From Pannonibacter phragmitetus DSM 14782 (GTDB lineage Bacteria; Pseudomonadota; Alphaproteobacteria; Rhizobiales; Stappiaceae), in the NCBI RefSeq assembly GCF_000382365.1, contig NZ_KB908215.1, forward strand, positions 62,001 through 126,000: 64,000 nt of DNA, read 5' to 3'. The position numbers and the translations under genes are program-made. The notes beneath the pieces are model-generated. The model was not told the DNA's origin, did no database searches, and saw only the letters and a list, made by a program, of their open reading frames with translations. Shown here in pieces: positions 1-64,000 of the stretch. The number at the start of each line of letters is the position of its first letter. Position 1 is the stretch's first letter.

Positions 1-544
1 CAGCCGGCTCATGGAGCTGGTTTGCCAAGTGAGGCGCGCAGAGCGGCGACAGCGGTGCCTCCATCAACGGAAGCGCATCATGCCCGCTCCAGCCGCTGGC
101 ACCAAAACGGATGGCCATGTCCAGGCCTTCACGCAGGATCTCGACCCTGTTGTTGTTCGTCGAAATCCGCAGGTCGATCTCGGGATGGGCGCGGTGAAAA
201 GCCTCAAGTCTCGGCATCAGCCAGCCAAGGGCAAAGGTTGTGTTGACGCCGATGCTGAGCACTTCAACGTGCCGCTTGCCGTGAAACCTGTCGAGCGTCC
301 GGCCAATCACATCGAAACTGTGTTCCAGAACCGGCGCAAGCAGCCTCGCCTCGTCCGTCGGCACGAGGCCTTGAGAGGTGCGCTGGAACAGGATCACGCC
401 GAGTTGATCCTCCAGCCGCGCGATCTGGTGGCTGACAGCCGCCTGCGTCACGCGCAGTTCGACCGCCGCCTTCGTGAAGCTGCCCTGCCGCATGGCAACT
501 TCAAAGACACGCAGCGCATTGAGGGGAATATCGGGCCGGTCCAT
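1..544 (-). CDS. ampR: AmpR-like LysR-family regulator (3' end outside window)
   Basis: The first 181 residues are visible; the C-terminus lies beyond the window edge. The protein starts MDRPDIPLNALRVFE and has an N-terminal winged helix-turn-helix (FTKAAVELRVTQAAVSHQI) followed by the start of a LysR substrate-binding domain. The stretches VLEHSFDVIGRTLDRF, STNNNRVEILREGLD and LSPLCAPHLA closely follow the AmpR/GcvA subgroup, which controls chromosomal beta-lactamases in response to cell-wall fragments. It is divergent from a class A beta-lactamase gene 144 bases away, the classic ampR-bla layout. That it regulates this gene is inferred from the layout; assignment to the AmpR subgroup is fairly secure. 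Confidence 0.85.
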   Translation of the reverse strand, partial: MDRPDIPLNALRVFEVAMRQGSFTKAAVELRVTQAAVSHQIARLEDQLGVILFQRTSQGLVPTDEARLLAPVLEHSFDVIGRTLDRFHGKRHVEVLSIGVNTTFALGWLMPRLEAFHRAHPEIDLRISTNNNRVEILREGLDMAIRFGASGWSGHDALPLMEAPLSPLCAPHLANQLHEPA

Positions 545-621
545 AGCATTACTTTTCCTAATACCGCGCCTGAGGATTTGTCGTTTGAGCCCGGAATGCA
601 AGCCGAAATAGAAGGAACGCA

Positions 622-639
622 TGACATCATTTGATGTCA
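622..639. promoter_or_regulatory. Palindrome in ampR-bla intergenic region, likely AmpR operator
   Basis: The sequence TGACATCATTTGATGTCA is a perfect inverted repeat with 8-base arms and a 2-base spacer. It contains the T-N11-A signature of LysR-type operators (T at 622, A at 634). It sits about 50 bases before the beta-lactamase start and 78 bases before the ampR start, where one regulator could serve both genes. Binding is inferred. Confidence 0.5.
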
Positions 640-688
640 GAGAGCCGCAAGTGCGTTTTCTGACGCCCGGCATTTCCAAGGATTGATC

Positions 689-1573
689 ATGCAAAAAACA
701 CTTTCCCGTCTCCGCCGTTCCGCTCAGGTTTTTGCCTTCTCCCTGCTGCTGGCAGCCCCGGCGGCAGCAGGCCCGTCGGACGCTCAGCTCGCTGAAACTG
801 TTGCCAAAATCGAATCCCGGCTGAATGCCCGCGTGGGCGTGGTTCTGCATGATAGCGGTAGCGGCTGGTCATGGACAAATCGTGCCGATGAGCGGTTCCT
901 GATGAACAGCACCTTCAAGGCCCCGCTCTGTGGTGCCATTCTGGCAGCAGCAGATGCGGGCACACTGAGCCTTGACGAGGAACTTCCCATTCTGCGCGCC
1001 GATATCCTGTCCTATGCACCTGTGACGGAGAAAAAAGTGGGGCAGTCCATGTCCCTGAGCGAACTGTGTCTGGCCACCATCGACATGAGCGACAACACAG
1101 CCGCAAATCTTCTGATCAACCGCCTGGGCGGCACGGAAGCAGTGACAGAGTTCTTCCGCCAGAACGGCGACACCGTCAGCCGGCTGGACAGGCTGGAACC
1201 AGACATGAACACGTTCAAGGCCGGCGATCCGCGCGACACAACCTCCCCCGCGGCCATGTCGGCGGCATTGGAAAAGCTGCTTCTGGGCGATGTCCTCAGC
1301 CCTCAATCCCGCAATCAGCTGATCGAGTGGATGAGCCACGGCGGCGTGACTGGCGCACTCCTGCGCAAAACCGCGCCTGAAGGCTGGCACATTGCGGACA
1401 AGTCCGGCAGCGGCGACCGGACCCGCAACATCATCGCCATGATCACGCCGCCCGACCGGGCACCGTGGATCGCCGTGATTTTCGTATCCGATGTCAAAGC
1501 GGACTTCGCCACCCGGAACGCGGCATTGCAGGAGATCAGCGCTGCCGTGATCGGCGTCATCAAGGCGGATTGA
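689..1573 (+). CDS. bla: Class A beta-lactamase, exported
   Basis: This is a serine beta-lactamase that hydrolyses beta-lactams in the periplasm. All class A landmarks are present: the active-site S-T-F-K (NSTFKAPLC), the SDN loop (DMSDNTAAN), the omega-loop Glu in EPDMN, and a K-S-G triad (DKSGSG). An N-terminal signal peptide (basic start, then AFSLLLAAPAAAG) predicts export. The length of about 294 residues is normal. The ATG at 689 was chosen over TTG at 683 because AAGGA at 678-682 is well spaced from it. Divergent ampR suggests inducible expression. The substrate range (penicillinase or carbenicillinase) cannot be read from the sequence. Confidence 0.93.
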   Translation: MQKTLSRLRRSAQVFAFSLLLAAPAAAGPSDAQLAETVAKIESRLNARVGVVLHDSGSGWSWTNRADERFLMNSTFKAPLCGAILAAADAGTLSLDEELPILRADILSYAPVTEKKVGQSMSLSELCLATIDMSDNTAANLLINRLGGTEAVTEFFRQNGDTVSRLDRLEPDMNTFKAGDPRDTTSPAAMSAALEKLLLGDVLSPQSRNQLIEWMSHGGVTGALLRKTAPEGWHIADKSGSGDRTRNIIAMITPPDRAPWIAVIFVSDVKADFATRNAALQEISAAVIGVIKAD

Positions 1574-1596
1574 TCGCTTCTGGCTCCTGCATAACA

Positions 1597-1634
1597 GAAA
1601 AGGCCCGTGCCGGGTGTCCGGTACGGGCCTTTTC
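1597..1634. terminator. Bidirectional terminator between bla and the MarR gene
   Basis: A 17-base stem with one G-T wobble (arms 1597-1613 and 1618-1634, 4-base loop) starts GAAAAGGCCCG and ends CGGGCCTTTTC. It gives an A-run before and a T-run after the stem on either strand. It lies between convergent genes, so it can end both transcripts. Confidence 0.85.
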
Positions 1635-1662
1635 ATTTCGTGCTGCCTGCAGTCCCTGCGGG

Positions 1663-2175
1663 TCAGAGACGGTAGAGGATCTGGTCGGTCCAGAAACGCT
1701 CCAGGCGGCGCAGCGACTTGTTGAGCATGGCGAAGTCACCGGCATGGATCTCGCCCACCTGCTCGACCGAGAGAATGTGGCGCTCATAGAGGTCATTCAC
1801 GATCTTGGCGACTTCCTGGCCCTTCGGCGTCAGGCTGACACGGACCGAACGGCGGTCCATGCGCGAACGCTGATGATGAATGTAACCGGTCTCCACCAGC
1901 TTCTTGAGGTTATAGGAGACGTTGGACCCGAGGTAATAACCGCGGGTGCGCAGCTCGCCGGCCGTCAGCTCGCTGTCGCCGATGTTGAACAGCAGCAGGG
2001 CCTGCACGCTGTTCACGTCGGAACGGCCCATGCGGTCGAACTCGTCCTTGATGACGTCAAGAAGACGGCGGTGAAGTCTTTCGACGAGCGTCAGTGCTTC
2101 CAGGTACAGCGGCTTGAGTTCCGTGTCCTCTTCTGCCTGAGCAACGGCATCCATAGCTCTGTTAGCTGAGATCAT
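1663..2175 (-). CDS. MarR-family winged-helix regulator, LdtR-like
   Basis: The 170-residue protein has a MarR winged helix (SVQALLLFNIGD, LTAGELRTRGYYLGSNVSYNLKKLVETGYI, wing SRMDRRSVRVSLTPKGQ). The block GYYLGSNVSYNLKKL and the whole layout match the conserved Rhizobiales group that includes LdtR, described in Liberibacter and Sinorhizobium as a regulator of an L,D-transpeptidase gene and stress tolerance. No L,D-transpeptidase gene is adjacent here, so the target is unknown. The start at 2175 has GAGGCG upstream; an internal Met at 2154 is an alternative. The gene stands alone between a terminator and the valine operon. Confidence 0.8.
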   Translation of the reverse strand: MISANRAMDAVAQAEEDTELKPLYLEALTLVERLHRRLLDVIKDEFDRMGRSDVNSVQALLLFNIGDSELTAGELRTRGYYLGSNVSYNLKKLVETGYIHHQRSRMDRRSVRVSLTPKGQEVAKIVNDLYERHILSVEQVGEIHAGDFAMLNKSLRRLERFWTDQILYRL

Positions 2176-2336
2176 TTGTTTGCGCCTCTATATTTCTACC
2201 TGTCATTGGGTGGTTATTTTTTCCACCTTGAGACTGACCATACAGAGGCGCTTCTAAAATCCGCTTAAGAGATACGCTGAATCATCTCTTAAAATTTACC
2301 GGAGACTTTTCGTCTGTTTCGATCCATCGAAAGAAT

Positions 2337-3224
2337 TCATTCACCACGAAGGAACCGGACGATCCCCGAGAAGTCCGTGCCCGAATGGCCCGAATTGCAG
2401 AAGAGGGCATAGAGGGCTGCGGCCTGTGCACCCAGCGGGGTTGCCGCACCGGAGGACTGCGCCGCCTCTTGGGAAAGCTTGAGATCCTTGAGCATCATCT
2501 GCGCCGCGAAGCCCGGCTGGTAGTCCCGGTTGGCAGGCGAGGACGGCACGGGACCGGGCACCGGGCAGTAGCTTGTCAGCGACCAGCACTGGCCGGAGGC
2601 TGTGGATGAAATGTCGAAAAGTTTCTGGGCGTCGAGGCCCAGCCGCTCGGCAAGGTTAAACGCTTCACTAACCGCGATCATGGAAATGCCGAGTATCATG
2701 TTATTACAAATCTTGGCGGCCTGACCGGTACCCGAGCCACCGGCGTGGACGATGGTCTTGCCCATCACCTCAAGGAAAGGCTTGGCGCGCTCAAAGGCGG
2801 CATCCTCGCCGCCCACCATGAAGGTCAGCGTTCCTGCGGCCGCTCCGCCGGTACCGCCGGAAACCGGAGCATCGACCATGACCATGCCGGCGGAGGCCGC
2901 CGCCTGCGCCACGGCGCGGGCGCTGTCCACGTCGATGGTGGAGCTGTCGATCAGGAGCGTGCCGGGCCGGGCGCTGGCGAGAACGCCCTCTTCCCCGGTG
3001 TAGACGGCGCGCACATGCTTGCCTGCGGGCAGCATGGAAACCACGGCATCGGCATCGCGCACCGCTTCGGCGACGGATGCGACCGCCTTGCCGCCTGCGG
3101 CCTCCAGCTGGGCCTTGGCCTCCGGCGACAGGTCAAACCCCTTTACCGCATGCCCTGCCCTGACCAGATTGGCCGCCATCGGGCCGCCCATGTTGCCAAG
3201 ACCGATGAAACCCACTGATGCCAT
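2337..3224 (-). CDS. mmsB: 3-hydroxyisobutyrate dehydrogenase
   Basis: It oxidises 3-hydroxyisobutyrate to methylmalonate semialdehyde with NAD+ in valine breakdown. The N-terminal Rossmann motif is VGFIGLGNMGGPMAANL, followed by the substrate-binding DAPVSGGTGGAAAGTL and the catalytic-lysine region GQAAKICNNMILG. The length of 295 residues is typical. The ATG at 3224 has a strong GGGAGGAG ribosome site; in-frame codons further upstream lack one. It is the last gene of a minus-strand operon with isobutyryl-CoA dehydrogenase and 3-hydroxyisobutyryl-CoA hydrolase, which makes the substrate assignment firm. The next enzyme, methylmalonate-semialdehyde dehydrogenase, is not in the window. Confidence 0.93.
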   Translation of the reverse strand: MASVGFIGLGNMGGPMAANLVRAGHAVKGFDLSPEAKAQLEAAGGKAVASVAEAVRDADAVVSMLPAGKHVRAVYTGEEGVLASARPGTLLIDSSTIDVDSARAVAQAAASAGMVMVDAPVSGGTGGAAAGTLTFMVGGEDAAFERAKPFLEVMGKTIVHAGGSGTGQAAKICNNMILGISMIAVSEAFNLAERLGLDAQKLFDISSTASGQCWSLTSYCPVPGPVPSSPANRDYQPGFAAQMMLKDLKLSQEAAQSSGAATPLGAQAAALYALFCNSGHSGTDFSGIVRFLRGE

Positions 3225-3293
3225 GACGCAACTCCTCCCGGTTCGCAAAGTCTCATCCGGAACCGTGTCAGGCTTGGGCCATCTGCGGTCCGG

Positions 3294-3707
3294 CTATTTC
3301 TTCCTGTGTTCCTGCTCCACCAGATAGACCAGCAGCAGGTAGATGCCGATGGTCGCCAGATAGAACGTGATCTCGTAAGGCCGCCGCCCGAACATGTCGG
3401 AAAAGGCCGTATGCATGACGATCTGGCTGAAGGCCCGGAACAGCCACATGACCGTGCCCCAGGACACCGCCAGCCAGAGGCCGATCGCCGCCACCAGATC
3501 CAGCACGGCGAAGAAGACGGTCGCCGTCTGCCATTCGACCGGCATTTCCCAGAACCACGCACCGCGCCATGGCGTAAAGCCGACGATGCGGGCCCAGTGG
3601 ATCACCCCGCCCGCGATCAGCAGCAGCGCCATGCAGCGCAGATACCACAGCAGCACGGTGCTCCAGGGCGGGCGGTTCTTGAGGAGATCCTGAAAGCTTG
3701 TGATCAT
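3294..3707 (-). CDS. DUF6163-type integral membrane protein
   Basis: The protein of about 137 residues has four likely membrane segments (around VLLWYLRCMALLLIAGGVI, TATVFFAVLDLVAAIGLWLAV, GTVMWLFRAFSQIVM and FYLATIGIYLLLVYLV). It resembles the small DUF6163 family seen in Rhizobiales, often beside valine-degradation genes. No function is known. It lies between the HIBCH and mmsB genes on the same strand and is probably cotranscribed with them. The start was placed at the Met at 3707 (AAGG upstream); an upstream Met at 3731 is possible. Confidence 0.7.
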   Translation of the reverse strand: MITSFQDLLKNRPPWSTVLLWYLRCMALLLIAGGVIHWARIVGFTPWRGAWFWEMPVEWQTATVFFAVLDLVAAIGLWLAVSWGTVMWLFRAFSQIVMHTAFSDMFGRRPYEITFYLATIGIYLLLVYLVEQEHRKK

Positions 3708-3762
3708 GGCCGGCCTTGCGGGAAGAGGCATCAGGCTTGGTTAGCCAGTGCCCGCGCTTCAC

Positions 3763-4818
3763 TCAGGGCAGCGGAAGATCGCCGCCCTCTGGCCTTCCGA
3801 AATAAGCCGCCAGCCCCGTCCTGTCCACCTCTGCCAGACTTGCCGCCTGCCAGCGCGGTGCATTGTCCCGGTCCACCAGCACGGAGCGCACGCCCTCATA
3901 AAAGTCCGTGTGCTTCAGGATCTCGCTGACAATGCGGAATTCCATCCGCATGCAGCCGTTGAAATCCAGCTCCGCGCCCCGGTTCAGCTGCTCGAAGGTC
4001 AGCGCCAGACTGGTGGGCGACTTGGAGGCCAGCATCCCCAGGCAATTTCGTGCAAAGTCTGAATCACTTGAGGCCAGCGCCTGCCAGATCTGGTCAACGC
4101 TGGAGAGACCGAAAACGCGCTCCAGTTCATCCATCACTTCAAGCAGTGGTGCAGGGCCTGCATTCACCGCAAAACGGGAAAGCGCTGCATCCACCGGCTC
4201 CCCGGCGCAGAGCGCGTCCGTCAGCGCCGGAATTGAGGAGGACGCCACCGCATGGGTGAGCACCCCGGTCAGCAGCGCATCGGCCTGCTTCAGCCGGGCC
4301 GAGGTCAGCGCGCAATAATAGCCGGTGCGGCGCGGCATGCGCGGCAGAAAGAAGCTGCCCCCGACATCCGGGAAGAAACCGATACCGGTTTCCGGCATGG
4401 CGAAGAGCGTTTTTTCCGTGCCCACCCGGTGCGAGCCATGCACCGACAGGCCGACACCGCCGCCCATGACGATGCCGTCGATCAGCGATACCCACGGCTT
4501 TGGGAAATGCTTGATGCGGCTGTTGAGAATGTACTCGTCCGCGAAGAAGCTTGTCTGCTCCGGTGCGCCCTTAAGCCCCTGCCCCACACCCATGTCATAG
4601 ACCTGACGGATGTCGCCGCCTGCGCAGAAGGCCTTCTCGCCGCTGCCGCGCAACACGATGCGGGTGATGGCCGGGTTCGCTTCCCAGTCATCCAGCCGGG
4701 CGGCGATGGCCTTGACCATGCCGTGGCTGAGCGCATTGAGCGCCTTGGGCCGGTTGAGGGAGATCAGCCCCGCCTGCCCCGCCACCTCGAACAGAACCTC
4801 GTCCGCGCTCTCGCTCAT
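3763..4818 (-). CDS. 3-hydroxyisobutyryl-CoA hydrolase (HIBCH)
   Basis: A crotonase-fold thioesterase of 351 residues that releases free 3-hydroxyisobutyrate from its CoA ester in valine degradation. The oxyanion-hole region (EKAFCAGGDIRQVYD), the block DGIVMGGGVGLS, and MPETGIGFFPDVGGSFFLPR with the HIBCH-type Glu and Asp are all present. The length and the C-terminal ECH_2 extension separate it from ordinary 260-residue enoyl-CoA hydratases. The position between isobutyryl-CoA dehydrogenase and mmsB supports the call. A separate enoyl-CoA hydratase for the intermediate step must be encoded elsewhere. Confidence 0.9.
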   Translation of the reverse strand: MSESADEVLFEVAGQAGLISLNRPKALNALSHGMVKAIAARLDDWEANPAITRIVLRGSGEKAFCAGGDIRQVYDMGVGQGLKGAPEQTSFFADEYILNSRIKHFPKPWVSLIDGIVMGGGVGLSVHGSHRVGTEKTLFAMPETGIGFFPDVGGSFFLPRMPRRTGYYCALTSARLKQADALLTGVLTHAVASSSIPALTDALCAGEPVDAALSRFAVNAGPAPLLEVMDELERVFGLSSVDQIWQALASSDSDFARNCLGMLASKSPTSLALTFEQLNRGAELDFNGCMRMEFRIVSEILKHTDFYEGVRSVLVDRDNAPRWQAASLAEVDRTGLAAYFGRPEGGDLPLP

Positions 4819-4845
4819 GCTCTTCTGCCTCCCCGGTTGCTGTTC

Positions 4846-5985
4846 TCACCGGCCAATCAGATCGCGCGAAATGATGACGCGCATGATTTCGTTGGTGCCT
4901 TCCAGAATCTGGTGCACCCGCACATCCCTCAGGAAACGCTCAATGGGATAGTCGCGCAAGTAGCCGTAGCCGCCGTGCAGCTGCAGCGCCTCGTTGACCA
5001 CCTGAAAGCCCGTGTCCGTCGCAAGGCGCTTGGCCATGGCGGCAAGGCGCGTGGCCCCTTCCGCCTTTTCCTCGACGGCCATGGCCGCCTTGTGCAGCAG
5101 CAGCCGGGCCGCCTCCAGTTCCGTCGCCATGTCGGCCAGCCGGAACTGCAAGGCCTGAAAAGTGGAGAGGGAACGGCCGAATTGCTGACGGTCCTTCATA
5201 TAGGCAATGCTGCGCTCAAGGCAGGTCTGCGCTGCGCCCAGCGAGCAGGCGCCGATGTTCAGCCGCCCGCCATCAAGTCCGGCCATGGCGAACCTGAAGC
5301 CCTCGCCCTCTTCGCCGATGCGGTTCGCCGCCGGAATGCGGCAGTCTTCAAAAATGACCTGCGCCGTCGGCTGGCTCTTCCAGCCGAGTTTCACTTCCTG
5401 CGCCCCGAAGCTCAGCCCCGGCGTGCCCTTGTCCACGACAAAGCAGGAGATGCCGCCCGGCCCCTCCCCGCCCGTACGAGCCATGACAATATAAATGTCC
5501 GACACCCCGCCGCCGGAGATAAAGGCCTTGGTGCCGTTGAGAACATAGCTATCCCCGTCCCGCATGGCGCGGGTTCTGAGGCTTGCCGCGTCCGAGCCCG
5601 CGCCCGGCTCCGTCAGGCAATAGCTGCCGAAGCGGCGCATGCTGCACAGGTCCGGCAGATAGCGCTCGCGCAGCTCCTGCGAACCGAAGCGGTCGATCAT
5701 CCAGCCGGTCATGTTGTGGATGGAGATATAGGCCGCCGTCGAGGTGCAGCCCTTCGCGAGTTCCTCGAAGATCAGCGCTGCATCCAGCCGCGTCAGGCCC
5801 GAACCGCCCAGATCCTCGCGCACATAAATGCCGCCGAAACCAAGCTCTGCCGCCTTGCGCAGGGTCTCCACCGGGAAAATGGACTTCTCGTCCCACTCCC
5901 GCGCATGGGGCTCCATCTCGTCGCGGGCAAAGCTGGCGGCCACCTCCTGAAAGGCGCGCTGCTCTTCGTTCAAGGCAAAGTCCAT
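4846..5985 (-). CDS. Acyl-CoA dehydrogenase, probably isobutyryl-CoA dehydrogenase
   Basis: A 379-residue FAD-dependent acyl-CoA dehydrogenase. It shows the signatures [14 protein letters not shown] (FAD and substrate binding), the C-terminal block [20 protein letters not shown] and the catalytic Glu in [10 protein letters not shown]. The sequence [21 protein letters not shown] is typical of the ACAD8 (isobutyryl-CoA) group. It is the first gene of the four-gene valine operon; the following HIBCH and mmsB genes catalyse later steps. Substrate specificity rests on that context. Confidence 0.87.
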
Positions 5986-6096
5986 GGGGCTCCTCCCGCC
6001 TGCACGGATGGCCGCAGATGGCGGTCCGGGGCGGCGGCTCTCCTCCTGCCTGCCCCTTGCCGCTCTGCAACCCTTGTCATTCCGGGGTAGCCCGTT

Positions 6097-6112
6097 TTGA
6101 CTTTAACGTCAA
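6097..6112. promoter_or_regulatory. TTGAC-N6-GTCAA palindrome upstream of the valine operon
   Basis: TTGACTTTAACGTCAA is an inverted repeat with 5-base arms and ACGT-like core halves. It lies in the 292-base spacer between the divergent valine operon (start 5985) and hemB (start 6278). It resembles operators of MerR-type LiuR regulators of branched-chain amino-acid catabolism, and the TTGAC half could be a -35 element. No matching -10 was convincing, so the role is tentative. Confidence 0.35.
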
Positions 6113-6247
6113 TTTGGCGGCAGATCGTCTCTTTGGCCTATGGGTTGGCGCAAGTGGCCAGATCAAGAGGCAAAGTCCATGATGCCGCAGTCCTCCCTAT
6201 GGCATCACGGCGGCGCTGTTGTTACAGTCCGCGCCCATCAAGCATGA

Positions 6248-7309
<1,062 letters not shown>

Positions 7310-7335
7310 GAGGCCGCCCTTTTCCGGACGGTGAC

Positions 7336-8610
7336 ATGCACAGCCCCTCTGATCGCCAGACCTCTGAAAAACAGGCTTCTGGCACCCTGCCGCTTTCCCT
7401 TGCCGATGTGGAAGATGCGGCACGTCTGATCCGGGGGGCCGTGCTGCGCACGCCGTTCCTGCCAGCACCCAAGCTGTCGGCGCTGACCGGTGCCGAGGTT
7501 TTCGTGAAGTACGAAAACATGCAGGTCACCAACGCCTTCAAGGAGCGCGGGGCGCTGGTGAAGCTGCTGTCGCTGACAGCGGAAGAGCGCCGGCGCGGCG
7601 TCATCGCCATGTCGGCCGGCAACCATGCACAGGCTGTCGCCTATCACGCCGGCCGGCTCGGCATTCCCTCCACCATCGTCATGCCGGAGACGACGCCTTT
7701 CGTGAAGATCACCGCCACGCGCGGCTATGGCGCGGAAGTGGTTCTGGCCGGTGACACGCTGGTGGGGGCAACGGCCGAAGCGCAGCGCCTGTCGGAGGAA
7801 AAGGGATTCGTCTGGGTGCATCCCTTCGACGACCCCCATGTCATCCGCGGCCAGGGCACCATCGCGCTGGAGATGCTGGAAGACGTGCCGGACCTTGAGT
7901 GCATGGTCGTTCCGGTCGGCGGTGGCGGCATGATTTCCGGCATGGCCGTGGCGGCGAAGGGGGCAAAGCCGGATATTTCCATCGTCGGCGTTGAATCGCG
8001 GCTTTATCCGGGCATGTGGAGCGCCGTGCATGACGAAGACCTGCCCTGCGGCGGGCCGACGATTGCGGAAGGCATTGCGGTGAAGGACGTCGGCGCCCTC
8101 ACGCGCAAGATCGTGCGTGAACTGGTCGATGACATTGTTCTGGCCGAGGAAAGCGCCATCGAACGGGCCATCAACCTGTTCCTGACCCAGCTGAAGACAC
8201 TGGCGGAGGGCGCGGGCGCTGCCGGTCTTGCCGCACTGCTGACGGCACCAGAGCTGTTCCGGGGCAAGAAGGTGGGGCTGGTGCTGTGCGGCGGCAACAT
8301 CGACCCGCGTCTGGTCTCCTCGATCGTGATCCGCGAGCTTTCCCGCGATGGCCGTCTCGTATCGGTGCGCATCGACACGCCGGACCGGCCGGGTGTGCTG
8401 GGCGAAATCGCCTCCATCATCGGCGGGCGCGGCGGCAATGTGGTGGACGTGTCGCACCACCGCCTGTTCCTCAACGTGCCTGCGAAGGGCGCGACGCTGG
8501 ATGTGACCTTCGAGACCTTTGACGCTGCCCACGGCCAGACCATCATCGAAGCCCTGCGCGAGCGCGGCTATGCGGTGCGCCAGATGAATGTGGCCGAGGT
8601 GATGGCCTGA
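7336..8610 (+). CDS. ilvA: Threonine ammonia-lyase (threonine dehydratase)
   Basis: A PLP-fold type II enzyme of 424 residues converting threonine to 2-oxobutyrate. The PLP lysine is in NAFKERGAL, a Ser/Asn loop follows (SAGNHAQAVAYHA), and the phosphate-binding glycine loop is VPVGGGGMISG. The C-terminus from about residue 345 (VRIDTPDRPGVLGEIASIIGGRGGNVVDV) is a single ACT-like regulatory domain, the short TdcB/IlvA form. Whether it serves isoleucine synthesis or threonine catabolism cannot be told. It follows hemB closely and may be cotranscribed. Confidence 0.9.
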   Translation: MHSPSDRQTSEKQASGTLPLSLADVEDAARLIRGAVLRTPFLPAPKLSALTGAEVFVKYENMQVTNAFKERGALVKLLSLTAEERRRGVIAMSAGNHAQAVAYHAGRLGIPSTIVMPETTPFVKITATRGYGAEVVLAGDTLVGATAEAQRLSEEKGFVWVHPFDDPHVIRGQGTIALEMLEDVPDLECMVVPVGGGGMISGMAVAAKGAKPDISIVGVESRLYPGMWSAVHDEDLPCGGPTIAEGIAVKDVGALTRKIVRELVDDIVLAEESAIERAINLFLTQLKTLAEGAGAAGLAALLTAPELFRGKKVGLVLCGGNIDPRLVSSIVIRELSRDGRLVSVRIDTPDRPGVLGEIASIIGGRGGNVVDVSHHRLFLNVPAKGATLDVTFETFDAAHGQTIIEALRERGYAVRQMNVAEVMA

Positions 8611-8729
8611 GGCGGCATGCTGCGCGGTGAAGCTGGCGGGCTTGCGAAAAACTCCGCCCGCAAACTGGAACGGAACAATTGACTGTTCGTCCCGTTCTTC
8701 CCACATGAATGGCAGAAACGGAGGCGGCG

Positions 8730-9215
8730 ATGTCCTATCAGGCTGAAATTCTGGAACCCCGGCGCGGCGGCTTTGGCGCCACCGATGATCCTGCACTTTT
8801 CAGCGGGCTGCGCAGCAAGCGCATCATGGCCTTCCTGATCGACATGGCCATCATCGCCTTCTTCACCGTGATGGCGGGAATACTCATCTTCTTCCTTGGC
8901 ATTTTCACGCTGGGTCTTGCGTGGTTTGCCTATGCCTTCCTGTGGCAGGGCGTGGCGCTGACCTACACCGCCATCACGCTGGGCGGCGAGCGTGCTTCAA
9001 CGCTGGGCATGCGCGCCATGGGCCTCGAAATGCGCCTGTGGCACGGCGGCAAGCCCTATGCCCTGCTGGCGGCGATGCATGCGCTGCTGTTCTGGTTCTC
9101 GGTGACGCTGCTGACGCCGCTGGTGCTGCTGATCAGCCTCGTGTCGGACCGCAAGCGCCTCCTGCATGACATCATCCTTGGAACCGTCGTCATCAACGCG
9201 GACCGCCGTTTCTGA
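8730..9215 (+). CDS. RDD-family membrane protein
   Basis: A protein of about 161 residues with the RDD signature (GLRSKRIMAFLIDMAIIAFF), three hydrophobic segments (IMAFLIDMAIIAFFTVMAGI, IFTLGLAWFAYAFLW, LFWFSVTLLTPLVLL) and the late block DRKRLLHDIILGTVVI typical of the family. The molecular role of this family is mostly unknown; some members are linked to ion homeostasis. The ATG at 8730 was preferred because GGAGG lies 5 bases upstream; an in-frame ATG at 8709 lacks one. Confidence 0.82.
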   Translation: MSYQAEILEPRRGGFGATDDPALFSGLRSKRIMAFLIDMAIIAFFTVMAGILIFFLGIFTLGLAWFAYAFLWQGVALTYTAITLGGERASTLGMRAMGLEMRLWHGGKPYALLAAMHALLFWFSVTLLTPLVLLISLVSDRKRLLHDIILGTVVINADRRF

Positions 9216-9339
9216 CGCCAGACCGGATTGCGCGGCGTTCCGGCACCGGAAATTGCCGGAAATGGGTGCTTGACGTTCCCTCTTGCCGCGCCATCCTGTC
9301 GGGATATCATTGTCTGCAACGAGAGGCAGATCTTCCGAC

Positions 9340-10110
9340 GTGACCCGGCACCCGATCGACCATCCCCAGTTCTACCTGACGGCCCCTGCGCCGTGCCCGT
9401 ATCTGCCGGGCCGGCAGGAGCGGAAGGTGTTCACCCATCTGGTCGGTCATCAGGCCCCTGCCCTCAATGACGTGCTGACGCAGGGCGGCTTCCGCCGCAG
9501 CCAGAACATCGCCTACCGCCCGGCCTGCGAGGCCTGCCGGGCCTGCGTTTCCGTGCGGGTGCGGGTGGCGGATTTCCAGTGGACCAGCTCCTTCAAGCGC
9601 ACCTGGAAGAAAGGCAGCTGGCTGGTCGGCGCAGAGCTGCCGCCCTCACCCTCCAGCGAACAATATGATCTCTTCCGCACCTATCTTCTGGCCCGGCATG
9701 AAAATGGCGGCATGTCGGAAATGAGCGTGCTGGACTATGCGATGATGGTGGAAGACACCCATGTGGATACCATGGTCATCGAATACCGCCGCCGCGGGCC
9801 GGACACGTTCCTCACCCGGCGCGGCACCGGGCCGCTGACCGGCGTTGCCCTGACCGACCGCATGGCTGATGGCCTGTCGATGGTCTATTCCTTCTACGAC
9901 CCCACGATCGAAGCCTTCAGCCTTGGTACCTTCATGATCCTTGAGCACATCGAGCGGGCCAGAAAGCTTGGCCTGCCCTATGTCTATCTCGGCTATTGGG
10001 TCGAGGGCTCGCAGAAGATGGCCTACAAGGAACGGTTCCAGCCGCAGGAACATCTGGGGCCGGAAGGCTGGGCCCAGCCCGGCCCGTCCACAAGCCTGTC
10101 TGACGCCTGA
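9340..10110 (+). CDS. bpt: Aspartate/glutamate leucyltransferase (Bpt), N-end rule
   Basis: A tRNA-protein transferase adding Leu to proteins with N-terminal Asp or Glu, marking them for ClpS/ClpAP. The N-terminal ATE domain shows [24 protein letters not shown] and the cysteine cluster in [16 protein letters not shown]. The C-terminal acetyltransferase-like domain contains [20 protein letters not shown] and [21 protein letters not shown]. The GTG start at 9340 gives the family's usual first residues; in-frame codons upstream do not resemble the family. Its stop codon abuts the stop of the convergent glycosylase gene with no gap. Confidence 0.9.
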
Positions 10111-10782
10111 TCAGGCCCGTAAAGAGCTGGTCTCATCCACGTGAGCGCGGATCGAACCAAAGACGCTGCGGAACATGTCCCGCGTCAGCCGTCCCGTGTT
10201 CGTGTTGTAGCGCGAGCAGTGGTAGCTGTCGAAAAGCTTCACCGGCCGGCCGGACAGCTGAATGTCATGCCCTGCCCCATGCACGAAGGGTGATCTTGCA
10301 CGCGGCAGCGACAGGGCGGTCAGGAATGTGTCATGGGCAATGCGCCCCAGCGCCAGCACCGCACGGACCGAGGGCATGGCGTCAAGCGTTGCAATCAGAA
10401 ACGGCCGGCAGGTCTTGATCTCCGGCCCTGTCGGCTTGTTCTCCGGCGGGACGCAGCGCACCGCATTGGTGATCAGGGCATCCACCAGCTCAAGGCTGTC
10501 ATCCGGGCGCGCCTCATAGACGCCCCTGGCAAAGCCGAAGTCGATCATCGTCTCGTAGAGAAGATCGCCGGCATAATCCCCGGTAAACGGCCGCCCTGTC
10601 CTGTTGGCACCACGCAAGCCCGGCGCAAGACCAACGATCAGCAGGGACGGCGCCTTGTCACCAAAGGACGGCACGGGCGCGTTGAACCAGTCCGGCGACA
10701 GGCGCCGGTGCTCTTCGCGGAAGGCAACGAGACGCGGGCACAGCGGACAATCGCGTGCCGGGTCCAGAGCAACATCAGCCAT
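10111..10782 (-). CDS. Uracil-DNA glycosylase, family 5 (UdgB-like)
   Basis: A DNA-repair glycosylase of 223 residues that removes uracil and other deaminated bases. Motif A is GLAPGLRGANRTGRPFTGD and motif B is HCSRYNTNTGRLT, both in the UdgB style with no catalytic Asp/Asn in the usual motif A position. Cysteines at CPLCPRL, CV and CRPFL are placed to bind the 4Fe-4S cluster of family 4/5 enzymes. It lies 14 bases downstream of the NYN-domain gene on the same strand, so the two are probably cotranscribed. Confidence 0.88.
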   Translation of the reverse strand: MADVALDPARDCPLCPRLVAFREEHRRLSPDWFNAPVPSFGDKAPSLLIVGLAPGLRGANRTGRPFTGDYAGDLLYETMIDFGFARGVYEARPDDSLELVDALITNAVRCVPPENKPTGPEIKTCRPFLIATLDAMPSVRAVLALGRIAHDTFLTALSLPRARSPFVHGAGHDIQLSGRPVKLFDSYHCSRYNTNTGRLTRDMFRSVFGSIRAHVDETSSLRA

Positions 10783-10796
10783 ATGTGGTTCAGGCC

Positions 10797-11384
10797 TCAG
10801 TAGTCGTCATCTTCGTCGGCGTCACGGTCGCGGTCGGAGACACGCGAGGGACGCTCGGCCGGATCACGGCCAACGCGGTTGGCAAGGCTCGCCAGCTCGA
10901 TGAAGTGGTCAGCCTGGCGGCGCAGATCATCGGCAATCATCGGCGGCTGGGTCTGAAGCGTGGAGACGACGCTGACCTTGCGGCCCTTGCGCTGCAGAGC
11001 TTCAACCAGCGAGCGGAAATCACCATCCCCCGAGAACAGGACAATGTGATCAACGCTGTCGACGAGTTGCATGGCATCAACCGCCAGCTCGATATCCATG
11101 TTGCCCTTGACCTTGCGGCGGCCGCTGGAATCAACAAATTCCTTCACCGGCTTCGTCACAACCTTGTAACCGTTGTAATCAAGCCAATCAATCAGAGGGC
11201 GAATTGAGGAATACTCCTGATCCTCAATGATCGCGGTATAATAATATGCGCGCAGCAAATAGCCTTTGCTCTGAAACTCCTTCAACAGCATCTTATAATC
11301 GATATCGAAACCGATCGCCTTTGCCGTCGAATACAGGTTCGCACCATCAATAAACAAAGCAATTTTTTCTCTTGAATCAAACAT
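10797..11384 (-). CDS. NYN-domain (LabA/DUF88-like) putative ribonuclease
   Basis: A protein of about 195 residues with a PIN-like NYN fold: acidic residues at ALFIDGANLY, GNMDIELAVDAMQL and LFSGDGDFRSLVEAL form the expected metal site. The C-terminal tail (from about residue 168) is charged and acidic (RVSDRDRDADEDDDY). Family members are thought to cleave RNA, but no substrate is known here. The Met at 11384 was chosen for its AAGGA site; upstream in-frame codons lack one. It is divergent from rpoZ and followed by udg. Confidence 0.85.
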   Translation of the reverse strand: MFDSREKIALFIDGANLYSTAKAIGFDIDYKMLLKEFQSKGYLLRAYYYTAIIEDQEYSSIRPLIDWLDYNGYKVVTKPVKEFVDSSGRRKVKGNMDIELAVDAMQLVDSVDHIVLFSGDGDFRSLVEALQRKGRKVSVVSTLQTQPPMIADDLRRQADHFIELASLANRVGRDPAERPSRVSDRDRDADEDDDY

Positions 11385-11749
11385 AAAGTAATTCCTTTCC
11401 AGCACCAGCGGGCTCTGGTGCAGCATTCAACCTATCACAGCGCAATTGATTGACTTGTATAAACAATCACTCGCTCGCTTGCGTTGCCTCCAAGTCAGCA
11501 AAAGCTAAACTTTTAACTGAACGCCATTATTTGGACGTCTTTTCATGGGCGCAACAGTTGGGGTACTACATTGGCGCAGCCTTCCGCAATCATAAATATG
11601 GCCACCATTTGGACGTGTGAAAGGTTCTCAAGCCATTTTTTCGCCGCTCTGGCACCTCAAGATCGATCACGAAACAGCGAGGGTTGCGCTAAGGTGCAGT
11701 TGCTAATATACGCTCATCACTTGAATTCCAGAACATATGGAGAAGTCCT
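11385..11749. other. 365-base divergent spacer between NYN gene and rpoZ
   Basis: No gene is apparent. The spacer is AT-richer than its surroundings. It holds an inverted repeat GCACCAG-N6-CTGGTGC at 11402-11421, close behind the NYN gene start, a 10-base direct repeat ATTTGGACGT at 11529-11538 and 11607-11616, and a likely rpoZ promoter near 11684-11712. The function of the repeats is unknown. Confidence 0.5.
11684..11712 (+). promoter_or_regulatory. Probable sigma-70 type promoter of rpoZ
   Basis: TTGCGC (11684-11689), a 17-base spacer and TATACG (11707-11712) fit a housekeeping promoter. Transcription would start about 30 bases before the rpoZ ATG. A GGAGAAG ribosome site follows at about 11738. 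Confidence 0.5.
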
Positions 11750-12148
11750 ATGGCGCGCGTGACCGTCGAGGATTGCATCGACAAGGTTGATAACCGGTTC
11801 GAGCTGGTGCTGCTGGCAGCACATCGCGCCCGGATGATCTCAAGCGGTTCGCCGCTGACCATCGATCGCGACAACGACAAGAACCCGGTCGTCGCACTGC
11901 GCGAAATCGCAGATGAGACGGTGAGCCCGGAAGATCTTAAGGAAGACCTCATTCATTCTCTGCAGAAATATGTGGAAGTGGATGAGCCGGAGGCGGAAGC
12001 CGTACCGCTCGTTCCGTCCAGCAATTCTGGCGGCACCCAGGTCAATGCGGTAGACGATTCGAACGTTGAGTTCGACCGCATGTCGGAAGAAGATCTGCTG
12101 CGCGGTCTGGAAGGCCTTGTGCCGCCGGAGCGTTCGGACGACATCTGA
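11750..12148 (+). CDS. rpoZ: RNA polymerase omega subunit
   Basis: The 132-residue protein matches alphaproteobacterial omega: [28 protein letters not shown] with the conserved contacts to beta-prime, then [15 protein letters not shown]. The acidic, less conserved tail is normal for the group. It assists assembly of RNA polymerase and forms part of a ppGpp site. It is followed after 77 bases by rel, the ppGpp synthetase, the usual alphaproteobacterial order. Confidence 0.96.
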
Positions 12149-12225
12149 TTTCCGGCATGAGGCGGGTCATCTGAGTTGGCAAGCCCTGGTGCTGCAATCT
12201 GTGTCCAAGGGTGTCTGCTGCGGCC

Positions 12226-14436
12226 ATGATGCGCCAATACGAGCTTGTCGAACGGGTTACCCGCTATAATCCGAATGCCGATGAAGGCCTTTTGAACAAG
12301 GCCTATGTCTATGCCATGAAGAAGCACGGGTCCCAGACCCGCGCTTCCGGAGATCCCTATTTCTCCCACCCGCTCGAAGTGGCCGCCATCCTGACCGATC
12401 TCAGGCTGGATGACGCCACAGTTGCGGTCGCGCTGCTGCATGACACCATTGAGGACACGGATGCCACCCGCGCGGAGATCGACACGGTCTTCGGCGAGGA
12501 AATCGGCAAGCTTGTCGAAGGCCTGACCAAGATCAAGCGCCTCGACCTCGTCTCCCAGAAGACCAAGCAGGCGGAGAATTTCCGCAAGCTTCTGCTCGCC
12601 ATCGCCGATGATGTGCGCGTGCTGCTGGTGAAGCTGGCGGACCGGCTGCACAACATGCGCACGCTCCAGCACATGCCGGAGCACAAGCGCGGCCGCATCG
12701 CCGAAGAGACGATGGAGATCTATGCCCCGCTCGCCGGGCGCATGGGCATGCAGGACATGCGCGAGGAGCTGGAGGACCTGTCCTTCCAGGTGCTCAATCC
12801 GGAAGCCTATGCCACGATTGCCGAGCGGCTCACGGGCCTGCGCGAGCGCAATGGCGGGCTGATCGGCGAGATCGAAAGCCTGCTGACCGCCCAGATCGCC
12901 GAGCGCGGCATCGCTGCCCGGGTCAAGGGCCGTGAAAAGCGCCCCTACTCCATCTTCCGCAAGATGCAGCAGAAGTCTCTGGGCTTCGAGCAGCTTTCCG
13001 ACATTTACGGCTTCCGCGTCATCGTCGGCACCACCGAGGCCTGCTACCGGGTGCTGGGCATCATCCACACCACCTGGCCGACCGTGCCGGGGCGGTTCAA
13101 GGACTACATCTCGACGCCGAAGCAGAACGACTACCGCTCGATCCACACCACGATCGTCGGCCCCAGCCGCCAGCGCGTGGAACTGCAGATCCGTACCGAG
13201 GCGATGGACCGGGTGGCCGAGTACGGCATTGCCGCCCACGCCCTCTACAAGGACGGGCAGACGGGCGGGCGCAACATTGCCCGGCATACGGACGAAAGCC
13301 GCGCTTATGACTGGCTGCGGCGGACCATCGACCTTCTGTCGCAGGGCGACACGCCGGAGGAATTCCTCGAGAACACCAAGCTGGAACTGTTCCACGACCA
13401 GGTGTTCTGCTTCACGCCCAAGGGCCGCCTGATCGCCCTGCCACGCGGGGCAACGCCGATCGACTTTGCCTATGCGGTGCATACGGGCATCGGCAACACC
13501 TGCGTCGGCTGCAAGATCAACGGCAAGATCATGCCGCTGGTGACCGAGCTGCGGAACGGCGACGAGGTGGAAGTCATCCGCTCGCAGGCGCAGACGCCGC
13601 CGCCCGCCTGGGAATCGATTGCCGTGACCGGCAAGGCCAAGGCCGCGATCCGCCGGGCCACGCGCGAATCCATCCGCAAGCAGTACGGCGCCCTTGGCGA
13701 GCACGTGCTGCAGCGCGCCTTCAACCGTGCGGACAAGCCTTATTCGGAAGGTCTTCTGGACGGCGTTCTCGGCCTGCTCAATCAGGAGACCGTTGCCGAT
13801 CTGCTGGCCAGCGTCGGGCGCGGCGAGTTGAGTGCGCAGCAGGTGGTCAAGGCAGTCCATCCGGACTATCAGGACGAGCGCACCGCTCATCTCAAGCCGG
13901 AGCCCGGTGAAGGCTGGTTCGATCTTGAGAAGGGCCAAGGCCTCAAGTTCCGAATTCCCGATGCCGTGCAGGGCTCCGATGGCCTGGCGCTGCCGATCCG
14001 CGGCCTGACCGGTGACATTCCGGTGAGCTTTGCCCCCAATGGCGGCGCCGTGCCCGGTGACCGGATCGTCGGCATCCTGACGCCTTCGGAGGGGCTGACG
14101 ATCTATCCGATCCAGTCGCCGGCACTGAAGGAATTCGACGACCAGAGCGACCGCTGGATCGACGTGCGCTGGGACATCGATGTGGACAATCCGGAGCGTT
14201 TCCCGGCGCGCATCAACGTGTCAGCGCTGAACGAGCCCGGCTCCCTCGCCGCCATCGCCCAGGTGATCGGCGACAACGGCGGCAACATCGACAATCTGAA
14301 GATGGTCCGCAAGGTGGCCGACTTCCATCAGATGATCATCGATCTCGAGGTATGGGATCTGAAACATCTGAACCGTATCATCAACCAGCTGCGGGCCAAG
14401 CCGAACGTGTCGAGCGTGACACGTGTCAACGGCTGA
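12226..14436 (+). CDS. rel: Bifunctional (p)ppGpp synthetase/hydrolase
   Basis: This is the stringent-response enzyme. Domains in order: HD hydrolase (VAVALLHDTIEDT near residue 70), synthetase (YGFRVIVGTTEACYRVLG and KDYISTPKQNDYRSIHTT near residues 265-310), TGS (FCFTPKGRLIALPRGATPIDFAY near residue 395) and a C-terminal ACT (LNEPGSLAAIAQVIGDNGG). The RFKD signature in the synthetase domain and the intact HD motif indicate both activities. The start MMRQYELVERV at 12226 matches rhizobial homologues; a GTG at 12211 is possible and neither has an ideal ribosome site. The length of about 736 residues is typical. Confidence 0.95.
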   Translation: MMRQYELVERVTRYNPNADEGLLNKAYVYAMKKHGSQTRASGDPYFSHPLEVAAILTDLRLDDATVAVALLHDTIEDTDATRAEIDTVFGEEIGKLVEGLTKIKRLDLVSQKTKQAENFRKLLLAIADDVRVLLVKLADRLHNMRTLQHMPEHKRGRIAEETMEIYAPLAGRMGMQDMREELEDLSFQVLNPEAYATIAERLTGLRERNGGLIGEIESLLTAQIAERGIAARVKGREKRPYSIFRKMQQKSLGFEQLSDIYGFRVIVGTTEACYRVLGIIHTTWPTVPGRFKDYISTPKQNDYRSIHTTIVGPSRQRVELQIRTEAMDRVAEYGIAAHALYKDGQTGGRNIARHTDESRAYDWLRRTIDLLSQGDTPEEFLENTKLELFHDQVFCFTPKGRLIALPRGATPIDFAYAVHTGIGNTCVGCKINGKIMPLVTELRNGDEVEVIRSQAQTPPPAWESIAVTGKAKAAIRRATRESIRKQYGALGEHVLQRAFNRADKPYSEGLLDGVLGLLNQETVADLLASVGRGELSAQQVVKAVHPDYQDERTAHLKPEPGEGWFDLEKGQGLKFRIPDAVQGSDGLALPIRGLTGDIPVSFAPNGGAVPGDRIVGILTPSEGLTIYPIQSPALKEFDDQSDRWIDVRWDIDVDNPERFPARINVSALNEPGSLAAIAQVIGDNGGNIDNLKMVRKVADFHQMIIDLEVWDLKHLNRIINQLRAKPNVSSVTRVNG

Positions 14437-14463
14437 CCCGGCACAAGACGGAGACTTTGGACG

Positions 14464-15045
14464 ATGACGCAGGACGAAGTCCTGGCCGTTTTCCGCGAGG
14501 CGGGGGCCATTCTGGAAGGGCATTTCATTCTTTCCTCCGGGCTGCGCAGCCCGGTCTTCCTGCAGAAGGCCCGCGTCTTCATGTATCCGGAGAAGACCGA
14601 GCGCCTGTGCAAGGCGCTGGCGCAGAAGATTGAAGCGGCCGGCCTTGGCAAGATCGATGCCGTTGTCTCCCCTGCCCTTGGCGGCCTGATCCCCGGTTAT
14701 GAAACGGCCCGCCACCTCGGCGTTCCGGCCATGTGGGTGGAGCGTGAGGGCGGAGAGTTCCGCCTGCGCCGCTTCGAGATGGAAAAGGGCGCGCGCGTCG
14801 TCATCGTTGAAGACATCGTCACCACGGGCCTGTCCAGCCGCGAGACGGTTGACGCATTGAAGGCAATCGGCGCCGAAGTTCTGGCCGTGGCCTGCCTGAT
14901 TGACCGCTCTGCCGGAGAGGCGGACACAACCGTGCCACTTGTATCGCTGACACAGTACAAGGTGCCGGCCTATGAGCCCGACAATCTGCCGCCGGAGCTG
15001 GCCGCGCTTCCAGCCGTGAAGCCGGGAAGCCGCAACCTCGCCTGA
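14464..15045 (+). CDS. pyrE: Orotate phosphoribosyltransferase
   Basis: It makes orotidine 5'-monophosphate from orotate and PRPP in pyrimidine synthesis. The 193-residue protein has the substrate loop [16 protein letters not shown], the [12 protein letters not shown] block and the PRPP-binding signature [15 protein letters not shown]. It lies 27 bases after rel, and DUF2062 and acpS genes follow, a standard alphaproteobacterial run. Confidence 0.95.
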
Positions 15046-15077
15046 GCGGGCAAAACGGGAAAGGGAGACAGGACCGC

Positions 15078-15650
15078 ATGCTGTTTCAGCGCAGAACACC
15101 GCCAACCCGGCTTCAAAAGATGCGCGTGGCCGTCTGGCCGCGGGAAAGCTGGTCCCGGTCGTTCCGCTATTACGGCAAGCGTGTCCTGCGCCTGACCGCC
15201 AGTCCCGATGCCGTCGCCAGAGGATTTGCGGCAGGCGCCTTTGCGTCCTTCACGCCCTTGATGGGTTTTCATTTCCTGCTGGCGGCCGCGTGTGCCTTCG
15301 CGATCCGGGGCAACATGATTGCTTCGGCTCTTGGCACCGCTGTCGGCAATCCGCTGACCTTTCCCTTCATCTGGGCCGCGACCTACAAGCTGGGTCACCT
15401 GATCCTCGGGTCGAACCAGCATGAGATTGCGCGCCGCGAAGGCGCGACCGAGCATGGTTTCAACCTTCTGGAACAGTCGTTCGACACGCTCTGGCCGGTG
15501 ATCAAGCCCATGCTGATCGGCGGAATTCCCCTTGGCCTGATCTGCGGTGCACTGTGCTATGTCATCGTCTTCCAGAGCGTGCGCACCTATCAGGAAGCCA
15601 AGCGCCTGCGCCTTGAAAAGCGGCGGGACGCAAGCCGCAAGGCCGAATAG
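15078..15650 (+). CDS. DUF2062-domain membrane protein
   Basis: A 190-residue protein with a basic N-terminus and the DUF2062 core: GFAAGAFASFTPLMGFHFLLAAACAFAIRGN (two hydrophobic segments) then GNPLTFPFIWAATYKLGHLILG, and a third membrane segment (MLIGGIPLGLICGALCYVIVF) before a charged tail. No biochemical function is established. Its conserved place beside pyrE and acpS suggests a housekeeping role. Confidence 0.85.
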   Translation: MLFQRRTPPTRLQKMRVAVWPRESWSRSFRYYGKRVLRLTASPDAVARGFAAGAFASFTPLMGFHFLLAAACAFAIRGNMIASALGTAVGNPLTFPFIWAATYKLGHLILGSNQHEIARREGATEHGFNLLEQSFDTLWPVIKPMLIGGIPLGLICGALCYVIVFQSVRTYQEAKRLRLEKRRDASRKAE

Positions 15651-15719
15651 CTTGAAGATGCCTATCCGGCATCTTAACTCCATGTCTTGCGCGTTCTGAC
15701 CGGCCAGGGAAAGGCAGCC

Positions 15720-16160
15720 ATGATTCTTGGCATCGGCAGCGATCTGATCGACATCCGCCGCATCGAGCAGACACTGGAACGGTTTGGCGAGCGCTTCACC
15801 AACCGTGTCTTCACCGAGCGGGAGCGCCAGCGCTCCGACCGGCGTACCGAGCGGGCGGCTTCCTATGCCAAACGCTTTGCCGCGAAAGAAGCCTGTTCCA
15901 AGGCTCTTGGCACCGGCATCCGCATGGGCGTTGCATGGCGGGAGATGGGGGTGGTGAACCTTCCGAGCGGCCGCCCGACGCTGGAACTCACCGGCAGCGC
16001 CGCCGGACGGCTTGCCCGGCTGACGCCGGAAGGCTTCAAGGCCCGCATCGACCTGACCATAACCGATGATTACCCGCTGGCGCAGGCCTTCGTGGTGATT
16101 TCCGCCTGGCCGCAGGACTGGCCGGAGCCCCCCGCCCCGCCAGTGCGCGAGGAGGCCTGA
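15720..16160 (+). CDS. acpS: Holo-[acyl-carrier-protein] synthase
   Basis: It transfers 4'-phosphopantetheine from CoA to acyl-carrier protein. The protein of 146 residues has the family signatures [14 protein letters not shown] (Asp for Mg2+) and [19 protein letters not shown], with the C-terminal [18 protein letters not shown]. The ATG at 15720 is preceded by AGGGAAAGG and begins the protein as MILGIGSD, as in homologues. Confidence 0.95.
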
Positions 16161-16309
16161 GGCTTTCTCAAACCGCCATAAAGCCATGTTTGCAAGCCTG
16201 ACCGCAAACCTTGCGCCAAGCCTTGCGTTGCCAGCCCCGGCATGAACGGCTAAAAGTCGCTGCAACAGACTGAGGCCAATGGTGCCTCATGGCACGAATG
16301 AAGGACGAC

Positions 16310-17071
16310 ATGAGCGTGACGGACAAGAAAAAAGCCAAGGAAGGCAGCCTTGGTGAAACGGTCAAGGTGATCGTTCAGGCCCTGCTGATCGCGCTGGTCG
16401 TGCGCACCTTCCTGTTCCAGCCGTTCAACATCCCCTCCGGGTCGATGATGAACACGCTGCTGATCGGCGACTATCTGTTTGTGTCGAAATACAGCTACGG
16501 CTATTCGCGCTACTCCTTCCCCTTTGGCATGCCGCCCTTCGAGGGGCGTGTGCTGAGTTCGGATCCGGAGCGTGGGGATGTGGCCGTATTCAAGACGCCG
16601 CATGACAATTCGACCGACTACATCAAGCGTGTCATCGGCCTGCCCGGCGACGAAATCCAGATGATCGATGGCGTGCTGCATATCAATGGCGAAGCCGTGC
16701 CGCGCGAGCGCATCGAGGACTTCATCGACAAAGACAGCTTCGGCAACGAGCGCCGCGTCGCCCGCTACCGTGAAACCCTGCCCAATGGCGTCAGCTACGA
16801 CACGCTGGACCTGACCCCGCGCGGCCAGTCCGACAACACACGCGTCTTCAAGGTGCCGCCCGGCCACTACTTCATGATGGGCGATAACCGCGACAACTCC
16901 ACCGACAGCCGCGTGCCGGTGGAACTGGGCGGCGTCGGCTATGTGCCGGTTGACAATTTCGTCGGCCGCGCCGAAGTGATCTTCTTCTCCGTGGACGGCG
17001 GGCATCCGGCCTGGATGTTCTGGTACTGGCCCTGGTCCGTGCGCTGGGACCGCCTGTTCCAGTCGATCTGA
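16310..17071 (+). CDS. lepB: Signal peptidase I
   Basis: An inner-membrane protease that removes Sec and Tat signal peptides. One N-terminal membrane segment (VIVQALLIALVVRTFLF) is followed by the catalytic Ser in NIPSGSMMNTL, the catalytic Lys in TDYIKRVIGLPGDEI and the box MMGDNRDNSTDSR. The ATG at 16310 has AAGGA just upstream; an in-frame ATG at 16289 would add seven residues. The length of about 253 residues is typical. It is followed after 13 bases by rnc, a widely conserved pair. Confidence 0.94.
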   Translation: MSVTDKKKAKEGSLGETVKVIVQALLIALVVRTFLFQPFNIPSGSMMNTLLIGDYLFVSKYSYGYSRYSFPFGMPPFEGRVLSSDPERGDVAVFKTPHDNSTDYIKRVIGLPGDEIQMIDGVLHINGEAVPRERIEDFIDKDSFGNERRVARYRETLPNGVSYDTLDLTPRGQSDNTRVFKVPPGHYFMMGDNRDNSTDSRVPVELGGVGYVPVDNFVGRAEVIFFSVDGGHPAWMFWYWPWSVRWDRLFQSI

Positions 17072-17084
17072 GGCAGGAGACGGT

Positions 17085-17792
17085 ATGACCATTTCCCGGA
17101 AGACTGACATGCTTTCCGCCGTCGAGGCGCGGATCGGCCACACCTTTGCCGACCGCAGTCTGCTGCAACAGGCGCTGACCCACGCCAGCGCCCTGTCCGG
17201 GGCCGACACGTCCGGTGGCAGCTACCAGCGGCTGGAGTTCCTCGGCGACCGGGTGCTCGGCCTTGCAGTCGCCAGCATGCTGCACAAGCACTATCCCCGT
17301 GCCGACGAAGGCGAAATGGCGCGGCGCCTGAACCACATGGTCAAGCGCGAGACCTGCGCCGAAATCGCCATCGAGCTGAAACTGGGCGATGACATGCGCA
17401 TCAGCCAGAGCGAGGCGCAGACCGGCGGACGCCAGAAGACGGCGCTGCTGGCCGATATCTGCGAGGCCGTGATTGCCGCCATCTATCTGGATGCGGGCTT
17501 CGAGACGGCGGAAGACTTCGTGCGCCGCCTGTGGGAGCCGCGCATGCTGACCTTCTCCGGCCCCTTGCGCGATGCCAAGACCACCCTGCAGGAGTGGGTG
17601 CAGGCCAAGAGCCTGCCGGCACCGCTCTACAAGGTGGTCGACCGCACCGGCCCGGACCATGCGCCGGAGTTCATCGTTGCCGTGCAGGTGGAAAAATTCC
17701 CCAGCGCCGAAGGGCGCGGCAACTCCAAGCGCGTGGCCGAACAGGCTGCCGCCGAGACCATGCTGCGGCGGGAAGGCGTCTGGAGCGACTGA
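17085..17792 (+). CDS. rnc: Ribonuclease III
   Basis: A double-strand-specific endoribonuclease processing rRNA precursors and some mRNAs. The 235-residue protein has the signature RLEFLGDRVLGLAVASML and metal-binding acidic residues in LLADICEAVIAAIYLDAG. The C-terminal double-stranded-RNA-binding domain starts near residue 160 (DAKTTLQEWVQAKSL) and ends with KRVAEQAAAETMLRREG. The lepB-rnc-era-recO order is a standard bacterial operon. Confidence 0.96.
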   Translation: MTISRKTDMLSAVEARIGHTFADRSLLQQALTHASALSGADTSGGSYQRLEFLGDRVLGLAVASMLHKHYPRADEGEMARRLNHMVKRETCAEIAIELKLGDDMRISQSEAQTGGRQKTALLADICEAVIAAIYLDAGFETAEDFVRRLWEPRMLTFSGPLRDAKTTLQEWVQAKSLPAPLYKVVDRTGPDHAPEFIVAVQVEKFPSAEGRGNSKRVAEQAAAETMLRREGVWSD

Positions 17793-17907
17793 CGCCCGAG
17801 GCCCATGCACGGGATGCTTCGCCTCGCCCAACAAACCAGCTATGATTGACCCGCCGGGGCCGGACTGCTGTCCGCCACGCCGGATGACACTTTGAAAGAC
17901 GACAGAT

Positions 17908-18861
17908 TTGACCGATCAGGACCTGCCCGGCACCGCCGGGACCGACATGGACGCCCTTCATACCGCAGACGGCACCCGCGCGGGCTTCGTTGCCCTCATC
18001 GGCGCGCCGAATGCCGGCAAGTCGACGCTGATCAACCAGCTGGTCGGCACCAAGGTCTCCATCGTCACCCACAAGGTCCAGACCACCCGCGCCATCGTGC
18101 GCGGCATTGCCATGCATGGTGCCTCGCAGATCATTTTCGTCGATACCCCCGGCATCTTCAAACCCAAGCGCCGGCTGGACCGGGCAATGGTCGACACCGC
18201 ATGGGGCGGCGCACGCGACGCGGATGTGACGGCCCTGCTGATCGATGCGCGCAAGGGCCTGACGGAAGAAGTGGAAGCCATCCTTGGCCGCCTTGCAAAC
18301 ATGCCCGGCAAGAAGGTGCTGATCCTCAACAAGACGGACGTGGCCAATCGGGAGAAACTTCTAAAGGTCGCGACCACCGCGAACGAAACCGTCACCTTCG
18401 AGCGCACCTTCATGGTCTCGGCCCTGACAGGTGATGGCGTTTCGGACATTCTCGCCTATTTCGCCGGGGAAGTGCGCCCCGGCCCCTGGCTTTATCCGGA
18501 AGATCAGGTTTCCGATGCCCCCATGCGCATGCTGGCGGCGGAAATCACCCGCGAGAAGCTGTTCGAGCGCCTGCACGAGGAAATCCCTTACGTCTCGACC
18601 GTCGAGACCGAGCTCTGGGAAGAGCGCAAGGATGGCTCCGTGCGCATCGAGCAGACGATCTATGTGGAGCGCGACAGCCAGAAGGCCATCGTGCTGGGCA
18701 AGAAGGGCCAGACCATCAAGATCATCTCGCAGGCCGCCCGCACCGAACTGACGGAAATCGTGGAACGGCCCGTACATCTGTTCCTCTTCGTCAAGGTGCG
18801 CGAGAACTGGGCCGATGATCCGGAGCGCTACCGCGAAATGGGGCTGGAATTCCCGCGCTGA
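17908..18861 (+). CDS. era: GTPase Era
   Basis: A GTPase that acts in 30S subunit and 16S rRNA maturation. The GTPase domain has G1 GAPNAGKST, G3 DTPGI and G4 NKTD, and the C-terminal KH domain includes RDSQKAIVLGKKGQTIKIISQAAR. The start is uncertain: TTG at 17908 gives an N-terminal extension typical of rhizobial Era, while ATG at 17947 has GGGA upstream and keeps all domains. It follows rnc by 115 bases and precedes recO by 42. Confidence 0.93.
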   Translation: MTDQDLPGTAGTDMDALHTADGTRAGFVALIGAPNAGKSTLINQLVGTKVSIVTHKVQTTRAIVRGIAMHGASQIIFVDTPGIFKPKRRLDRAMVDTAWGGARDADVTALLIDARKGLTEEVEAILGRLANMPGKKVLILNKTDVANREKLLKVATTANETVTFERTFMVSALTGDGVSDILAYFAGEVRPGPWLYPEDQVSDAPMRMLAAEITREKLFERLHEEIPYVSTVETELWEERKDGSVRIEQTIYVERDSQKAIVLGKKGQTIKIISQAARTELTEIVERPVHLFLFVKVRENWADDPERYREMGLEFPR

Positions 18862-18903
18862 TCCGGCGCGGGACACAGAACAGGGAAACCGGGTGGCACG
18901 CCG

Positions 18904-19668
18904 ATGGAATGGACAGATGACGGCGTTCTCCTTTCCTGCCGCCCGCAAGGGGAAAGCGCGGCTGTCGCCGAGGTGATGACCCGCCATCAGGGCCGGCATC
19001 TCGGCCTTGTCCGCTCGGCCCGCTCCCCCCGCATGACGCCGCTGCTGCAGCCCGGCAACACGCTGCGCCTCACGTGGCGCGCCCGCCTGCCTGGCCAGCT
19101 TGGTCTTTTTTCTGTTGAAGGCCTATCCTTGCGTGCCGGTTTCCTGATGCAGGAAGCTGCGGCACTCTACGGCGTGCAGCATCTTGCCGCCCTCACCCGC
19201 CTGCTGCCGGAGCGCGCTGCCCATGAGGGCATCTTTCAGGCGCTGACCGTAGTGCTGGATCACCTGCACGAGCCGCTGATCGCCGGTCCACTGATCGTGC
19301 GCTATGAACTGGCGATGCTGACGGAACTCGGCTTCGGCCTTGATCTCAGCCGCTGTGCGGCCACGGGACAGGCATGGGATCTGGCCTATGTTTCCCCGAA
19401 AAGCGCGCGCGCCGTCAGCCGCGATGCTGGCGCCCCCTACCGGAACAAGCTGCTGCCCCTGCCTGCATTTCTGGTGGACGGTGAGCGCCAGCCCGGCACG
19501 GAAATCAACTTCACCGACCTCTCCGGCGGCTTCACGCTGACGGCCTTCTTCCTCGACCGGCACGTCACCGGTCCCGCCGGTCTTGACCTCTCCACCACGC
19601 GCACCGGCATGACAGCGGCCTTCGCCAAGGCATATGAGCAGGCGGGCCTGATGGGGTTTGGCGGATAA
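18904..19668 (+). CDS. recO: DNA repair protein RecO
   Basis: It helps RecR load RecA onto single-stranded DNA. The N-terminal OB fold is MEWTDDGVLLSCRPQGESAAV followed by VMTRHQGRHLGLVRSA. A helical middle region contains YELAMLTELGFGLDLSRCAATG, the conserved RecO block. The length of 254 residues fits the family. It is the last gene of the lepB-rnc-era-recO run. Confidence 0.92.
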   Translation: MEWTDDGVLLSCRPQGESAAVAEVMTRHQGRHLGLVRSARSPRMTPLLQPGNTLRLTWRARLPGQLGLFSVEGLSLRAGFLMQEAAALYGVQHLAALTRLLPERAAHEGIFQALTVVLDHLHEPLIAGPLIVRYELAMLTELGFGLDLSRCAATGQAWDLAYVSPKSARAVSRDAGAPYRNKLLPLPAFLVDGERQPGTEINFTDLSGGFTLTAFFLDRHVTGPAGLDLSTTRTGMTAAFAKAYEQAGLMGFGG

Positions 19669-19761
19669 ACCGCTCAAGACCGGGGAAAAACCTGCAGAAT
19701 TCTGCCATTTCCACCCCCGCAGAATTGTGTGGATGGGCCAATCCGGGCTATGGCTCGCAGC

Positions 19762-22011
19762 ATGGGAAACGAGCTGATTCCACCAAGCGGCATTGAAGGC
19801 GTCAACCTGCGCGAAGCGCTGGAAGAACGGTACCTTGCCTATGCCCTCTCCACCATCATGCACCGGGCGCTGCCCGATGTGCGCGACGGCCTGAAGCCGG
19901 TTCACCGGCGCCTGCTCTACGCCATGCGCCTTCTGAAGCTGGACCCCGGTGCCGGCTTCAAGAAATGCGCCCGCGTGGTCGGCGACGTGATCGGTAAGTA
20001 TCACCCGCATGGCGACCAGGCTGTCTATGACGCCCTTGTGCGCCTTGCCCAGGATTTTGCACAGCGCTATCCGCTGATCGAGGGCCAGGGCAACTTCGGC
20101 AACATCGACGGCGATAACGCGGCGGCGATGCGTTACACCGAAGCGCGCCTGACCGACACGGCCAAGCGCCTGCTCGACGGGCTCGACGAGGATGCGGTCG
20201 ATTTCCGAGAGACTTATGACGGCGAAGAACGCGAACCGCTGGTTCTGCCGGGCGGCTTCCCGAACCTCCTCGCCAACGGCTCTTCCGGCATTGCCGTGGG
20301 CATGGCGACCTCCATTCCGCCGCACAATGCCCATGAGCTGTGCCTTGCCGCCCAGCACCTGATCAAGCACCCGGAAGCCGAAACGCGGGATCTGCTGGCC
20401 TATCTCAAGGGGCCGGATTTCCCAACCGGCGGCATTCTGGTGGAGGACCCCAAGGGGCTGCTGGAGGCCTATGAGACCGGTCGTGGCAGCTTTCGCGTCC
20501 GCGCCCGCTGGGCCGTGGAGGATCTGGGGCGCGGCCAGTGGGTCGTCGTCGTCACCGAGATCCCCTATCAGGTGCAGAAGTCGCGCCTGATCGAGAAGAT
20601 CGCCGAGCTGCTGACCGCCCGCAAGCTGCCGCTGCTGGACGATGTGCGCGACGAATCCGCTGAAGACGTGCGCGTCGTCCTGGTGCCGCGTTCGCGCAAC
20701 GTCGACCCTGCCCTTCTGATGGAATCCCTGTTCAAGCTCAGCGAGCTTGAAACCCGCTTCCCGCTGAACCTCAACGTCTTGTCCATGGGCAAGGTGCCCA
20801 TGGTGATGGGCCTGAAGCAGGTTCTGCGCGAGTGGCTGGATCACCGCAAGGAAGTGCTGGTGCGCCGCTCGCAGCACCGTCTGGCGCAGATCCTGCACCG
20901 GCTTGAGGTGCTGGAAGGCTATCTGATCGCCTACCTGAACCTCGACGAGGTGATCCGCATCATCCGCGAGGAGGATGAGCCGAAGGCCTCGCTGATGCGC
21001 ACCTTCAGCCTCTCCGACGTGCAGGCGGAAGCCATCCTCAACATGCGCCTGCGCTCCTTGCGCAAGCTTGAGGAAATGGAAATCCGCAAGGAGCACGAGA
21101 AGCTCAGTGCCGAACGGGATGCCCTGAACGCGCTGCTCGGGTCCGATGCCAAACAGTGGGCAAATCTGGCCAGGGAAACGGCGGAAATCGCCAAGGCCTA
21201 TGGCCCCGAAACCCTTCTCGGCAAGCGCCGCACGGATGTGGCCGAAGCGCCGGACCATGACATTGGCGACATCCAGCAGGCCATGATCGAGAAGGAGCCG
21301 GTCACGGTCATCATCTCGGAAAAGGGCTGGATCCGCGCGCTCAAGGGCCACCAGCAGGACCTCGCAACCGTCGCCTTCAAGCAGGGCGACAAGCTGAAGT
21401 TCTCCTTCCATGGCGAGACGACGGACAAGATCCTGCTGCTGACCACCGCCGGCAAGTTCTTCACCCTTTCCGCCGCCAACCTGCCGGGCGGGCGCGGGCA
21501 TGGAGAGCCGGTGCGCCTGATGGTGGACATGGACGAGGGCCAGGACATTGTCTGCGCCTTCCTCCACAAGCCGGGCCGCAAGCTGATGGTGATCAGCGAC
21601 GAGGCGCGCGGCTTCATCGTGCCGGAGGCCGATGTCATTGCCAACACGCGCAAGGGCAAGCAGGTGCTGAATGTCACCGCGCCCAACGAAGCGGTTCTCT
21701 GCATTCCGGTGGAGGGCGATCAGGTCGCCATCATCGGCCAGAACCGCAAGCTGCTGGTCTTCCCGCTGGCGCAGGTGCCGGAAATGGGCCGCGGACGCGG
21801 CGTGCGCTTGCAGCGCTACCGGGATGGCAGCGTCGCCGATGCGGTGGTCTTCTCAGGCGAAGCCGGCCTTGTCTGGATCGACAGCTCGGGCCGCAGCTTC
21901 AACCGCTCCATGGATGACCTCGCCGACTGGCGTGGCGACCGGGGCCAGGCGGGCCGCCTGCCCCCCACCGGCTTCCCCCGCACCAACAAGTTCGGCACGG
22001 GCAAGCTTTGA
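19762..22011 (+). CDS. parC: DNA topoisomerase IV subunit A
   Basis: The breakage-reunion subunit of topoisomerase IV, which separates daughter chromosomes. The catalytic Tyr is in [12 protein letters not shown] (about residue 120), preceded by the quinolone-determining region [21 protein letters not shown]. The C-terminal half has degenerate GyrA-type beta-pinwheel repeats. The start MGNELIPP at 19762 matches homologues; in-frame ATGs at 19729 and 19750 exist and none has a clear ribosome site. ParC rather than GyrA is supported by the short pinwheel and about 749 residues. Confidence 0.93.
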
Positions 22012-22085
22012 TAGCAGCCCGTGCGGCGGCTGAGCACTTTCAAGGCGTGATGCGTCAGCATCGAAAGCCTTGGCATGAAATGACA

Positions 22086-22113
22086 CGGGGAGAAGCTGAA
22101 AAGCTTCTCCCCG
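22086..22113 (+). terminator. Strong GAAA-loop hairpin downstream of parC
   Basis: A perfect 12-base stem (CGGGGAGAAGCT at 22086-22097, its complement at 22102-22113) closes a GAAA tetraloop about 75 bases after the parC stop. No T-run follows, so it may stabilise the mRNA end or act with Rho rather than be a classic intrinsic terminator. Confidence 0.5.
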
Positions 22114-22142
22114 ATGCGTTTGGACCTCTCCAGCACCAAATC

Positions 22143-22300
22143 CACACTCTCCGTCATGCCATGACTTGATCATGGCATCCATTCCATTACCCATCCAAGG
22201 ATAGAGGCGTTCCTCGTCACGCCGGAATGACGCAAGGAGCAAGCTGAAGCGGAACGGTATGGATCCCATGATCAGGTCATGGGATGACGAATACGGTGTG
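22143..22300. repeat. Palindromic repeat, copy 1 (two-hairpin REP-like element)
   Basis: The element starts CACAC and ends GTGTG. Its left arm has the hairpin TGCCATGA-cttga-TCATGGCA. Its right arm has a hairpin with arms TCCCATGA and TCATGGGA (one loop base differs from copy 2). The two arms are near-complements of each other over roughly 30 bases, apart from changes that keep each small hairpin paired. A second copy lies 269 bases downstream. It resembles dispersed palindromic repeats of alphaproteobacteria. Confidence 0.8.
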
Positions 22301-22411
22301 GTCAGTGACAGGCGAATGGCCCAATGCGGCTCCAAAGCCTGCCCAAAGCAGGTCAAATCCGGATCGGGCAAGACCGAAGCAGCGTTTCAACCAGCCTCCC
22401 CACAAAAATCA

Positions 22412-22567
22412 CACACTCCGTCATGCCATGACTTGATCATGGCATCCATTCCATTGCCCATCCAAGAGCAAAGACCTTCCAAATCGCACTGGAATGCCAC
22501 AAGGCGCAACCTGAAACGGAACGGCGTGGATCCCATGATCAAGTCATGGGATGACGAATACGGTGTG
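22412..22567. repeat. Palindromic repeat, copy 2
   Basis: This is the second copy of the element at 22143-22300, same orientation, 156 bases long. The ends are nearly identical and the middle about 80 bases are more diverged. The same paired change (GCC/GGC in the left hairpin, CCC/GGG in the right hairpin) is kept in both copies. Confidence 0.8.
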
Positions 22568-22590
22568 TTCAGTCACAGGTGGCGGCGTCT

Positions 22591-22626
22591 TGCTCATGCT
22601 CATGCGCATGCGCATGAGCATGAGCA
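22591..22626. repeat. 36-base perfect palindrome of CATG-containing hexamers
   Basis: The segment is exactly self-complementary over 36 bases with no spacer. It is built of hexamer units of the type GCTCAT, GCGCAT and GAGCAT, centred on GCATGC between positions 22608 and 22609. It lies between repeat copy 2 and smpB. It could form a cruciform or an mRNA hairpin; the function is unknown. Confidence 0.75.
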
Positions 22627-22786
22627 TGATCGTGCCGCTATGAGTTTCATCCACAACATATCCACAGCCTGCCAACAACTCTTTCACAAGCTGCCAACAG
22701 GCTTGGACACAGGGTTTTCCAGAAGGTTTGCACAAGGCAGGCGCGTCAGCTGAAGCAGTCTCCAGTCAGCTCTCAGCTGTCAGCCC

Positions 22787-23263
22787 TTAGCTGCCAGACT
22801 TCAGCAAGCGGCCCTTTTCGCGGGCCCAGTCGCGGGCCTTTTCGGTTTCGCGCTTGTCGTGCAGCTTCTTGCCGCGGCCAAGGGCGAGCTCCAGCTTGGC
22901 GCGGCCCTGCTCGTTGAAATAGATCTTCAACGGCACCAGCGTCTTGCCTTCCTTGGCCACGGCTGCTGCCAGCTTGGCGATCTGGCGCTTGTGCAGCAGC
23001 AGGCGGCGCGGACGGCGCGGCTCGTGGTTGAAACGGTTGGCCTGAAGGTACTCCGGCAGATAGGAATTGTAGAGCCAGATCTGGCCGTCTTTCTCCGCCG
23101 CGTAGGATTCCTGAATGTTGGCCTTGCCGCCGCGCAAGGCTTTCACTTCCGTGCCGCGCAGCTCGATGCCGACTTCCAGAACGTCCTCGATCTCGTAGTT
23201 GAACCGCGCCTTCCTGTTGTCCGAAACAACCGTCCGGGCGGGGCCGCCAGACTTGGGCGCCAT
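22787..23263 (-). CDS. smpB: SsrA (tmRNA)-binding protein
   Basis: It works with tmRNA to rescue stalled ribosomes. The protein of about 158 residues has the family blocks [66 protein letters not shown] and the basic tail. (Each block is read directly; together they cover most of the protein.) The start MAPKSGG at 23263 follows GGGAAGATGTGACC. It lies downstream of dapA on the same strand. No tmRNA gene was seen nearby. Confidence 0.95.
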
Positions 23264-23288
23264 GGTCACATCTTCCCTGCATGGACGC

Positions 23289-23313
23289 GGAAGGGCCACA
23301 TCCCGGCCCTTCC
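23289..23313. repeat. GGAAGGGCC hairpin upstream of smpB
   Basis: GGAAGGGCC (23289-23297) and GGCCCTTCC (23305-23313) form a 9-base stem with a 7-base loop in the smpB leader. The right half with its flank GGTCA is repeated in the hairpin at 23504-23535, so the two look like duplicates on either side of the palindromic element between them. Confidence 0.6.
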
Positions 23314-23346
23314 GGTCAGTTTATCAACACAACCCGCCCCTCCTTC

Positions 23347-23477
23347 GTCATCCCGGCCAAGCGCAGCGCGAGCCGGGACCGGTGAGCCGGGGGGGCAAGT
23401 TGTTTTTCTCCAGAGCCATAACTGGTGCGCCTTGGCCCACCGGTCCCGGATCTCCGCTTCGCTGCGTCCGGGATGAC
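23347..23477. repeat. GTCATCCCGG-type REP-like composite palindrome
   Basis: Left arm (from GTCATCCCGG at 23347) and right arm (ending CCGGGATGAC at 23477) are imperfect complements. Each arm also has its own hairpin with TCCCGG and CCGGGA ends. This is the layout of a head-to-head pair of REP-like units, about 131 bases long. It lies in the dapA-smpB spacer. Confidence 0.75.
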
Positions 23478-23503
23478 TACGGAAAGAAATTCCCGAAAGA
23501 TCA

Positions 23504-23535
23504 GACCGGAAGGGCGATTGCAGGCCCTTCCGGTC
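23504..23535 (-). terminator. Hairpin just after dapA, probable terminator
   Basis: GACCGGAAGGGC (23504-23515) and its exact complement (23524-23535) form a 12-base stem with an 8-base loop, starting 8 bases after the dapA stop on the minus strand. The following bases TGATCTTTC give only a weak T-run, so termination may be partial and allow transcription into smpB. Confidence 0.6.
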
Positions 23536-23543
23536 ACTCTATC

Positions 23544-24422
23544 TCAGTTGATCAGGCCCGCGTGCACCATGGCATCGCGGATCTGGGCCTGCGTTTCCGG
23601 CGAAACCGGCACAAGCGGCAGGCGGACTTCGTTCTCGATCTTGCCGAGAAGCGACAGGGCATATTTGACGCCCGTCGGATTCGGTTCGATGAAGAGCGCG
23701 TTGTGGAGCGGGCCCAGCCGGTCCTGGATGGCGAGCGCGGCGGCATAGTCACCGCGCAGCGTGGCGGCCTGGAAATCGGCACACAGCTTCGGCGCGACAT
23801 TGGCCGTCACCGAAATGCAGCCCTGCCCGCCATGAGCGTTGAAGCCGAGCGCCGTGATGTCCTCGCCCGAGAGCTGGAGGAAGTCCGGGCCGCAGGCCTT
23901 GCGCTGCATGGTGACGCGCGCCATGTTCGCGGTCGCGTCCTTGACACCCTTGATGTTCCGGCAGGTGCTGAACAGCTCCGCCATGGTCTCCGGCGTCATG
24001 TCGATGACCGAGCGGCCCGGGATATTGTACATGATGATGGGGATGCCCACAGCATCATCAATCGCCCGGAAATGCGCCTTGAGGCCCGCCTGGTTCGGCT
24101 TGTTGTAATACGGCGTCACCACCAGCAGCGCATCTGCGCCGGCCTTTTCCGCATGGCGGGCGAAATCGATTGCCTCGGTGGTGTTGTTGGAACCGGCACC
24201 GGCAATCACCGGCACGCGGCCGGCCGTCACCTCGATGCAGAGTTCGATCACGCGCTTGTGCTCGTCATGAGTCAGCGTCGGGCTTTCGCCCGTGGTGCCC
24301 ACCGGAACGAGGCCGGAGCTGCCTTCTTTGATCTGCCAGTCCACAAAATCCTGAAAGCGTTTCTCATCGACCGCGCCATTCCGGAACGGAGTGATCAGCG
24401 CTGGTATCGATCCCTTGAACAT
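23544..24422 (-). CDS. dapA: 4-hydroxy-tetrahydrodipicolinate synthase
   Basis: It condenses pyruvate with aspartate semialdehyde in lysine and diaminopimelate synthesis. The 292-residue TIM barrel has GTTGESPTL (substrate threonines), the catalytic Tyr in [11 protein letters not shown] and the Schiff-base Lys in GVKDATANM, so all active-site residues are present. It is the true DapA; a second family member at 44.9-45.9 kb lacks the Tyr. The smpB gene follows on the same strand. Confidence 0.95.
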
Positions 24423-24648
24423 TTTCAGAATTCCTTGTTGGACTTTGTTTTCCCGCAGATTTCAGGCGGGAATGGTCCGGCACAATAATGTGCAAGTGGC
24501 CTTGCGGCAATGGCTTAGACGGCATCAGATTGCGCTTGCGGACAGGCCTTGCACACCTGTTGCAGCAAGGTAGCATGGCTGCTCCTGCAGCATCCGCAAA
24601 TGGTGGCTGCAAACCGGCAGCAAGCGGCCGGGCAGCCGGGGAGAGATT

Positions 24649-25530
24649 ATGAGCATTACGGCAGAAGACTTCCACTGGACGGCCGCCGACGGGCTGAGAC
24701 TGGCCGGATGCGTCTGGCATCCGCCTGTTGAAGTGCCCGGCGCCGTGCCGCTGATCTGCCTTCCGGGCCTCAGCCGCAACACCCGGGATTTTGCGGATGT
24801 GGGGCAGGCTCTGGCCGCCAATGGCCGCAAGGTCTATGCGCTCGACTATCGCGGGCGCGGGCGCAGCGACTGGGACCCGAACTGGACCAACTACAGCCTG
24901 CCCGTAGAAGCCGCTGACATTGCGCTGTTTCTGGCACAGGCCGCCCTGCCCCGATTTGCGGTGCTGGGCACCTCCCGCGGCGGGCTGCATGCCATGATGA
25001 TGGCAGCGCAAATCCCGCGTGAGATCTTCTGTGCGGCGATCCTCAACGATGTGGGACCGCGAATCGAACTTGGCGCGCTCCTCGAAATCCGCGACAGCTT
25101 TGCCGCGCGCCGGGTCTATGCCAGCTTCGAGGACGTGGCAGCCACACTGAAGAGCGCCCTCGCCCGTGATTTCCCGAAGATCGACGATGCCGGCTGGCTG
25201 AAATTTGCGAGGCAGGCCGGCAAAGCCACCGCTGAAGGGGTGATCTTTGACCACGACCCTGCGCTGGACAAGCCGATGGAGGCGATCACCGCCGATACGC
25301 CCTGGCCCGAACTCTGGCCCCTGTTCGCCCCGTTGCTGGACAGGCCGGTTCTCGTGCTGCGCGGCGCCAATTCCCGGCTGCTGACGCAAGCCACGCTAAA
25401 GGACATGGCCGCCACACATCCGGACCTCTCAAGCCTGACCATCCCAGACGAGGGCCACGCGCCGCTTTTGTGGGACAGTCTGAGCCAGAGAGCGATAGAG
25501 GACTTTCTGCGGACAAGAGTGGACGGTTGA
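24649..25530 (+). CDS. Alpha/beta hydrolase
   Basis: A 293-residue alpha/beta-fold hydrolase. The nucleophile elbow is LGTSRGGLHAM, the oxyanion region ICLPGLSRNTRDF, the acid probably in VLRGANSRLL and the catalytic His in DEGHAPLLW. It lacks a signal peptide and is probably cytosolic. Homologues are often only annotated as hydrolases; no substrate can be inferred. It is divergent from dapA and convergent with the porin gene. Confidence 0.82.
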   Translation: MSITAEDFHWTAADGLRLAGCVWHPPVEVPGAVPLICLPGLSRNTRDFADVGQALAANGRKVYALDYRGRGRSDWDPNWTNYSLPVEAADIALFLAQAALPRFAVLGTSRGGLHAMMMAAQIPREIFCAAILNDVGPRIELGALLEIRDSFAARRVYASFEDVAATLKSALARDFPKIDDAGWLKFARQAGKATAEGVIFDHDPALDKPMEAITADTPWPELWPLFAPLLDRPVLVLRGANSRLLTQATLKDMAATHPDLSSLTIPDEGHAPLLWDSLSQRAIEDFLRTRVDG

Positions 25531-25706
25531 GTGGCCGCAGACGCACCTGACACTGCGTCTTCCGCATCTTCCGCTTGAAACCCGCCGCCACGAGGGGACC
25601 TGCATACCGCAGACCAGCAGCCTGATCATGTCACAGTAATATGCAGGGTTGGGGCGATGCCAAGGCAACGCGGTCATTGTGACCGCACATCCTCCTGAAC
25701 AAAGAA

Positions 25707-25734
25707 AAACCCCGCAGCTTTCGCTGCGGGGTTT
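25707..25734. terminator. Intrinsic terminator of the porin gene
   Basis: A perfect 12-base stem (AAACCCCGCAGC, 25707-25718; complement 25723-25734) with a 4-base loop is followed on the minus strand by TTTTTC. It lies 22 bases beyond the porin stop and can also serve the convergent hydrolase gene. Confidence 0.88.
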
Positions 25735-25756
25735 CCATCAAATCCAGAGGATCTGA

Positions 25757-26920
25757 TTAGAACGTGCGCTGAACGCGGAACATACCAGCGATGGAGTCCT
25801 TGTCCGGGCTGTTCTTGATCGAACGGTTGCGGTACTCGAGCTCGCCACCGAAGATGAGACCGGAGACCGGCTCCCAAACCAGGTTGCCCGAAACGCCCCA
25901 CTGGGTCGCATCGTTGAAGCCGAACGGCAGGTCGATCTTGGCGTAGGAAGCGTCGATGTTGGTCGACCACTGCGAGGTCCAGTAGTGGGTCAGACCACCG
26001 CTGACCGACCAAGCCTTGGTGGTCTTGGTCGTGCCGCCGAAGAAGTACGCGTCCTGCAGGCCGGTGATGCTCGGAGCACCGGCGTAGGAGATAGCGCCGT
26101 CAGCATACTGAGCCTGGAAGGAGATGGAGTCCTTGGCTGCGATCATCGGCAGCTTGAAGGTCACGCCAGCGCCGATTGCGTAGCCAACCTTGGTCTTGGA
26201 AGCGGTCGGAGCAAGGCGTGCTTCATGCAGAGCACCCATGATCTGAGCGGAACCCCAACCCTGGTCGACGCGCAGGTTTGCGACGAGGTCCGGAGCGCGG
26301 TGACCAGTGGTGCCGATCTGGCGGTAGGTGCCATCTTCAACTGACAGGGTTGCGCTGATGCCGTTGCCGAAAGCAGCGGTGTAAGCAGCAACCCAAGTCG
26401 AGCCCTTGTCAGACCAGACGTGACCGATCGGGCCGTTGAAGGCGCCACCGGTGAAGTAGTCGAAGAAGGACGTAGTGCGGCCGAAGGTGAAGCTTCCGAA
26501 CTGGATGAACGCCTTGTCGAGCGTGGTGCCAGTCGAAGAGGAGTCACCAATGCCAGAGTTGGCAGTGAAGTAGGTGTCGATGTAGGCGCGAACCAGACCG
26601 TATTCGGTGTTGGTGCGTGCATCCAGACGGATGTAGCCACGAGCGCGGGTCGAGGTGCCGGCATCGGTACGCTGGTCCCAAGCGTTGGAACCGGAAGCGT
26701 TGCTGTCGCCGAAGTCGTTGAAGTAGAAGTCAGCGCGGATACGGCCGCCAACGCGGAGGCAGGTCTCGGTACCCGGGATATAGAAGAAGCCCGTGCCGAA
26801 AGCGTCGCAAACGCGAACGTAGTCAACCGGCTCCGGAGCGACCGGCAGATCAGCGGCCTGTGCGGTGGTGGCAGCAGCAGCGGCAGCAGCCGCGCCGAGC
26901 AGAATGCTCTTAAGGTTCAT
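25757..26920 (-). CDS. Outer-membrane porin, Porin_2 (Omp2b-like) family
   Basis: A 387-residue precursor with an Ala-rich signal peptide (MNLKSILLGAAAAAAAATTAQA, cut before ADLP). The mature protein begins with the Rhizobiales signature VDYVRVCDAFGTGFFYIPG, TETCLRVGGRIRADFYF, and ends in a C-terminal Phe needed for outer-membrane insertion (FRVQRTF). Alternating Gly/aromatic strands fit a 16-stranded barrel. A strong GGAGG lies ahead of the ATG. Codon bias appears strong, as expected for an abundant protein. Confidence 0.93.
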   Translation of the reverse strand: MNLKSILLGAAAAAAAATTAQAADLPVAPEPVDYVRVCDAFGTGFFYIPGTETCLRVGGRIRADFYFNDFGDSNASGSNAWDQRTDAGTSTRARGYIRLDARTNTEYGLVRAYIDTYFTANSGIGDSSSTGTTLDKAFIQFGSFTFGRTTSFFDYFTGGAFNGPIGHVWSDKGSTWVAAYTAAFGNGISATLSVEDGTYRQIGTTGHRAPDLVANLRVDQGWGSAQIMGALHEARLAPTASKTKVGYAIGAGVTFKLPMIAAKDSISFQAQYADGAISYAGAPSITGLQDAYFFGGTTKTTKAWSVSGGLTHYWTSQWSTNIDASYAKIDLPFGFNDATQWGVSGNLVWEPVSGLIFGGELEYRNRSIKNSPDKDSIAGMFRVQRTF

Positions 26921-27391
26921 TTTCTGACCTCCAAATCAGTCAATCAATGGTGTTCATCGCCGCCGCCCTCTTGGGCTACAATCGAATTCCACCGATCCCC
27001 GCGAATTGTTCTGATATTGCCACCGGCCGGAGGTATGAATAGTCCTTGGACGGCAATCCAGTGCGACCCGGAGGCCGCTCGCACAGTGACCATACCCATC
27101 CTCGTTTTTCGTTCAACCTCGAAACACCCTCCCACCCCGGTCCGGGGCCGCTTTCAAAATGCGGTGTTGCACGAAAGTCACGACTTTGGGGGCGATCTTA
27201 AGATTCCCGTAACCAGTGAGGCCGGATCTGGGCGGAAAAACCCTTACGAATCCGTTTCTTCCCTGGTTAATCTGCAGCTGCGCCCCTGTTGAAAGAATGT
27301 CCCGCAGAGCGGATTCGGCGCGGCACAGCGGCAACAGCAGGCGGTTTCCGCCGTTCGTGGCCGCAAGGCAAGCGCTGAAGATCTGCTGGGT
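26921..27391. other. 471-base spacer: porin leader and promoter region
   Basis: No gene is apparent. On the minus strand TTGAAC (27111-27116), a 16-base spacer and TATGGT (27089-27094) could be the porin promoter, giving a leader of about 160 bases. The rest lies beyond the pbpC 3' end; nothing else was recognised. Confidence 0.35.
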
Positions 27392-29599
27392 TCAGTGCAG
27401 GCGGACACTGATCCGGTCGCTGCGGCCATCCGCATCCACGACTGTGATGACAGAATCGCCCGGACCGTCTGGCGCCCAGGCGAGGCTGGTCATGAACTGG
27501 CCGGTTCCGACAGGGCGCCCGTTGGCAAACCAGGCATAAGGCCCGCGGCCGCCCTGAAGTTTCACCACCAGCGCCGCATTCCGGTCTGATGCAAGACCAA
27601 GTTCGACCTCTGCACCATCGGGCGGATAGGCGATTCGCAGTGCTGCACTCTTCTGTGCTGGCTGTGTTCCAGCAGAATGCGTTGCAACGGGTCCTCCGCT
27701 GTCGAGCGAACGGACACGTGCTTCCTTCAGCGGCAGAGGCAATCCGGCATTGGCGCTCTGCAGCACACCGGCAGGCGGCTGCGGCAGGGGAATGCGCTTG
27801 GCCCCGAGCCGCTGGAACGCCTCAAAGAGAATCGGTGCGGCAGAATTGATGCCGGTCATGCCCGGCACCGGCGTGCCATCAGGCCGTCCGGTCCAGACGG
27901 CCACCACGTGGCGGCCATCGAATCCGGCCGCCACCGCATCCCGGTAGCCATAGGCCGTGCCGGTCTTGAAGGCGATTTCGCCTTCACCGCTCGAATCGGG
28001 CCGCGGCACGCCGAGAAGAACATCGCCGACATACCAGGCGGCCGCAGGCTCCAGCAGCGGCAGGCCCGAGGGACGGGCGGCAGCCTTCATGTCATAGCGC
28101 AGCGGCATCGCCTTGCCGCCGCTGGCAAGGTCCGCATAAAGCGTTGCGAGGTCCTTGAGGCTGAGGCCAACGCCGCCAAGACCAATGGCCAGCCCCGGCG
28201 CAATGCCTGAGGGCAGAACCGGCTCGACGCCCGCGCGGCGCATGCGCGCCGTCAGCTGGGCAGGTCCCACCGCATCCAGCAGCCGGACTGCGGGAATGTT
28301 GAGGGATAGCTGCAAGGCCTCGCGTACGGTCACCGTGCCCTGAAACGACATGTCAAAGTTTGTCGGCGTGTAGCCGCCAATGCGGACGGGCCGGTCCTCG
28401 ATATAACTTTCCGGGTGAGCGACGCCCTCCTCGAAGGCCAGCCCATAGATGAAGGGCTTCAGCGCCGAGCCGGGGGAACGCACGGCGGTGACCATGTCCA
28501 CGTGCCCCTGACGGCTTTCTTCCTCAAGGCCGGGCGAGCCGACCCAGGCCAGAATCTCGCCCGTGGTGTGATCGGCCACAAGGGCTGCGGCGGAAAGGCG
28601 GGAATTGCCGCCCCGCACTTTCGAGGCCAGCAGGGCTTCGAGCGACTGCTGCAGATTGCGGTCAATGGTCAGGCGCTGCTCCAGGGCCTGAGGATTGGCG
28701 CTCACCACCTGGCGGGTCAGGTGCGGGGCGATCATCGGCATGGCGCGGCGGACGGAAGGAACAGATTCGCCCTTGGCGGCGGCTGCTTCTTCTTCATCCA
28801 GAACACCGGCCTCTACGGCCCTGTCCAGCACCCGGTCCCGCGCCACACGGGCAGCCTCTGGCGACCGGTCCGGCCTGCGGGCTTCAGGCGCCTGCGGCAG
28901 GGCGACGAGCAGCGCAGCTTCTGCCGGCGTCAGGCGGCCCGGCTCCTTGCCGAACCAGACGAGGCTTGCCGCCCGCACGCCTTCCAGATTGCCGCCGAAG
29001 GGCGCGCGCAGAAGATAGAGCCGCAGAATCTCGTCCTTGGACAGATCCCGCTCCATGGCCAGTGCGGCCATCATCTGCTGATATTTGCCGGACAGGCTGC
29101 GCGTGTCTGCCTCGCGGGCAAGACGCGCGGTCTGCATGGTGAGGGTGGAACCGCCGGAGATGATGCGCCCCGCCATCAGCATCTGGCCGAGCGAGCGGGC
29201 CAGCGCCAGAGGATCAACGCCGCCATGATCACGGAAGCGCCTGTCTTCGAAGGCGATGAGCATCCGTATATAAAGAGGATCGACGGCGGTGACGTCCACC
29301 GGCAGGCGCCAGCGCTCGTCAGAGGCGGTGAAGGCGCGCAGCAGATCGCCATTGCGGTCGAGCACTGTCCGGGAAACGGACAGATCATCATATTTGCGGG
29401 CAGAGGGCACCGCCGCCACATCGAGCGCCACCTGCAAGGCCCCAGCCCCGGCTGTGGCAAGAACCAGCCCGGCAACACAGCCCATTAGCCAGAAGCGGCG
29501 GCGCCTGATGCGCCTGCGCGGCGGTTTGCTGTCCGGGCAGGAGGTCTCCCGCCCGGAAAGTTCAGATGATTGAACCAGCTTGTCTTCGCCATCGGTCAT
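27392..29599 (-). CDS. pbpC: Penicillin-binding protein 1C
   Basis: A bifunctional peptidoglycan polymerase of 735 residues anchored by one N-terminal membrane segment (FWLMGCVAGLVLATAGAGAL). The glycosyltransferase domain shows IAFEDRRFRDHGGVDPLALAR and GGSTLTMQTARL. The transpeptidase domain has SPGSALKPF (S-x-x-K), SLNIPAV (S-x-N) and KTGTAYGYRD. The C-terminus from about residue 645 is the BiPBP_C beta domain. It lies directly downstream of an alpha-2-macroglobulin gene on the same strand, the common bacterial pairing. Confidence 0.94.
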   Translation of the reverse strand: MTDGEDKLVQSSELSGRETSCPDSKPPRRRIRRRRFWLMGCVAGLVLATAGAGALQVALDVAAVPSARKYDDLSVSRTVLDRNGDLLRAFTASDERWRLPVDVTAVDPLYIRMLIAFEDRRFRDHGGVDPLALARSLGQMLMAGRIISGGSTLTMQTARLAREADTRSLSGKYQQMMAALAMERDLSKDEILRLYLLRAPFGGNLEGVRAASLVWFGKEPGRLTPAEAALLVALPQAPEARRPDRSPEAARVARDRVLDRAVEAGVLDEEEAAAAKGESVPSVRRAMPMIAPHLTRQVVSANPQALEQRLTIDRNLQQSLEALLASKVRGGNSRLSAAALVADHTTGEILAWVGSPGLEEESRQGHVDMVTAVRSPGSALKPFIYGLAFEEGVAHPESYIEDRPVRIGGYTPTNFDMSFQGTVTVREALQLSLNIPAVRLLDAVGPAQLTARMRRAGVEPVLPSGIAPGLAIGLGGVGLSLKDLATLYADLASGGKAMPLRYDMKAAARPSGLPLLEPAAAWYVGDVLLGVPRPDSSGEGEIAFKTGTAYGYRDAVAAGFDGRHVVAVWTGRPDGTPVPGMTGINSAAPILFEAFQRLGAKRIPLPQPPAGVLQSANAGLPLPLKEARVRSLDSGGPVATHSAGTQPAQKSAALRIAYPPDGAEVELGLASDRNAALVVKLQGGRGPYAWFANGRPVGTGQFMTSLAWAPDGPGDSVITVVDADGRSDRISVRLH

Positions 29600-29903
29600 G
29601 ACTGGCTCATCCCGTTTCAGCAGGCAGTGTTTACAACAGACTGCCAGTCAGGCTCCAGCTCCTCTCCCCCCTTGAGGGGGAGATGCCCCCGGCAGGGGGC
29701 AGAGGGGGGTGACGGACTGTCCGCGACAGAGAGATCCTGCCGTATTGAGGCGCAGCTACCCCCCTCTGTCAGCTTGCGCTGACATCTCCCCCTCAAGGGG
29801 GGAGAGGGGCGCTGCGGCAAAACGAAGGCCCAATCCTTCTCCGTGCGTCCAAAGTGAACAGTGCCGTTTCAGCAGGGAAGAGAGGGGGCCTCCCCTCCCC
29901 CGC
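29600..29903. other. 304-base spacer between alpha-2-macroglobulin and pbpC genes
   Basis: No gene is apparent. About half is a palindromic repeat (29661-29807). The remaining flanks show nothing clear. Confidence 0.5.
29661..29807. repeat. 147-base element with 25-base perfect terminal inverted repeats
   Basis: The left end (29661-29685, starts CCTCTCCCCCC) and right end (29783-29807) are exact complements over 25 bases. Each end can also fold by itself (CCCCC-TTGA-GGGGG). A further inner match CAGAGGGGGGT and ACCCCCCTCTG extends the pairing. It resembles a MITE or composite REP element and differs from the repeats at 22-23.5 kb. Confidence 0.8.
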
Positions 29904-32900
29904 TCAGCGCACCGGCCCGAGGATCTCGAACCGGCTTGTGGCCGTCACGCCGTAGCGGCTGGTGACATACATGTCCTCCACCGTGGCGGGCGGATGAGCA
30001 TAGGAGCCCGGCGTCACGGCCCGCGCCAGATAAGCGAAGGTCAGCACGGGATCGCCGAAGCGGCGCTGGTCAACGGAGACCACGAAGCGGTCCTGACGGA
30101 ACTCCACATGGTCTGGCATGTCGATGGTGTTCAGCCAGGACAGTGCCCCCAGATCGCCGGAGCGGACAAGGCGCGGATTGTCGATGACAAGGCCACCCGG
30201 CAGGCGGTCCACCACGATCAGCCGGCCATTGTTTTCCGTCAGCGGCTCCACTTCGATCACCACCACAAGGCGGCTGTTATAGGGCACGGCTGCAGGATCA
30301 ACCTCGGCCCCGTCCAGATCATAGATCTTGCGGGAGATGGCAAAGCCCTCACCGCCTTCCGGCAGCGGCTCGGTCGTCTGGCCGGTCACGGTCAGCATAA
30401 CACGCTGCGGCCTGCCGCTCGTATTGGCGAAGGTGACAGCTTCATCTGACACATCAGCCCCGGTGAAGCGCCAGCCCAGACGGCCCGTCTGTTCCTGCCC
30501 GTCCACGGAGAAGGTGGACTTACGGGCATCTTCATTTGCCTGACGGGCAGCCATCAGCATCCATGCCATTTCCTGCGTGGAGTTGTAGGCAGAGACCTCT
30601 TGCTTTCCGGCGATGAAGTCCGCCACCGGGCTGCTCGCCTTGCTTTGCCCGGCTTCCGACATATAGGTCAGAATGCCGGCAGCATCGCGCACCGGCGAGC
30701 CATAGTCCGCGCGGAAGATGCCGGCCCGCTCCAGCGGCAGGGCATCGGCAGCCTTTTCAAAACCGCGGGCCGAACGCTGCTGTTCGCCGTAAAGAGCGAG
30801 AGCGGCGGAGACCTGCGCCTTGGCAAGCGGGGTGGAGAAGTCCTCGAACTTCACGTCCATATAGTAGCGCAGATCACCGATGGAGGCCCGGCCAGTCCGT
30901 GACAGGACATAAAGCGCATAGGCAATGCCCTCCCCGCCCGACGAGAAGTCATTGGCGTAGGAGACACGGTTCTGCAGGCTGTCGAGCGCCGCGGTATAGG
31001 CCACATCCGGCACGTCATAGCCCTTTTCACGGGCACGCACGAGGAAGTCCGTTACATAGGCGTCGAGCCAGGTGTCGCTTTCGCCATAGCTGTTCCACAT
31101 GCCGAAGGAACCGGAAGAGTTCTGGTTCGCCAGCACCCGGGCAATGGCATTGACGACCCGTTCACGCAGCTCGGGATCGGTGCCAAGCCCCGCATCCTCC
31201 GCCACTTCGTTCAGATACAGCAGCGGCAGGGCGCGGCTCGTCGTCTGTTCGGTGCAGCCATAGGGATAGCGGTCGAGCGCGTCGAGCAGCCCGGTCACGT
31301 CAATATTTGCCTTGCCACCAATGGCAAGGCTGACAGACGCGGTGTCCGCATGGAAACCCTCGAGGGTGGCGCTGTCCAGCACCAGTTCCTCGCCGGCCCC
31401 AAGTTCGATCGTCTCCGTCTGGGTGGAATAGGGCTGGGTATCGCGCACGCCAAGCTTCAGGGACTTGGATGCCGTGGTGCCTTCCGGCCCGGACATGGCC
31501 AGATCAATGGCCGCATCACCCACCGCCTCCATGGCCTTTACGGGCAGGCGCAGTTCCAGCTTGCCGCCCTTGGCGAGCTCCACCGTACGGGTGGTCTGGC
31601 CGTCTTCCAGCTCCACCGGCCCATCGATGCTGGTCACCAGCTCGTAGGACCCGGCAGGACCATCCACATTGTCGATCTCGATCAGGATGCGCGAAGTATC
31701 CCCCGGCGCCATGAAGGCCGGCAGGCTGGTGCTCATCACCACCGGATCACGCACCTGCACGTCGCGGCTGGCTTCGCCCACGCCGCTGGCGGACCAGGCA
31801 ACGGCCATCAGCTTGAGGGTTCCGTTGAAGTCCGGCACGTTGAAGGTGACAGCCGCAGTGCCGTCATCGCTGACTTCAACGATGCCGGAGAACAGGGCCA
31901 CCGGCTCCTCGTCGGGCGGCGGGGCCTTGAGGCCGGAGCCGCCGTCGCCACCGGAGCGCACCGTGCCGCGTGTGCCGGCGGTGCGGTCAATCAGCTGGCC
32001 GTAAAGGTCACGGATCTCGATGCCGAGGCGGCGCTGGCCGAAGTACCAGGAGCTGGGCTCCGGTGCCTTGTAGCCCGTAAGGTTGAGGATGCCCACATCC
32101 ACGGCAGCGAGCGTGAGATAGGCCTTTTCGCCAGCCGGCAGGTTGGCAAGCTTCAGGGTTGCGGCAAGTTCCTGGCGCGGGCGCATGGTGTCCGGTGCGG
32201 TGATCTCCACCGCCAGCTTCCGGTCACCCGCTTCCACCTGCCCCCAGGCAAGGCCGAGGCTGCGGGCAGGCATGCGCTTGGCGTCAATGTCCATCGGCCG
32301 CAGCAGGGTTGCGGTCACATAGGCGCCTGCCCCCCAGTCATCGGTCACTGTCAGGCTGACTTCGGTTTCCGAGCCATCCACCTCGACGGTTTTCGTTTCC
32401 AGCAGGCCATCAGCGAACACATTGATGATGGCAACGCCTTCCGTCTTCGGCTTCAGGCGCAGGATGGCCGTTTCGCCGGGGCGGTAGGCGGATTTGTCGA
32501 GGCCCACGTCCAGCCGGTCCGGCGTGTCGGACGAGCCGCCAGCCGAGTACCAGCCGGCCGAGAAGGTGTCGCTGGTCTCAGCCGGCTGATTGCCGCCGAG
32601 CGAGACTTCCAGCTTGTACTCACCCCAGTTGACCGGCAGGGAGAGCCGCGCCGGGCTGTCAGAGGGAACGTCGATCTTGCCGGAGGACACCCGCTCGCTG
32701 GAGGTCACCGGTTCGAAGTTCCACTGGCCATCGCTGCGGTACCACTGATAGCGGCGGTCGATGCGCGACAGGGTCCAGTTGATGTCCTTGCCTGCAATCT
32801 GCTTGCCGTTTTCATCGACGAGCACGATCTCGTAATCCGCCGGGCCGCCTTCATCGACGCCACCGGAGAACAGAGGCTTCACGCCAATACGCGGACCGCC

Positions 32901-35441
32901 GGGCAGAACCGGCAGATCAAGGCTGCGCTCTACATAGCGTCCGCCAGCTTCCACCAGACGGGTGATCAGCGTCGAGGTGTAGAGCCCTGAGGTGGGCTGC
33001 AGCTGCGGCAGGGAGAGCGGGAACGTCACCACACCGTTTTCGTCGGTCGCAAGGCCTTCGGGCAGGCTGGCGCGTTCCGGATAGATACCCTCGTCCGCAA
33101 GGCCAAAGACATAGCCGGGGAAACCCGCAAGGTTGCGGACCGGGGCAGCGATGATCTCGCCCTCAAGCGTCTGGTTGGCCGCCGGGGCGCCATAGAGGAA
33201 CCGCCCTTCCACGGTCACGTCCACCGGACGGGCAAGGCTCAGCGCCTCGGCCGATGCCTTCAGCGTGTAGTCTACGCGTTCCGGCTGATAGTCCTCCACG
33301 AGGAAGGTCTTCTCTGCGAGCGCGTTGCCTTTGGGGTCCAGATGGACACGCAGCGTCCAGGAGCCCTGCTGCACGCCGGCCGGGAGGGACAGGTCCTGAA
33401 GATAGCCGCCCAGACCACCGTCATTGATCACGGTGCGGGAGTACTCGACGCCATCGGGCCGGATGAAGATGAAGGTCAGCGGCAGATCCGTCTGGGCATC
33501 GGCCTTGGCCGTGCGCAGCAGCGCCTGGGCGTGCACCGTCTCACCCGAGCGGTAAATGCCCTTGTCAGTCCAGCTGAACACATCCAGCGGCCCCGGAGCC
33601 GGACGCCCCTCGACGCCACGGTCGGACAGATCGAAGGCAGGCTTGCGCAGGTCGAGGAAGGAGTAGTCGCCCTGCTCTGTTTCAGCAACGACCAGCGCCG
33701 GAGCCCGGCCGCCGCGGCCACGCGACAGGCCCGCAGCAAAGGCCGCAAGGCCGTTGGCATCGGAGACGGCCTCGCCCAGCACCTCATTGTTGACGGCAAC
33801 GAGGCGGACTGTCACGCCTGCCATCGGCTTGGCATCGGAGAGCGAGCGCAGCGAGGCAATCACGCCTTCCGTGCCCGAATAGGAGCTGAGGCCGATTTCG
33901 GAGACGATGAACCACTGGGTGGCCTTGCTGCTCCACTCGTCGGTCTTGTCGAGCTTCGACTTCGCCGACATGGCATAGACGCCCGGCTTCAGCTCAAGGC
34001 CCATGTCCTCCAGCGGGATCGCCGTCGTCACGTCCTCGTTGAGCGGGCTGGCTGTCTCGACAACGCCGGACCAGACTTTCTCGCCAAGCTCATCTTCCAG
34101 CTGGCTGCTGTCATAGTAGGACAGCTGGCGCATGAAACGCTCGTCACGCACCACGTCCACAAGGCCGCGGTCGCCGATGCGGAAGATTTCCAGCGCGACT
34201 TCCGTGCTGTTGACGGAAACGACCGGAATCGTCGCATCCTTGCCCTTCGGCAGCACATAGGCACGGCCAAGGAAATGCACGGACGGCGCACGGTCGCGGA
34301 TGTAGAGTTCGAGGCGGGCGGAGCGTTCCAGCTTCTCGCCATCATTGGCGGTGATGCCTGCACGCACCTGCACTTCATAGCGCAGGCCATGGCGCACACC
34401 GGTGACACAGAGCTGCGAACCGTCAGCGGCAACCGCCGTGCCGTTGCCGCCCTGCACTTTCAGGAAGTCGGAAAAGTCCCTGTTCTTCTCCAGCTCATCG
34501 GAGAAAATCACGCAGATGCGCGGCTCGGCAGCATCTGCATCAACCCGGTGATCGAGAATGCGGAAGCCATGGTCCGCCACCATCTGCTGGTAACGTTCGG
34601 CGAGAGGCGAATCTGCCGGGTTCAGATCGCGCGCCTTGCGCAGGCTGCGGATCGCAGGCTTCCACTCCTGCGACAGGGCAAAGGCCCGCGACAGCGCCTC
34701 CAGCGCAGCACCCTGCTGCCCGCTGTCAGCGGCGTTGAGATAACCATTGACCGCCGCCGAAATGCTGTTGCGGCGCAGGGCCATGCGCTGCTCCCAGTCG
34801 TCCGGCTGCTGGTTGACCTGCGCCAGAGACAGGCCGGTCCATGCGGCACTGTTGGCCGTATCCACGGCCAGAAGCGAGCTGAAGGCCGCCTGCGCCTGCG
34901 TATAGGAGCTCATCAACAGGTCCTGTTCGGCCTGCTGCAACTGGGTCTCGACAGGGGTGCTGGCCGGGGTGCTGGTCCGGGTCACCTGCGAGGCATAACG
35001 CTGGGCTTCTTCCATGTAGTAGTTGGAAACGAAGCTCAGCTCCGCCCGCCGCTCGGCAACGGTGGCCTTGGAAGAGGCCTTGACCTCGACCACACGGCCG
35101 GCGATGGCCCCGTTGAAGGCCTGAAGCTCGCCCTGCGTGTTTTTCAGGAAGCACCAGCGGGCGGAGGTGTTGTAGGTGAAGGCCTTGCACTGGCGGTCAT
35201 CAAGGCAGGCAGTCTCGCAGGTGGCGATGTCAACGTCCTTGACCGTGCGGTAGTCCCCCCCGAAATAATCGGCATTGGGCACCTGCACGATGCGCTGCTG
35301 CTGGGCTGCGGCTGGCGCCACTCCGGTCAGCGGCAGAATCACCGATGCCGCCAGAAGCGCTGCGAAGCCGTGGCGCACGAAGGCCGGAACCGGAGCCGCG
35401 CTCCATCCTTCCGGCGTGAACATCCGCTTCAAAATCTGCAT
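29904..35441 (-). CDS. Large alpha-2-macroglobulin family protein with PAN/apple domain
   Basis: A protein of about 1845 residues thought to trap proteases that reach the periplasm. The signal peptide (FAALLAASVILPLTGVAPAAA) is followed by a PAN/apple-like cysteine domain (residues about 45-120, with DIATCETACLDDRQCKAFTY), then macroglobulin domains and a terpenoid-cyclase-like domain with the thioester motif GCTEQ near residue 1395. Helical complement-like repeats follow. No lipobox is seen, so membrane attachment by lipid is unlikely. The ATG at 35441 follows GGGAGG; longer in-frame reading lacks such a site. It precedes pbpC, as in many proteobacteria. Confidence 0.92.
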   Translation of the reverse strand: MQILKRMFTPEGWSAAPVPAFVRHGFAALLAASVILPLTGVAPAAAQQQRIVQVPNADYFGGDYRTVKDVDIATCETACLDDRQCKAFTYNTSARWCFLKNTQGELQAFNGAIAGRVVEVKASSKATVAERRAELSFVSNYYMEEAQRYASQVTRTSTPASTPVETQLQQAEQDLLMSSYTQAQAAFSSLLAVDTANSAAWTGLSLAQVNQQPDDWEQRMALRRNSISAAVNGYLNAADSGQQGAALEALSRAFALSQEWKPAIRSLRKARDLNPADSPLAERYQQMVADHGFRILDHRVDADAAEPRICVIFSDELEKNRDFSDFLKVQGGNGTAVAADGSQLCVTGVRHGLRYEVQVRAGITANDGEKLERSARLELYIRDRAPSVHFLGRAYVLPKGKDATIPVVSVNSTEVALEIFRIGDRGLVDVVRDERFMRQLSYYDSSQLEDELGEKVWSGVVETASPLNEDVTTAIPLEDMGLELKPGVYAMSAKSKLDKTDEWSSKATQWFIVSEIGLSSYSGTEGVIASLRSLSDAKPMAGVTVRLVAVNNEVLGEAVSDANGLAAFAAGLSRGRGGRAPALVVAETEQGDYSFLDLRKPAFDLSDRGVEGRPAPGPLDVFSWTDKGIYRSGETVHAQALLRTAKADAQTDLPLTFIFIRPDGVEYSRTVINDGGLGGYLQDLSLPAGVQQGSWTLRVHLDPKGNALAEKTFLVEDYQPERVDYTLKASAEALSLARPVDVTVEGRFLYGAPAANQTLEGEIIAAPVRNLAGFPGYVFGLADEGIYPERASLPEGLATDENGVVTFPLSLPQLQPTSGLYTSTLITRLVEAGGRYVERSLDLPVLPGGPRIGVKPLFSGGVDEGGPADYEIVLVDENGKQIAGKDINWTLSRIDRRYQWYRSDGQWNFEPVTSSERVSSGKIDVPSDSPARLSLPVNWGEYKLEVSLGGNQPAETSDTFSAGWYSAGGSSDTPDRLDVGLDKSAYRPGETAILRLKPKTEGVAIINVFADGLLETKTVEVDGSETEVSLTVTDDWGAGAYVTATLLRPMDIDAKRMPARSLGLAWGQVEAGDRKLAVEITAPDTMRPRQELAATLKLANLPAGEKAYLTLAAVDVGILNLTGYKAPEPSSWYFGQRRLGIEIRDLYGQLIDRTAGTRGTVRSGGDGGSGLKAPPPDEEPVALFSGIVEVSDDGTAAVTFNVPDFNGTLKLMAVAWSASGVGEASRDVQVRDPVVMSTSLPAFMAPGDTSRILIEIDNVDGPAGSYELVTSIDGPVELEDGQTTRTVELAKGGKLELRLPVKAMEAVGDAAIDLAMSGPEGTTASKSLKLGVRDTQPYSTQTETIELGAGEELVLDSATLEGFHADTASVSLAIGGKANIDVTGLLDALDRYPYGCTEQTTSRALPLLYLNEVAEDAGLGTDPELRERVVNAIARVLANQNSSGSFGMWNSYGESDTWLDAYVTDFLVRAREKGYDVPDVAYTAALDSLQNRVSYANDFSSGGEGIAYALYVLSRTGRASIGDLRYYMDVKFEDFSTPLAKAQVSAALALYGEQQRSARGFEKAADALPLERAGIFRADYGSPVRDAAGILTYMSEAGQSKASSPVADFIAGKQEVSAYNSTQEMAWMLMAARQANEDARKSTFSVDGQEQTGRLGWRFTGADVSDEAVTFANTSGRPQRVMLTVTGQTTEPLPEGGEGFAISRKIYDLDGAEVDPAAVPYNSRLVVVIEVEPLTENNGRLIVVDRLPGGLVIDNPRLVRSGDLGALSWLNTIDMPDHVEFRQDRFVVSVDQRRFGDPVLTFAYLARAVTPGSYAHPPATVEDMYVTSRYGVTATSRFEILGPVR

Positions 35442-35686
35442 GATAGTGCCTCCCGGGCGGTTTCTGACGGTTTCAGGCCGTTCGAACCGCCGCAACATTG
35501 CCTGCCGGCCAAAACCTGCCGGCACAGCAAAACCCCAGACGCCCCAAACGGGGCAAAATGACCTCAAAAAATCCACCGGAAGCATCGCGGCAGCCCCCCT
35601 CCGCGTCAAGCGATGCAGATCACATTTTGGGCGATGGCATGGCTGATGCGAGACACTCGAAGAGCCCGGCTGAACGGGTCCGTCCG

Positions 35687-36358
35687 TTATTCGGCCTTCG
35701 GACCAAGCAGCGCAGCGATGGCCTGCATCAGGCTGGCAGCTTCCGCCGCCGCCTTGCCGCGCGGATCGGTCTCGAACACGGTCAGCCCCTCGCCCATGGA
35801 AGCGGCAAAACCGGTGCGGTTGCCGAGCATCGGCGCCAGCCGCTCCAGCCCCTGCGCCCGGATGGCTTCTTCCACATCCACCGTCAGGGCCGCACGCGGC
35901 GGCACCCGGTTGAGGATCAGGAATGCGGGTGTGTCCTCACGCTTTGCCATCTGGAAGGTCTGGCCCGTGGCCCACAGGTCCACCGGGGTCGGCTGCACCG
36001 GCACCAGCACCAGTTCGGCCGCATCGATGGCCGGCCTTGCGTCCACATCGGTCTTCGGCGGCGTGTCAATGATGACGAAGTCATGGTCCCGGGCGAGCGC
36101 CTTGGCCTCACGCCGCGCGCCCCAGCCGCTGGCGGTGCGCAGGGTGATGCCGGTCGTCTCCTCACCCAGCTTGCGCTCGCGCGCTTCATACCAGGTGCCG
36201 AGCGAGCCTTGCGGGTCCACATCCAGAATGGCGACCCTCAGCCCCATGGGCAGTCCCGTCACGATACCGTTCAGGAACCCGGATGCCACATGCGCGGTCA
36301 GGGTGGTCTTGCCCGATCCACCCTTCTGCTGGGCGACTGTCAGAATATGTCCCGTCAT
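35687..36358 (-). CDS. ParA-family P-loop ATPase
   Basis: A protein of about 223 residues with the deviant Walker A QQKGGSGKTTL, switch regions ILDVDPQGSLG and FVIIDTPPKTD, and the late ILNRVPPRA block. This fits stand-alone ParA/Soj-like ATPases that position cargo on the nucleoid. No ParB partner is adjacent, so it is probably not the chromosome partition ATPase. The start at 36358 (MTGHILTVAQQKGG) matches family N-termini. It follows a lytic transglycosylase gene with 31 bases between them. Confidence 0.85.
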   Translation of the reverse strand: MTGHILTVAQQKGGSGKTTLTAHVASGFLNGIVTGLPMGLRVAILDVDPQGSLGTWYEARERKLGEETTGITLRTASGWGARREAKALARDHDFVIIDTPPKTDVDARPAIDAAELVLVPVQPTPVDLWATGQTFQMAKREDTPAFLILNRVPPRAALTVDVEEAIRAQGLERLAPMLGNRTGFAASMGEGLTVFETDPRGKAAAEAASLMQAIAALLGPKAE

Positions 36359-36389
36359 TCCTGCCCCCGCGCAAGCGATCTGCGGCAGC

Positions 36390-37640
36390 CTACTGGCCGC
36401 CAAGAGCCTGATAGATGCGGTAACCCGGTCTGCCCGTTACAGGCAAGCCAAAGTTTTGTTCCGCCTTCTTGATGCTCTCACGGGTTGCCGGGCCGATACG
36501 GCCATCCACCTCGCCGTCATAAAACCCGCCGCGCGCCAGAAGCTTTTGCAATTCCAGCCGCTTGGCGCGGGAAAGGCCGGGATCTTCCGTCGGCCAGGCC
36601 GCTGCAAAAGGCTCTCCGCCCGAGATCAGCTGCGACAAAAGCGCAATCGCAAGGCCATAGGACTGCGAGGCATTGTAGGAGAACAGGGCGTCGAAGTTGC
36701 GGGTGACAAGGAAGGCCGGGCCATTGGCGCCAGCGGGCTGGATCAGCCCCGCCTCCGTGCCGCCGGACAGGGGCTTGCCATCGAGACGGCGGATGCCGCG
36801 CCGGGCCCAGTTGTCGAGACTTGCCTTGTCACGGCGGCCGACAGGCCCCTTGTAGTCCTTCGGCAGGCGTACCTCGTAGCCCCAGGCCCGGCCCTGCTGC
36901 CAGCCTGCGTCCTTGAGGAAATTGGCGGTGGAGGCCAGCGCATCGGCGGTGGTGCCGACCAGATCCTTGCGGCCATCGCCGTCAAAGTCCACGGCAAGGC
37001 GGATATAGGTGGTGGGCATGAACTGGGTCTGACCGAAGGCTCCGGCCCAAGAGCCGATGAACTTCTCCGGCGGCACATCGCCCCGGCTGGCAATCTGCAG
37101 GGTCTTGATCAGCTCATCGCGGAAATATTTGGAGCGGCGGCTTCCGGCACAGGCAAGGTTCGCCAAGGCATGAGGCGTATAGAAATCGCCCATGGACTTG
37201 CCGAAGTCGCTCTCGATACCCCAGACGGCGACAACCACATGCGCCTCGACGCCATAGGCCTTTTCAACGGCAGCCAGCACTGTTTTATGCTGCTGCAGCA
37301 GGGCCTTGCCGTCGCGGATGCGCTCCTCGTCCACCAGGGTTGCCATATAGTCCCAGATCGGCGTTTCATATTCCGGCTGGCTGGTGGAAAAGCGCAGAAC
37401 GCGCTCGTCCGTCTTGGCTCCGTCGAGCATGCGGGCGGCGATCTCGGGCCGCACGCCTGCTGCCACCGCATCGTTCTTCAGCCGTTCAAGGCAGCTGCCA
37501 AGCGCGCGGGCCTCTCCAACACCGGCGAAACTGCCGAGCACCGCAGCCGCCACCAGGCCGCAAGCGGCACGGCCTTTGCCCGCCAGAAAGCCACTTCCAC
37601 GAAATTCACCCGCCAGAACCTGCCTCAGCCGCACCGTCAT
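36390..37640 (-). CDS. Lytic murein transglycosylase (MltB/SltB type) with peptidoglycan-binding domain
   Basis: It cleaves peptidoglycan glycan strands in the periplasm. The protein of about 416 residues has a signal sequence (ACGLVAAAVLGSFAGVGEARA), a transglycosylase domain with the catalytic Glu in VWGIESDFGKSMGDF and the block GAFGQTQFMPTTYIRLAVD, and a C-terminal PG_binding_1 domain (LQKLLARGGFYDGEVDGRIG). The ATG at 37640 has GAGGAG just upstream. The ParA-like gene follows on the same strand. Confidence 0.9.
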   Translation of the reverse strand: MTVRLRQVLAGEFRGSGFLAGKGRAACGLVAAAVLGSFAGVGEARALGSCLERLKNDAVAAGVRPEIAARMLDGAKTDERVLRFSTSQPEYETPIWDYMATLVDEERIRDGKALLQQHKTVLAAVEKAYGVEAHVVVAVWGIESDFGKSMGDFYTPHALANLACAGSRRSKYFRDELIKTLQIASRGDVPPEKFIGSWAGAFGQTQFMPTTYIRLAVDFDGDGRKDLVGTTADALASTANFLKDAGWQQGRAWGYEVRLPKDYKGPVGRRDKASLDNWARRGIRRLDGKPLSGGTEAGLIQPAGANGPAFLVTRNFDALFSYNASQSYGLAIALLSQLISGGEPFAAAWPTEDPGLSRAKRLELQKLLARGGFYDGEVDGRIGPATRESIKKAEQNFGLPVTGRPGYRIYQALGGQ

Positions 37641-37768
37641 TCTCCTCGCCGGACGCCGGATGCCCCCACCCTGCGCCGTGCCGCAAATCACCTGCCAGCG
37701 GCAAGTCTAGCGGATTTGCCGTGGCGATGTGAGATGCTGCGATGCAAATTGGCCGAAAGGTGGAGATG

Positions 37769-38644
37769 TCAGCGCAACAGGCGCATCAGCGCAGAAGAAA
37801 GGTTGCTCGCCGGATCGCAGAGATCGAAGACGATGTCGAAATGATTGCGGCCGGGCACCACCAGTTCCGGAGCACCGAGCGCCGTGGCATAGGCGCGGGT
37901 CTGGCGGTGGAAGCCGGAAACCTCGTGCTCTGCAACCGCAACCACCGAGGCAGGCGCGCCTGCCGGTGCGCGCAAGGGGCTGAGGGTTTCAAGCTCCTGC
38001 GGGGTCAGGCTCATCCAGTCCTGCACATGGCTTCCTGCAATGGGCGCCAGTTCGAACAGGCCGCTGAGCGGCAGCGCGCCTTTCAGCACCTGCCCCGGCA
38101 GATCAAACGCCTGCTGCCAGCCGTTCATCATCAGTGTTCCGGCCAGATGCCCGCCGGCAGAGCTGCCGGTGACCACAATGCGGTTGCGGTCGATGCCGAG
38201 GCTTTCCGCCTGATGCCAGAGCCAGGCAAGGGCCGCACGCATCTGGCGGGTGATTTCGGTGAGCGAAACGGCGGGAGCGAGTGTGTAATCCGGCACGGCG
38301 GTGGCAATGCCAAGGTCGGCCAGCAGCGGTGCCATGAAGGCCGACTGGTCCTTCGACAGAGCCCGCCAGTAGCCGCCATGGATGAAGACCAGCAGAGGCC
38401 GCAGCTCGCCCGCGCGGGTGCCGTAAAGATCGAGCTTCCCGCCGCTTGCTGCGTCATAGACAAGATCGAGCTTTGCCCCGGCCATCGCCTTAGCCGGGCG
38501 GGAGCGGCTACCGTACTCCGCGATGATCTGCGCAAACTGCTCGGGCGTGACGCAGTTCTTCGCGGTGTAATCCACGTCAAGCCGGTCGCGCGGCCAGGCG
38601 CCTTCGGCAATCAGGGTGGAGGCAGTGGCAGGAACGTCGGACAT
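37769..38644 (-). CDS. Alpha/beta hydrolase, kynurenine-formamidase-like
   Basis: A 291-residue hydrolase with the oxyanion motif HGGYWRAL, the nucleophile in VTGSSAGGHLAG, an acid near VAVAEHEVSGF and the His in PGRNHFDIVF. The HGGYW motif is typical of kynurenine formamidases and related arylformamidases. The gene lies 40 bases after the NadX-like gene at the end of the transporter operon, so it probably acts on an aromatic or ring-opened substrate; that substrate is unknown. AAGGA precedes the ATG. Confidence 0.8.
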   Translation of the reverse strand: MSDVPATASTLIAEGAWPRDRLDVDYTAKNCVTPEQFAQIIAEYGSRSRPAKAMAGAKLDLVYDAASGGKLDLYGTRAGELRPLLVFIHGGYWRALSKDQSAFMAPLLADLGIATAVPDYTLAPAVSLTEITRQMRAALAWLWHQAESLGIDRNRIVVTGSSAGGHLAGTLMMNGWQQAFDLPGQVLKGALPLSGLFELAPIAGSHVQDWMSLTPQELETLSPLRAPAGAPASVVAVAEHEVSGFHRQTRAYATALGAPELVVPGRNHFDIVFDLCDPASNLSSALMRLLR

Positions 38645-38684
38645 GGCTCAATTCCTTCAAGCAGAAGCTGCGGCACTGCCCGCG

Positions 38685-39503
38685 TCAGAGCACCAGCGCG
38701 CCCGCGCGGTTCTCGATCAGGCGCACCAGCGACAGGGCGGTCATTTCGGAGGATTTCGGATTGGAGGCGAGCGGCTTGTTGCTCAGCATCAGTTCCATGC
38801 TGCCGAAGGCGCCGCTGGCCGTGAGGCGGTGAGCATTTCCGGCAGCCGCCGGGTCTGCCACCAGCGCCACTTCCGTCCGGTCGAGACCGAGCCCGGCCAT
38901 GGCGGAGATGACGGCAACATTGGCATTTTGCGGATAGGCGGCTGCCGCCTGCCGGGCGGTGCCAGTGAAGAAGGTGTGGGCCGAGGTGAGATGGTCCAGA
39001 TCACAGGCCGCCATGGCCGGTGTGCCCTGCCATGCGGCAGGGGGCTTGATGATCTCGTGACGCACATGATCAAGCCCCAGCCGGGAGGCTGCGGCCAGTG
39101 CATCAATGCCGCCGAGGGCGCCGGGGGGCACGAGGATCTGGGCGCCGGTGCGTGCGGCCAGCGCCAGCAGTTCGTCCAGAAGATCCCCCTCCACGAAGGC
39201 CGATGTGGAGGAAACGGCAAAGTCCATGCCGGCCGCAAGGGCAGCTCGGCCAAACGGGGCGACGCTCTCCCGCCCTGCGGCTTCCAGCACGAGGCCCGGC
39301 CTCTGCCCTGCCCCCTCCGTCAGCTCTTCCGCAGAACTGATGTGGCGGCACCCGTCCGGCAGCCCCGCAAGATCTGCAGCCGCATCACGGGTGGCAACCG
39401 CAACAATACGGACCGGCGCCTTGCGCTCAGCCAGAACCGCCGCCACCCGGCGGGCGATGGCGCCCCAGCCGATGAGGGCGACGGCCAGCTCAGAGCCCTG
39501 CAT
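38685..39503 (-). CDS. nadX: Aspartate dehydrogenase-like protein
   Basis: A protein of about 272 residues with a Rossmann start (VALIGWGAIARRVAAVL) and the aspartate dehydrogenase C-terminal half, including the PPAAWQG block, NANVAVISAMAGLGLD and the conserved His in NAHRLTASGAFG. Family enzymes interconvert aspartate and iminoaspartate/oxaloacetate with NAD(P). The start at 39503 overlaps the end of livF by 14 bases, so it is translationally coupled to a transporter operon. A catabolic role is inferred; no nadA or nadC is nearby. Confidence 0.8.
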   Translation of the reverse strand: MQGSELAVALIGWGAIARRVAAVLAERKAPVRIVAVATRDAAADLAGLPDGCRHISSAEELTEGAGQRPGLVLEAAGRESVAPFGRAALAAGMDFAVSSTSAFVEGDLLDELLALAARTGAQILVPPGALGGIDALAAASRLGLDHVRHEIIKPPAAWQGTPAMAACDLDHLTSAHTFFTGTARQAAAAYPQNANVAVISAMAGLGLDRTEVALVADPAAAGNAHRLTASGAFGSMELMLSNKPLASNPKSSEMTALSLVRLIENRAGALVL

Positions 39504-40191
39504 AGGCCTGCACCTGTTCAGCATCCCGGTCCATGTCCTCCCCCGTACCGCTCCAGACCGTACGGCCTTTCTCGACCACATAGTGCCGGTCGGCAAGGCG
39601 CTTGAGAACCGAGAGGTTCTTGTCGATCAGCAGGATTGACTGACCCTCGCGCTTGAGGTGCTCGATGCAGTGCCAGATTTCCGTGCGGATGACCGGGGCA
39701 AGCCCTTCGGTCGCCTCGTCAAGGATCAGCAGGCGCGGGTTGGTCATCAGCGCGCGGCCCACGGCCAGCATCTGCTGCTCGCCGCCGGACAGGGTGGCCG
39801 CCATCTGGTGCGCCCGCTCCCTGAGGCGGGGGAACAGGTCATAGACCCGCTCCAGCGTCCAGGGGTCCTTGCGCTTCAGCCGGTTGGAGGCGGTGGCGAC
39901 AAGGTTCTCGCGCACATTCAGCGTGGGGAAGATCTGGCGCCCTTCCGGCACCAGCCCTGCCCCGAGCCGGGCAATGCGCTCCGGCGCAAGGCCTGCGGTG
40001 GCCACGCCCTCGAACTGGATGGCGCCGCCGCGCGGGGCCAGAAGCCCCATGATGCAGCGGACGGTGGTGGTCTTGCCCATGCCGTTGCGGCCCATGAGCG
40101 TCACCACCTCGCCCTCGCGGATCTCAAGATTGATGTCGAACAGAACCTGGCTCTTGCCATAGGCGGCCTGAAGGTTGGAGACGCTCAGCAC
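39490..40191 (-). CDS. livF: Branched-chain/aromatic-type ABC transporter ATPase (LivF)
   Basis: A 233-residue ATPase with Walker A GRNGMGKTTT, signature LSGGEQQML and Walker B LLILDEATEGLAP, the last two in the LivF form. It starts at GTG (40191) with GGAGGAC 7 bases upstream and overlaps livG by 7 bases. It pairs with LivG to energise uptake. Confidence 0.92.
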   Translation of the reverse strand: MLSVSNLQAAYGKSQVLFDINLEIREGEVVTLMGRNGMGKTTTVRCIMGLLAPRGGAIQFEGVATAGLAPERIARLGAGLVPEGRQIFPTLNVRENLVATASNRLKRKDPWTLERVYDLFPRLRERAHQMAATLSGGEQQMLAVGRALMTNPRLLILDEATEGLAPVIRTEIWHCIEHLKREGQSILLIDKNLSVLKRLADRHYVVEKGRTVWSGTGEDMDRDAEQVQAYAGL

Positions 40192-40940
40192 AGTTCGTCC
40201 TCCGCTCCGAGATAGGCCTCACGCACGGCCGGATTGTTGCGGATCTCGTCCACCGTGCCGCTGGCGATGATGCGGCCATAGACGAGCACAGAGATACGGT
40301 CGGCAAGCGCAAAGACCGCCTCCATGTCATGCTCCACCAGCAGCATCGCAGCGCTCTTGCGCGTCTCGTTCAGCATGCCGATCATGGCCTGACTTTCCAC
40401 ATGGCCAAGACCGGCCATGGGTTCGTCCAGCAGCAGGAGGCGCGGCTTCATGGCAAGGGCCACCAGCAGTTCCAGCTGCTTCTTCTCGCCATGGGAGAGA
40501 TCGGACACACGCACCCTGCCCCGCCCGGCAAGGCCGCTGGATGCCACCCGCTCCTCCGCTTCGTCCCAGACGGAACGGCGGCCGCGGACGAGATCGAAGA
40601 TGCGGAAATTGTGGCACTCGCGCACCTGGATCGCCATGCCGATGTTCTCTAGCACGGTCATCTCGTCGAGCAGGCTGGTGATCTGGAACGTGCGCCCAAG
40701 GCCGAGCGCCACGCGCTCCGGCACCTTGAGACCGGAAATCTCCTGCCCCGCCAGCTTGATGGAGCCTTCATCGGAGACAAGTTCGCCGCAGAGCTGGTTG
40801 ATCAGGGTGGACTTGCCCGCCCCGTTCGGGCCGATGAGGGCGTGGATCTCGCCCTCGCGCACATCCAGGCTAACGTGATCGGTGGCAATGAGGCCGCCGA
40901 AGGTTTTCACCAGCCCCTCTATGGACAGGATGACGCTCAT
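40185..40940 (-). CDS. livG: Branched-chain/aromatic-type ABC transporter ATPase (LivG)
   Basis: A 251-residue ATPase with Walker A GPNGAGKSTL, signature LSHGEKKQLEL (LivG form) and Walker B LLLLDEPMAGL, then EHDMEAVFALADRISVL and the C-terminal LivG/BCA domain. The ATG at 40940 overlaps the livM stop in an ATGA and has GGGGAGG upstream. A longer open frame continues upstream but is antisense to nothing coherent and shadows livM. Confidence 0.92.
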   Translation of the reverse strand: MSVILSIEGLVKTFGGLIATDHVSLDVREGEIHALIGPNGAGKSTLINQLCGELVSDEGSIKLAGQEISGLKVPERVALGLGRTFQITSLLDEMTVLENIGMAIQVRECHNFRIFDLVRGRRSVWDEAEERVASSGLAGRGRVRVSDLSHGEKKQLELLVALAMKPRLLLLDEPMAGLGHVESQAMIGMLNETRKSAAMLLVEHDMEAVFALADRISVLVYGRIIASGTVDEIRNNPAVREAYLGAEDELC

Positions 40941-41920
40941 TGGCCGCCTCCCCTGACAAGACGTGACACGCGGGCGATGAGGGCCTGCAGGCCGCCGCGT
41001 GTGCCCAGCACCAGCAGCAGCAGGATCAGGCCAAGCGCCAGAGGCCAGTGTTCGGACCATTGCGCGAGGAATGTTTCCAGCACCAGAAAGGCGCCTGCGC
41101 CAAGGAAGGGGCCAAACAGGGTGCCGACACCGCCGAGGATGACCATGATCATCAGCTCGCCCGATTTGGTCCAGTGCATCATGTCCGGCGAGGCAAAGCG
41201 CAGGAAGTTGGCCATCAGCGCCCCGGCAAGCCCCGCACCCATGCCCGACAGCACGAAGGCGTAGAGCTTGTAGCGGTAGGCCGGGATGCCGAGGGCGGCC
41301 ATGCGCCGCTCGTTCTGGCGGATGCCGGAAATCACCGCACCGAAGCTCGACTGCGTCAGGCGGCGCAGGCCGAAGAAGAACAGGACGGTTATGGCCAGCA
41401 CCACGTAATAGAAGGTGGCCCTGTCGCGCATGTTGAGTCCCGGCAGCTCGTTGCTGCGGCGGATGATGATGCCGTCCTCGCCGCCATAGGCCTTCAGCGA
41501 AACGAACAGGAAGAACAGCATCTGCGCAAAGGCGAGCGTGATCATGATGAACTGCACGCCGCCGGTGCGCAGCGACAGAGAGCCGATGACCGCCGCGAAG
41601 AACCCGGCCACCAGAACCGCCACCGGCAGGGTGATCAGCATCTGATCCGTGCCGGGAATGAAGCCGAACAGCGGCTCGCCGCTGGAATGGTGGGTGGCGA
41701 GAATGCCCACCACATAGGCGCCGATGCCGAAGAAGGCAGCGTGTCCGAAGCTGACCATGCCGCCATAGCCGAGCACGAAATTGAGGCTGGCAGCGGCCAT
41801 GCCATAGATGAGAATGCGTGTTGCCAGCGCCAGCAGCGAGGCCTGGCCGAATTCGGCCGTGAGCGCGGGAATGGCGGCGAGAAAGACGACGAGCAGAAGG
41901 GCAAGGATAGGCTTGCGCAT
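40937..41920 (-). CDS. livM: ABC transporter permease (LivM)
   Basis: A permease of about 327 residues with eight or more membrane segments and the signature FVLGYGGMVSFGHAAFFGIGAY, with the cytoplasmic loop GAVISGIRQNERRMAALGI that docks the ATPase. The ATG at 41920 shares a base with the livH stop (TGATG); GTG at 41923 is also possible. Confidence 0.92.
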   Translation of the reverse strand: MRKPILALLLVVFLAAIPALTAEFGQASLLALATRILIYGMAAASLNFVLGYGGMVSFGHAAFFGIGAYVVGILATHHSSGEPLFGFIPGTDQMLITLPVAVLVAGFFAAVIGSLSLRTGGVQFIMITLAFAQMLFFLFVSLKAYGGEDGIIIRRSNELPGLNMRDRATFYYVVLAITVLFFFGLRRLTQSSFGAVISGIRQNERRMAALGIPAYRYKLYAFVLSGMGAGLAGALMANFLRFASPDMMHWTKSGELMIMVILGGVGTLFGPFLGAGAFLVLETFLAQWSEHWPLALGLILLLLVLGTRGGLQALIARVSRLVRGGGQ

Positions 41921-42834
41921 CACGACCCCGCTGCAAACAGGCCCTTGGGCCGGACAAGAAGGACAAGGGCCATCAGCAGGTAGATCCCCATCGACGAAAT
42001 GCCGGTGCCAAGCGCATCGGCTTCCGGCCCGGCCATGAAATTGCGCAGGAGCCCCGGCAGGAAGGCGCGCAGGCAGGTGTCGATGACACCAAGACCGATG
42101 CCCGCCACGAATGCGCCCCGGATCGATCCGACCCCGCCGATGACGACCACAACAAAAGTCGCCAGCAGGATCTGCTCGCCCATGCCCACCTGCACGGCCA
42201 GGATCGGACCGGCCATGTAGCCGGCCAGCCCCGCCAGCAGCGCACCAAGGCCGAAGACCACGGTGTAGAGCAGGCGGATATCAACGCCCAGCGCCCGAAC
42301 CATCTCGCGGTTCGTCGAGCCTGCCCGGACCAGCATGCCGATGCGGGTGCGGTTGATGAGGAAATAGAGCCCCACCGCCACCAGAAGCCCCGTGCCGATG
42401 ATCAGCAGCCGGTACGGCGGATAGTAAAGCCCCGGCAGCAGTTCCACCGATCCATCGAAGCCGGAGGGAAGCAGCGTGAAGACCGGTGAGCGGCCGAACA
42501 GCATGACAATGATCTGGTTGAACATCAGAATGAGCGCGAAGGTCGCCAGCACCTGATCCAGATGATCACGGCTGTAGAGCTTGCGGATCACCAGCGCCTC
42601 GATGGCAAGGCCGGTGAGGGCAGCGGCGCCAAGGGCTGCGGGAATACCGAGCCAGAAGCTGCCCGTCTCCCCCGCCACCCAAGTGCCCGCATAGGCGCCC
42701 ACCATGTAGAGCGACCCATGGGCGAGGTTGATCACCCCCATAATGCCGAAAATCAGCGTCAGCCCGGCCGCCAGCAGAAACAGCATGACGCCGTACTGAA
42801 GGCCGTTCAGCAATTGCTCGAGTACTAGGATCAT
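41920..42834 (-). CDS. livH: ABC transporter permease (LivH)
   Basis: A 304-residue permease with the LivH start LLNGLQYGVMLFLLAAGLTL, IFGIMGVINLAHGSLYMVG and the loop TRIGMLVRAGSTNREMVRALGVD. It follows the binding-protein gene after a 183-base gap with a hairpin. Confidence 0.92.
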   Translation of the reverse strand: MILVLEQLLNGLQYGVMLFLLAAGLTLIFGIMGVINLAHGSLYMVGAYAGTWVAGETGSFWLGIPAALGAAALTGLAIEALVIRKLYSRDHLDQVLATFALILMFNQIIVMLFGRSPVFTLLPSGFDGSVELLPGLYYPPYRLLIIGTGLLVAVGLYFLINRTRIGMLVRAGSTNREMVRALGVDIRLLYTVVFGLGALLAGLAGYMAGPILAVQVGMGEQILLATFVVVVIGGVGSIRGAFVAGIGLGVIDTCLRAFLPGLLRNFMAGPEADALGTGISSMGIYLLMALVLLVRPKGLFAAGS

Positions 42835-42981
42835 CCGCCCGTCCGGTAATTGTCAGAACTATGACTGGCAAGGCACAGAGGTGCAGTCCGGCGCCCGTGG
42901 CGGACGTCCGGCTGGCCGCACCCGGCAGGCCTGAGGTTGAGGCCGGGAACCGGATGCGCTTGTGCCGTGAAACAGATCCGG

Positions 42982-43003
42982 CGCGGCGGAGCCCCCCGCC
43001 GCG
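42982..43003 (-). terminator. GC-rich hairpin between livJ and livH
   Basis: CGCGGCGG (42982-42989) and CCGCCGCG (42996-43003) form an 8-base stem with a 6-base loop, 14 bases after the livJ stop, without a T-run. Such hairpins often protect the binding-protein mRNA and lower expression of the permease genes. Confidence 0.45.
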
Positions 43004-43017
43004 TCCAACCTGTCAGC

Positions 43018-44184
43018 TTACATCTTGCACTGATCGGCGTAGGCGTCGCCATAGTCTTCAAGGAGCTTGTCCTTGGTGACGGCCACCGGCTTGCCATCCG
43101 GACCGGCAACGATGTCCAGCAGATACCAGTCATGCACCGGATGCTGGTTCGGGCCGAACTTGAAGTCGCCGCGCACGCTCTTGAAGTCCGCAGCGCGTAC
43201 GGCTTCGCGGAACTTGGCGATATCGTCCACACCGCCGGTCTTGGCCAGAGCGGAGGAGATCAGCTTGGCCGTGTCATAGCCCTGAGAGGCGTAATAGGTG
43301 ATGGGGCGGCCGTATTTCTTGTCCCAGGCCTCAACGAACTCAAGGTTCGCGTCATTGGTGAAATCGCGGTTCCAGTGAGCCGTCGCAAAGATGCCAACGG
43401 CCGCATCACCTACGGCGTTCAGCACCACCGCATCGGTGGAAGGCTCGGACAGAACCATCGGGATCTGGCCGTTCAGGCCAGCCTGCGCATACTGCTTCAG
43501 GAAGGCGATGCCGAGGCCGCCCGGGTGGAACTGGAACACAACCTCCGGATCAGCCGCGCGGATCTGCGCCATTTCCGAAGCGAAATCGGTCTGGTCGAGC
43601 TGGGTGTAAAGTTCGCCGACGATTTCACCGCCGAAGGTGCGCTTGAAGCCGTTGATGGCGTCCTTGCCCGCCTGATAGTTCGGCGCCAGCACGAAAGCCT
43701 TGTTGAAGCCGAGCTTCTTGGCTGCGGCACCGGCTGCCTCGTGCAGGGCATCATTCTGCCAGGACACGACGAAATAGTTCTCGTGGCACTCGGCACCGGC
43801 AAGGTTGGACGGGCCCGCGTTCGGGGAAATATAGATCGCGTCATTGTTGACGATATCGGGCACGGTGGCACCGGCGACGTTGGAGAAGACAATGCCGGTG
43901 AGCAGCTTCATGCCGTCGTCGTTCATGAACTTTTCGGCGATCTGGCGGCCGTTGCCCGGCTTCAGGCCGTCATCCTCGACAACCAGCTCGACCGGAACGC
44001 CGCCCAGCTTGCCGCCTTCCATTTCGATGGCCAGCAGCATGCCGTCGCGGATGTCCTGACCGAGATAGCCGCCGGGGCCGGACAGGGTCGTGATCATGCC
44101 GATTTTCAGGGGATCCTGCGCCAGGGCAGTGCCGCTCATCAGCGCAGCGATGCCCGCTGCGGCCAGAAACAGTCTCTTCTTCAT
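43018..44184 (-). CDS. livJ: Periplasmic substrate-binding protein of the Liv-type transporter
   Basis: A protein of about 388 residues with signal peptide MKKRLFLAAAGIAALMSGTALA and a Peripla_BP_6 fold (LKIGMITTLSGPGGYLGQDIRDG). This group includes binding proteins for branched-chain amino acids and for aromatic acids. Position between catabolic genes suggests an aromatic amine or acid such as hydroxyanthranilate or anthranilate. The ATG at 44184 follows GAGGGTGAAGAC. Confidence 0.88.
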   Translation of the reverse strand: MKKRLFLAAAGIAALMSGTALAQDPLKIGMITTLSGPGGYLGQDIRDGMLLAIEMEGGKLGGVPVELVVEDDGLKPGNGRQIAEKFMNDDGMKLLTGIVFSNVAGATVPDIVNNDAIYISPNAGPSNLAGAECHENYFVVSWQNDALHEAAGAAAKKLGFNKAFVLAPNYQAGKDAINGFKRTFGGEIVGELYTQLDQTDFASEMAQIRAADPEVVFQFHPGGLGIAFLKQYAQAGLNGQIPMVLSEPSTDAVVLNAVGDAAVGIFATAHWNRDFTNDANLEFVEAWDKKYGRPITYYASQGYDTAKLISSALAKTGGVDDIAKFREAVRAADFKSVRGDFKFGPNQHPVHDWYLLDIVAGPDGKPVAVTKDKLLEDYGDAYADQCKM

Positions 44185-44293
44185 GTCTTCACCCTCTGTT
44201 GTCGCCTTGCGGCAGCCAGCCGGATGCTGCCATCTTTGGTCAGCTCCAGTCTTGATCTTTTTTCCGGGACCCAGCTTGCACAGGGTCCAGAAA

Positions 44294-44311
44294 TATTTCA
44301 AGCCTAAAACA
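44294..44311. promoter_or_regulatory. Degenerate copy of the TTCAAGCTTGAA operator upstream of livJ
   Basis: TATTTCAAGCCTAAAACA matches the perfect palindrome at 56338-56355 in 15 of 18 positions. It lies 110 bases ahead of the livJ start, just past the 3' end of the dioxygenase gene. It may link transporter expression to the same regulator; this is inference. Confidence 0.4.
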
Positions 44312-44312
44312 T

Positions 44313-44915
<603 letters not shown>

Positions 44916-45893
44916 TCAGGAGGCCTTGCGGGCGCCATCATCCAGCCTGAGCCCGCAGGCGTCAAATGCCGCCCGTGTGCGGGCCTTCTCGTCTTCGGTC
45001 AGTTCCAGCATGGGCGGGCGCACCCGTCCGCCGGTCTGACCCAGCAGGTCCTGCCAGTATTTCTGGTGGGCATGGGGCTTTTCGGCAGGACGTGTGTCCT
45101 TGAGCGCCCGGCGGACCGGCTCAAGGGAATCGCGCAGCGCCTGCGCCTCTTCCGCCTTGCCTGCAAAGGCCAGATCCGTGTAGGCGCGCATCCGCCTGTC
45201 GGCGGCGGTCTGCAGCAGATAGGGCGGTGACGAGCAGAGATAGAGCTGCCAGTTCAGCTCCAGAATGTTGTCGAGCCACTCCTCCTCCGAGGCGGTGGAG
45301 ACGAGGATCCGGTCTCCGGCGAGCGCGGTCAGCTTTTTGTACATCTCGCGCGGCACGGAGTATTTGATCGCCACCACAGTCTCGATATCCGCCAGCCGGT
45401 TGCACAGCTCCGGGCTCATCAGATAGCCGCTGTCCGGGTGGGACCAGAGCGCGATGCCGATATCCACCTTCGAGGCGATGGTTTCGTAGTAGCGCAGCAA
45501 CGTCTCGTCCTGCGCCTTGAAGAAATGCAGGATGGGCGCGTGGACGACGATATAGTCCGCGCCGCAGGCCTGCGCATGGCGGGCAAGATCGATCACCACA
45601 TCCATGTTCTGGTCCGAGCAGGACATGATCGTCTGCGCCCGTCCGCCTGCCGCCTCGACGGCCAGATCAAAGCAGCGCTTGCGCTCGTCCACGGACATGG
45701 AGAAGAACTCGCCCTGCTTTCCGGCGATGAAGAAGCCATCGATGCCAAGGTCATCAATCCAGTGGTTCATGTTGGCGCGGAAGCCGTCCTCATCGATGGC
45801 CAGATCTTCCCGGAACGGCATCAGGGCAGCTGCCCAGATGCCGCGCATGGTGGCAAAAGCATGCGCCTTGGCGTCCTTGCGTGTGTATTTCAT
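44916..45893 (-). CDS. DapA/NAL-family lyase or aldolase of unknown substrate
   Basis: A class I TIM-barrel protein of about 325 residues. The Schiff-base Lys is probably in VVAIKYSVPREMY. The usual YNxPxR catalytic Tyr region reads ALWSHPDSGYLM, so that Tyr is absent; GKQGEFFSMS replaces the usual GTTGE. It is therefore not dihydrodipicolinate synthase. It stands between an aldehyde dehydrogenase and the 3-hydroxyanthranilate dioxygenase, so it may split or dehydrate a ring-cleavage product to an aldehyde. The start at 45893 has AAAGG at suitable distance; ATG at 45899 is too close to it. Confidence 0.78.
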   Translation of the reverse strand: MKYTRKDAKAHAFATMRGIWAAALMPFREDLAIDEDGFRANMNHWIDDLGIDGFFIAGKQGEFFSMSVDERKRCFDLAVEAAGGRAQTIMSCSDQNMDVVIDLARHAQACGADYIVVHAPILHFFKAQDETLLRYYETIASKVDIGIALWSHPDSGYLMSPELCNRLADIETVVAIKYSVPREMYKKLTALAGDRILVSTASEEEWLDNILELNWQLYLCSSPPYLLQTAADRRMRAYTDLAFAGKAEEAQALRDSLEPVRRALKDTRPAEKPHAHQKYWQDLLGQTGGRVRPPMLELTEDEKARTRAAFDACGLRLDDGARKAS

Positions 45894-45958
45894 CCTCATT
45901 GCCTTTCGGGCAGATGCCCTCCGAGGGGCAAAGTTGCGCAGGACGGCTGCTTTGGCCG

Positions 45959-47392
45959 TCAGATTTCCATGCGGTGGGAAACGGTCTTCACCACCGTGTA
46001 ATGCAGGATGCCTTCCGCACCGCCCTCACGGCCAAAGCCGCTTTCCTTGACCCCGCCGAAGGGCGTCGCAGCCACCGAGGCTTCCAGCGTGTTGATGGAC
46101 ACATTGCCCGCCTCCACCTCATCGGTGATGCGGTCCACATTGGCGGCGGAGTGGGTGAAGGCATAGGCGGCAAGGCCGTAGGGCACGCTGTTTGCACGGG
46201 CGATCGCCTCATCCAGCGAGCGGACAGGATTGATAACTGCCAGCGGGCCGAAGGGCTCTTCCTGCATGACACGGGCATCATCGGGCACTTCCGACAGGAC
46301 CGTGACCGGATAGAAGTAACCCGGCCCCTTGGGCCGCTCTCCGCCGCACAGGAGCTTTGCCCCCTTGGCCAGCGCATCAGCCACCAGCATTTCCATCGCC
46401 TCCACCCGGCGGTGATTGGCGGTCGGCCCCATCTCGGTGTCCGGATCAAGGCCATTGCCCATCTTCACCGCCCTGGCGCGGGCAACGAAGGCGTCGCGAT
46501 AGGCGCCGAAGACAGTTTCATGCGCAAAGAAACGGGTGGGCGAGGTGCAGACTTGCCCAGCATTTCGGGCCTTGCGGATGGCGGAGACGGTGCCCGCCTT
46601 CCCTGCATCAGCATCCTCGCAGATGATCACCGGCGCATGGCCGCCGAGTTCCATCAGCACCGGCTTGGCGTGGCGGGCGGCAATGCCTGTCAGATGCTTG
46701 CCCACCACCGTGGAGCCGGTGAAGGCGACAAGGCGCACCTGCGGCTTGGGGATGAGATACTCGGAAATCTGTGCCGGAACGCCGAATACAAGATTCAGCA
46801 CACCCGCTGGCAGGCCCGCATCGTGGAAGGCGCGGGCAATGTGCCAGGCACCGGCAGGCGTTTCTTCTGCCGCCTTGAGGATGATGGAGCAGCCGGCAGC
46901 GAGCGCCCCTGCCACCTTGCGCGCAGGCTGGCTGAGCGGAAAGTTCCAGGGTGAGAAGGCAGCCACCGTGCCGATGGGCTGGTGGTGGACGATATAGCGG
47001 ATGCCCGGTTCACTCGGGATCACCCGGCCATAGAGCCGCTCCGCCTCGCCCGCGTCCCACTCGAAGAACTCCGCGCCGCGGATCACCTCCAGCCTCGCCT
47101 GCTGCAGCGGCTTGCCATGTTCGCGGGTGATATCGGCGGCGATTGTCCCGATCCGCTCGCGCAGCAGGCCAGCGGCCGCGCGGATGATCCGCGCCCGTTC
47201 CATCGGCGCGGTGCGCCGCCACACGGCAAAGCCCTTTGCTGCCGCCTCCAGCGCGTCATCCAGATCCGCCGTGGCCGCAACGGGCAGCCTGCCGGTCTCT
47301 GCTTCGCTCGCCGGATTGATCACGCGCAGGGTTTCCCCCGTCTTGCGCCAGGCGCCGCCGATATAGAGCTGGAGGTCCGGATAGTCGTGCAT
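45959..47392 (-). CDS. NAD(P)-dependent aldehyde dehydrogenase (SSADH-like)
   Basis: A 477-residue aldehyde dehydrogenase: the general-base Glu in LMELGGHAPVI, the catalytic Cys in NAGQVCTSPTRFF, and the cofactor loop FTGSTVVGKHL. It resembles succinate- and oxoglutarate-semialdehyde dehydrogenases more than 2-aminomuconate semialdehyde dehydrogenases. It is the first gene of the minus-strand block with the DapA-like and dioxygenase genes and is divergent from a LysR gene that probably controls it. The semialdehyde substrate is not known. Confidence 0.88.
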   Translation of the reverse strand: MHDYPDLQLYIGGAWRKTGETLRVINPASEAETGRLPVAATADLDDALEAAAKGFAVWRRTAPMERARIIRAAAGLLRERIGTIAADITREHGKPLQQARLEVIRGAEFFEWDAGEAERLYGRVIPSEPGIRYIVHHQPIGTVAAFSPWNFPLSQPARKVAGALAAGCSIILKAAEETPAGAWHIARAFHDAGLPAGVLNLVFGVPAQISEYLIPKPQVRLVAFTGSTVVGKHLTGIAARHAKPVLMELGGHAPVIICEDADAGKAGTVSAIRKARNAGQVCTSPTRFFAHETVFGAYRDAFVARARAVKMGNGLDPDTEMGPTANHRRVEAMEMLVADALAKGAKLLCGGERPKGPGYFYPVTVLSEVPDDARVMQEEPFGPLAVINPVRSLDEAIARANSVPYGLAAYAFTHSAANVDRITDEVEAGNVSINTLEASVAATPFGGVKESGFGREGGAEGILHYTVVKTVSHRMEI

Positions 47393-47503
47393 GATGGGGC
47401 CTTCTGTTCCTTGTCTCTTTCGCCCTCGCCAGCAGCCTGTGAGGCCGCGGGGCGAAGCGTGTTGAAGGCAGGATCGTCGAAAGCTAAATTATCGGCAAGA
47501 CAG

Positions 47504-47540
47504 ATTTATCTGATAAATTTATATTGAATTTCATATCAAT
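47504..47540. promoter_or_regulatory. LysR-type operator candidates between ALDH and lysR
   Basis: ATTTATCTGATAAAT (47504-47518) is a perfect palindrome and contains T-N11-A. Close by, ATTGAATTTCATATCAAT (47523-47540) has ATTGA and TCAAT ends. The AT-rich spacer sits between divergent lysR and the ALDH operon, as expected for an autoregulated LysR system. Confidence 0.5.
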
Positions 47541-47563
47541 CAGACCGGTGGCGGAGTGCCTCC

Positions 47564-48466
47564 ATGAAAATCACCCTGAAGCAGATCCAGAGCTTTCTCG
47601 CCGTGGCGGAGGCTGGCAGCTTCTCTCTCGCCGCCAAGCGCCTCAACACCGCCCAGCCGGCATTGTCTCAATCCATCAAGGACCTGGAGACTGATCTTGG
47701 AGTGCGCCTGTTCGACCGCACGACCCGGCGGGTGGAGCTGACGGCGGCAGGCGAAGAGTTCCGCCATTCCTCCGCCAAGGTGCTGGAAGATCTGGAACAT
47801 GCGGTTGAGGGCCTGCACATGCTGGCCGACCGGCGGCGCGGCAAGCTGCGGGTGGCAGCTCCGCCGCTTCTCGCCAGTTTCGTGCTGCCGCAGGTGATCG
47901 CCAGCTTTCAGTCCGCCTCACCCGGCATTGCCGTGCAGCTGTCCGATGTGGGCACCGAGCAAATCCTGGAAGCCGTGCGCAGCGGCAGGGCCGACTGCGC
48001 CGTCGGCACGTTTCCCCCGGCAGGCGATGACATCGAGCGCCAGCCGCTGGTGCGTGACAGCCTGATGCTGTTCTGCCGGGAGGACAGTGCTTTTGCCGCG
48101 AGAGGCCGCGCGGTCTGGTCCGGCCTTGCCGAGGCGCCGCTGGTGACGCTGACGCGGGACTCCGGCATCCGCCTGCTAGTGGAAGTGGGCTATGAAAGCG
48201 TGCGGATCGAGCCCCGGATCAGCTTCGAGGTGACGCAGATCACCACCGCCCTGGCGCTGGTGGAGGCAGGGCTTGGCGTTGCCGTCCTGCCCGCCTATGC
48301 GCGCGCTGCCGTGCGCGGCCCCGCCATCCGCGCACTGCCCCTGGAAGAGCCGGTCATCACCCGCGAGATCATGCTGCTGAAATCCCGCGACCGCATGCCC
48401 ACCCCCGCCGCACAGGCCTTCATCGAGCACCTGACCCGCGCCCTCAAACGGCTGGCCGCAGCATAA
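47564..48466 (+). CDS. LysR-family transcriptional regulator
   Basis: A 300-residue LysR protein with the N-terminal helix-turn-helix ITLKQIQSFLAVAEAGSFSLAAKRLNTAQPALSQSIKDLE (two motifs shown in sequence) and a substrate-binding domain ending LPLEEPVITREIMLLKSRDR. It is divergent from the ALDH-DapA-like-dioxygenase block and probably activates it on binding a pathway intermediate. It is convergent with the aminobenzoate ligase gene. Confidence 0.88.
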   Translation: MKITLKQIQSFLAVAEAGSFSLAAKRLNTAQPALSQSIKDLETDLGVRLFDRTTRRVELTAAGEEFRHSSAKVLEDLEHAVEGLHMLADRRRGKLRVAAPPLLASFVLPQVIASFQSASPGIAVQLSDVGTEQILEAVRSGRADCAVGTFPPAGDDIERQPLVRDSLMLFCREDSAFAARGRAVWSGLAEAPLVTLTRDSGIRLLVEVGYESVRIEPRISFEVTQITTALALVEAGLGVAVLPAYARAAVRGPAIRALPLEEPVITREIMLLKSRDRMPTPAAQAFIEHLTRALKRLAAA

Positions 48467-48507
48467 TGGGGGCAGCGGGTATAACCCACAGTCTGCCCCC
48501 CTTCCCT

Positions 48508-50142
48508 TCAGCTCGCCTCCTTCAGCCGGAACCGCTGGATCTTGCCGGTCTGCGTCTTGGGCAGGGCGTCGGTGAAGAGGATGCGGCGCGGGTATTTGTA
48601 GGGCGCGATGGTTGCCTTCACGTGGTCCTGCAGGCGCTTGACGGTGGCGGCGTCCGGCTCGGCGCCGGCGCTCAGCACCACATGCGCTTCCACGATCTGC
48701 CCGCGCTCCTCGTCCGGTGCGCCGATGACGGCGCATTCCAGCACGTCGGGATGGGCCAGCAGCGCCGCTTCCACATCCGGCCCGGCGATGTTGTAACCGG
48801 CGGAAATGATCATGTCGTCGTTGCGGGCGGCAAAGTGGAAGTAGCCCTGCTCGTCCTGCCAGAAGGCATCGCCGGTGATGTTCCAGCCCTCATGCACATA
48901 GCCGGTCTGGCGGCTGTCGGAGAGATAGCGGCATCCGGTCGGCCCGCGCACGGCCAGACGCCCCACCTCGCCGCGCGGCATCTCGCCGCCCAGATCATCA
49001 ACGATCCGCGCCTCGTAGCCGGTGACGGGACGGCCCGTGCAGGCCGGGTGGCTGTCGCCGAAGCGGTTGGAGATGAAGATATGCAGCATTTCCGTGGCAC
49101 CGATGCCGTCCAGCATCGGCTTGCCGGTCTTGGCCTTCCACTCCTCATAGACGGGCGCAGGCAGCGTTTCGCCCGCCGAGACCGCAGCGCGAAGGCTGGA
49201 CAGGTCCGCGCCCTCGTCCATGGCCTTCAGCATCACCCGGTAGGCGGTGGGCGCCGTGAAGCAGACCGTGGCGCGGTATTTCTGGATGATCTCGATGAGG
49301 TTCGGCGGCGAGGCGGTTTCCAGCAGCGCAGCCGCCGCCCCAAAGCGCAGCGGGAACACGGCAAGACCGCCAAGGCCGAAGGTGAAGGCGAGCGGCGGGG
49401 AGCCGACGAACACGTCATCCGGCGTCACGCCGAGGACCTCACGGGCATAGCCATCTGCGATGATCAGGATGTCCCGGTGAAAGTGCATGGTCGCCTTGGG
49501 GTCACCGGTGGTGCCCGAGGTGAAACCCAGCAGCGCCACGTCATCGCGGCCCGTCTTCACGGCTTCAAAGCGCACCGGCTTGCCCAGCGCGGCCCGGTCC
49601 AGTTCCGCATCGTGATTGGCGGTGCCGTCGAAACCGATCACGGTCTTCAGGTAGGCAGAATTCTTGGCGCAGGCGACCATCTCGTCCATCAGCCGCGTGT
49701 CGCAAAGGGCAACCGTGATCTCGGCCTTGTCGACGATCTTGGCCAGTTCGCCTGCCCGCAGCATCGGCATGGTGTTGACCACCACGGCACCGGCCTTGGT
49801 CGCCGCCAGCCAGCAGGCCACCATGGCCGGATTGTTGGCCGAGCGGATCAGCACCCGGTTGCCAGGCTTCACGCCATAATCCTCGACCAGCGCATGGGCG
49901 ATGCGGCTCGTCCAGTCGGCCAGCTCCTTGTAGGTGCGCTGGCGGCCGTTGCCGATCAGCGCCACATGGTCGCCGAAGCCCTTTTCCACCATGCGGTCGG
50001 TCAGCTCGACGCCCGCGTTGAGGTAGTCGGGGTAGTCGAAGCCCTCGAGCTTCAACTCCGGCCACAGCTCCACGGGCGGCAGGTTGTCCCGGGTGAATGT
50101 ATCCACATGGGCACTCGGGCCCAGTTTCAGCACAGCTGTCAT
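48508..50142 (-). CDS. 2-aminobenzoate (anthranilate)-CoA ligase
   Basis: An ANL-superfamily ligase of about 544 residues. The ATP-binding P-loop is LLGFTSGTTGDPKATMHFH, the A5 region DGIGATEMLHIF, and the C-terminal catalytic Lys is in LPKTQTGKIQR. The sequence type agrees with benzoate/aminobenzoate ligases. It lies 135 bases after ridA at the end of the operon for 2-aminobenzoyl-CoA breakdown and would catalyse the first step, activation of anthranilate. Met codons at 50145 and 50142 both follow AGGGGA; 50142 has the better spacing. Confidence 0.87.
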   Translation of the reverse strand: MTAVLKLGPSAHVDTFTRDNLPPVELWPELKLEGFDYPDYLNAGVELTDRMVEKGFGDHVALIGNGRQRTYKELADWTSRIAHALVEDYGVKPGNRVLIRSANNPAMVACWLAATKAGAVVVNTMPMLRAGELAKIVDKAEITVALCDTRLMDEMVACAKNSAYLKTVIGFDGTANHDAELDRAALGKPVRFEAVKTGRDDVALLGFTSGTTGDPKATMHFHRDILIIADGYAREVLGVTPDDVFVGSPPLAFTFGLGGLAVFPLRFGAAAALLETASPPNLIEIIQKYRATVCFTAPTAYRVMLKAMDEGADLSSLRAAVSAGETLPAPVYEEWKAKTGKPMLDGIGATEMLHIFISNRFGDSHPACTGRPVTGYEARIVDDLGGEMPRGEVGRLAVRGPTGCRYLSDSRQTGYVHEGWNITGDAFWQDEQGYFHFAARNDDMIISAGYNIAGPDVEAALLAHPDVLECAVIGAPDEERGQIVEAHVVLSAGAEPDAATVKRLQDHVKATIAPYKYPRRILFTDALPKTQTGKIQRFRLKEAS

Positions 50143-50277
50143 CATCAATCCCCTGGATGGTTGCCCGCTGTCGCGGACCTGCGGCCCTTCCATTTTGCGG
50201 AAGCGGGTTTGCCCTTGAGCCGCCTTGTCTTGTTCCTGAGCGTCGTCTTCCCGAATGTCACGATCCGCAAAGGCGGA

Positions 50278-50712
50278 TCATTCCGGCACCACGGCGGTTG
50301 CCTCGATCTCCACCAGCGCCTCGTCTTCCACTAGGCCAGCCACCTGCACCAGCGCCATGGCCGGGAAGTGCTTGCCGAGCACCTTGCGGTAGACGGCGCC
50401 CACATCGCGCAGGCTGGCCAGATAAAGCTGTTTGTCGGTGACGTACCAGGTCATCCGCACCAGATGCTCCGGCCCGGCCCCGCCCTCGCGCAGCACCTCG
50501 ACGATGTTCTTCAGCGTCTGTTCCACCTGACCGGTGAAGTCCTTCGCCTCGAACTCCTGCTGGCCGTTCCAGCCGATGAGGCCGCCAAGGAAAAGCATGC
50601 GGCCGCTCGCGGCGACGCCGTTGGAATAGCCCTTGGCGGGCTTCCAGTTGCGCGGGTTCAGAAACGCGTGCGGGCTTTCGGCGGTGGAGGCATCTGCCGT
50701 TGTCTGTGTCAT
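50278..50712 (-). CDS. RidA-family enamine/imine deaminase
   Basis: A protein of about 144 residues of the YjgF/YER057c/UK114 family (GYSNGVAASGRMLFLGGLIGW, ALVQVAGLVEDEALVEIEATAVVP). RidA proteins hydrolyse reactive enamines and imines. In this operon a natural substrate would be the amino-oxo-cyclohexene-carbonyl-CoA intermediate or its products, with release of ammonia. The usual conserved Arg of RidA proper could not be placed with certainty. GGGAAGG precedes the ATG at 50712. Confidence 0.85.
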   Translation of the reverse strand: MTQTTADASTAESPHAFLNPRNWKPAKGYSNGVAASGRMLFLGGLIGWNGQQEFEAKDFTGQVEQTLKNIVEVLREGGAGPEHLVRMTWYVTDKQLYLASLRDVGAVYRKVLGKHFPAMALVQVAGLVEDEALVEIEATAVVPE

Positions 50713-50775
50713 GTGGCCTTCCCGTCTTCCTGCGGGGCCATCCGCCCCGCTGATTGCATTCAAATTCCGGTTTGC

Positions 50776-51921
50776 TCAGCGCGCCTCGCCCAGCGCGGCG
50801 CGGGCAATGACGATCTTCTGCACGTCGCTCGCCCCCTCGTAGATGCGCAGCGCGCGGATCTCGCGGTACAGGCTTTCCACGGCAAAGCCCTTGCGCACCC
50901 CGTCGCCGCCATGCAGCTGCAGGGCCGTGTCGATGACGCGCTGGGCCGCTTCCGTTGCATGCAGCTTGGCCATCGCCGCCTCGCGGCTGACGCGGGCCGC
51001 GCCCATGTCCTTGGTCCAGGCAGCGCGGTAGACCAGCAGCGCCGAGGCATCCACATCCAGCGCCATATCCGCGATATGCCCTTGCACCATCTGCAGCTCG
51101 GACAGCGGAGCCCCGAAAAGCTGGCGCTGGCGCACGCGGGCCAAAGCCTCGTCCAGCGCCCGGCGGGCAAAGCCCAGCGCCGCTGCGCCGACGGTGGAGC
51201 GGAACACGTCCAGCACCGACATGGCGATCTTGAAGCCGTCCCCGTGCTTGCCGATCAACGCCGTCTCCGGCAGGCGGATGTTGTTGAAACGCAGATGCGC
51301 CAGCGGATGGGGCGCGATCACCTCGATGCGCTCGACGATCTCCAGCCCCGGCGTATCCGCAGGCAGCAGGAAGGCGGAAAGGCCCTTGGCCCCCGGCGCT
51401 TCGCCCGTACGGGCAAACACCACATAAAGGTCCGCGATGCCGCCGTTGGAAATGTAGGTCTTCTCGCCGGACAGGATGAAGCCGCCCGGCACGGCCTCTG
51501 CCGCTGCGGTGCTGTTGGCCACATCCGAACCGGAGCCCGGCTCCGTCAGGGCAAAGGCGCTGATCGCGGTGCCGGCACGGGTACGCTCCAGCCACTTGCG
51601 CTGCTCCGCCGTGCCGAACAGCGAGACGGCTCCCATGCCCAGCCCCTGCATCGCAAAGGCAAAATCGGCCAGGCCATCATGCCGGGCCAGCGTTTCACGG
51701 ATGAGGCAGAGGCTGCGCACATCCAGCGTCTCACCTTCGCCAGCCCCCGAATGACGCAGCCAGCCAGCCTGCCCCAAATCGCGCACCAGCGCGCGGCAGG
51801 CCTCGTCCGTGTCGGCGTGGTCCACATGCAGATGCGCTGCGCACCATGCATCCAGCGCCCCGGCCAGCTCGCGGTGGCGGGCCTCGAAGAAGGGCCAGGA
51901 GAGGAAAGAACGGTCGGCCAT
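50776..51921 (-). CDS. Acyl-CoA dehydrogenase of the 2-aminobenzoyl-CoA operon
   Basis: A 381-residue FAD-dependent dehydrogenase with [42 protein letters not shown] and the catalytic Glu in [10 protein letters not shown]. It starts one base after the enoyl-CoA hydratase stop (TGA-G-ATG), so it is coupled to it. In this pathway it would dehydrogenate an alicyclic or ring-opened CoA ester during beta-oxidation. Confidence 0.87.
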
Positions 51922-51922
51922 C

Positions 51923-52735
51923 TCAGTTGCCCTCGAAAACCGGTTTCTGCTTGGCAACGAAGGCATGATAGGCGCGGGCGAAATCCTGCGTCTGCATGCA
52001 GATGGCCTGCGCCTGCGCTTCTGCCTCGATGGCCTGTTCCAGCCCCATGTTCCATTCCTGGTTCAGCTGGGTCTTGGTGATGCCATGGGCAAAAACCGGT
52101 CCGGAGGCGAGCCTTGCAGCCAGCGCCATGGCTTCCTCTTCCAGCTTGTCTGCCTCATGCAAGGCATTGAAGAAGCCCCAGCGCTCGCCCTCGGCTGCGC
52201 TCATGGTGCGGCCCGTGTAAAGCAGTTCCGCCGCCCGGCCCTGACCGATGATGCGCGGCAGCATGGCGCAGGCGCCCATGTCGCAGCCCGCAAGGCCAAC
52301 GCGGGTGAAGAGGAAAGCTGTCTTGGCCTCCGGCGTTGCCAGCCGCAGGTCGCTGGCCATGGCGACGATCGCCCCGGCCCCGACGCACACACCATCCACC
52401 GCCGCGATGATGGGCTTGCCGCAGCCGATCATGGCCTTCACCAGATCACCAGTCATGCGGGTGAAAGCAAGCAGGCCCTTCATGTCGAGCCCGACCAGCG
52501 GGCCGATGATGTCATGCACATCACCGCCCGAGCAGAAGTTGCCGCCATTGGAGGCGAAGACCACCACATCCACGTCATCGGCATAGACAAGGGCGCGGAA
52601 GGTGTCGCGCAGTTCCGCATAGCTGTCGAAAGTCAGCGGGTTCTTGCGGTCTGGACGGTTGAGGCTCACACGCGCAATGCGGTCCTTCACCTGCCAGAGA
52701 AAGTGCCGGGGCTTCAGATCAGCCAGAGCGGTCAT
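51923..52735 (-). CDS. Enoyl-CoA hydratase/isomerase family protein
   Basis: A crotonase-fold protein of 270 residues with the oxyanion blocks [15 protein letters not shown] and [21 protein letters not shown]. The second Glu of classical hydratases is replaced in the region [21 protein letters not shown], so it may be a ring hydrolase or isomerase rather than a simple hydratase. It overlaps the MarR gene by 4 bases. Confidence 0.85.
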
Positions 52736-53232
52736 TGCGCATCCTTCCCGAGTTTCTTCAATATGTCCTTGAGCGCGTCCAGATCCGCGTCCGTCAGCCT
52801 GGCGAAGAGCTGATCCACCTCCCGCTCATGATCGGCGGCCAGCTTCTCGAACTGCGCCAGCCCCTCGTCCGTCAGCGACACATGCACCGTGCGCCGGTCC
52901 GCCTCGAAGGGCACACGGCGGACGAGGCCGTCCTTCTCCAGCCGGTCCACCACCGTGGTGGCGTTGCCGTTGGAGACGAGCAGCAGGCGCGACAGCTCGC
53001 TCATGCTCAGCGGCACGCGGCGGCGGTAGAGCGCAGCCATCACGTCGAAGCGCGGCAGCGTCGTGTGATGCTCCACCCGCAGGAACTCGCGCAGATGCGC
53101 TTCCGCCATGCGGGTGACGCCGAGAATGCGGATCCAGGTCTTCAGCCGGCGCTTGGACAGCGGCACGGAGGCTGCTTCCGCTTCCTGCGCGGCTGTTCCC
53201 CTCTCTGCGCTCATACCTGTCTCTGCGCTCAT
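52732..53232 (-). CDS. MarR-family regulator of the aminobenzoate operon
   Basis: A 166-residue protein with a MarR winged helix ([40 protein letters not shown], wing [17 protein letters not shown]). It is encoded inside the operon with 4-base overlaps on both sides, so it is made with the enzymes. Related MarR proteins of aromatic CoA pathways bind the CoA thioester intermediate and then release their operator. The palindrome at 56338-56355 is its likely target; this is inferred. Confidence 0.87.
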
Positions 53233-53969
53233 ACCTCGCCTCCCGAAATGGCCATCGCCTGCCCGTTCACCCCGTCAGATCCGGCAGCGCACAGATAAAG
53301 GGCCATGGCAGTCACCTCCTGCGGGGTGATGAGGCGCTTCTGCGGATTGGTGTCCGCAAGGGCGGCCATGGCGTCGTCCCGGCTCTTGCCGGTCTTGGCC
53401 ATGATGTTCTGAACGGAGCGTTCCGTCATCTCCGTATCAAGGAAGCCGGGACAAATGGCGTTGACTGTCACCGGACGGCGGGCCACCTCCAGCGCCAGCG
53501 CCTTCACAAGGCCGACAACCCCGTGCTTGGCCGCCACATAGGGCGCCACATAGGGATAGCCCTTCAGGCCTGCGGTGGAGGCAATGGCGATGAGCCGGCC
53601 CCAGCCATCCATCCGCGCAAGCCCCTCGCGGAAGGTGAGGAACACGCCGGTCAGGTTCACCGCCAGCATGGCATTCCACTGATCCAGCGACGTGCGGCCA
53701 AAGGGGGCGCTTTCGGCAGCGCCCGCATTTGCAATCACCACATCCACCGGGCCTGCAGCCTCGAACAGCGCCTTCACGGAAGCCTCATCCGTCACGTCCG
53801 CCGTCAGCGCCCGCACGCCCGGCAGGGAAGCCGCCACCGCCTGCAGCGGCTCCGCCCTCCGGCCGGTAATGATGACCTGCGCTCCGGCAGCATGGAAGCC
53901 ACGGGCCAGATCTGCCCCCGCGCCCGTGCCGCCGCCCGTGATGAGAACGCGCCGTCCTGCCACCGTCAT
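53229..53969 (-). CDS. Short-chain dehydrogenase/reductase
   Basis: A 246-residue classical SDR: cofactor motif [17 protein letters not shown] motif [11 protein letters not shown], active-site Ser region [24 protein letters not shown] with the Tyr-x-x-x-Lys (YVAAK) pair, and the PGFLDTEM segment. In this operon it probably oxidises or reduces a hydroxyacyl-CoA intermediate. It overlaps its neighbours by 4 bases on both sides. Confidence 0.88.
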
Positions 53970-56281
53970 GCCCGGATCACCTCTCCCGCAGCCTTGGCGC
54001 CGTCCACCTTCGCCTTTGCCTGCTCGGCAAGGCGAAGGGCCTGATCACGCCCGGCGAGATAAGGCAGCGGCCAGCTGGCCTTGCGGTCGCCCTGCTCCAC
54101 CGCCGCATGCAGCGTCCAGTAGGGATCTGACAGATGCGGACGGGCAAGGCAGACCAGATCGGCGCGGCCCGCCATCAGGATCGAGTTGACCTGATCGGCC
54201 TCTGTGATGTTGCCCACGGCCATGGTCGCCAGACCCGCCTCGTTGCGGATGCGGTCGGAGAACGGGGTCTGGAACATGCGGCCATAGACGGGGCGCGCGT
54301 CCGTCGTCGTCTGACCGGCGGACACGTCGATGATGTCGGCACCCGCCTCAGAGAAGGCCCGGGCGATCTCCACCGCCTCGTCCGGCGTCACACCAGCCTC
54401 ACCCACCCAGTCATTGGCCGAGATGCGCACCGACATGGGCTTGTTCTCCGGCCAGACGGCGCGCATGGCGCGGAAGACTTCCAGCGGATAGCGCAGGCGG
54501 TTTTCAAGGCTGCCGCCATATTCATCGTCCCGCACGTTCGACACCGGCGAGATGAAGGACGACAGGAGATAGCCGTGGGCGGCGTGCAGCTCGATCATGT
54601 CGAACCCGGCACGCTCCGCCATCTTCGCCGCCTCGACGAACTGGCCGAGCACCAGATCCATATCGGCCCGGTCCATCGCCTTCGGCACCGCATTGCCCTT
54701 GGACCAGGCAATGGCGGAAGCGGACAGCAGCGGCCAGTTGCCGTCCGGCAGCGGCGCATCCATGCCTTCCCAGCCGACCTGCGTCGAGCCCTTGCGGCCC
54801 GAATGGCCGATCTGGCAGCAGATCTTGGCTGCCGTCTCGGCATGAACGAAATCCGTCAGCCGCTTCCAGCCCGCCTCATGCTCCGGCGCATAGAGGCCGG
54901 GGCAGCCGGGGGTGATGCGCCCTTCCGCCGACACGCAGGTCATTTCGGTGAAGACAAGCCCTGCCCCGCCCTTTGCCCGCTCAGCATAATGGATCAGATG
55001 CCAGTCGCCCGGCGCCCCATCCACCGCCTTGTACTGGGCCATGGGCGAGACGACGATGCGGTTTTCCAGCCGCATGCCGCGCAGCGTGAACGGGGCAAAC
55101 ATCGGCGTGCGGCCCGGCTGGCCGCCAGCCTGCTTCTGGAACCAGTCCTCCGCCGAGCGCAGCCACTCCGGATCACGCAGGCGCAGGTTCTCGTGGGAAA
55201 TGCGCTGGGAGCGGGTAAGCAGCGAATAGTTGAACTGCACCGGATCAAGGTCCAGATAGCGCTCCACCTGCTCGAACCATTCCAGCGAGTTGCGGGCGGC
55301 TGACTGCAAGCGCAGCACTTCGATGCGGCGCTCTTCCTGATAGCGTTCGAAGGCCGCTTCCATGCTGGCTTCGCTGTGGAGATAGGTGGCCAGCGCAATG
55401 GCACTGTCAAACGCAAGCCGGGTGCCGGAGCCGATGGAGAAATGCCCCGTCGCCGCTGCATCGCCCATCAGCACCACATTGCCGTTGTACCACTTCTCGC
55501 AGATCACCCGCGGGAAGTTCATCCAGACAGCAGAGCCGCGCAGATGCGCCGCATTGGACATGAGCTTGTGGCCATCCAGATGCGCGGCAAACACCTTCTC
55601 GCAGGTCTCGATGGTCTCTTCCTTGGACATATGCTCGAAACCGAAGCGGTCCCAGGTCTCCTGCGTGCATTCCACGATCACCGTCGCCGTGTCGGCATCG
55701 AACTGATAGGCATGCACCCACATCCAGCCGTGTTCGGTCTTCTCGAAGATGAAGGTGAAGGCGTCATCAAACTTCTGGTGCGTGCCGAGCCAGATGAACT
55801 TGCACAGGCGCAGGTCCACATCGGGCTTGAACACATCGGCATATTCACGCCGCACCAGCGAGTTGATGCCGTCGCTGGCGACCACGAGGTCATAGTCCTT
55901 GCGGTACTCTTCGGCGGTCTTGAACTCCTGCTGGAATTCCAGATTTATGCCCAGCTCGCGCGCCCGCTCCTGCAGGATGATCAGCAGCTTCTTGCGGCCA
56001 ATGCCGGCAAAGCCGTGGCCGCCAGAGACGGTGCGCACACCGTCGTGCACGACGGCAATGTCATCCCAGTAGGAGAAGTTGGCGCGGATCTCTTCCGTGC
56101 TCTTGGGGTCGTTGCGCGCCATGTTGCCAAGCGCGTCATCCGACAGCACGACGCCCCAGCCAAACGTATCGTTGGCCTTGTTGCGCTCCAGCACAGTGAT
56201 GTCATGCGCCGGATTGCGCAGCTTCATCGAGATCGCAAAATAGAGCCCCGCAGGCCCTCCTCCCAGGCACAGGATCTTCAT
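53966..56281 (-). CDS. 2-aminobenzoyl-CoA monooxygenase/reductase (fused flavoprotein)
   Basis: A two-domain protein of about 771 residues. The N-terminal half is a PHBH-like FAD monooxygenase ([34 protein letters not shown] near residue 295). From about residue 390 it is an old-yellow-enzyme-type FMN reductase ([51 protein letters not shown]). This fusion is the hallmark of the Azoarcus evansii enzyme that hydroxylates and reduces 2-aminobenzoyl-CoA; databases may also call it salicylyl-CoA 5-hydroxylase. It leads the operon. GGAAGGGA precedes the ATG at 56281. Confidence 0.9.
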
Positions 56282-56337
56282 CGCCGCAGTCCCTTCCGTT
56301 TGTCTTGTTGAGCATGAGCCTGCCACCAGCCGGATAT

Positions 56338-56355
56338 TATTTCAAGCTTGAAATA
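56338..56355. promoter_or_regulatory. Perfect palindrome upstream of the aminobenzoate operon, likely MarR operator
   Basis: TATTTCAAGCTTGAAATA is an exact 18-base palindrome, 57 bases ahead of the monooxygenase start in the divergent spacer to the toxin-antitoxin pair. Its core TTCAAGCTTGAA recurs at 57620-57631, and a 15/18 match lies at 44294-44311. Confidence 0.65.
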
Positions 56356-56434
56356 TTGGCATGCAAAAAGAAACTTCGGGGACGGAGTGAGCAGGCCGAT
56401 CTGCGGATTCGGGAGCCGTTTCAGCACGAAGTCT

Positions 56435-56446
56435 TGCCATTTGGCA
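56435..56446. promoter_or_regulatory. Short palindrome upstream of the antitoxin gene
   Basis: TGCCATTTGGCA has 5-base arms around TT and overlaps a possible -35 (TTGCCA at 56434-56439). Antitoxins of this type repress their own operon, so it is a candidate operator. Confidence 0.35.
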
Positions 56447-56481
56447 TGAACAAACATACTTTACGCCAAAGGGAGATGATC

Positions 56482-56892
56482 ATGCTGCAGGAAATCCCCC
56501 GCACCCGCGCCATGCCGGACGTGCCGAAGATCACCGCCGAAGAAGCGGCTGCGATGGCGCGGGCGGTGATCCGGCTGTTCGAACGCTGGCAGCTTTCCGA
56601 TGCGCAGGCACGGGAGATCCTCGGCGGCCTCCCGCCCCGCACCCATGCGCGCTGGAAGGCGGGTGAGCCGGGGCGTATCGACCGTGACCTTGCCACCCGC
56701 CTCTCCCTGCTGATGGGCATCCACAAGGGCCTGCGTTATCTCTTTACCGAAGCGGAGCGCGGTTATGCCTGGGTGCGCAAACCCAATCCGGTCTTCGGCG
56801 GGCGTTCGCCGGTTGAAGTGATGGCGCAGGGCGACATGTTCTCGCTGGCCCGTGTGCGTGCCTATCTCGACGCGGAACGCGGCGGCTTCTGA
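56482..56892 (+). CDS. Xre/MbcA/ParS-type antitoxin
   Basis: A 136-residue protein with an N-terminal helical DNA-binding part (AAAMARAVIRLFERWQLSDAQAREILGGLPPRTHARWKAG, read in two helices) and the C-terminal MbcA/ParS toxin-binding domain with the block FGGRSPVEVMAQGDMFSLARVRAYLDAERGGF. The start at 56482 has GGGAG 6 bases upstream; earlier in-frame Met codons do not. The stop overlaps the toxin start (TGATG), the usual coupling of these pairs. Confidence 0.85.
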   Translation: MLQEIPRTRAMPDVPKITAEEAAAMARAVIRLFERWQLSDAQAREILGGLPPRTHARWKAGEPGRIDRDLATRLSLLMGIHKGLRYLFTEAERGYAWVRKPNPVFGGRSPVEVMAQGDMFSLARVRAYLDAERGGF

Positions 56893-57581
56893 TGAACTCA
56901 CCGGCCCTGACACGGGTGGAGTGGCCCAGCGCCTTCCGCCTCATCCGCTCCATCTATCCACCGATTGATCTGTTCGAGGACATTGCCGACCCGCAGGACT
57001 GGGAAGCGCTTGCTTCAGCCGAATCGAAAACCAATCCGCGGATCTGGGATCATCTCGGGCAACTGGATCTGGTGCCTCCGCACCGGCGCGTAAGCGGCAG
57101 CGGTGCCAGCTATCTGATGGCGCCTTTCGTCCATGTCAGCACCGACCGGCCGGGCCGGTTCACCGATGGCACCTATGGCATCTACAGCGCGGGCAATGCC
57201 GAGGAAGTGGCGATCCGGGAAGTCGCCCATCATCACGGCCGCACCATGCGGGCCACACAGGAAGCGCCGGGCTGGACCTCCCAGTTCCGTATGCTTACCT
57301 GCCGCCTTGATCTTGACCTGCATGATGCAAGACCGGACACCCGCTATCACCACCCGGATGACTATGCCCCCTCGCAGGCGCTGGGCCGGGAACTCAGAGC
57401 CTCAGGCGCCAACGGCATCCTCTACCGCAGTGTCCGTTGCGAGGGTGGAGACTGCGCCGCCATCTTCTGGCCGGACCTCATCCCCATTCCCCTGCAAGCC
57501 GATCACTTCGACTTCCACTGGAACGGCACCATCGCCGACAAAGTGCGCAACTGCCGGACGGGAGCGATTTTCGGACTGTGA
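56892..57581 (+). CDS. RES-domain toxin
   Basis: A 229-residue protein with a RES domain: Arg in FRLIRSIYPPIDLF, Glu in SAGNAEEVAIREVAHH and Ser in NGILYRSVRCEGGDCAAIFWPD are the three residues that name the family. RES toxins act on NAD+ (degradation or ADP-ribosyl transfer). The protein is longer at the N-terminus than minimal RES toxins, resembling the ParT-like subgroup. It is coupled to the antitoxin by a TGATG overlap. Confidence 0.86.
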   Translation: MNSPALTRVEWPSAFRLIRSIYPPIDLFEDIADPQDWEALASAESKTNPRIWDHLGQLDLVPPHRRVSGSGASYLMAPFVHVSTDRPGRFTDGTYGIYSAGNAEEVAIREVAHHHGRTMRATQEAPGWTSQFRMLTCRLDLDLHDARPDTRYHHPDDYAPSQALGRELRASGANGILYRSVRCEGGDCAAIFWPDLIPIPLQADHFDFHWNGTIADKVRNCRTGAIFGL

Positions 57582-57619
57582 AAGATGAAAAGAGCCGCAT
57601 CCGCAAGACGCGCAAATAA

Positions 57620-57631
57620 TTCAAGCTTGAA
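57620..57631. promoter_or_regulatory. TTCAAGCTTGAA palindrome upstream of trpL-trpE(G)
   Basis: This exact 12-base palindrome is the same core as in the operator of the aminobenzoate operon (56338-56355). It lies 106 bases ahead of the Trp leader peptide, so the same MarR protein might act on anthranilate synthesis. Confidence 0.5.
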
Positions 57632-57736
57632 GCGACTGGTCTATTTTGCAACAGGGACCAGGCAAGTGGCGCAGGGGTGGTTCTTCCGCCGTTTCCCCGG
57701 TTGCCTGCCGCCTGTGGCTGCGCTAGGCAAACAGGC

Positions 57737-57784
57737 ATGAACACGCAGATGATCCGCATGGGCTGGTGGTGGCAGGACGCTTGA
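57737..57784 (+). CDS. trpL: Tryptophan operon leader peptide
   Basis: The 15-residue open frame [15 protein letters not shown] has three consecutive Trp codons and lies 140 bases ahead of trpE(G). It matches the leader peptides of rhizobial trp genes (three Trp in a short peptide) and is followed by mutually exclusive hairpins. Ribosome stalling at the Trp codons senses charged tRNA-Trp. Confidence 0.9.
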
Positions 57785-57786
57785 TT

Positions 57787-57869
57787 GGCGGCCTTGCGAT
57801 TTCTCATGTTCTGACGTGATCGAAGTTGACCCAAAGGCCGCCGCGGCAAGACCCGCAGGCGGCCTTTGG
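57787..57869 (+). promoter_or_regulatory. Trp attenuator (antiterminator and terminator hairpins)
   Basis: CCAAAGGCCGCC (57831-57842) pairs perfectly with GGCGGCCTTTGG (57858-57869), the terminator-like stem. The same left strand can pair instead with GGCGGCCTT (57787-57795), the antiterminator. The run after the stem is only moderately T-rich. The region pairing with the leader itself was not identified. Confidence 0.8.
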
Positions 57870-57923
57870 TCTGTCTGGGGTCTGGCCGGGGGAAGGCCTG
57901 GACCTGAACTGGAGGATGGACGA

Positions 57924-60092
57924 ATGCCGGTACCGGCTGAGCAGACTTTCAAGACCAAGGGCGGCATTGCCGTCACGCGCGGCGCACGCCCGGCCGACTA
58001 TGCGGAAGGCACCTCCCGCTGGATCGACCGGCTGGACGCGGAGCGCGGCGCGGTCCTCTCCTCCTCCTATGAATATCCGGGCCGCTACACCCGCTGGGAC
58101 ATGGCGCTGGTCAATCCGCCGCTGGTGCTGGAATCGGCCGGGCGCAACGTGGAAATCCGCGCCCTCAACGCCCGTGGCCTCGTTCTGCTGCCGGCCATTG
58201 CCGGGGTGCTGGCGGGCCATCCGGACGTGGAGGACTTCGCTGCCAGTGAGGGCCGCATGACCCTGACGGTGCGCAAGCCAGCCGCCCCCTTCCGAGAGGA
58301 AGACCGCTCGCGTCAGGCTTCCACCTTCTCCGTCGTGCGTGCCATCAAGGAACTGTTTGCCTGTGATGACGATCAGCTTGGCCTTTACGGCGCCTTCGGC
58401 TACGACTTGGCCTTCCAGTTCGAGCCGATCGAGCTGAAGCTGAAGCGCCCGGCAGACCAGCGCGATCTGGTGTTGTTCCTGCCCGATGAAATCCTCATCG
58501 TCGATCACCATGGCCGCCGTGCCTATGTGCTGGAGTATGACTTCGAGGTGGATGGCAAGCGCACCCACGGCCTGCCGCGTGACGGGGAGAAACAAGCCTA
58601 TCAACCGGCCAATGAAGATCCGGGCCGGGGCGACCATGAACCGGGCGAATATGCGAAGATCGTGGACCGGGCCAAGGAATACTTCCGCCGGGGCGACCTG
58701 TTCGAGACCGTGCCGGGCCAGACCTTCTACGAGCCCTGCGCCAACCCGCCTTCGGCCGTCTCCCGCCGCCTGCAGCAGATCAATCCCTCGCCCTATTCCT
58801 TCTTCATCAACCTCGGCAATGCGGAATATCTCGTCGGCGCCTCGCCGGAGATGTATGTGCGCGTCACCGGCGGGCGGCGTGTGGAAACCTGCCCCATCTC
58901 CGGCACCATCCGGCGCGGCAAGAATGCCATCGAGGATGAGGCGCAGATCCGCAAGCTGCTGAATTCCGCCAAGGACGAGGCAGAGCTGACCATGTGCTCG
59001 GACGTGGACCGCAACGACAAGAGCCGCGTCTGCGTGCCCGGTTCGGTCAAGGTCATCGGCCGCCGCCAGATCGAGATGTATTCCCGCCTGATCCACACGG
59101 TGGACCATATCGAGGGCAGCCTGCGCGAGGACATGGACGCGCTCGACGCCTTCCTCTCCCACGCCTGGGCCGTGACCGTGACCGGCGCGCCGAAGCGCTG
59201 GGCAATGGAATTCATCGAGAACAACGAGAAGAGCTCCCGCGCCTGGTATGGCGGGGCCATCGGTGCCGTGCTGTTCAACGGCGACATGAACACCGGCCTC
59301 ACCCTGCGCACCGTGCGCATCAAGGATGGCGTTGCCCAGATCCGCGCCGGTGCAACGCTGCTCTATGACAGCATCCCGGAAGACGAAGAGGCCGAGACCG
59401 AGCTGAAGGCCGAAGCCATGCGCGCCGCCGTGCGCGAGGCAGGACTGGCCGTGAAGGCCACGGAAACCGTGCGCGAGAAGAAGCCCGGAGCCGGTCTGAA
59501 GATCCTGCTGGTGGACCATGAGGACAGTTTCGTCCACACGCTGGCCAACTACTTCCGCCAGACAGGGGCCGATGTGGTCACCTACCGCACGCCGGTTGCC
59601 GACCACGTGTTCCATGACGTGAACCCGGACCTGGTGGTGCTCTCCCCCGGCCCCGGCAGCCCGAAGGACTTCGACTGCGCCGCCACCATCGGCCGCGCCC
59701 GCGCGCGGGGCCTGCCGCTGTTCGGCGTCTGCCTCGGCCTGCAGGCTCTCGCCGAAGGGCTGGGCGGGGAACTGGGCCAGCTCGACGTGCCAATGCACGG
59801 CAAGCCCTCCCCCATAACCCTCACCGGCAATTCGGTGCTGTTCGAGGGCTTGAGCTCGCCTGTCACGGTTGGCCGTTATCACTCGCTGTTTGCGAAGAAG
59901 GACAAGCTGCCCGCAGATTTCCGCATCACGGCGGAGACGGAAGACGGGGTCATCATGGCCATCGAGCACTCCAGCGAGCCGATTGCCGCCGTGCAGTTCC
60001 ACCCGGAAAGCATCATGTCCCTCGATCAGGATGCCGGCCACCGGATCATCGAGAACGTCGTGACCCGCCTGGTGAAGACGCGCCGGGCGTAA
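57924..60092 (+). CDS. trpE(G): Anthranilate synthase, fused TrpE-TrpG
   Basis: It converts chorismate and glutamine to anthranilate, the first step of tryptophan synthesis. The N-terminal part (about residues 1-510) is TrpE, with [37 protein letters not shown] and [11 protein letters not shown]. The C-terminal part is the glutamine amidotransferase: [18 protein letters not shown], catalytic Cys in [17 protein letters not shown] and His/Glu in [11 protein letters not shown]. The fusion is typical of rhizobia. The ATG at 57924 has GGAGG 8 bases upstream. Expression is controlled by the upstream attenuator. Confidence 0.96.
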
Positions 60093-60100
60093 AGTGCAAG

Positions 60101-60127
60101 CCCCCGGCGCAGAAATTGCGCCGGGGG
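60101..60127 (+). terminator. GC-rich hairpin after trpE(G)
   Basis: CCCCCGGCGC (60101-60110) and its complement (60118-60127) form a 10-base stem with a 7-base loop, 9 bases after the trpE(G) stop. The following GGGTATTTC has only a short T-run. It lies between convergent genes and could serve both. Confidence 0.7.
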
Positions 60128-60156
60128 GGGTATTTCAAGCCTGGCCTTCAGTCTCG

Positions 60157-61185
60157 TCAAACCCCGGCCTTCGTCAGCACCTTGCGGAACCTCGCCGCCA
60201 CCTTGCCAAAGCCGTCATCCGTACCGTGGATCTCATCGATCCAGTCTGTCACATCCGGCATGGCACCCCGGCAGTCGACAAGCCAGACCCCTGTCTGCTT
60301 GGGATCACCCGCGACGCGCTCCAGCATGTCGTAAAGCGCATCCACCAGAAACTTGATGATGTTGCGCCGAAGGGCATCGTCGACTATACCCCGCGCATCC
60401 AGCGGTTCGCCAAGCCATTCGTCCCGCTTCGCATGCTTTGGCTTGCGCGGGTCCTTTTTCTGCTTCAGTTCCGGATAAGCGTGATCATAGCCGTGAATGA
60501 AGACTGGCAGCGTCTTGAACTCGGCGTACTGGCGGATGTTGGTGATCACATCCCGGTAGGCTTTTTCAAGGAAAGTCAGCTTTTCGCCCAGAACCGCCAT
60601 GTTGATGTGCCCCGGCACGTCCTTCTTGTTGCTGTTGAACGGCTTCAGAATGTCGTGCAGCGCCGCCTTTCCGGTCTTTGGGTCCTCGCCGATAATGTCG
60701 TTGCCGGCAGCGGAAAACAGGAAGCCCTTCACGTTGTCCTTGTATTGCCAGAGGGCTGCCAGATATTCATTCCCGCCCTTGCCCGCAGGGCCATAGACAA
60801 TGTTTTCCGCAGTATCTCCAGCCGCGGCAACTGAATAGATCAGGTAATCCTTGCCCAGATGATCGACAACATCCTTCACAAGCAAGGGAAACTGATGCCA
60901 GCTATCGCCTTCCTCAACGATTACAGGCAGTTTTTCCCCTGAGTTGAACCGGTTGCGGAACCGGACCCAGCGCCGCCAGCGCTCCAGATTGTTGCCGATA
61001 CCAAGGGCACTTTCCAACTCCGCCTGATCAGGCGGTATATCGACCTTTTTCGGGTCCGGAATGATGGCGAAATCCAGACCGTGATGCCGTGCACGAACCT
61101 TGGCAACGGCCAGAATTTCCTCATCCGCGGACTCCGGATCAAGAAGAATTTCCAGATACTCAGCGTAGCTTATTTTCTCAGACAT
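60157..61185 (-). CDS. SGNH/GDSL-type hydrolase of unknown role
   Basis: A 342-residue protein that fits an SGNH hydrolase: block I EEGDSWHQFP (G-D-S), block II SVAAAGDTAENIV (Gly), block III FSAAGNDIIG (G-N-D) and a late DEIHGTDDGF that could supply the Asp-x-x-His of block V. No signal peptide was seen. The substrate (ester, acyl or carbohydrate) is unknown. It is divergent from a trypsin-like protease with only 84 bases between starts, and looks less GC-rich by eye than its neighbours, so the two may form an acquired module. Confidence 0.75.
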   Translation of the reverse strand: MSEKISYAEYLEILLDPESADEEILAVAKVRARHHGLDFAIIPDPKKVDIPPDQAELESALGIGNNLERWRRWVRFRNRFNSGEKLPVIVEEGDSWHQFPLLVKDVVDHLGKDYLIYSVAAAGDTAENIVYGPAGKGGNEYLAALWQYKDNVKGFLFSAAGNDIIGEDPKTGKAALHDILKPFNSNKKDVPGHINMAVLGEKLTFLEKAYRDVITNIRQYAEFKTLPVFIHGYDHAYPELKQKKDPRKPKHAKRDEWLGEPLDARGIVDDALRRNIIKFLVDALYDMLERVAGDPKQTGVWLVDCRGAMPDVTDWIDEIHGTDDGFGKVAARFRKVLTKAGV

Positions 61186-61269
61186 GACTTGCCCCCTCTT
61201 CTTATTCCCTTACGTTAACTATACCTTAAATTGCATACCGGTCAACGCACCAGTTGATAAGGAGGCATC

Positions 61270-62343
61270 ATGCGGGAAGAGGGCACAATCACAATTTCTG
61301 AACTCGGGGATAAGCTTGCAGAAGCAGCTGCGGGGCGCGTCCAGAAGAACCTGCGCAATCTGCGCAGAGCACTCAAGTATGCAAGCCAGGGCCTTGTCTC
61401 GCCGACCGAGACGAAGGCGCGTATTGAACGTTATCTGGAAGGACAAAGCCGCCCGCCAGAGCGCCAGCGGGCCCTGATTGAAGGGCATGACGATCTGGGC
61501 AAGGAAGCGCTGATCGGCACCAGCGACCTTCTGTCGGTCGAGTTTCTGGAAGCTGGACAACTTGCCGCCAGAGCCGTTGCCTGCATTCAGATCGCAGGCG
61601 GAGCCATCAGCGGGACGGGCTTTCTGGCCGGGCCCGGCCTGCTGCTCACCAACCAGCATGTTCTGGAAACGCCCGCCATGGCCGCTGCGGCGACGGCAGT
61701 ATTTGGCCATGAGGAGCAAAAATTCGGCATTCCGTCAGCGACCAGCGAATATGCGCTTGACCCGGGCACGTTCTGGCTTGCCGACAAGGAGCATGACTTT
61801 GCGCTCGTGGCGGTCTCTCCGGTCGGCGACACCGGAGTTCCGTTGACGGACTTTGGCTGGCATCCGCTGCTGGACGAGGGCAAGATCCTCGAGGGCCATC
61901 CGGTCAGCGTGATCCAGCATCCGCAGGGACGGCCCAAATGCATCGCCCTGCACAACAGCTATTTCCTGCTGCTGGGTAAGACGGACGATGAGGAGCGGTT
62001 CTGCTGGTATACGGCAGACACGGAAAGAGGCAGTTCCGGCGCGCCGGTCTTCAGCCGGGACTGGCAAGTCGTCGCTCTTCATCACAAGGCAGTGCCGAAG
62101 ACCAATGAGGATGGGGAGATCCTCGACCGTCTGGGCAAGCCAATGCCGCGTGCTGAATACGAGCGCTATCCCGACCGGGCAGACCATGTTGCCAACGAGG
62201 GCATCCGCGCGTCCCGCCTCCGGCGCTTCATCGCCAGTGCCCCGCTGGAGGTTTCCGCACACGCGGCCCTGCGGGATCAACTCGTCGCCCACTGGGACAG
62301 TCCACAAGCCCGCTCCTTGCGCGCGCGCTTTCCGCCGATCTGA
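61270..62343 (+). CDS. Trypsin-like serine protease with helical N-terminal domain
   Basis: A 357-residue protein. Residues about 1-110 are a charged helical region (ISELGDKLAEAAAGRVQKNLRNLRRALKY and following) unlike protease domains. The chymotrypsin-fold domain has the triad His in LLLTNQHVLE, Asp in KEHDFALVAV and Ser in RGSSGAPVFS, with the glycine pair of the oxyanion hole. There is no signal peptide, so it is likely cytosolic. AAGGAGG precedes the ATG. Cytosolic trypsin-like proteases with extra N-terminal helices occur in bacterial conflict systems; that role here is inference. Confidence 0.83.
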   Translation: MREEGTITISELGDKLAEAAAGRVQKNLRNLRRALKYASQGLVSPTETKARIERYLEGQSRPPERQRALIEGHDDLGKEALIGTSDLLSVEFLEAGQLAARAVACIQIAGGAISGTGFLAGPGLLLTNQHVLETPAMAAAATAVFGHEEQKFGIPSATSEYALDPGTFWLADKEHDFALVAVSPVGDTGVPLTDFGWHPLLDEGKILEGHPVSVIQHPQGRPKCIALHNSYFLLLGKTDDEERFCWYTADTERGSSGAPVFSRDWQVVALHHKAVPKTNEDGEILDRLGKPMPRAEYERYPDRADHVANEGIRASRLRRFIASAPLEVSAHAALRDQLVAHWDSPQARSLRARFPPI

Positions 62344-62365
62344 GGCAACTGGTGCTGCAATCCGC

Positions 62366-62800
62366 CTACCGCCGCCAGGTCTTCACCGCTGACAGCATCA
62401 GGCTGGTTTCGGTGGCGGAGACGCCTTCTATGAGGCGGATGCGGTGGAGGGCGGCGTCGAAGGAGGCGAGATCCGGCGTGGCGAGCTCGATCACCAGATC
62501 CCAGCGGCCATTGGTTGTGTGGATCGAGCGGGCTTCCGGCATGCCGCTGAGGCGGCGGATCACTGCATCGGCCCGCTTGCCCTCGATGGCCAGCATCATC
62601 ATGGCGCGGATCGGCAGGTCCTGCCCTTCGTTGCGCAAAACGGCAGTGAAGCCCTGAATCTCGCCGTTTTCCACCAGCCGCGACAGGCGTGCCCGCACGG
62701 TGGCGCGGGAGAGCTTCAGGTCAAGCGCCAGATCCGAGATCGAGCGGCGGCCATCGGCTCTGAGCGCAGCGATCAGGGCAAGATCAGTATCGTCCAGCAT
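62366..62800 (-). CDS. Lrp/AsnC-family regulator
   Basis: A 144-residue Lrp protein: N-terminal helix-turn-helix (MLDDTDLALIAALRADGRRSISDLALDLKLSRATVRARL, two helices seen) and a C-terminal RAM ligand domain. It is divergent from arginase and ornithine cyclodeaminase genes. Regulators in this position usually activate arginine or ornithine catabolism in response to the amino acid; the effector here is inferred. Confidence 0.88.
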   Translation of the reverse strand: MLDDTDLALIAALRADGRRSISDLALDLKLSRATVRARLSRLVENGEIQGFTAVLRNEGQDLPIRAMMMLAIEGKRADAVIRRLSGMPEARSIHTTNGRWDLVIELATPDLASFDAALHRIRLIEGVSATETSLMLSAVKTWRR

Positions 62801-62884
62801 GCGGCATCCTTCCAGTTTGGGAAGTTCAGCTTATCACTTTGGATAGTCTACTGCCCAGAGTGCGCAATTTTTTGTCTTCAGACT

Positions 62885-62897
62885 GCCATCTGATGGC
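62885..62897. promoter_or_regulatory. GCCAT-ctg-ATGGC inverted repeat between lrp and rocF
   Basis: A 5-base inverted repeat with 3-base spacer (GCCATCTGATGGC) lies 45 bases before the arginase start in the 142-base divergent spacer. It is a plausible Lrp half-site pair. Confidence 0.35.
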
Positions 62898-62942
62898 TGC
62901 ACTCTGAAAGAGATGCAGATCCGCAGTGAAGGAGGCCGAGGG

Positions 62943-63872
62943 ATGACGCAGATTGCGCTTGTGGGAGCACCGGTGGAAGCAGGCGCAGGGCGCAGGGGCT
63001 GTCTGATGGGACCGGCCGCCTATCGCACTGCGGGCCTTCAGGAAGAACTGGAAGCGCTCGGCCTTGCCGTCGAGGACCATGGCGACGTTGTGCCGGATCA
63101 GGCGCTGGATGTGCCGGACACGGACCCGAAGCTGAAGAACCTGCGCGCTGTTGCCGGCTGGACGCGGGCGCTTTACCGCAAGGCCCGGTCTTTGGCGGCG
63201 GGGCCGCAGATGCCCATCTACATGGGCGGCGACCATGCGCTGGCTCTTGGCACCCTCGCCGGGCACGCAGCCCATGCGGCGGGGGCCGGGCGGCCGCAAT
63301 TCGTGCTGTGGCTCGACGCCCATTCCGACATCAACACCTTCGAGAGCACGGTCAGCGGCAATCTGCACGGCACGCCGGTTGCCTTTGCCTGCGGCTTGCC
63401 GGGGTTTGACGTGCTGCTGGGCGAGAAGCTGGACACGCCGGTTTCGCCGGGCAACCTCTGCCTGCTGGGTCTGCGCTCGGTCGATCCGCCTGAGCGGGCG
63501 CTGATCCGGGAGCTTGGCATCACCGCCCATGACATGCGGGCCATTGACGAAAACGGCATCGCCCGGCTTCTGGAGCCGTTTCTGGAGCGCTGCGCCCGCG
63601 CCCACGGCTTCCTGCACGTGAGTCTTGATGTGGATTTCATCGACCCGGACATCGCTCCGGCGGTCGGCACCACCGTGCCGGGCGGCGTCACCTTCCGCGA
63701 GGCACATTTAGTGATGGAGATGCTGCATGACAGCGGCCTCGTCACCTCGCTGGATCTGGTGGAACTGAACCCCTTCCTCGACGACCGGGGCCGCACCGCC
63801 CGCCTGATGGTGGACCTGACCGCCAGCCTCTTCGGACGGCGCGTCATGGACCGCCCCACCCGCAGCTATTGA
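62943..63872 (+). CDS. rocF: Arginase
   Basis: A Mn-dependent hydrolase making ornithine and urea from arginine. The 309-residue protein has the metal-binding motifs MGGDHALALG, WLDAHSDINT and SLDVDFIDPD, with the substrate loop GNLHGTPVAFA. GGAGG lies ahead of the ATG at 62943. It is 14 bases before the ornithine cyclodeaminase start, and the two probably form an operon for arginine use under the divergent Lrp protein. Confidence 0.95.
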   Translation: MTQIALVGAPVEAGAGRRGCLMGPAAYRTAGLQEELEALGLAVEDHGDVVPDQALDVPDTDPKLKNLRAVAGWTRALYRKARSLAAGPQMPIYMGGDHALALGTLAGHAAHAAGAGRPQFVLWLDAHSDINTFESTVSGNLHGTPVAFACGLPGFDVLLGEKLDTPVSPGNLCLLGLRSVDPPERALIRELGITAHDMRAIDENGIARLLEPFLERCARAHGFLHVSLDVDFIDPDIAPAVGTTVPGGVTFREAHLVMEMLHDSGLVTSLDLVELNPFLDDRGRTARLMVDLTASLFGRRVMDRPTRSY

Positions 63873-63886
63873 CCCGGAGCCAGAAG

Positions 63887-64000
63887 ATGACCGCGACCGC
63901 AAGCCATCCGGCACAGGCAGCCCCCTCGCCTCTCGCACTGGTGCCCTTCGTCAGCGTCGGCAACATGATGCGCATTCTGAATGCGGTGGGCATCGAGGCC
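63887..64000 (+). CDS. Ornithine cyclodeaminase (5' part)
   Basis: Only the first 38 residues are in the window. They include LALVPFVSVGNMMRILNAVGIE, the typical start of ornithine cyclodeaminases (mu-crystallin family), which convert ornithine to proline and ammonia. The position just after arginase supports the call. The remainder of the gene lies beyond the window. Confidence 0.78.
   Translation, partial: MTATASHPAQAAPSPLALVPFVSVGNMMRILNAVGIEA

Follow-up and report, generated by a model that had tools for sequence, protein, structure and literature searches.

A divergent SGNH hydrolase and protease gene pair

The window, a 64,000-nucleotide stretch of the Pannonibacter phragmitetus DSM 14782 genome, contains two intact open reading frames that diverge from an 84-bp intergenic region (61186–61269). 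The reverse-strand gene (60157–61185) encodes an SGNH-type hydrolase of 342 residues, and the forward-strand gene (61270–62343) a trypsin-like (Trypsin_2) protease of 357 residues. The pair is flanked by trpE(G) (57816–60092) and, downstream, by genes for an Lrp-type regulator and an arginase (62366–63872). The ORF coordinates thus agree with the initial annotation, which had described two divergent genes with 84 bases between their starts, located between trpE(G) and an arginine module, and the catalytic motifs described below bear out its assignment of both proteins. The same annotation had considered the pair less GC-rich than its surroundings, as is indeed the case: the GC content is 0.560 for the SGNH gene (GC3 0.679) and 0.626 for the protease gene (GC3 0.704), compared with 0.656 for trpE (GC3 0.829) and 0.674 for the arginase gene (GC3 0.803), so that the deficit is greatest at third codon positions. 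Its proposal of an adjoining toxin-antitoxin pair was mistaken. An Xre-RES pair is present at 56305–57581, but trpE(G) lies between it and the SGNH-protease pair and the toxin-antitoxin region has no counterpart at this site in three other Pannonibacter genomes, and we therefore rejected a link between the two. No third gene apparently accompanies the pair, and the seven genes scanned between 56305 and 63872 include none recognisable as a sensor. A viral or phage origin was also rejected, as a pattern scan of IMG/VR, able to reach only close relatives, returned none; tblastn against 50,697 phage records gave zero matches.

Up to E=1, the SGNH protein is not matched by any model of Pfam, PADLOC or NCBIfam, and several of its relatives exceed the Pfam cut-off for Lipase_GDSL_2. 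Its EGDSW, GND, HGYD and DE(I/L)H blocks are invariant or nearly so in two alignments of 32 and 20 rows, and in the latter the catalytic blocks are kept in relatives down to 27% identity. The EGDSW block with the presumed nucleophile S95 (residues 92–96; 60898–60912, reverse strand) is invariant in 32/32 and 20/20 rows, as is, in both alignments, the GND block (residues 161–163; 60697–60705, reverse strand), which in SGNH enzymes generally serves as the oxyanion hole. In the DEIH block (residues 317–320; 60226–60237, reverse strand) E318 and H320 are invariant in the 20 rows. The four blocks of the SGNH superfamily, GDS, G, GxND and DxxH with their Ser, Gly, Asn and His, are all present, with S95, N162 and H320 invariant and G123 and D317 found in at least 90% of these rows. 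An AlphaFold2 model of the protein (pLDDT 77.7, pTM 0.80) resembles acetylxylan and carbohydrate esterases; the top PDB match is EstL5 (E=3.9e-5), with Axe2 among the next (E=5e-4), and six structures match at E<=0.001, with low TM-scores by query length of 0.32–0.39. On the model, the protein is assigned to the SGNH fold, with modest scores.

A Lys/Arg-rich insertion with the motif D-x-R-x-P follows the HGYD block (residues 236–256; 60418–60480, reverse strand). Its pLDDT is below 50, and it is a candidate for a protease-sensitive lid. Counted by eye, the motif occurs in 20 of 64 aligned SGNH rows, namely the 17 running from the window to L042 together with L067, L068 and L070, and is missing from the other 44. 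Six SGNH proteins with no protease seen adjoining keep the insertion; the motif was thus rejected as a marker of trypsin-paired SGNH proteins only, and its presence in solitary ones argues for a structural role. The extra N-terminal region of the SGNH protein is conserved in many relatives. A profile of residues 1–58 searched against the ORFs of 122 loci retrieved only SGNH proteins up to E=1, by which we rejected a shared EAD-like adaptor domain in this region.

The protease matches Trypsin_2 with E=1.7e-20 over residues 115–270 (61612–62079, forward strand), and its triad of H130 (61657–61659), D176 (61795–61797) and S256 (62035–62037) is kept in 11/11 rows. Six residues N-terminal to the catalytic serine lies D250 (62017–62019, forward strand), equivalent to position 189 of trypsin. 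In trypsin, Asp at that position gives Arg/Lys specificity, which would be the prediction for the window protease. This S1 Asp is found in 32 of the 35 ORFs with a readable motif among 39 examined, a count that includes the window and in which a few ORFs are pieces of one gene. All 50 PDB matches listed for the protease model are trypsin-fold proteases, e.g., FAM111A, V8/Esp and DegS. The initial annotation's helical N-terminal domain holds in part: two helices are predicted in the region preceding the protease fold (residues 1–93; 61270–61548, forward strand), with low confidence (block pLDDT 31–60 over residues 1–90), and the only Pfam match of this region, to NNH6, is sub-threshold (E=0.12). 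In PADLOC, the protease matches RT-Protease_XI in the protease portion of that model only (E=2e-7), and neither gene matches a PADLOC defence model over most of its protein.

A crude hydropathy scan detected no signal peptide or transmembrane segment in the SGNH protein (best 19-residue mean 0.86) and no export signal in the protease (1.54), compatible with the cytosolic location that had been proposed for both. Likewise, no N-terminal export signal was found in the 55 proteins scanned, i.e., the window pair and 53 relatives, among which L028 and L044 contain an internal hydrophobic stretch slightly above 1.6, the mark used in the scan.

Pairing, distribution and possible exchange of partners

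Among 87 genomes of the bacterial family, SGNH matches are present in 30 and protease matches in 24. A close SGNH protein (at least 49% identity) is encoded in 19 of them, and in 15 of these, from three genera with nine belonging to one genus, a divergent protease gene adjoins; the 15 best protease matches in the family are those same 15, each next to an SGNH gene. Far from being rarely adjacent, the two genes are therefore paired in most genomes of the family with a close SGNH. The remaining four genomes (G043, G044, G062 and G069, all of one genus) have no protease relative adjoining their close SGNH gene, and in G062 a trypsin relative fused to Endonuclease_1 is encoded elsewhere in the genome. 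The divergent layout recurs in Hoeflea and two Ruegeria. Over 18 pairs, the gap between starts is 84 bp in the window, 76–158 bp in 16 others (aligned starts) and 415 bp in L087, and no shared operator was seen in the divergent promoters across 18 aligned regions. Across 25 pairs, the distances between SGNH proteins are correlated with those between their trypsins (Mantel r=0.80, with none of 2000 permutations as high), an agreement that partly reflects the shared ancestry of the compared pairs.

In three other Pannonibacter genomes the pair also lies between trpE and the Lrp-arginase genes, with an extra 364-aa ORF between trpE and the SGNH gene in L021 and L087. In G008, the most similar same-genus genome compared, the flanks are 94.5–94.8% identical and 72 bp replace positions 60093–62367 exactly, which indicates that the two were lost (or gained) together as a unit. 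The pair thus occupies one site in four Pannonibacter genomes and is less mobile than many defence genes, a point against a conflict role.

Using profile A1, the SGNH family was detected in 19/297 genomes of the order, 8/385 of the class and 22/398 of the phylum; these tallies each include the genome studied here, come from overlapping samples and are lower bounds, as at most 5–7 candidates per genome were scored. The family is sporadic rather than a stable single-copy core gene, the other outcome that would have spoken against the initial proposal. To describe the surroundings of the SGNH genes, we divided the loci from these samples at E<1e-60, a split chosen after the scores were seen. A trypsin, caspase or C1-type peptidase is fused to the SGNH domain or encoded within two genes of it in 11 of 15 better-scoring loci versus 2 of 23 weaker ones (23 of 24 counted, L082 being dropped as it has no chosen SGNH ORF); L067 lies near a contig end, and L072 was scored as a miss though trypsin-type genes occur further off. 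In the better-scoring group, peptidases account for 10 of 58 genes at most two positions from the SGNH gene versus 1 of 88 genes at least four away (Fisher p=4e-4), and in the weaker group for 2 of 82 versus 0 of 114 (p=0.17). For these counts, a simple ORF rule rather than a gene finder defined the genes, and the peptidase probes came from SGNH-found loci, as a trypsin profile (window and first loci) and single plasmid-locus proteins; one caspase probe derives from L050 itself, which is also matched by the L043 probe. SGNH and protease families co-occur far beyond chance and are fused in several lineages.

Single proteins with SGNH and trypsin domains are found in L026–L030 and L069 and, weakly, in L048, whose trypsin domain falls under the Pfam cut-off (L030 bears the possibly erroneous label Phycisphaeraceae from a metagenome bin). 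L111, from a cyanobacterial plasmid, is a trypsin-SGNH fusion, and L063 joins TPR-S, trypsin and SGNH in one protein. SGNH-caspase fusions occur in L043, L050 and L073 and, by annotation, in L107 and L116. Other SGNH proteins contain M15 (L020, L054), Amidase_3 and M15 (L045, L051) or, in the single 1651-aa protein of L044, Amidase_3, M74 and S8. Where the SGNH protein has no protease domain a trypsin gene often adjoins, fused to Endonuclease_NS in L042 and to Exo_endo_phos in L041, L051 and L098 (by Pfam) and L054 (by similarity); overall, the protease relatives carry Endonuclease_NS, Endonuclease_1, Exo_endo_phos and PLD domains. A C1-type gene lies near the SGNH gene in L050, L056, L064, L065, L069, L071 and L073; in L056, L064, L065 and L071 the SGNH protein itself has no protease domain. 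The C1 label derives from resemblance to the L107 protein, whose own Pfam match is above the cut-off; when four of these neighbours were run against Pfam, L056 passed, L071 and L050 stayed below the cut-off and L073 gave nothing. C25 genes adjoin weaker-scoring SGNH genes only, in L058 (above the Pfam cut-off) and L066 (below it). In relatives, the genes annotated nearby encode, among others, chitosanase, GH19, amidase, penicillin-insensitive murein endopeptidase, and C25 and C1 peptidases. A wall hydrolase that lacks an export signal requires a route out of the cytosol, which counts against the self-destruct module proposed below. One neighbour in L042 is a strong PADLOC SIR2 match, the one strong near-full-length match among ten proteins scanned, and in L068 and L070 the three scanned neighbours are metabolic. 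Plasmid records with the SGNH domain numbered 25 by the window query (12 typed conjugative) and 30 by the L045 query (16 typed conjugative), and many of the plasmid fusion proteins are now annotated as hypothetical or by a single domain. These arrangements support the link to conflict-type proteases made in the initial annotation, in that relatives of both window proteins are associated with peptidases, nucleases and wall hydrolases seen in conflict systems.

From the domain arrangements, the SGNH domain looks like the constant partner, around which the proteases and killing-type domains vary. In a 64-row SGNH tree built by a quick method, the partnered rows need six changes of peptidase type, where four is the minimum for five types, and 13 changes are needed when all labels, including solitary rows, are used; the tree mildly supports repeated exchange of the peptidase partner. 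L072 is labelled trypsin in this tree, although the enrichment count scores it as a miss, and the loci left out of it include L020, L029, L049, L052, L053, L055, L061, L077, L078, L082–L086, L089, L095, L097, L099, L103–L106, L113, L115 and L117.

Comparison with known protease systems

NucA-trypsin systems (System 3) have been proposed to be protease-deployed conflict effectors (Kaur et al., 2020, PMC7159879). In the sections of that account drawn on here, they share with our loci a related Trypsin_2 protease, a mostly alphaproteobacterial distribution, and S8 and peptidoglycan-attacking partners. Endonuclease_NS is fused to a related trypsin or lies beside the SGNH gene in L030, L042 and L056, and occurs without SGNH in L124. 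The window protease query finds such trypsin-Endonuclease_NS proteins in SGNH-less genomes, G051 being the source of L124 (by Pfam), and it also finds in G071 (L126) a trypsin-nuclease protein without an SGNH match, whose nuclease is assigned by similarity to that of L042. By similarity, the window protease is related to the NucA-fused trypsins of System 3. In contrast to System 3, the constant partner here is the SGNH domain and not NucA, and the seven genes scanned in the window include no nuclease, EAD1 or STAND partner. Because no NucA, EAD1, STAND or NLR partner was found among those seven genes, we do not class the pair as a member of System 3; it may work like one. The text of the 2020 account, figures aside, does not contain GDSL, lipase, esterase or SGNH.

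In LypABC, a CARD-NLR system of Caulobacter, LypC is a trypsin-like peptidase with an endonuclease, and lysis needs its peptidase activity but not the nuclease (PMC13236601). The window pair resembles it, as described in that source, in having a trypsin-like peptidase in an alphaproteobacterial host, LypC being likened here by description and not by sequence. Unlike LypABC, the window has no NLR-like ATPase among the seven genes scanned and no resolved CARD in the low-confidence N-terminal region of the protease, and section 9 of the LypABC account includes no SGNH protein. In Hachiman, AVAST, Lamassu, DRT and canu, as presented in the portion of the report used, a gated hydrolase is switched on by a protease of trypsin or caspase type, and the active site of HamM appears to be blocked by disordered insertions (Tuck et al., 2025, PMC12799240). 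These are paired genes, as here, but the hydrolase is an MBL nuclease there and an SGNH esterase here, and activation by the protease is shown for the pairs in that portion, whereas for the SGNH-protease pair we only infer it. The VMAP ternary systems, from the same part-consulted 2020 account (Kaur et al., 2020, PMC7159879), also combine a hydrolase gene with a conflict peptidase; there an alpha/beta-hydrolase is paired with a caspase, here the hydrolase is SGNH, and no vWA-MoxR-VMAP was found among the window genes scanned. In the excerpt used of a further survey, one caspase-amidase-GDSL protein of Chitinophaga pinensis is in print (Asplund-Samuelsson, 2012, PMC3501461). By its domain labels, GDSL lipase, amidase and caspase, it resembles some SGNH fusions, but is a lone case in that excerpt and has no trypsin pair. 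Our literature search, with most subscription papers and all preprints outside its coverage, returned no description of SGNH/GDSL-protease pairing, and SGNH as a partner in protease conflict systems is thus undescribed in the literature searched.

A putative protease-switched esterase module

One constant hydrolase combined with several proteases and with appended nucleases or wall hydrolases, all without visible export, fits protease-deployed conflict effectors. We consider that the pair is probably such a module, for conflict or programmed lysis, and give even chances to the fuller reading as a minimal two-gene self-destruct or lysis module in which a cytosolic SGNH esterase of a distinct clade is the constant part and the protease its processing or activating partner. 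The small defence or stress module proposed in the initial annotation is thereby partly supported by the co-occurrence, fusions, sporadic spread and conflict-type domains, which point in this direction, while its toxin-antitoxin neighbour looks irrelevant. In the pathway we propose, a stress or invader signal would act on the protease, perhaps by way of its N-terminal region or of a sensor, and the protease, with its predicted Arg/Lys specificity, would then cleave its partner, the candidate site in the window clade being the insertion with its Arg next to an active-site block of the SGNH protein. The freed esterase would attack an ester of the cell envelope, in an O-acetylated glycan or an acyl lipid, and the cell would lyse or stop growing. 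In relatives, extra domains of killing type, such as an amidase or peptidase for peptidoglycan, a nuclease or PLD, are appended to either partner.

If the pair is a conflict or lysis module, the protease would probably act upstream of the SGNH protein. Given both, cleavage at the D-x-R-x-P insertion itself is rather unlikely; the comparison with HamM, which is gated by insertions, suggests that it might serve the protease as a switch. The S1 Asp and the Arg-bearing insertion are only compatible with a protease-activated pro-effector pair. The carbohydrate acetylesterases among the fold matches, together with the amidases found as partners, point to O-acetylated glycans of the envelope as the SGNH substrate, and membrane lipids are also a candidate. 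The genomes G043, G044, G062 and G069, in which no protease adjoins, and the metabolic neighbours in L068 and L070 count against this reading, as the SGNH protein may work alone.

The wall-degrading neighbours of the relatives, which range from chitosanase and GH19 to amidase, murein endopeptidase and C25 and C1 peptidases, and the union of SGNH, amidase, M74 and S8 in the 1651-aa protein of L044 would also suit an antagonistic or predatory weapon, whose enzymes, released by lysis or by some export route, would digest the envelopes of competitors, prey or hosts after the protease has matured the cocktail. The caspase-amidase-GDSL protein has been called a seemingly highly destructive weapon in the excerpt cited above (Asplund-Samuelsson, 2012, PMC3501461). 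We regard this explanation as improbable for the window, since none of the 55 proteins scanned has an N-terminal export signal, no third gene apparently belongs to the window pair, and the minimal pair lacks a recognised wall-degrading domain.

Two further explanations, each slightly less probable again, assign other roles to the two enzymes. They could form a housekeeping or metabolic pair of an esterase and an HtrA-like, quality-control-type protease expressed from a common promoter region, for example in the turnover of an O-acetylated polymer; the likeness of the SGNH model to acetylxylan and carbohydrate esterases, the SGNH genes that adjoin metabolic genes without a protease, and the DegS-like proteases among the fold matches are in keeping with this. 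However, a sporadic distribution is unusual for such genes, as are several peptidase partner types and nuclease, caspase and wall-hydrolase fusions to either partner, and the absence of the pair as a unit from G008 also speaks against it. Alternatively, the protease could be the effector, killing by proteolysis or by freeing fused nucleases, with the SGNH protein as sensor or releaser that deacylates or makes a signal. A nuclease-type domain is located on the trypsin protein in L041, L042, L051, L054 and L098, the conserved extra N-terminal region of the SGNH protein would suit such a role, and in the LypC description it is the peptidase activity and not the nuclease that lysis needs (PMC13236601). 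Effector-type domains are nevertheless carried by the SGNH protein itself in L044, L045, L051, L054 and L073, and no precedent for an SGNH sensor surfaced in the literature searched, in searches that were not aimed at one.

Returning to the protease-activated module, it is tempting to speculate that it represents a separate conflict class, not described in the literature searched, in which a constant SGNH zymogen, switched in the window's clade by the Arg of the D-x-R-x-P insertion, is combined with an exchangeable activating protease (trypsin, caspase, papain-like or subtilase) for envelope-deacylating lysis, with endolysin-like amidases in the larger versions; as a whole, we consider this picture a long shot. 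A protease-activated esterase module, if correct, would extend the few bacterial death effectors under protease control, such as gasdermin pores and gated nucleases, by a further class of hydrolases, and would provide a compact two-gene system for asking whether an esterase can be activated by proteolysis. A role would then also be suggested for the SGNH-caspase, SGNH-amidase and SGNH-trypsin proteins encoded on rhizobial and other plasmids.

Neighbourhood of the pair in Pannonibacter

Upstream of trpE(G), the window carries an Xre-like antitoxin gene paired with a RES-domain toxin gene (56305-57581). As the three other Pannonibacter genomes compared have no counterpart of this Xre-RES pair at the same place, it may have been inserted recently. 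Two Pannonibacter genomes contain a 364-aa ORF, with the N-terminal start MDSLSQFVLGAAVSALV, between trpE and the SGNH hydrolase gene (L021, 9172-10266; L087, 6828-7922), an ORF that the window lacks at that place.

Fusions and multidomain proteases

On the cyanobacterial plasmid L111, a gene cluster (1468-8219) has a trypsin-SGNH fusion gene and, after it, genes for GH19, TPR, amidase and murein endopeptidase proteins; a di-heme cytochrome c peroxidase gene lies farther along. In locus L069, a gene with an animal haem peroxidase domain (10216-12117) is flanked by an SGNH-trypsin fusion gene and a C1-type (papain-like) peptidase gene. A single protein of L128 (1879-6411) lacks SGNH and combines a caspase domain with a response-regulator receiver domain and a trypsin domain.

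Genes near SGNH in other loci

Proteins with long GGV, GMH or SGT repeats at their N-terminal start are encoded less than 5 kb from SGNH genes in three loci (L047, 11373-12482; L051, 2492-3592; L104, 2475-3656). Weaker-scoring SGNH genes directly follow a gene encoding a MKHLILVHGRDIKPAG-containing protein (L059, 6962-8008; L062, 9046-10110); L059 gave a weak Abhydrolase_6 match, below the cut-off. Solitary SGNH genes lie downstream of genes that, by their sequences, appear to be BlaI- and BlaR1-type (L090, 6248-7787; L088, 6514-7776), and these BlaI-/BlaR1-like genes perhaps represent another proteolytic signalling partner.
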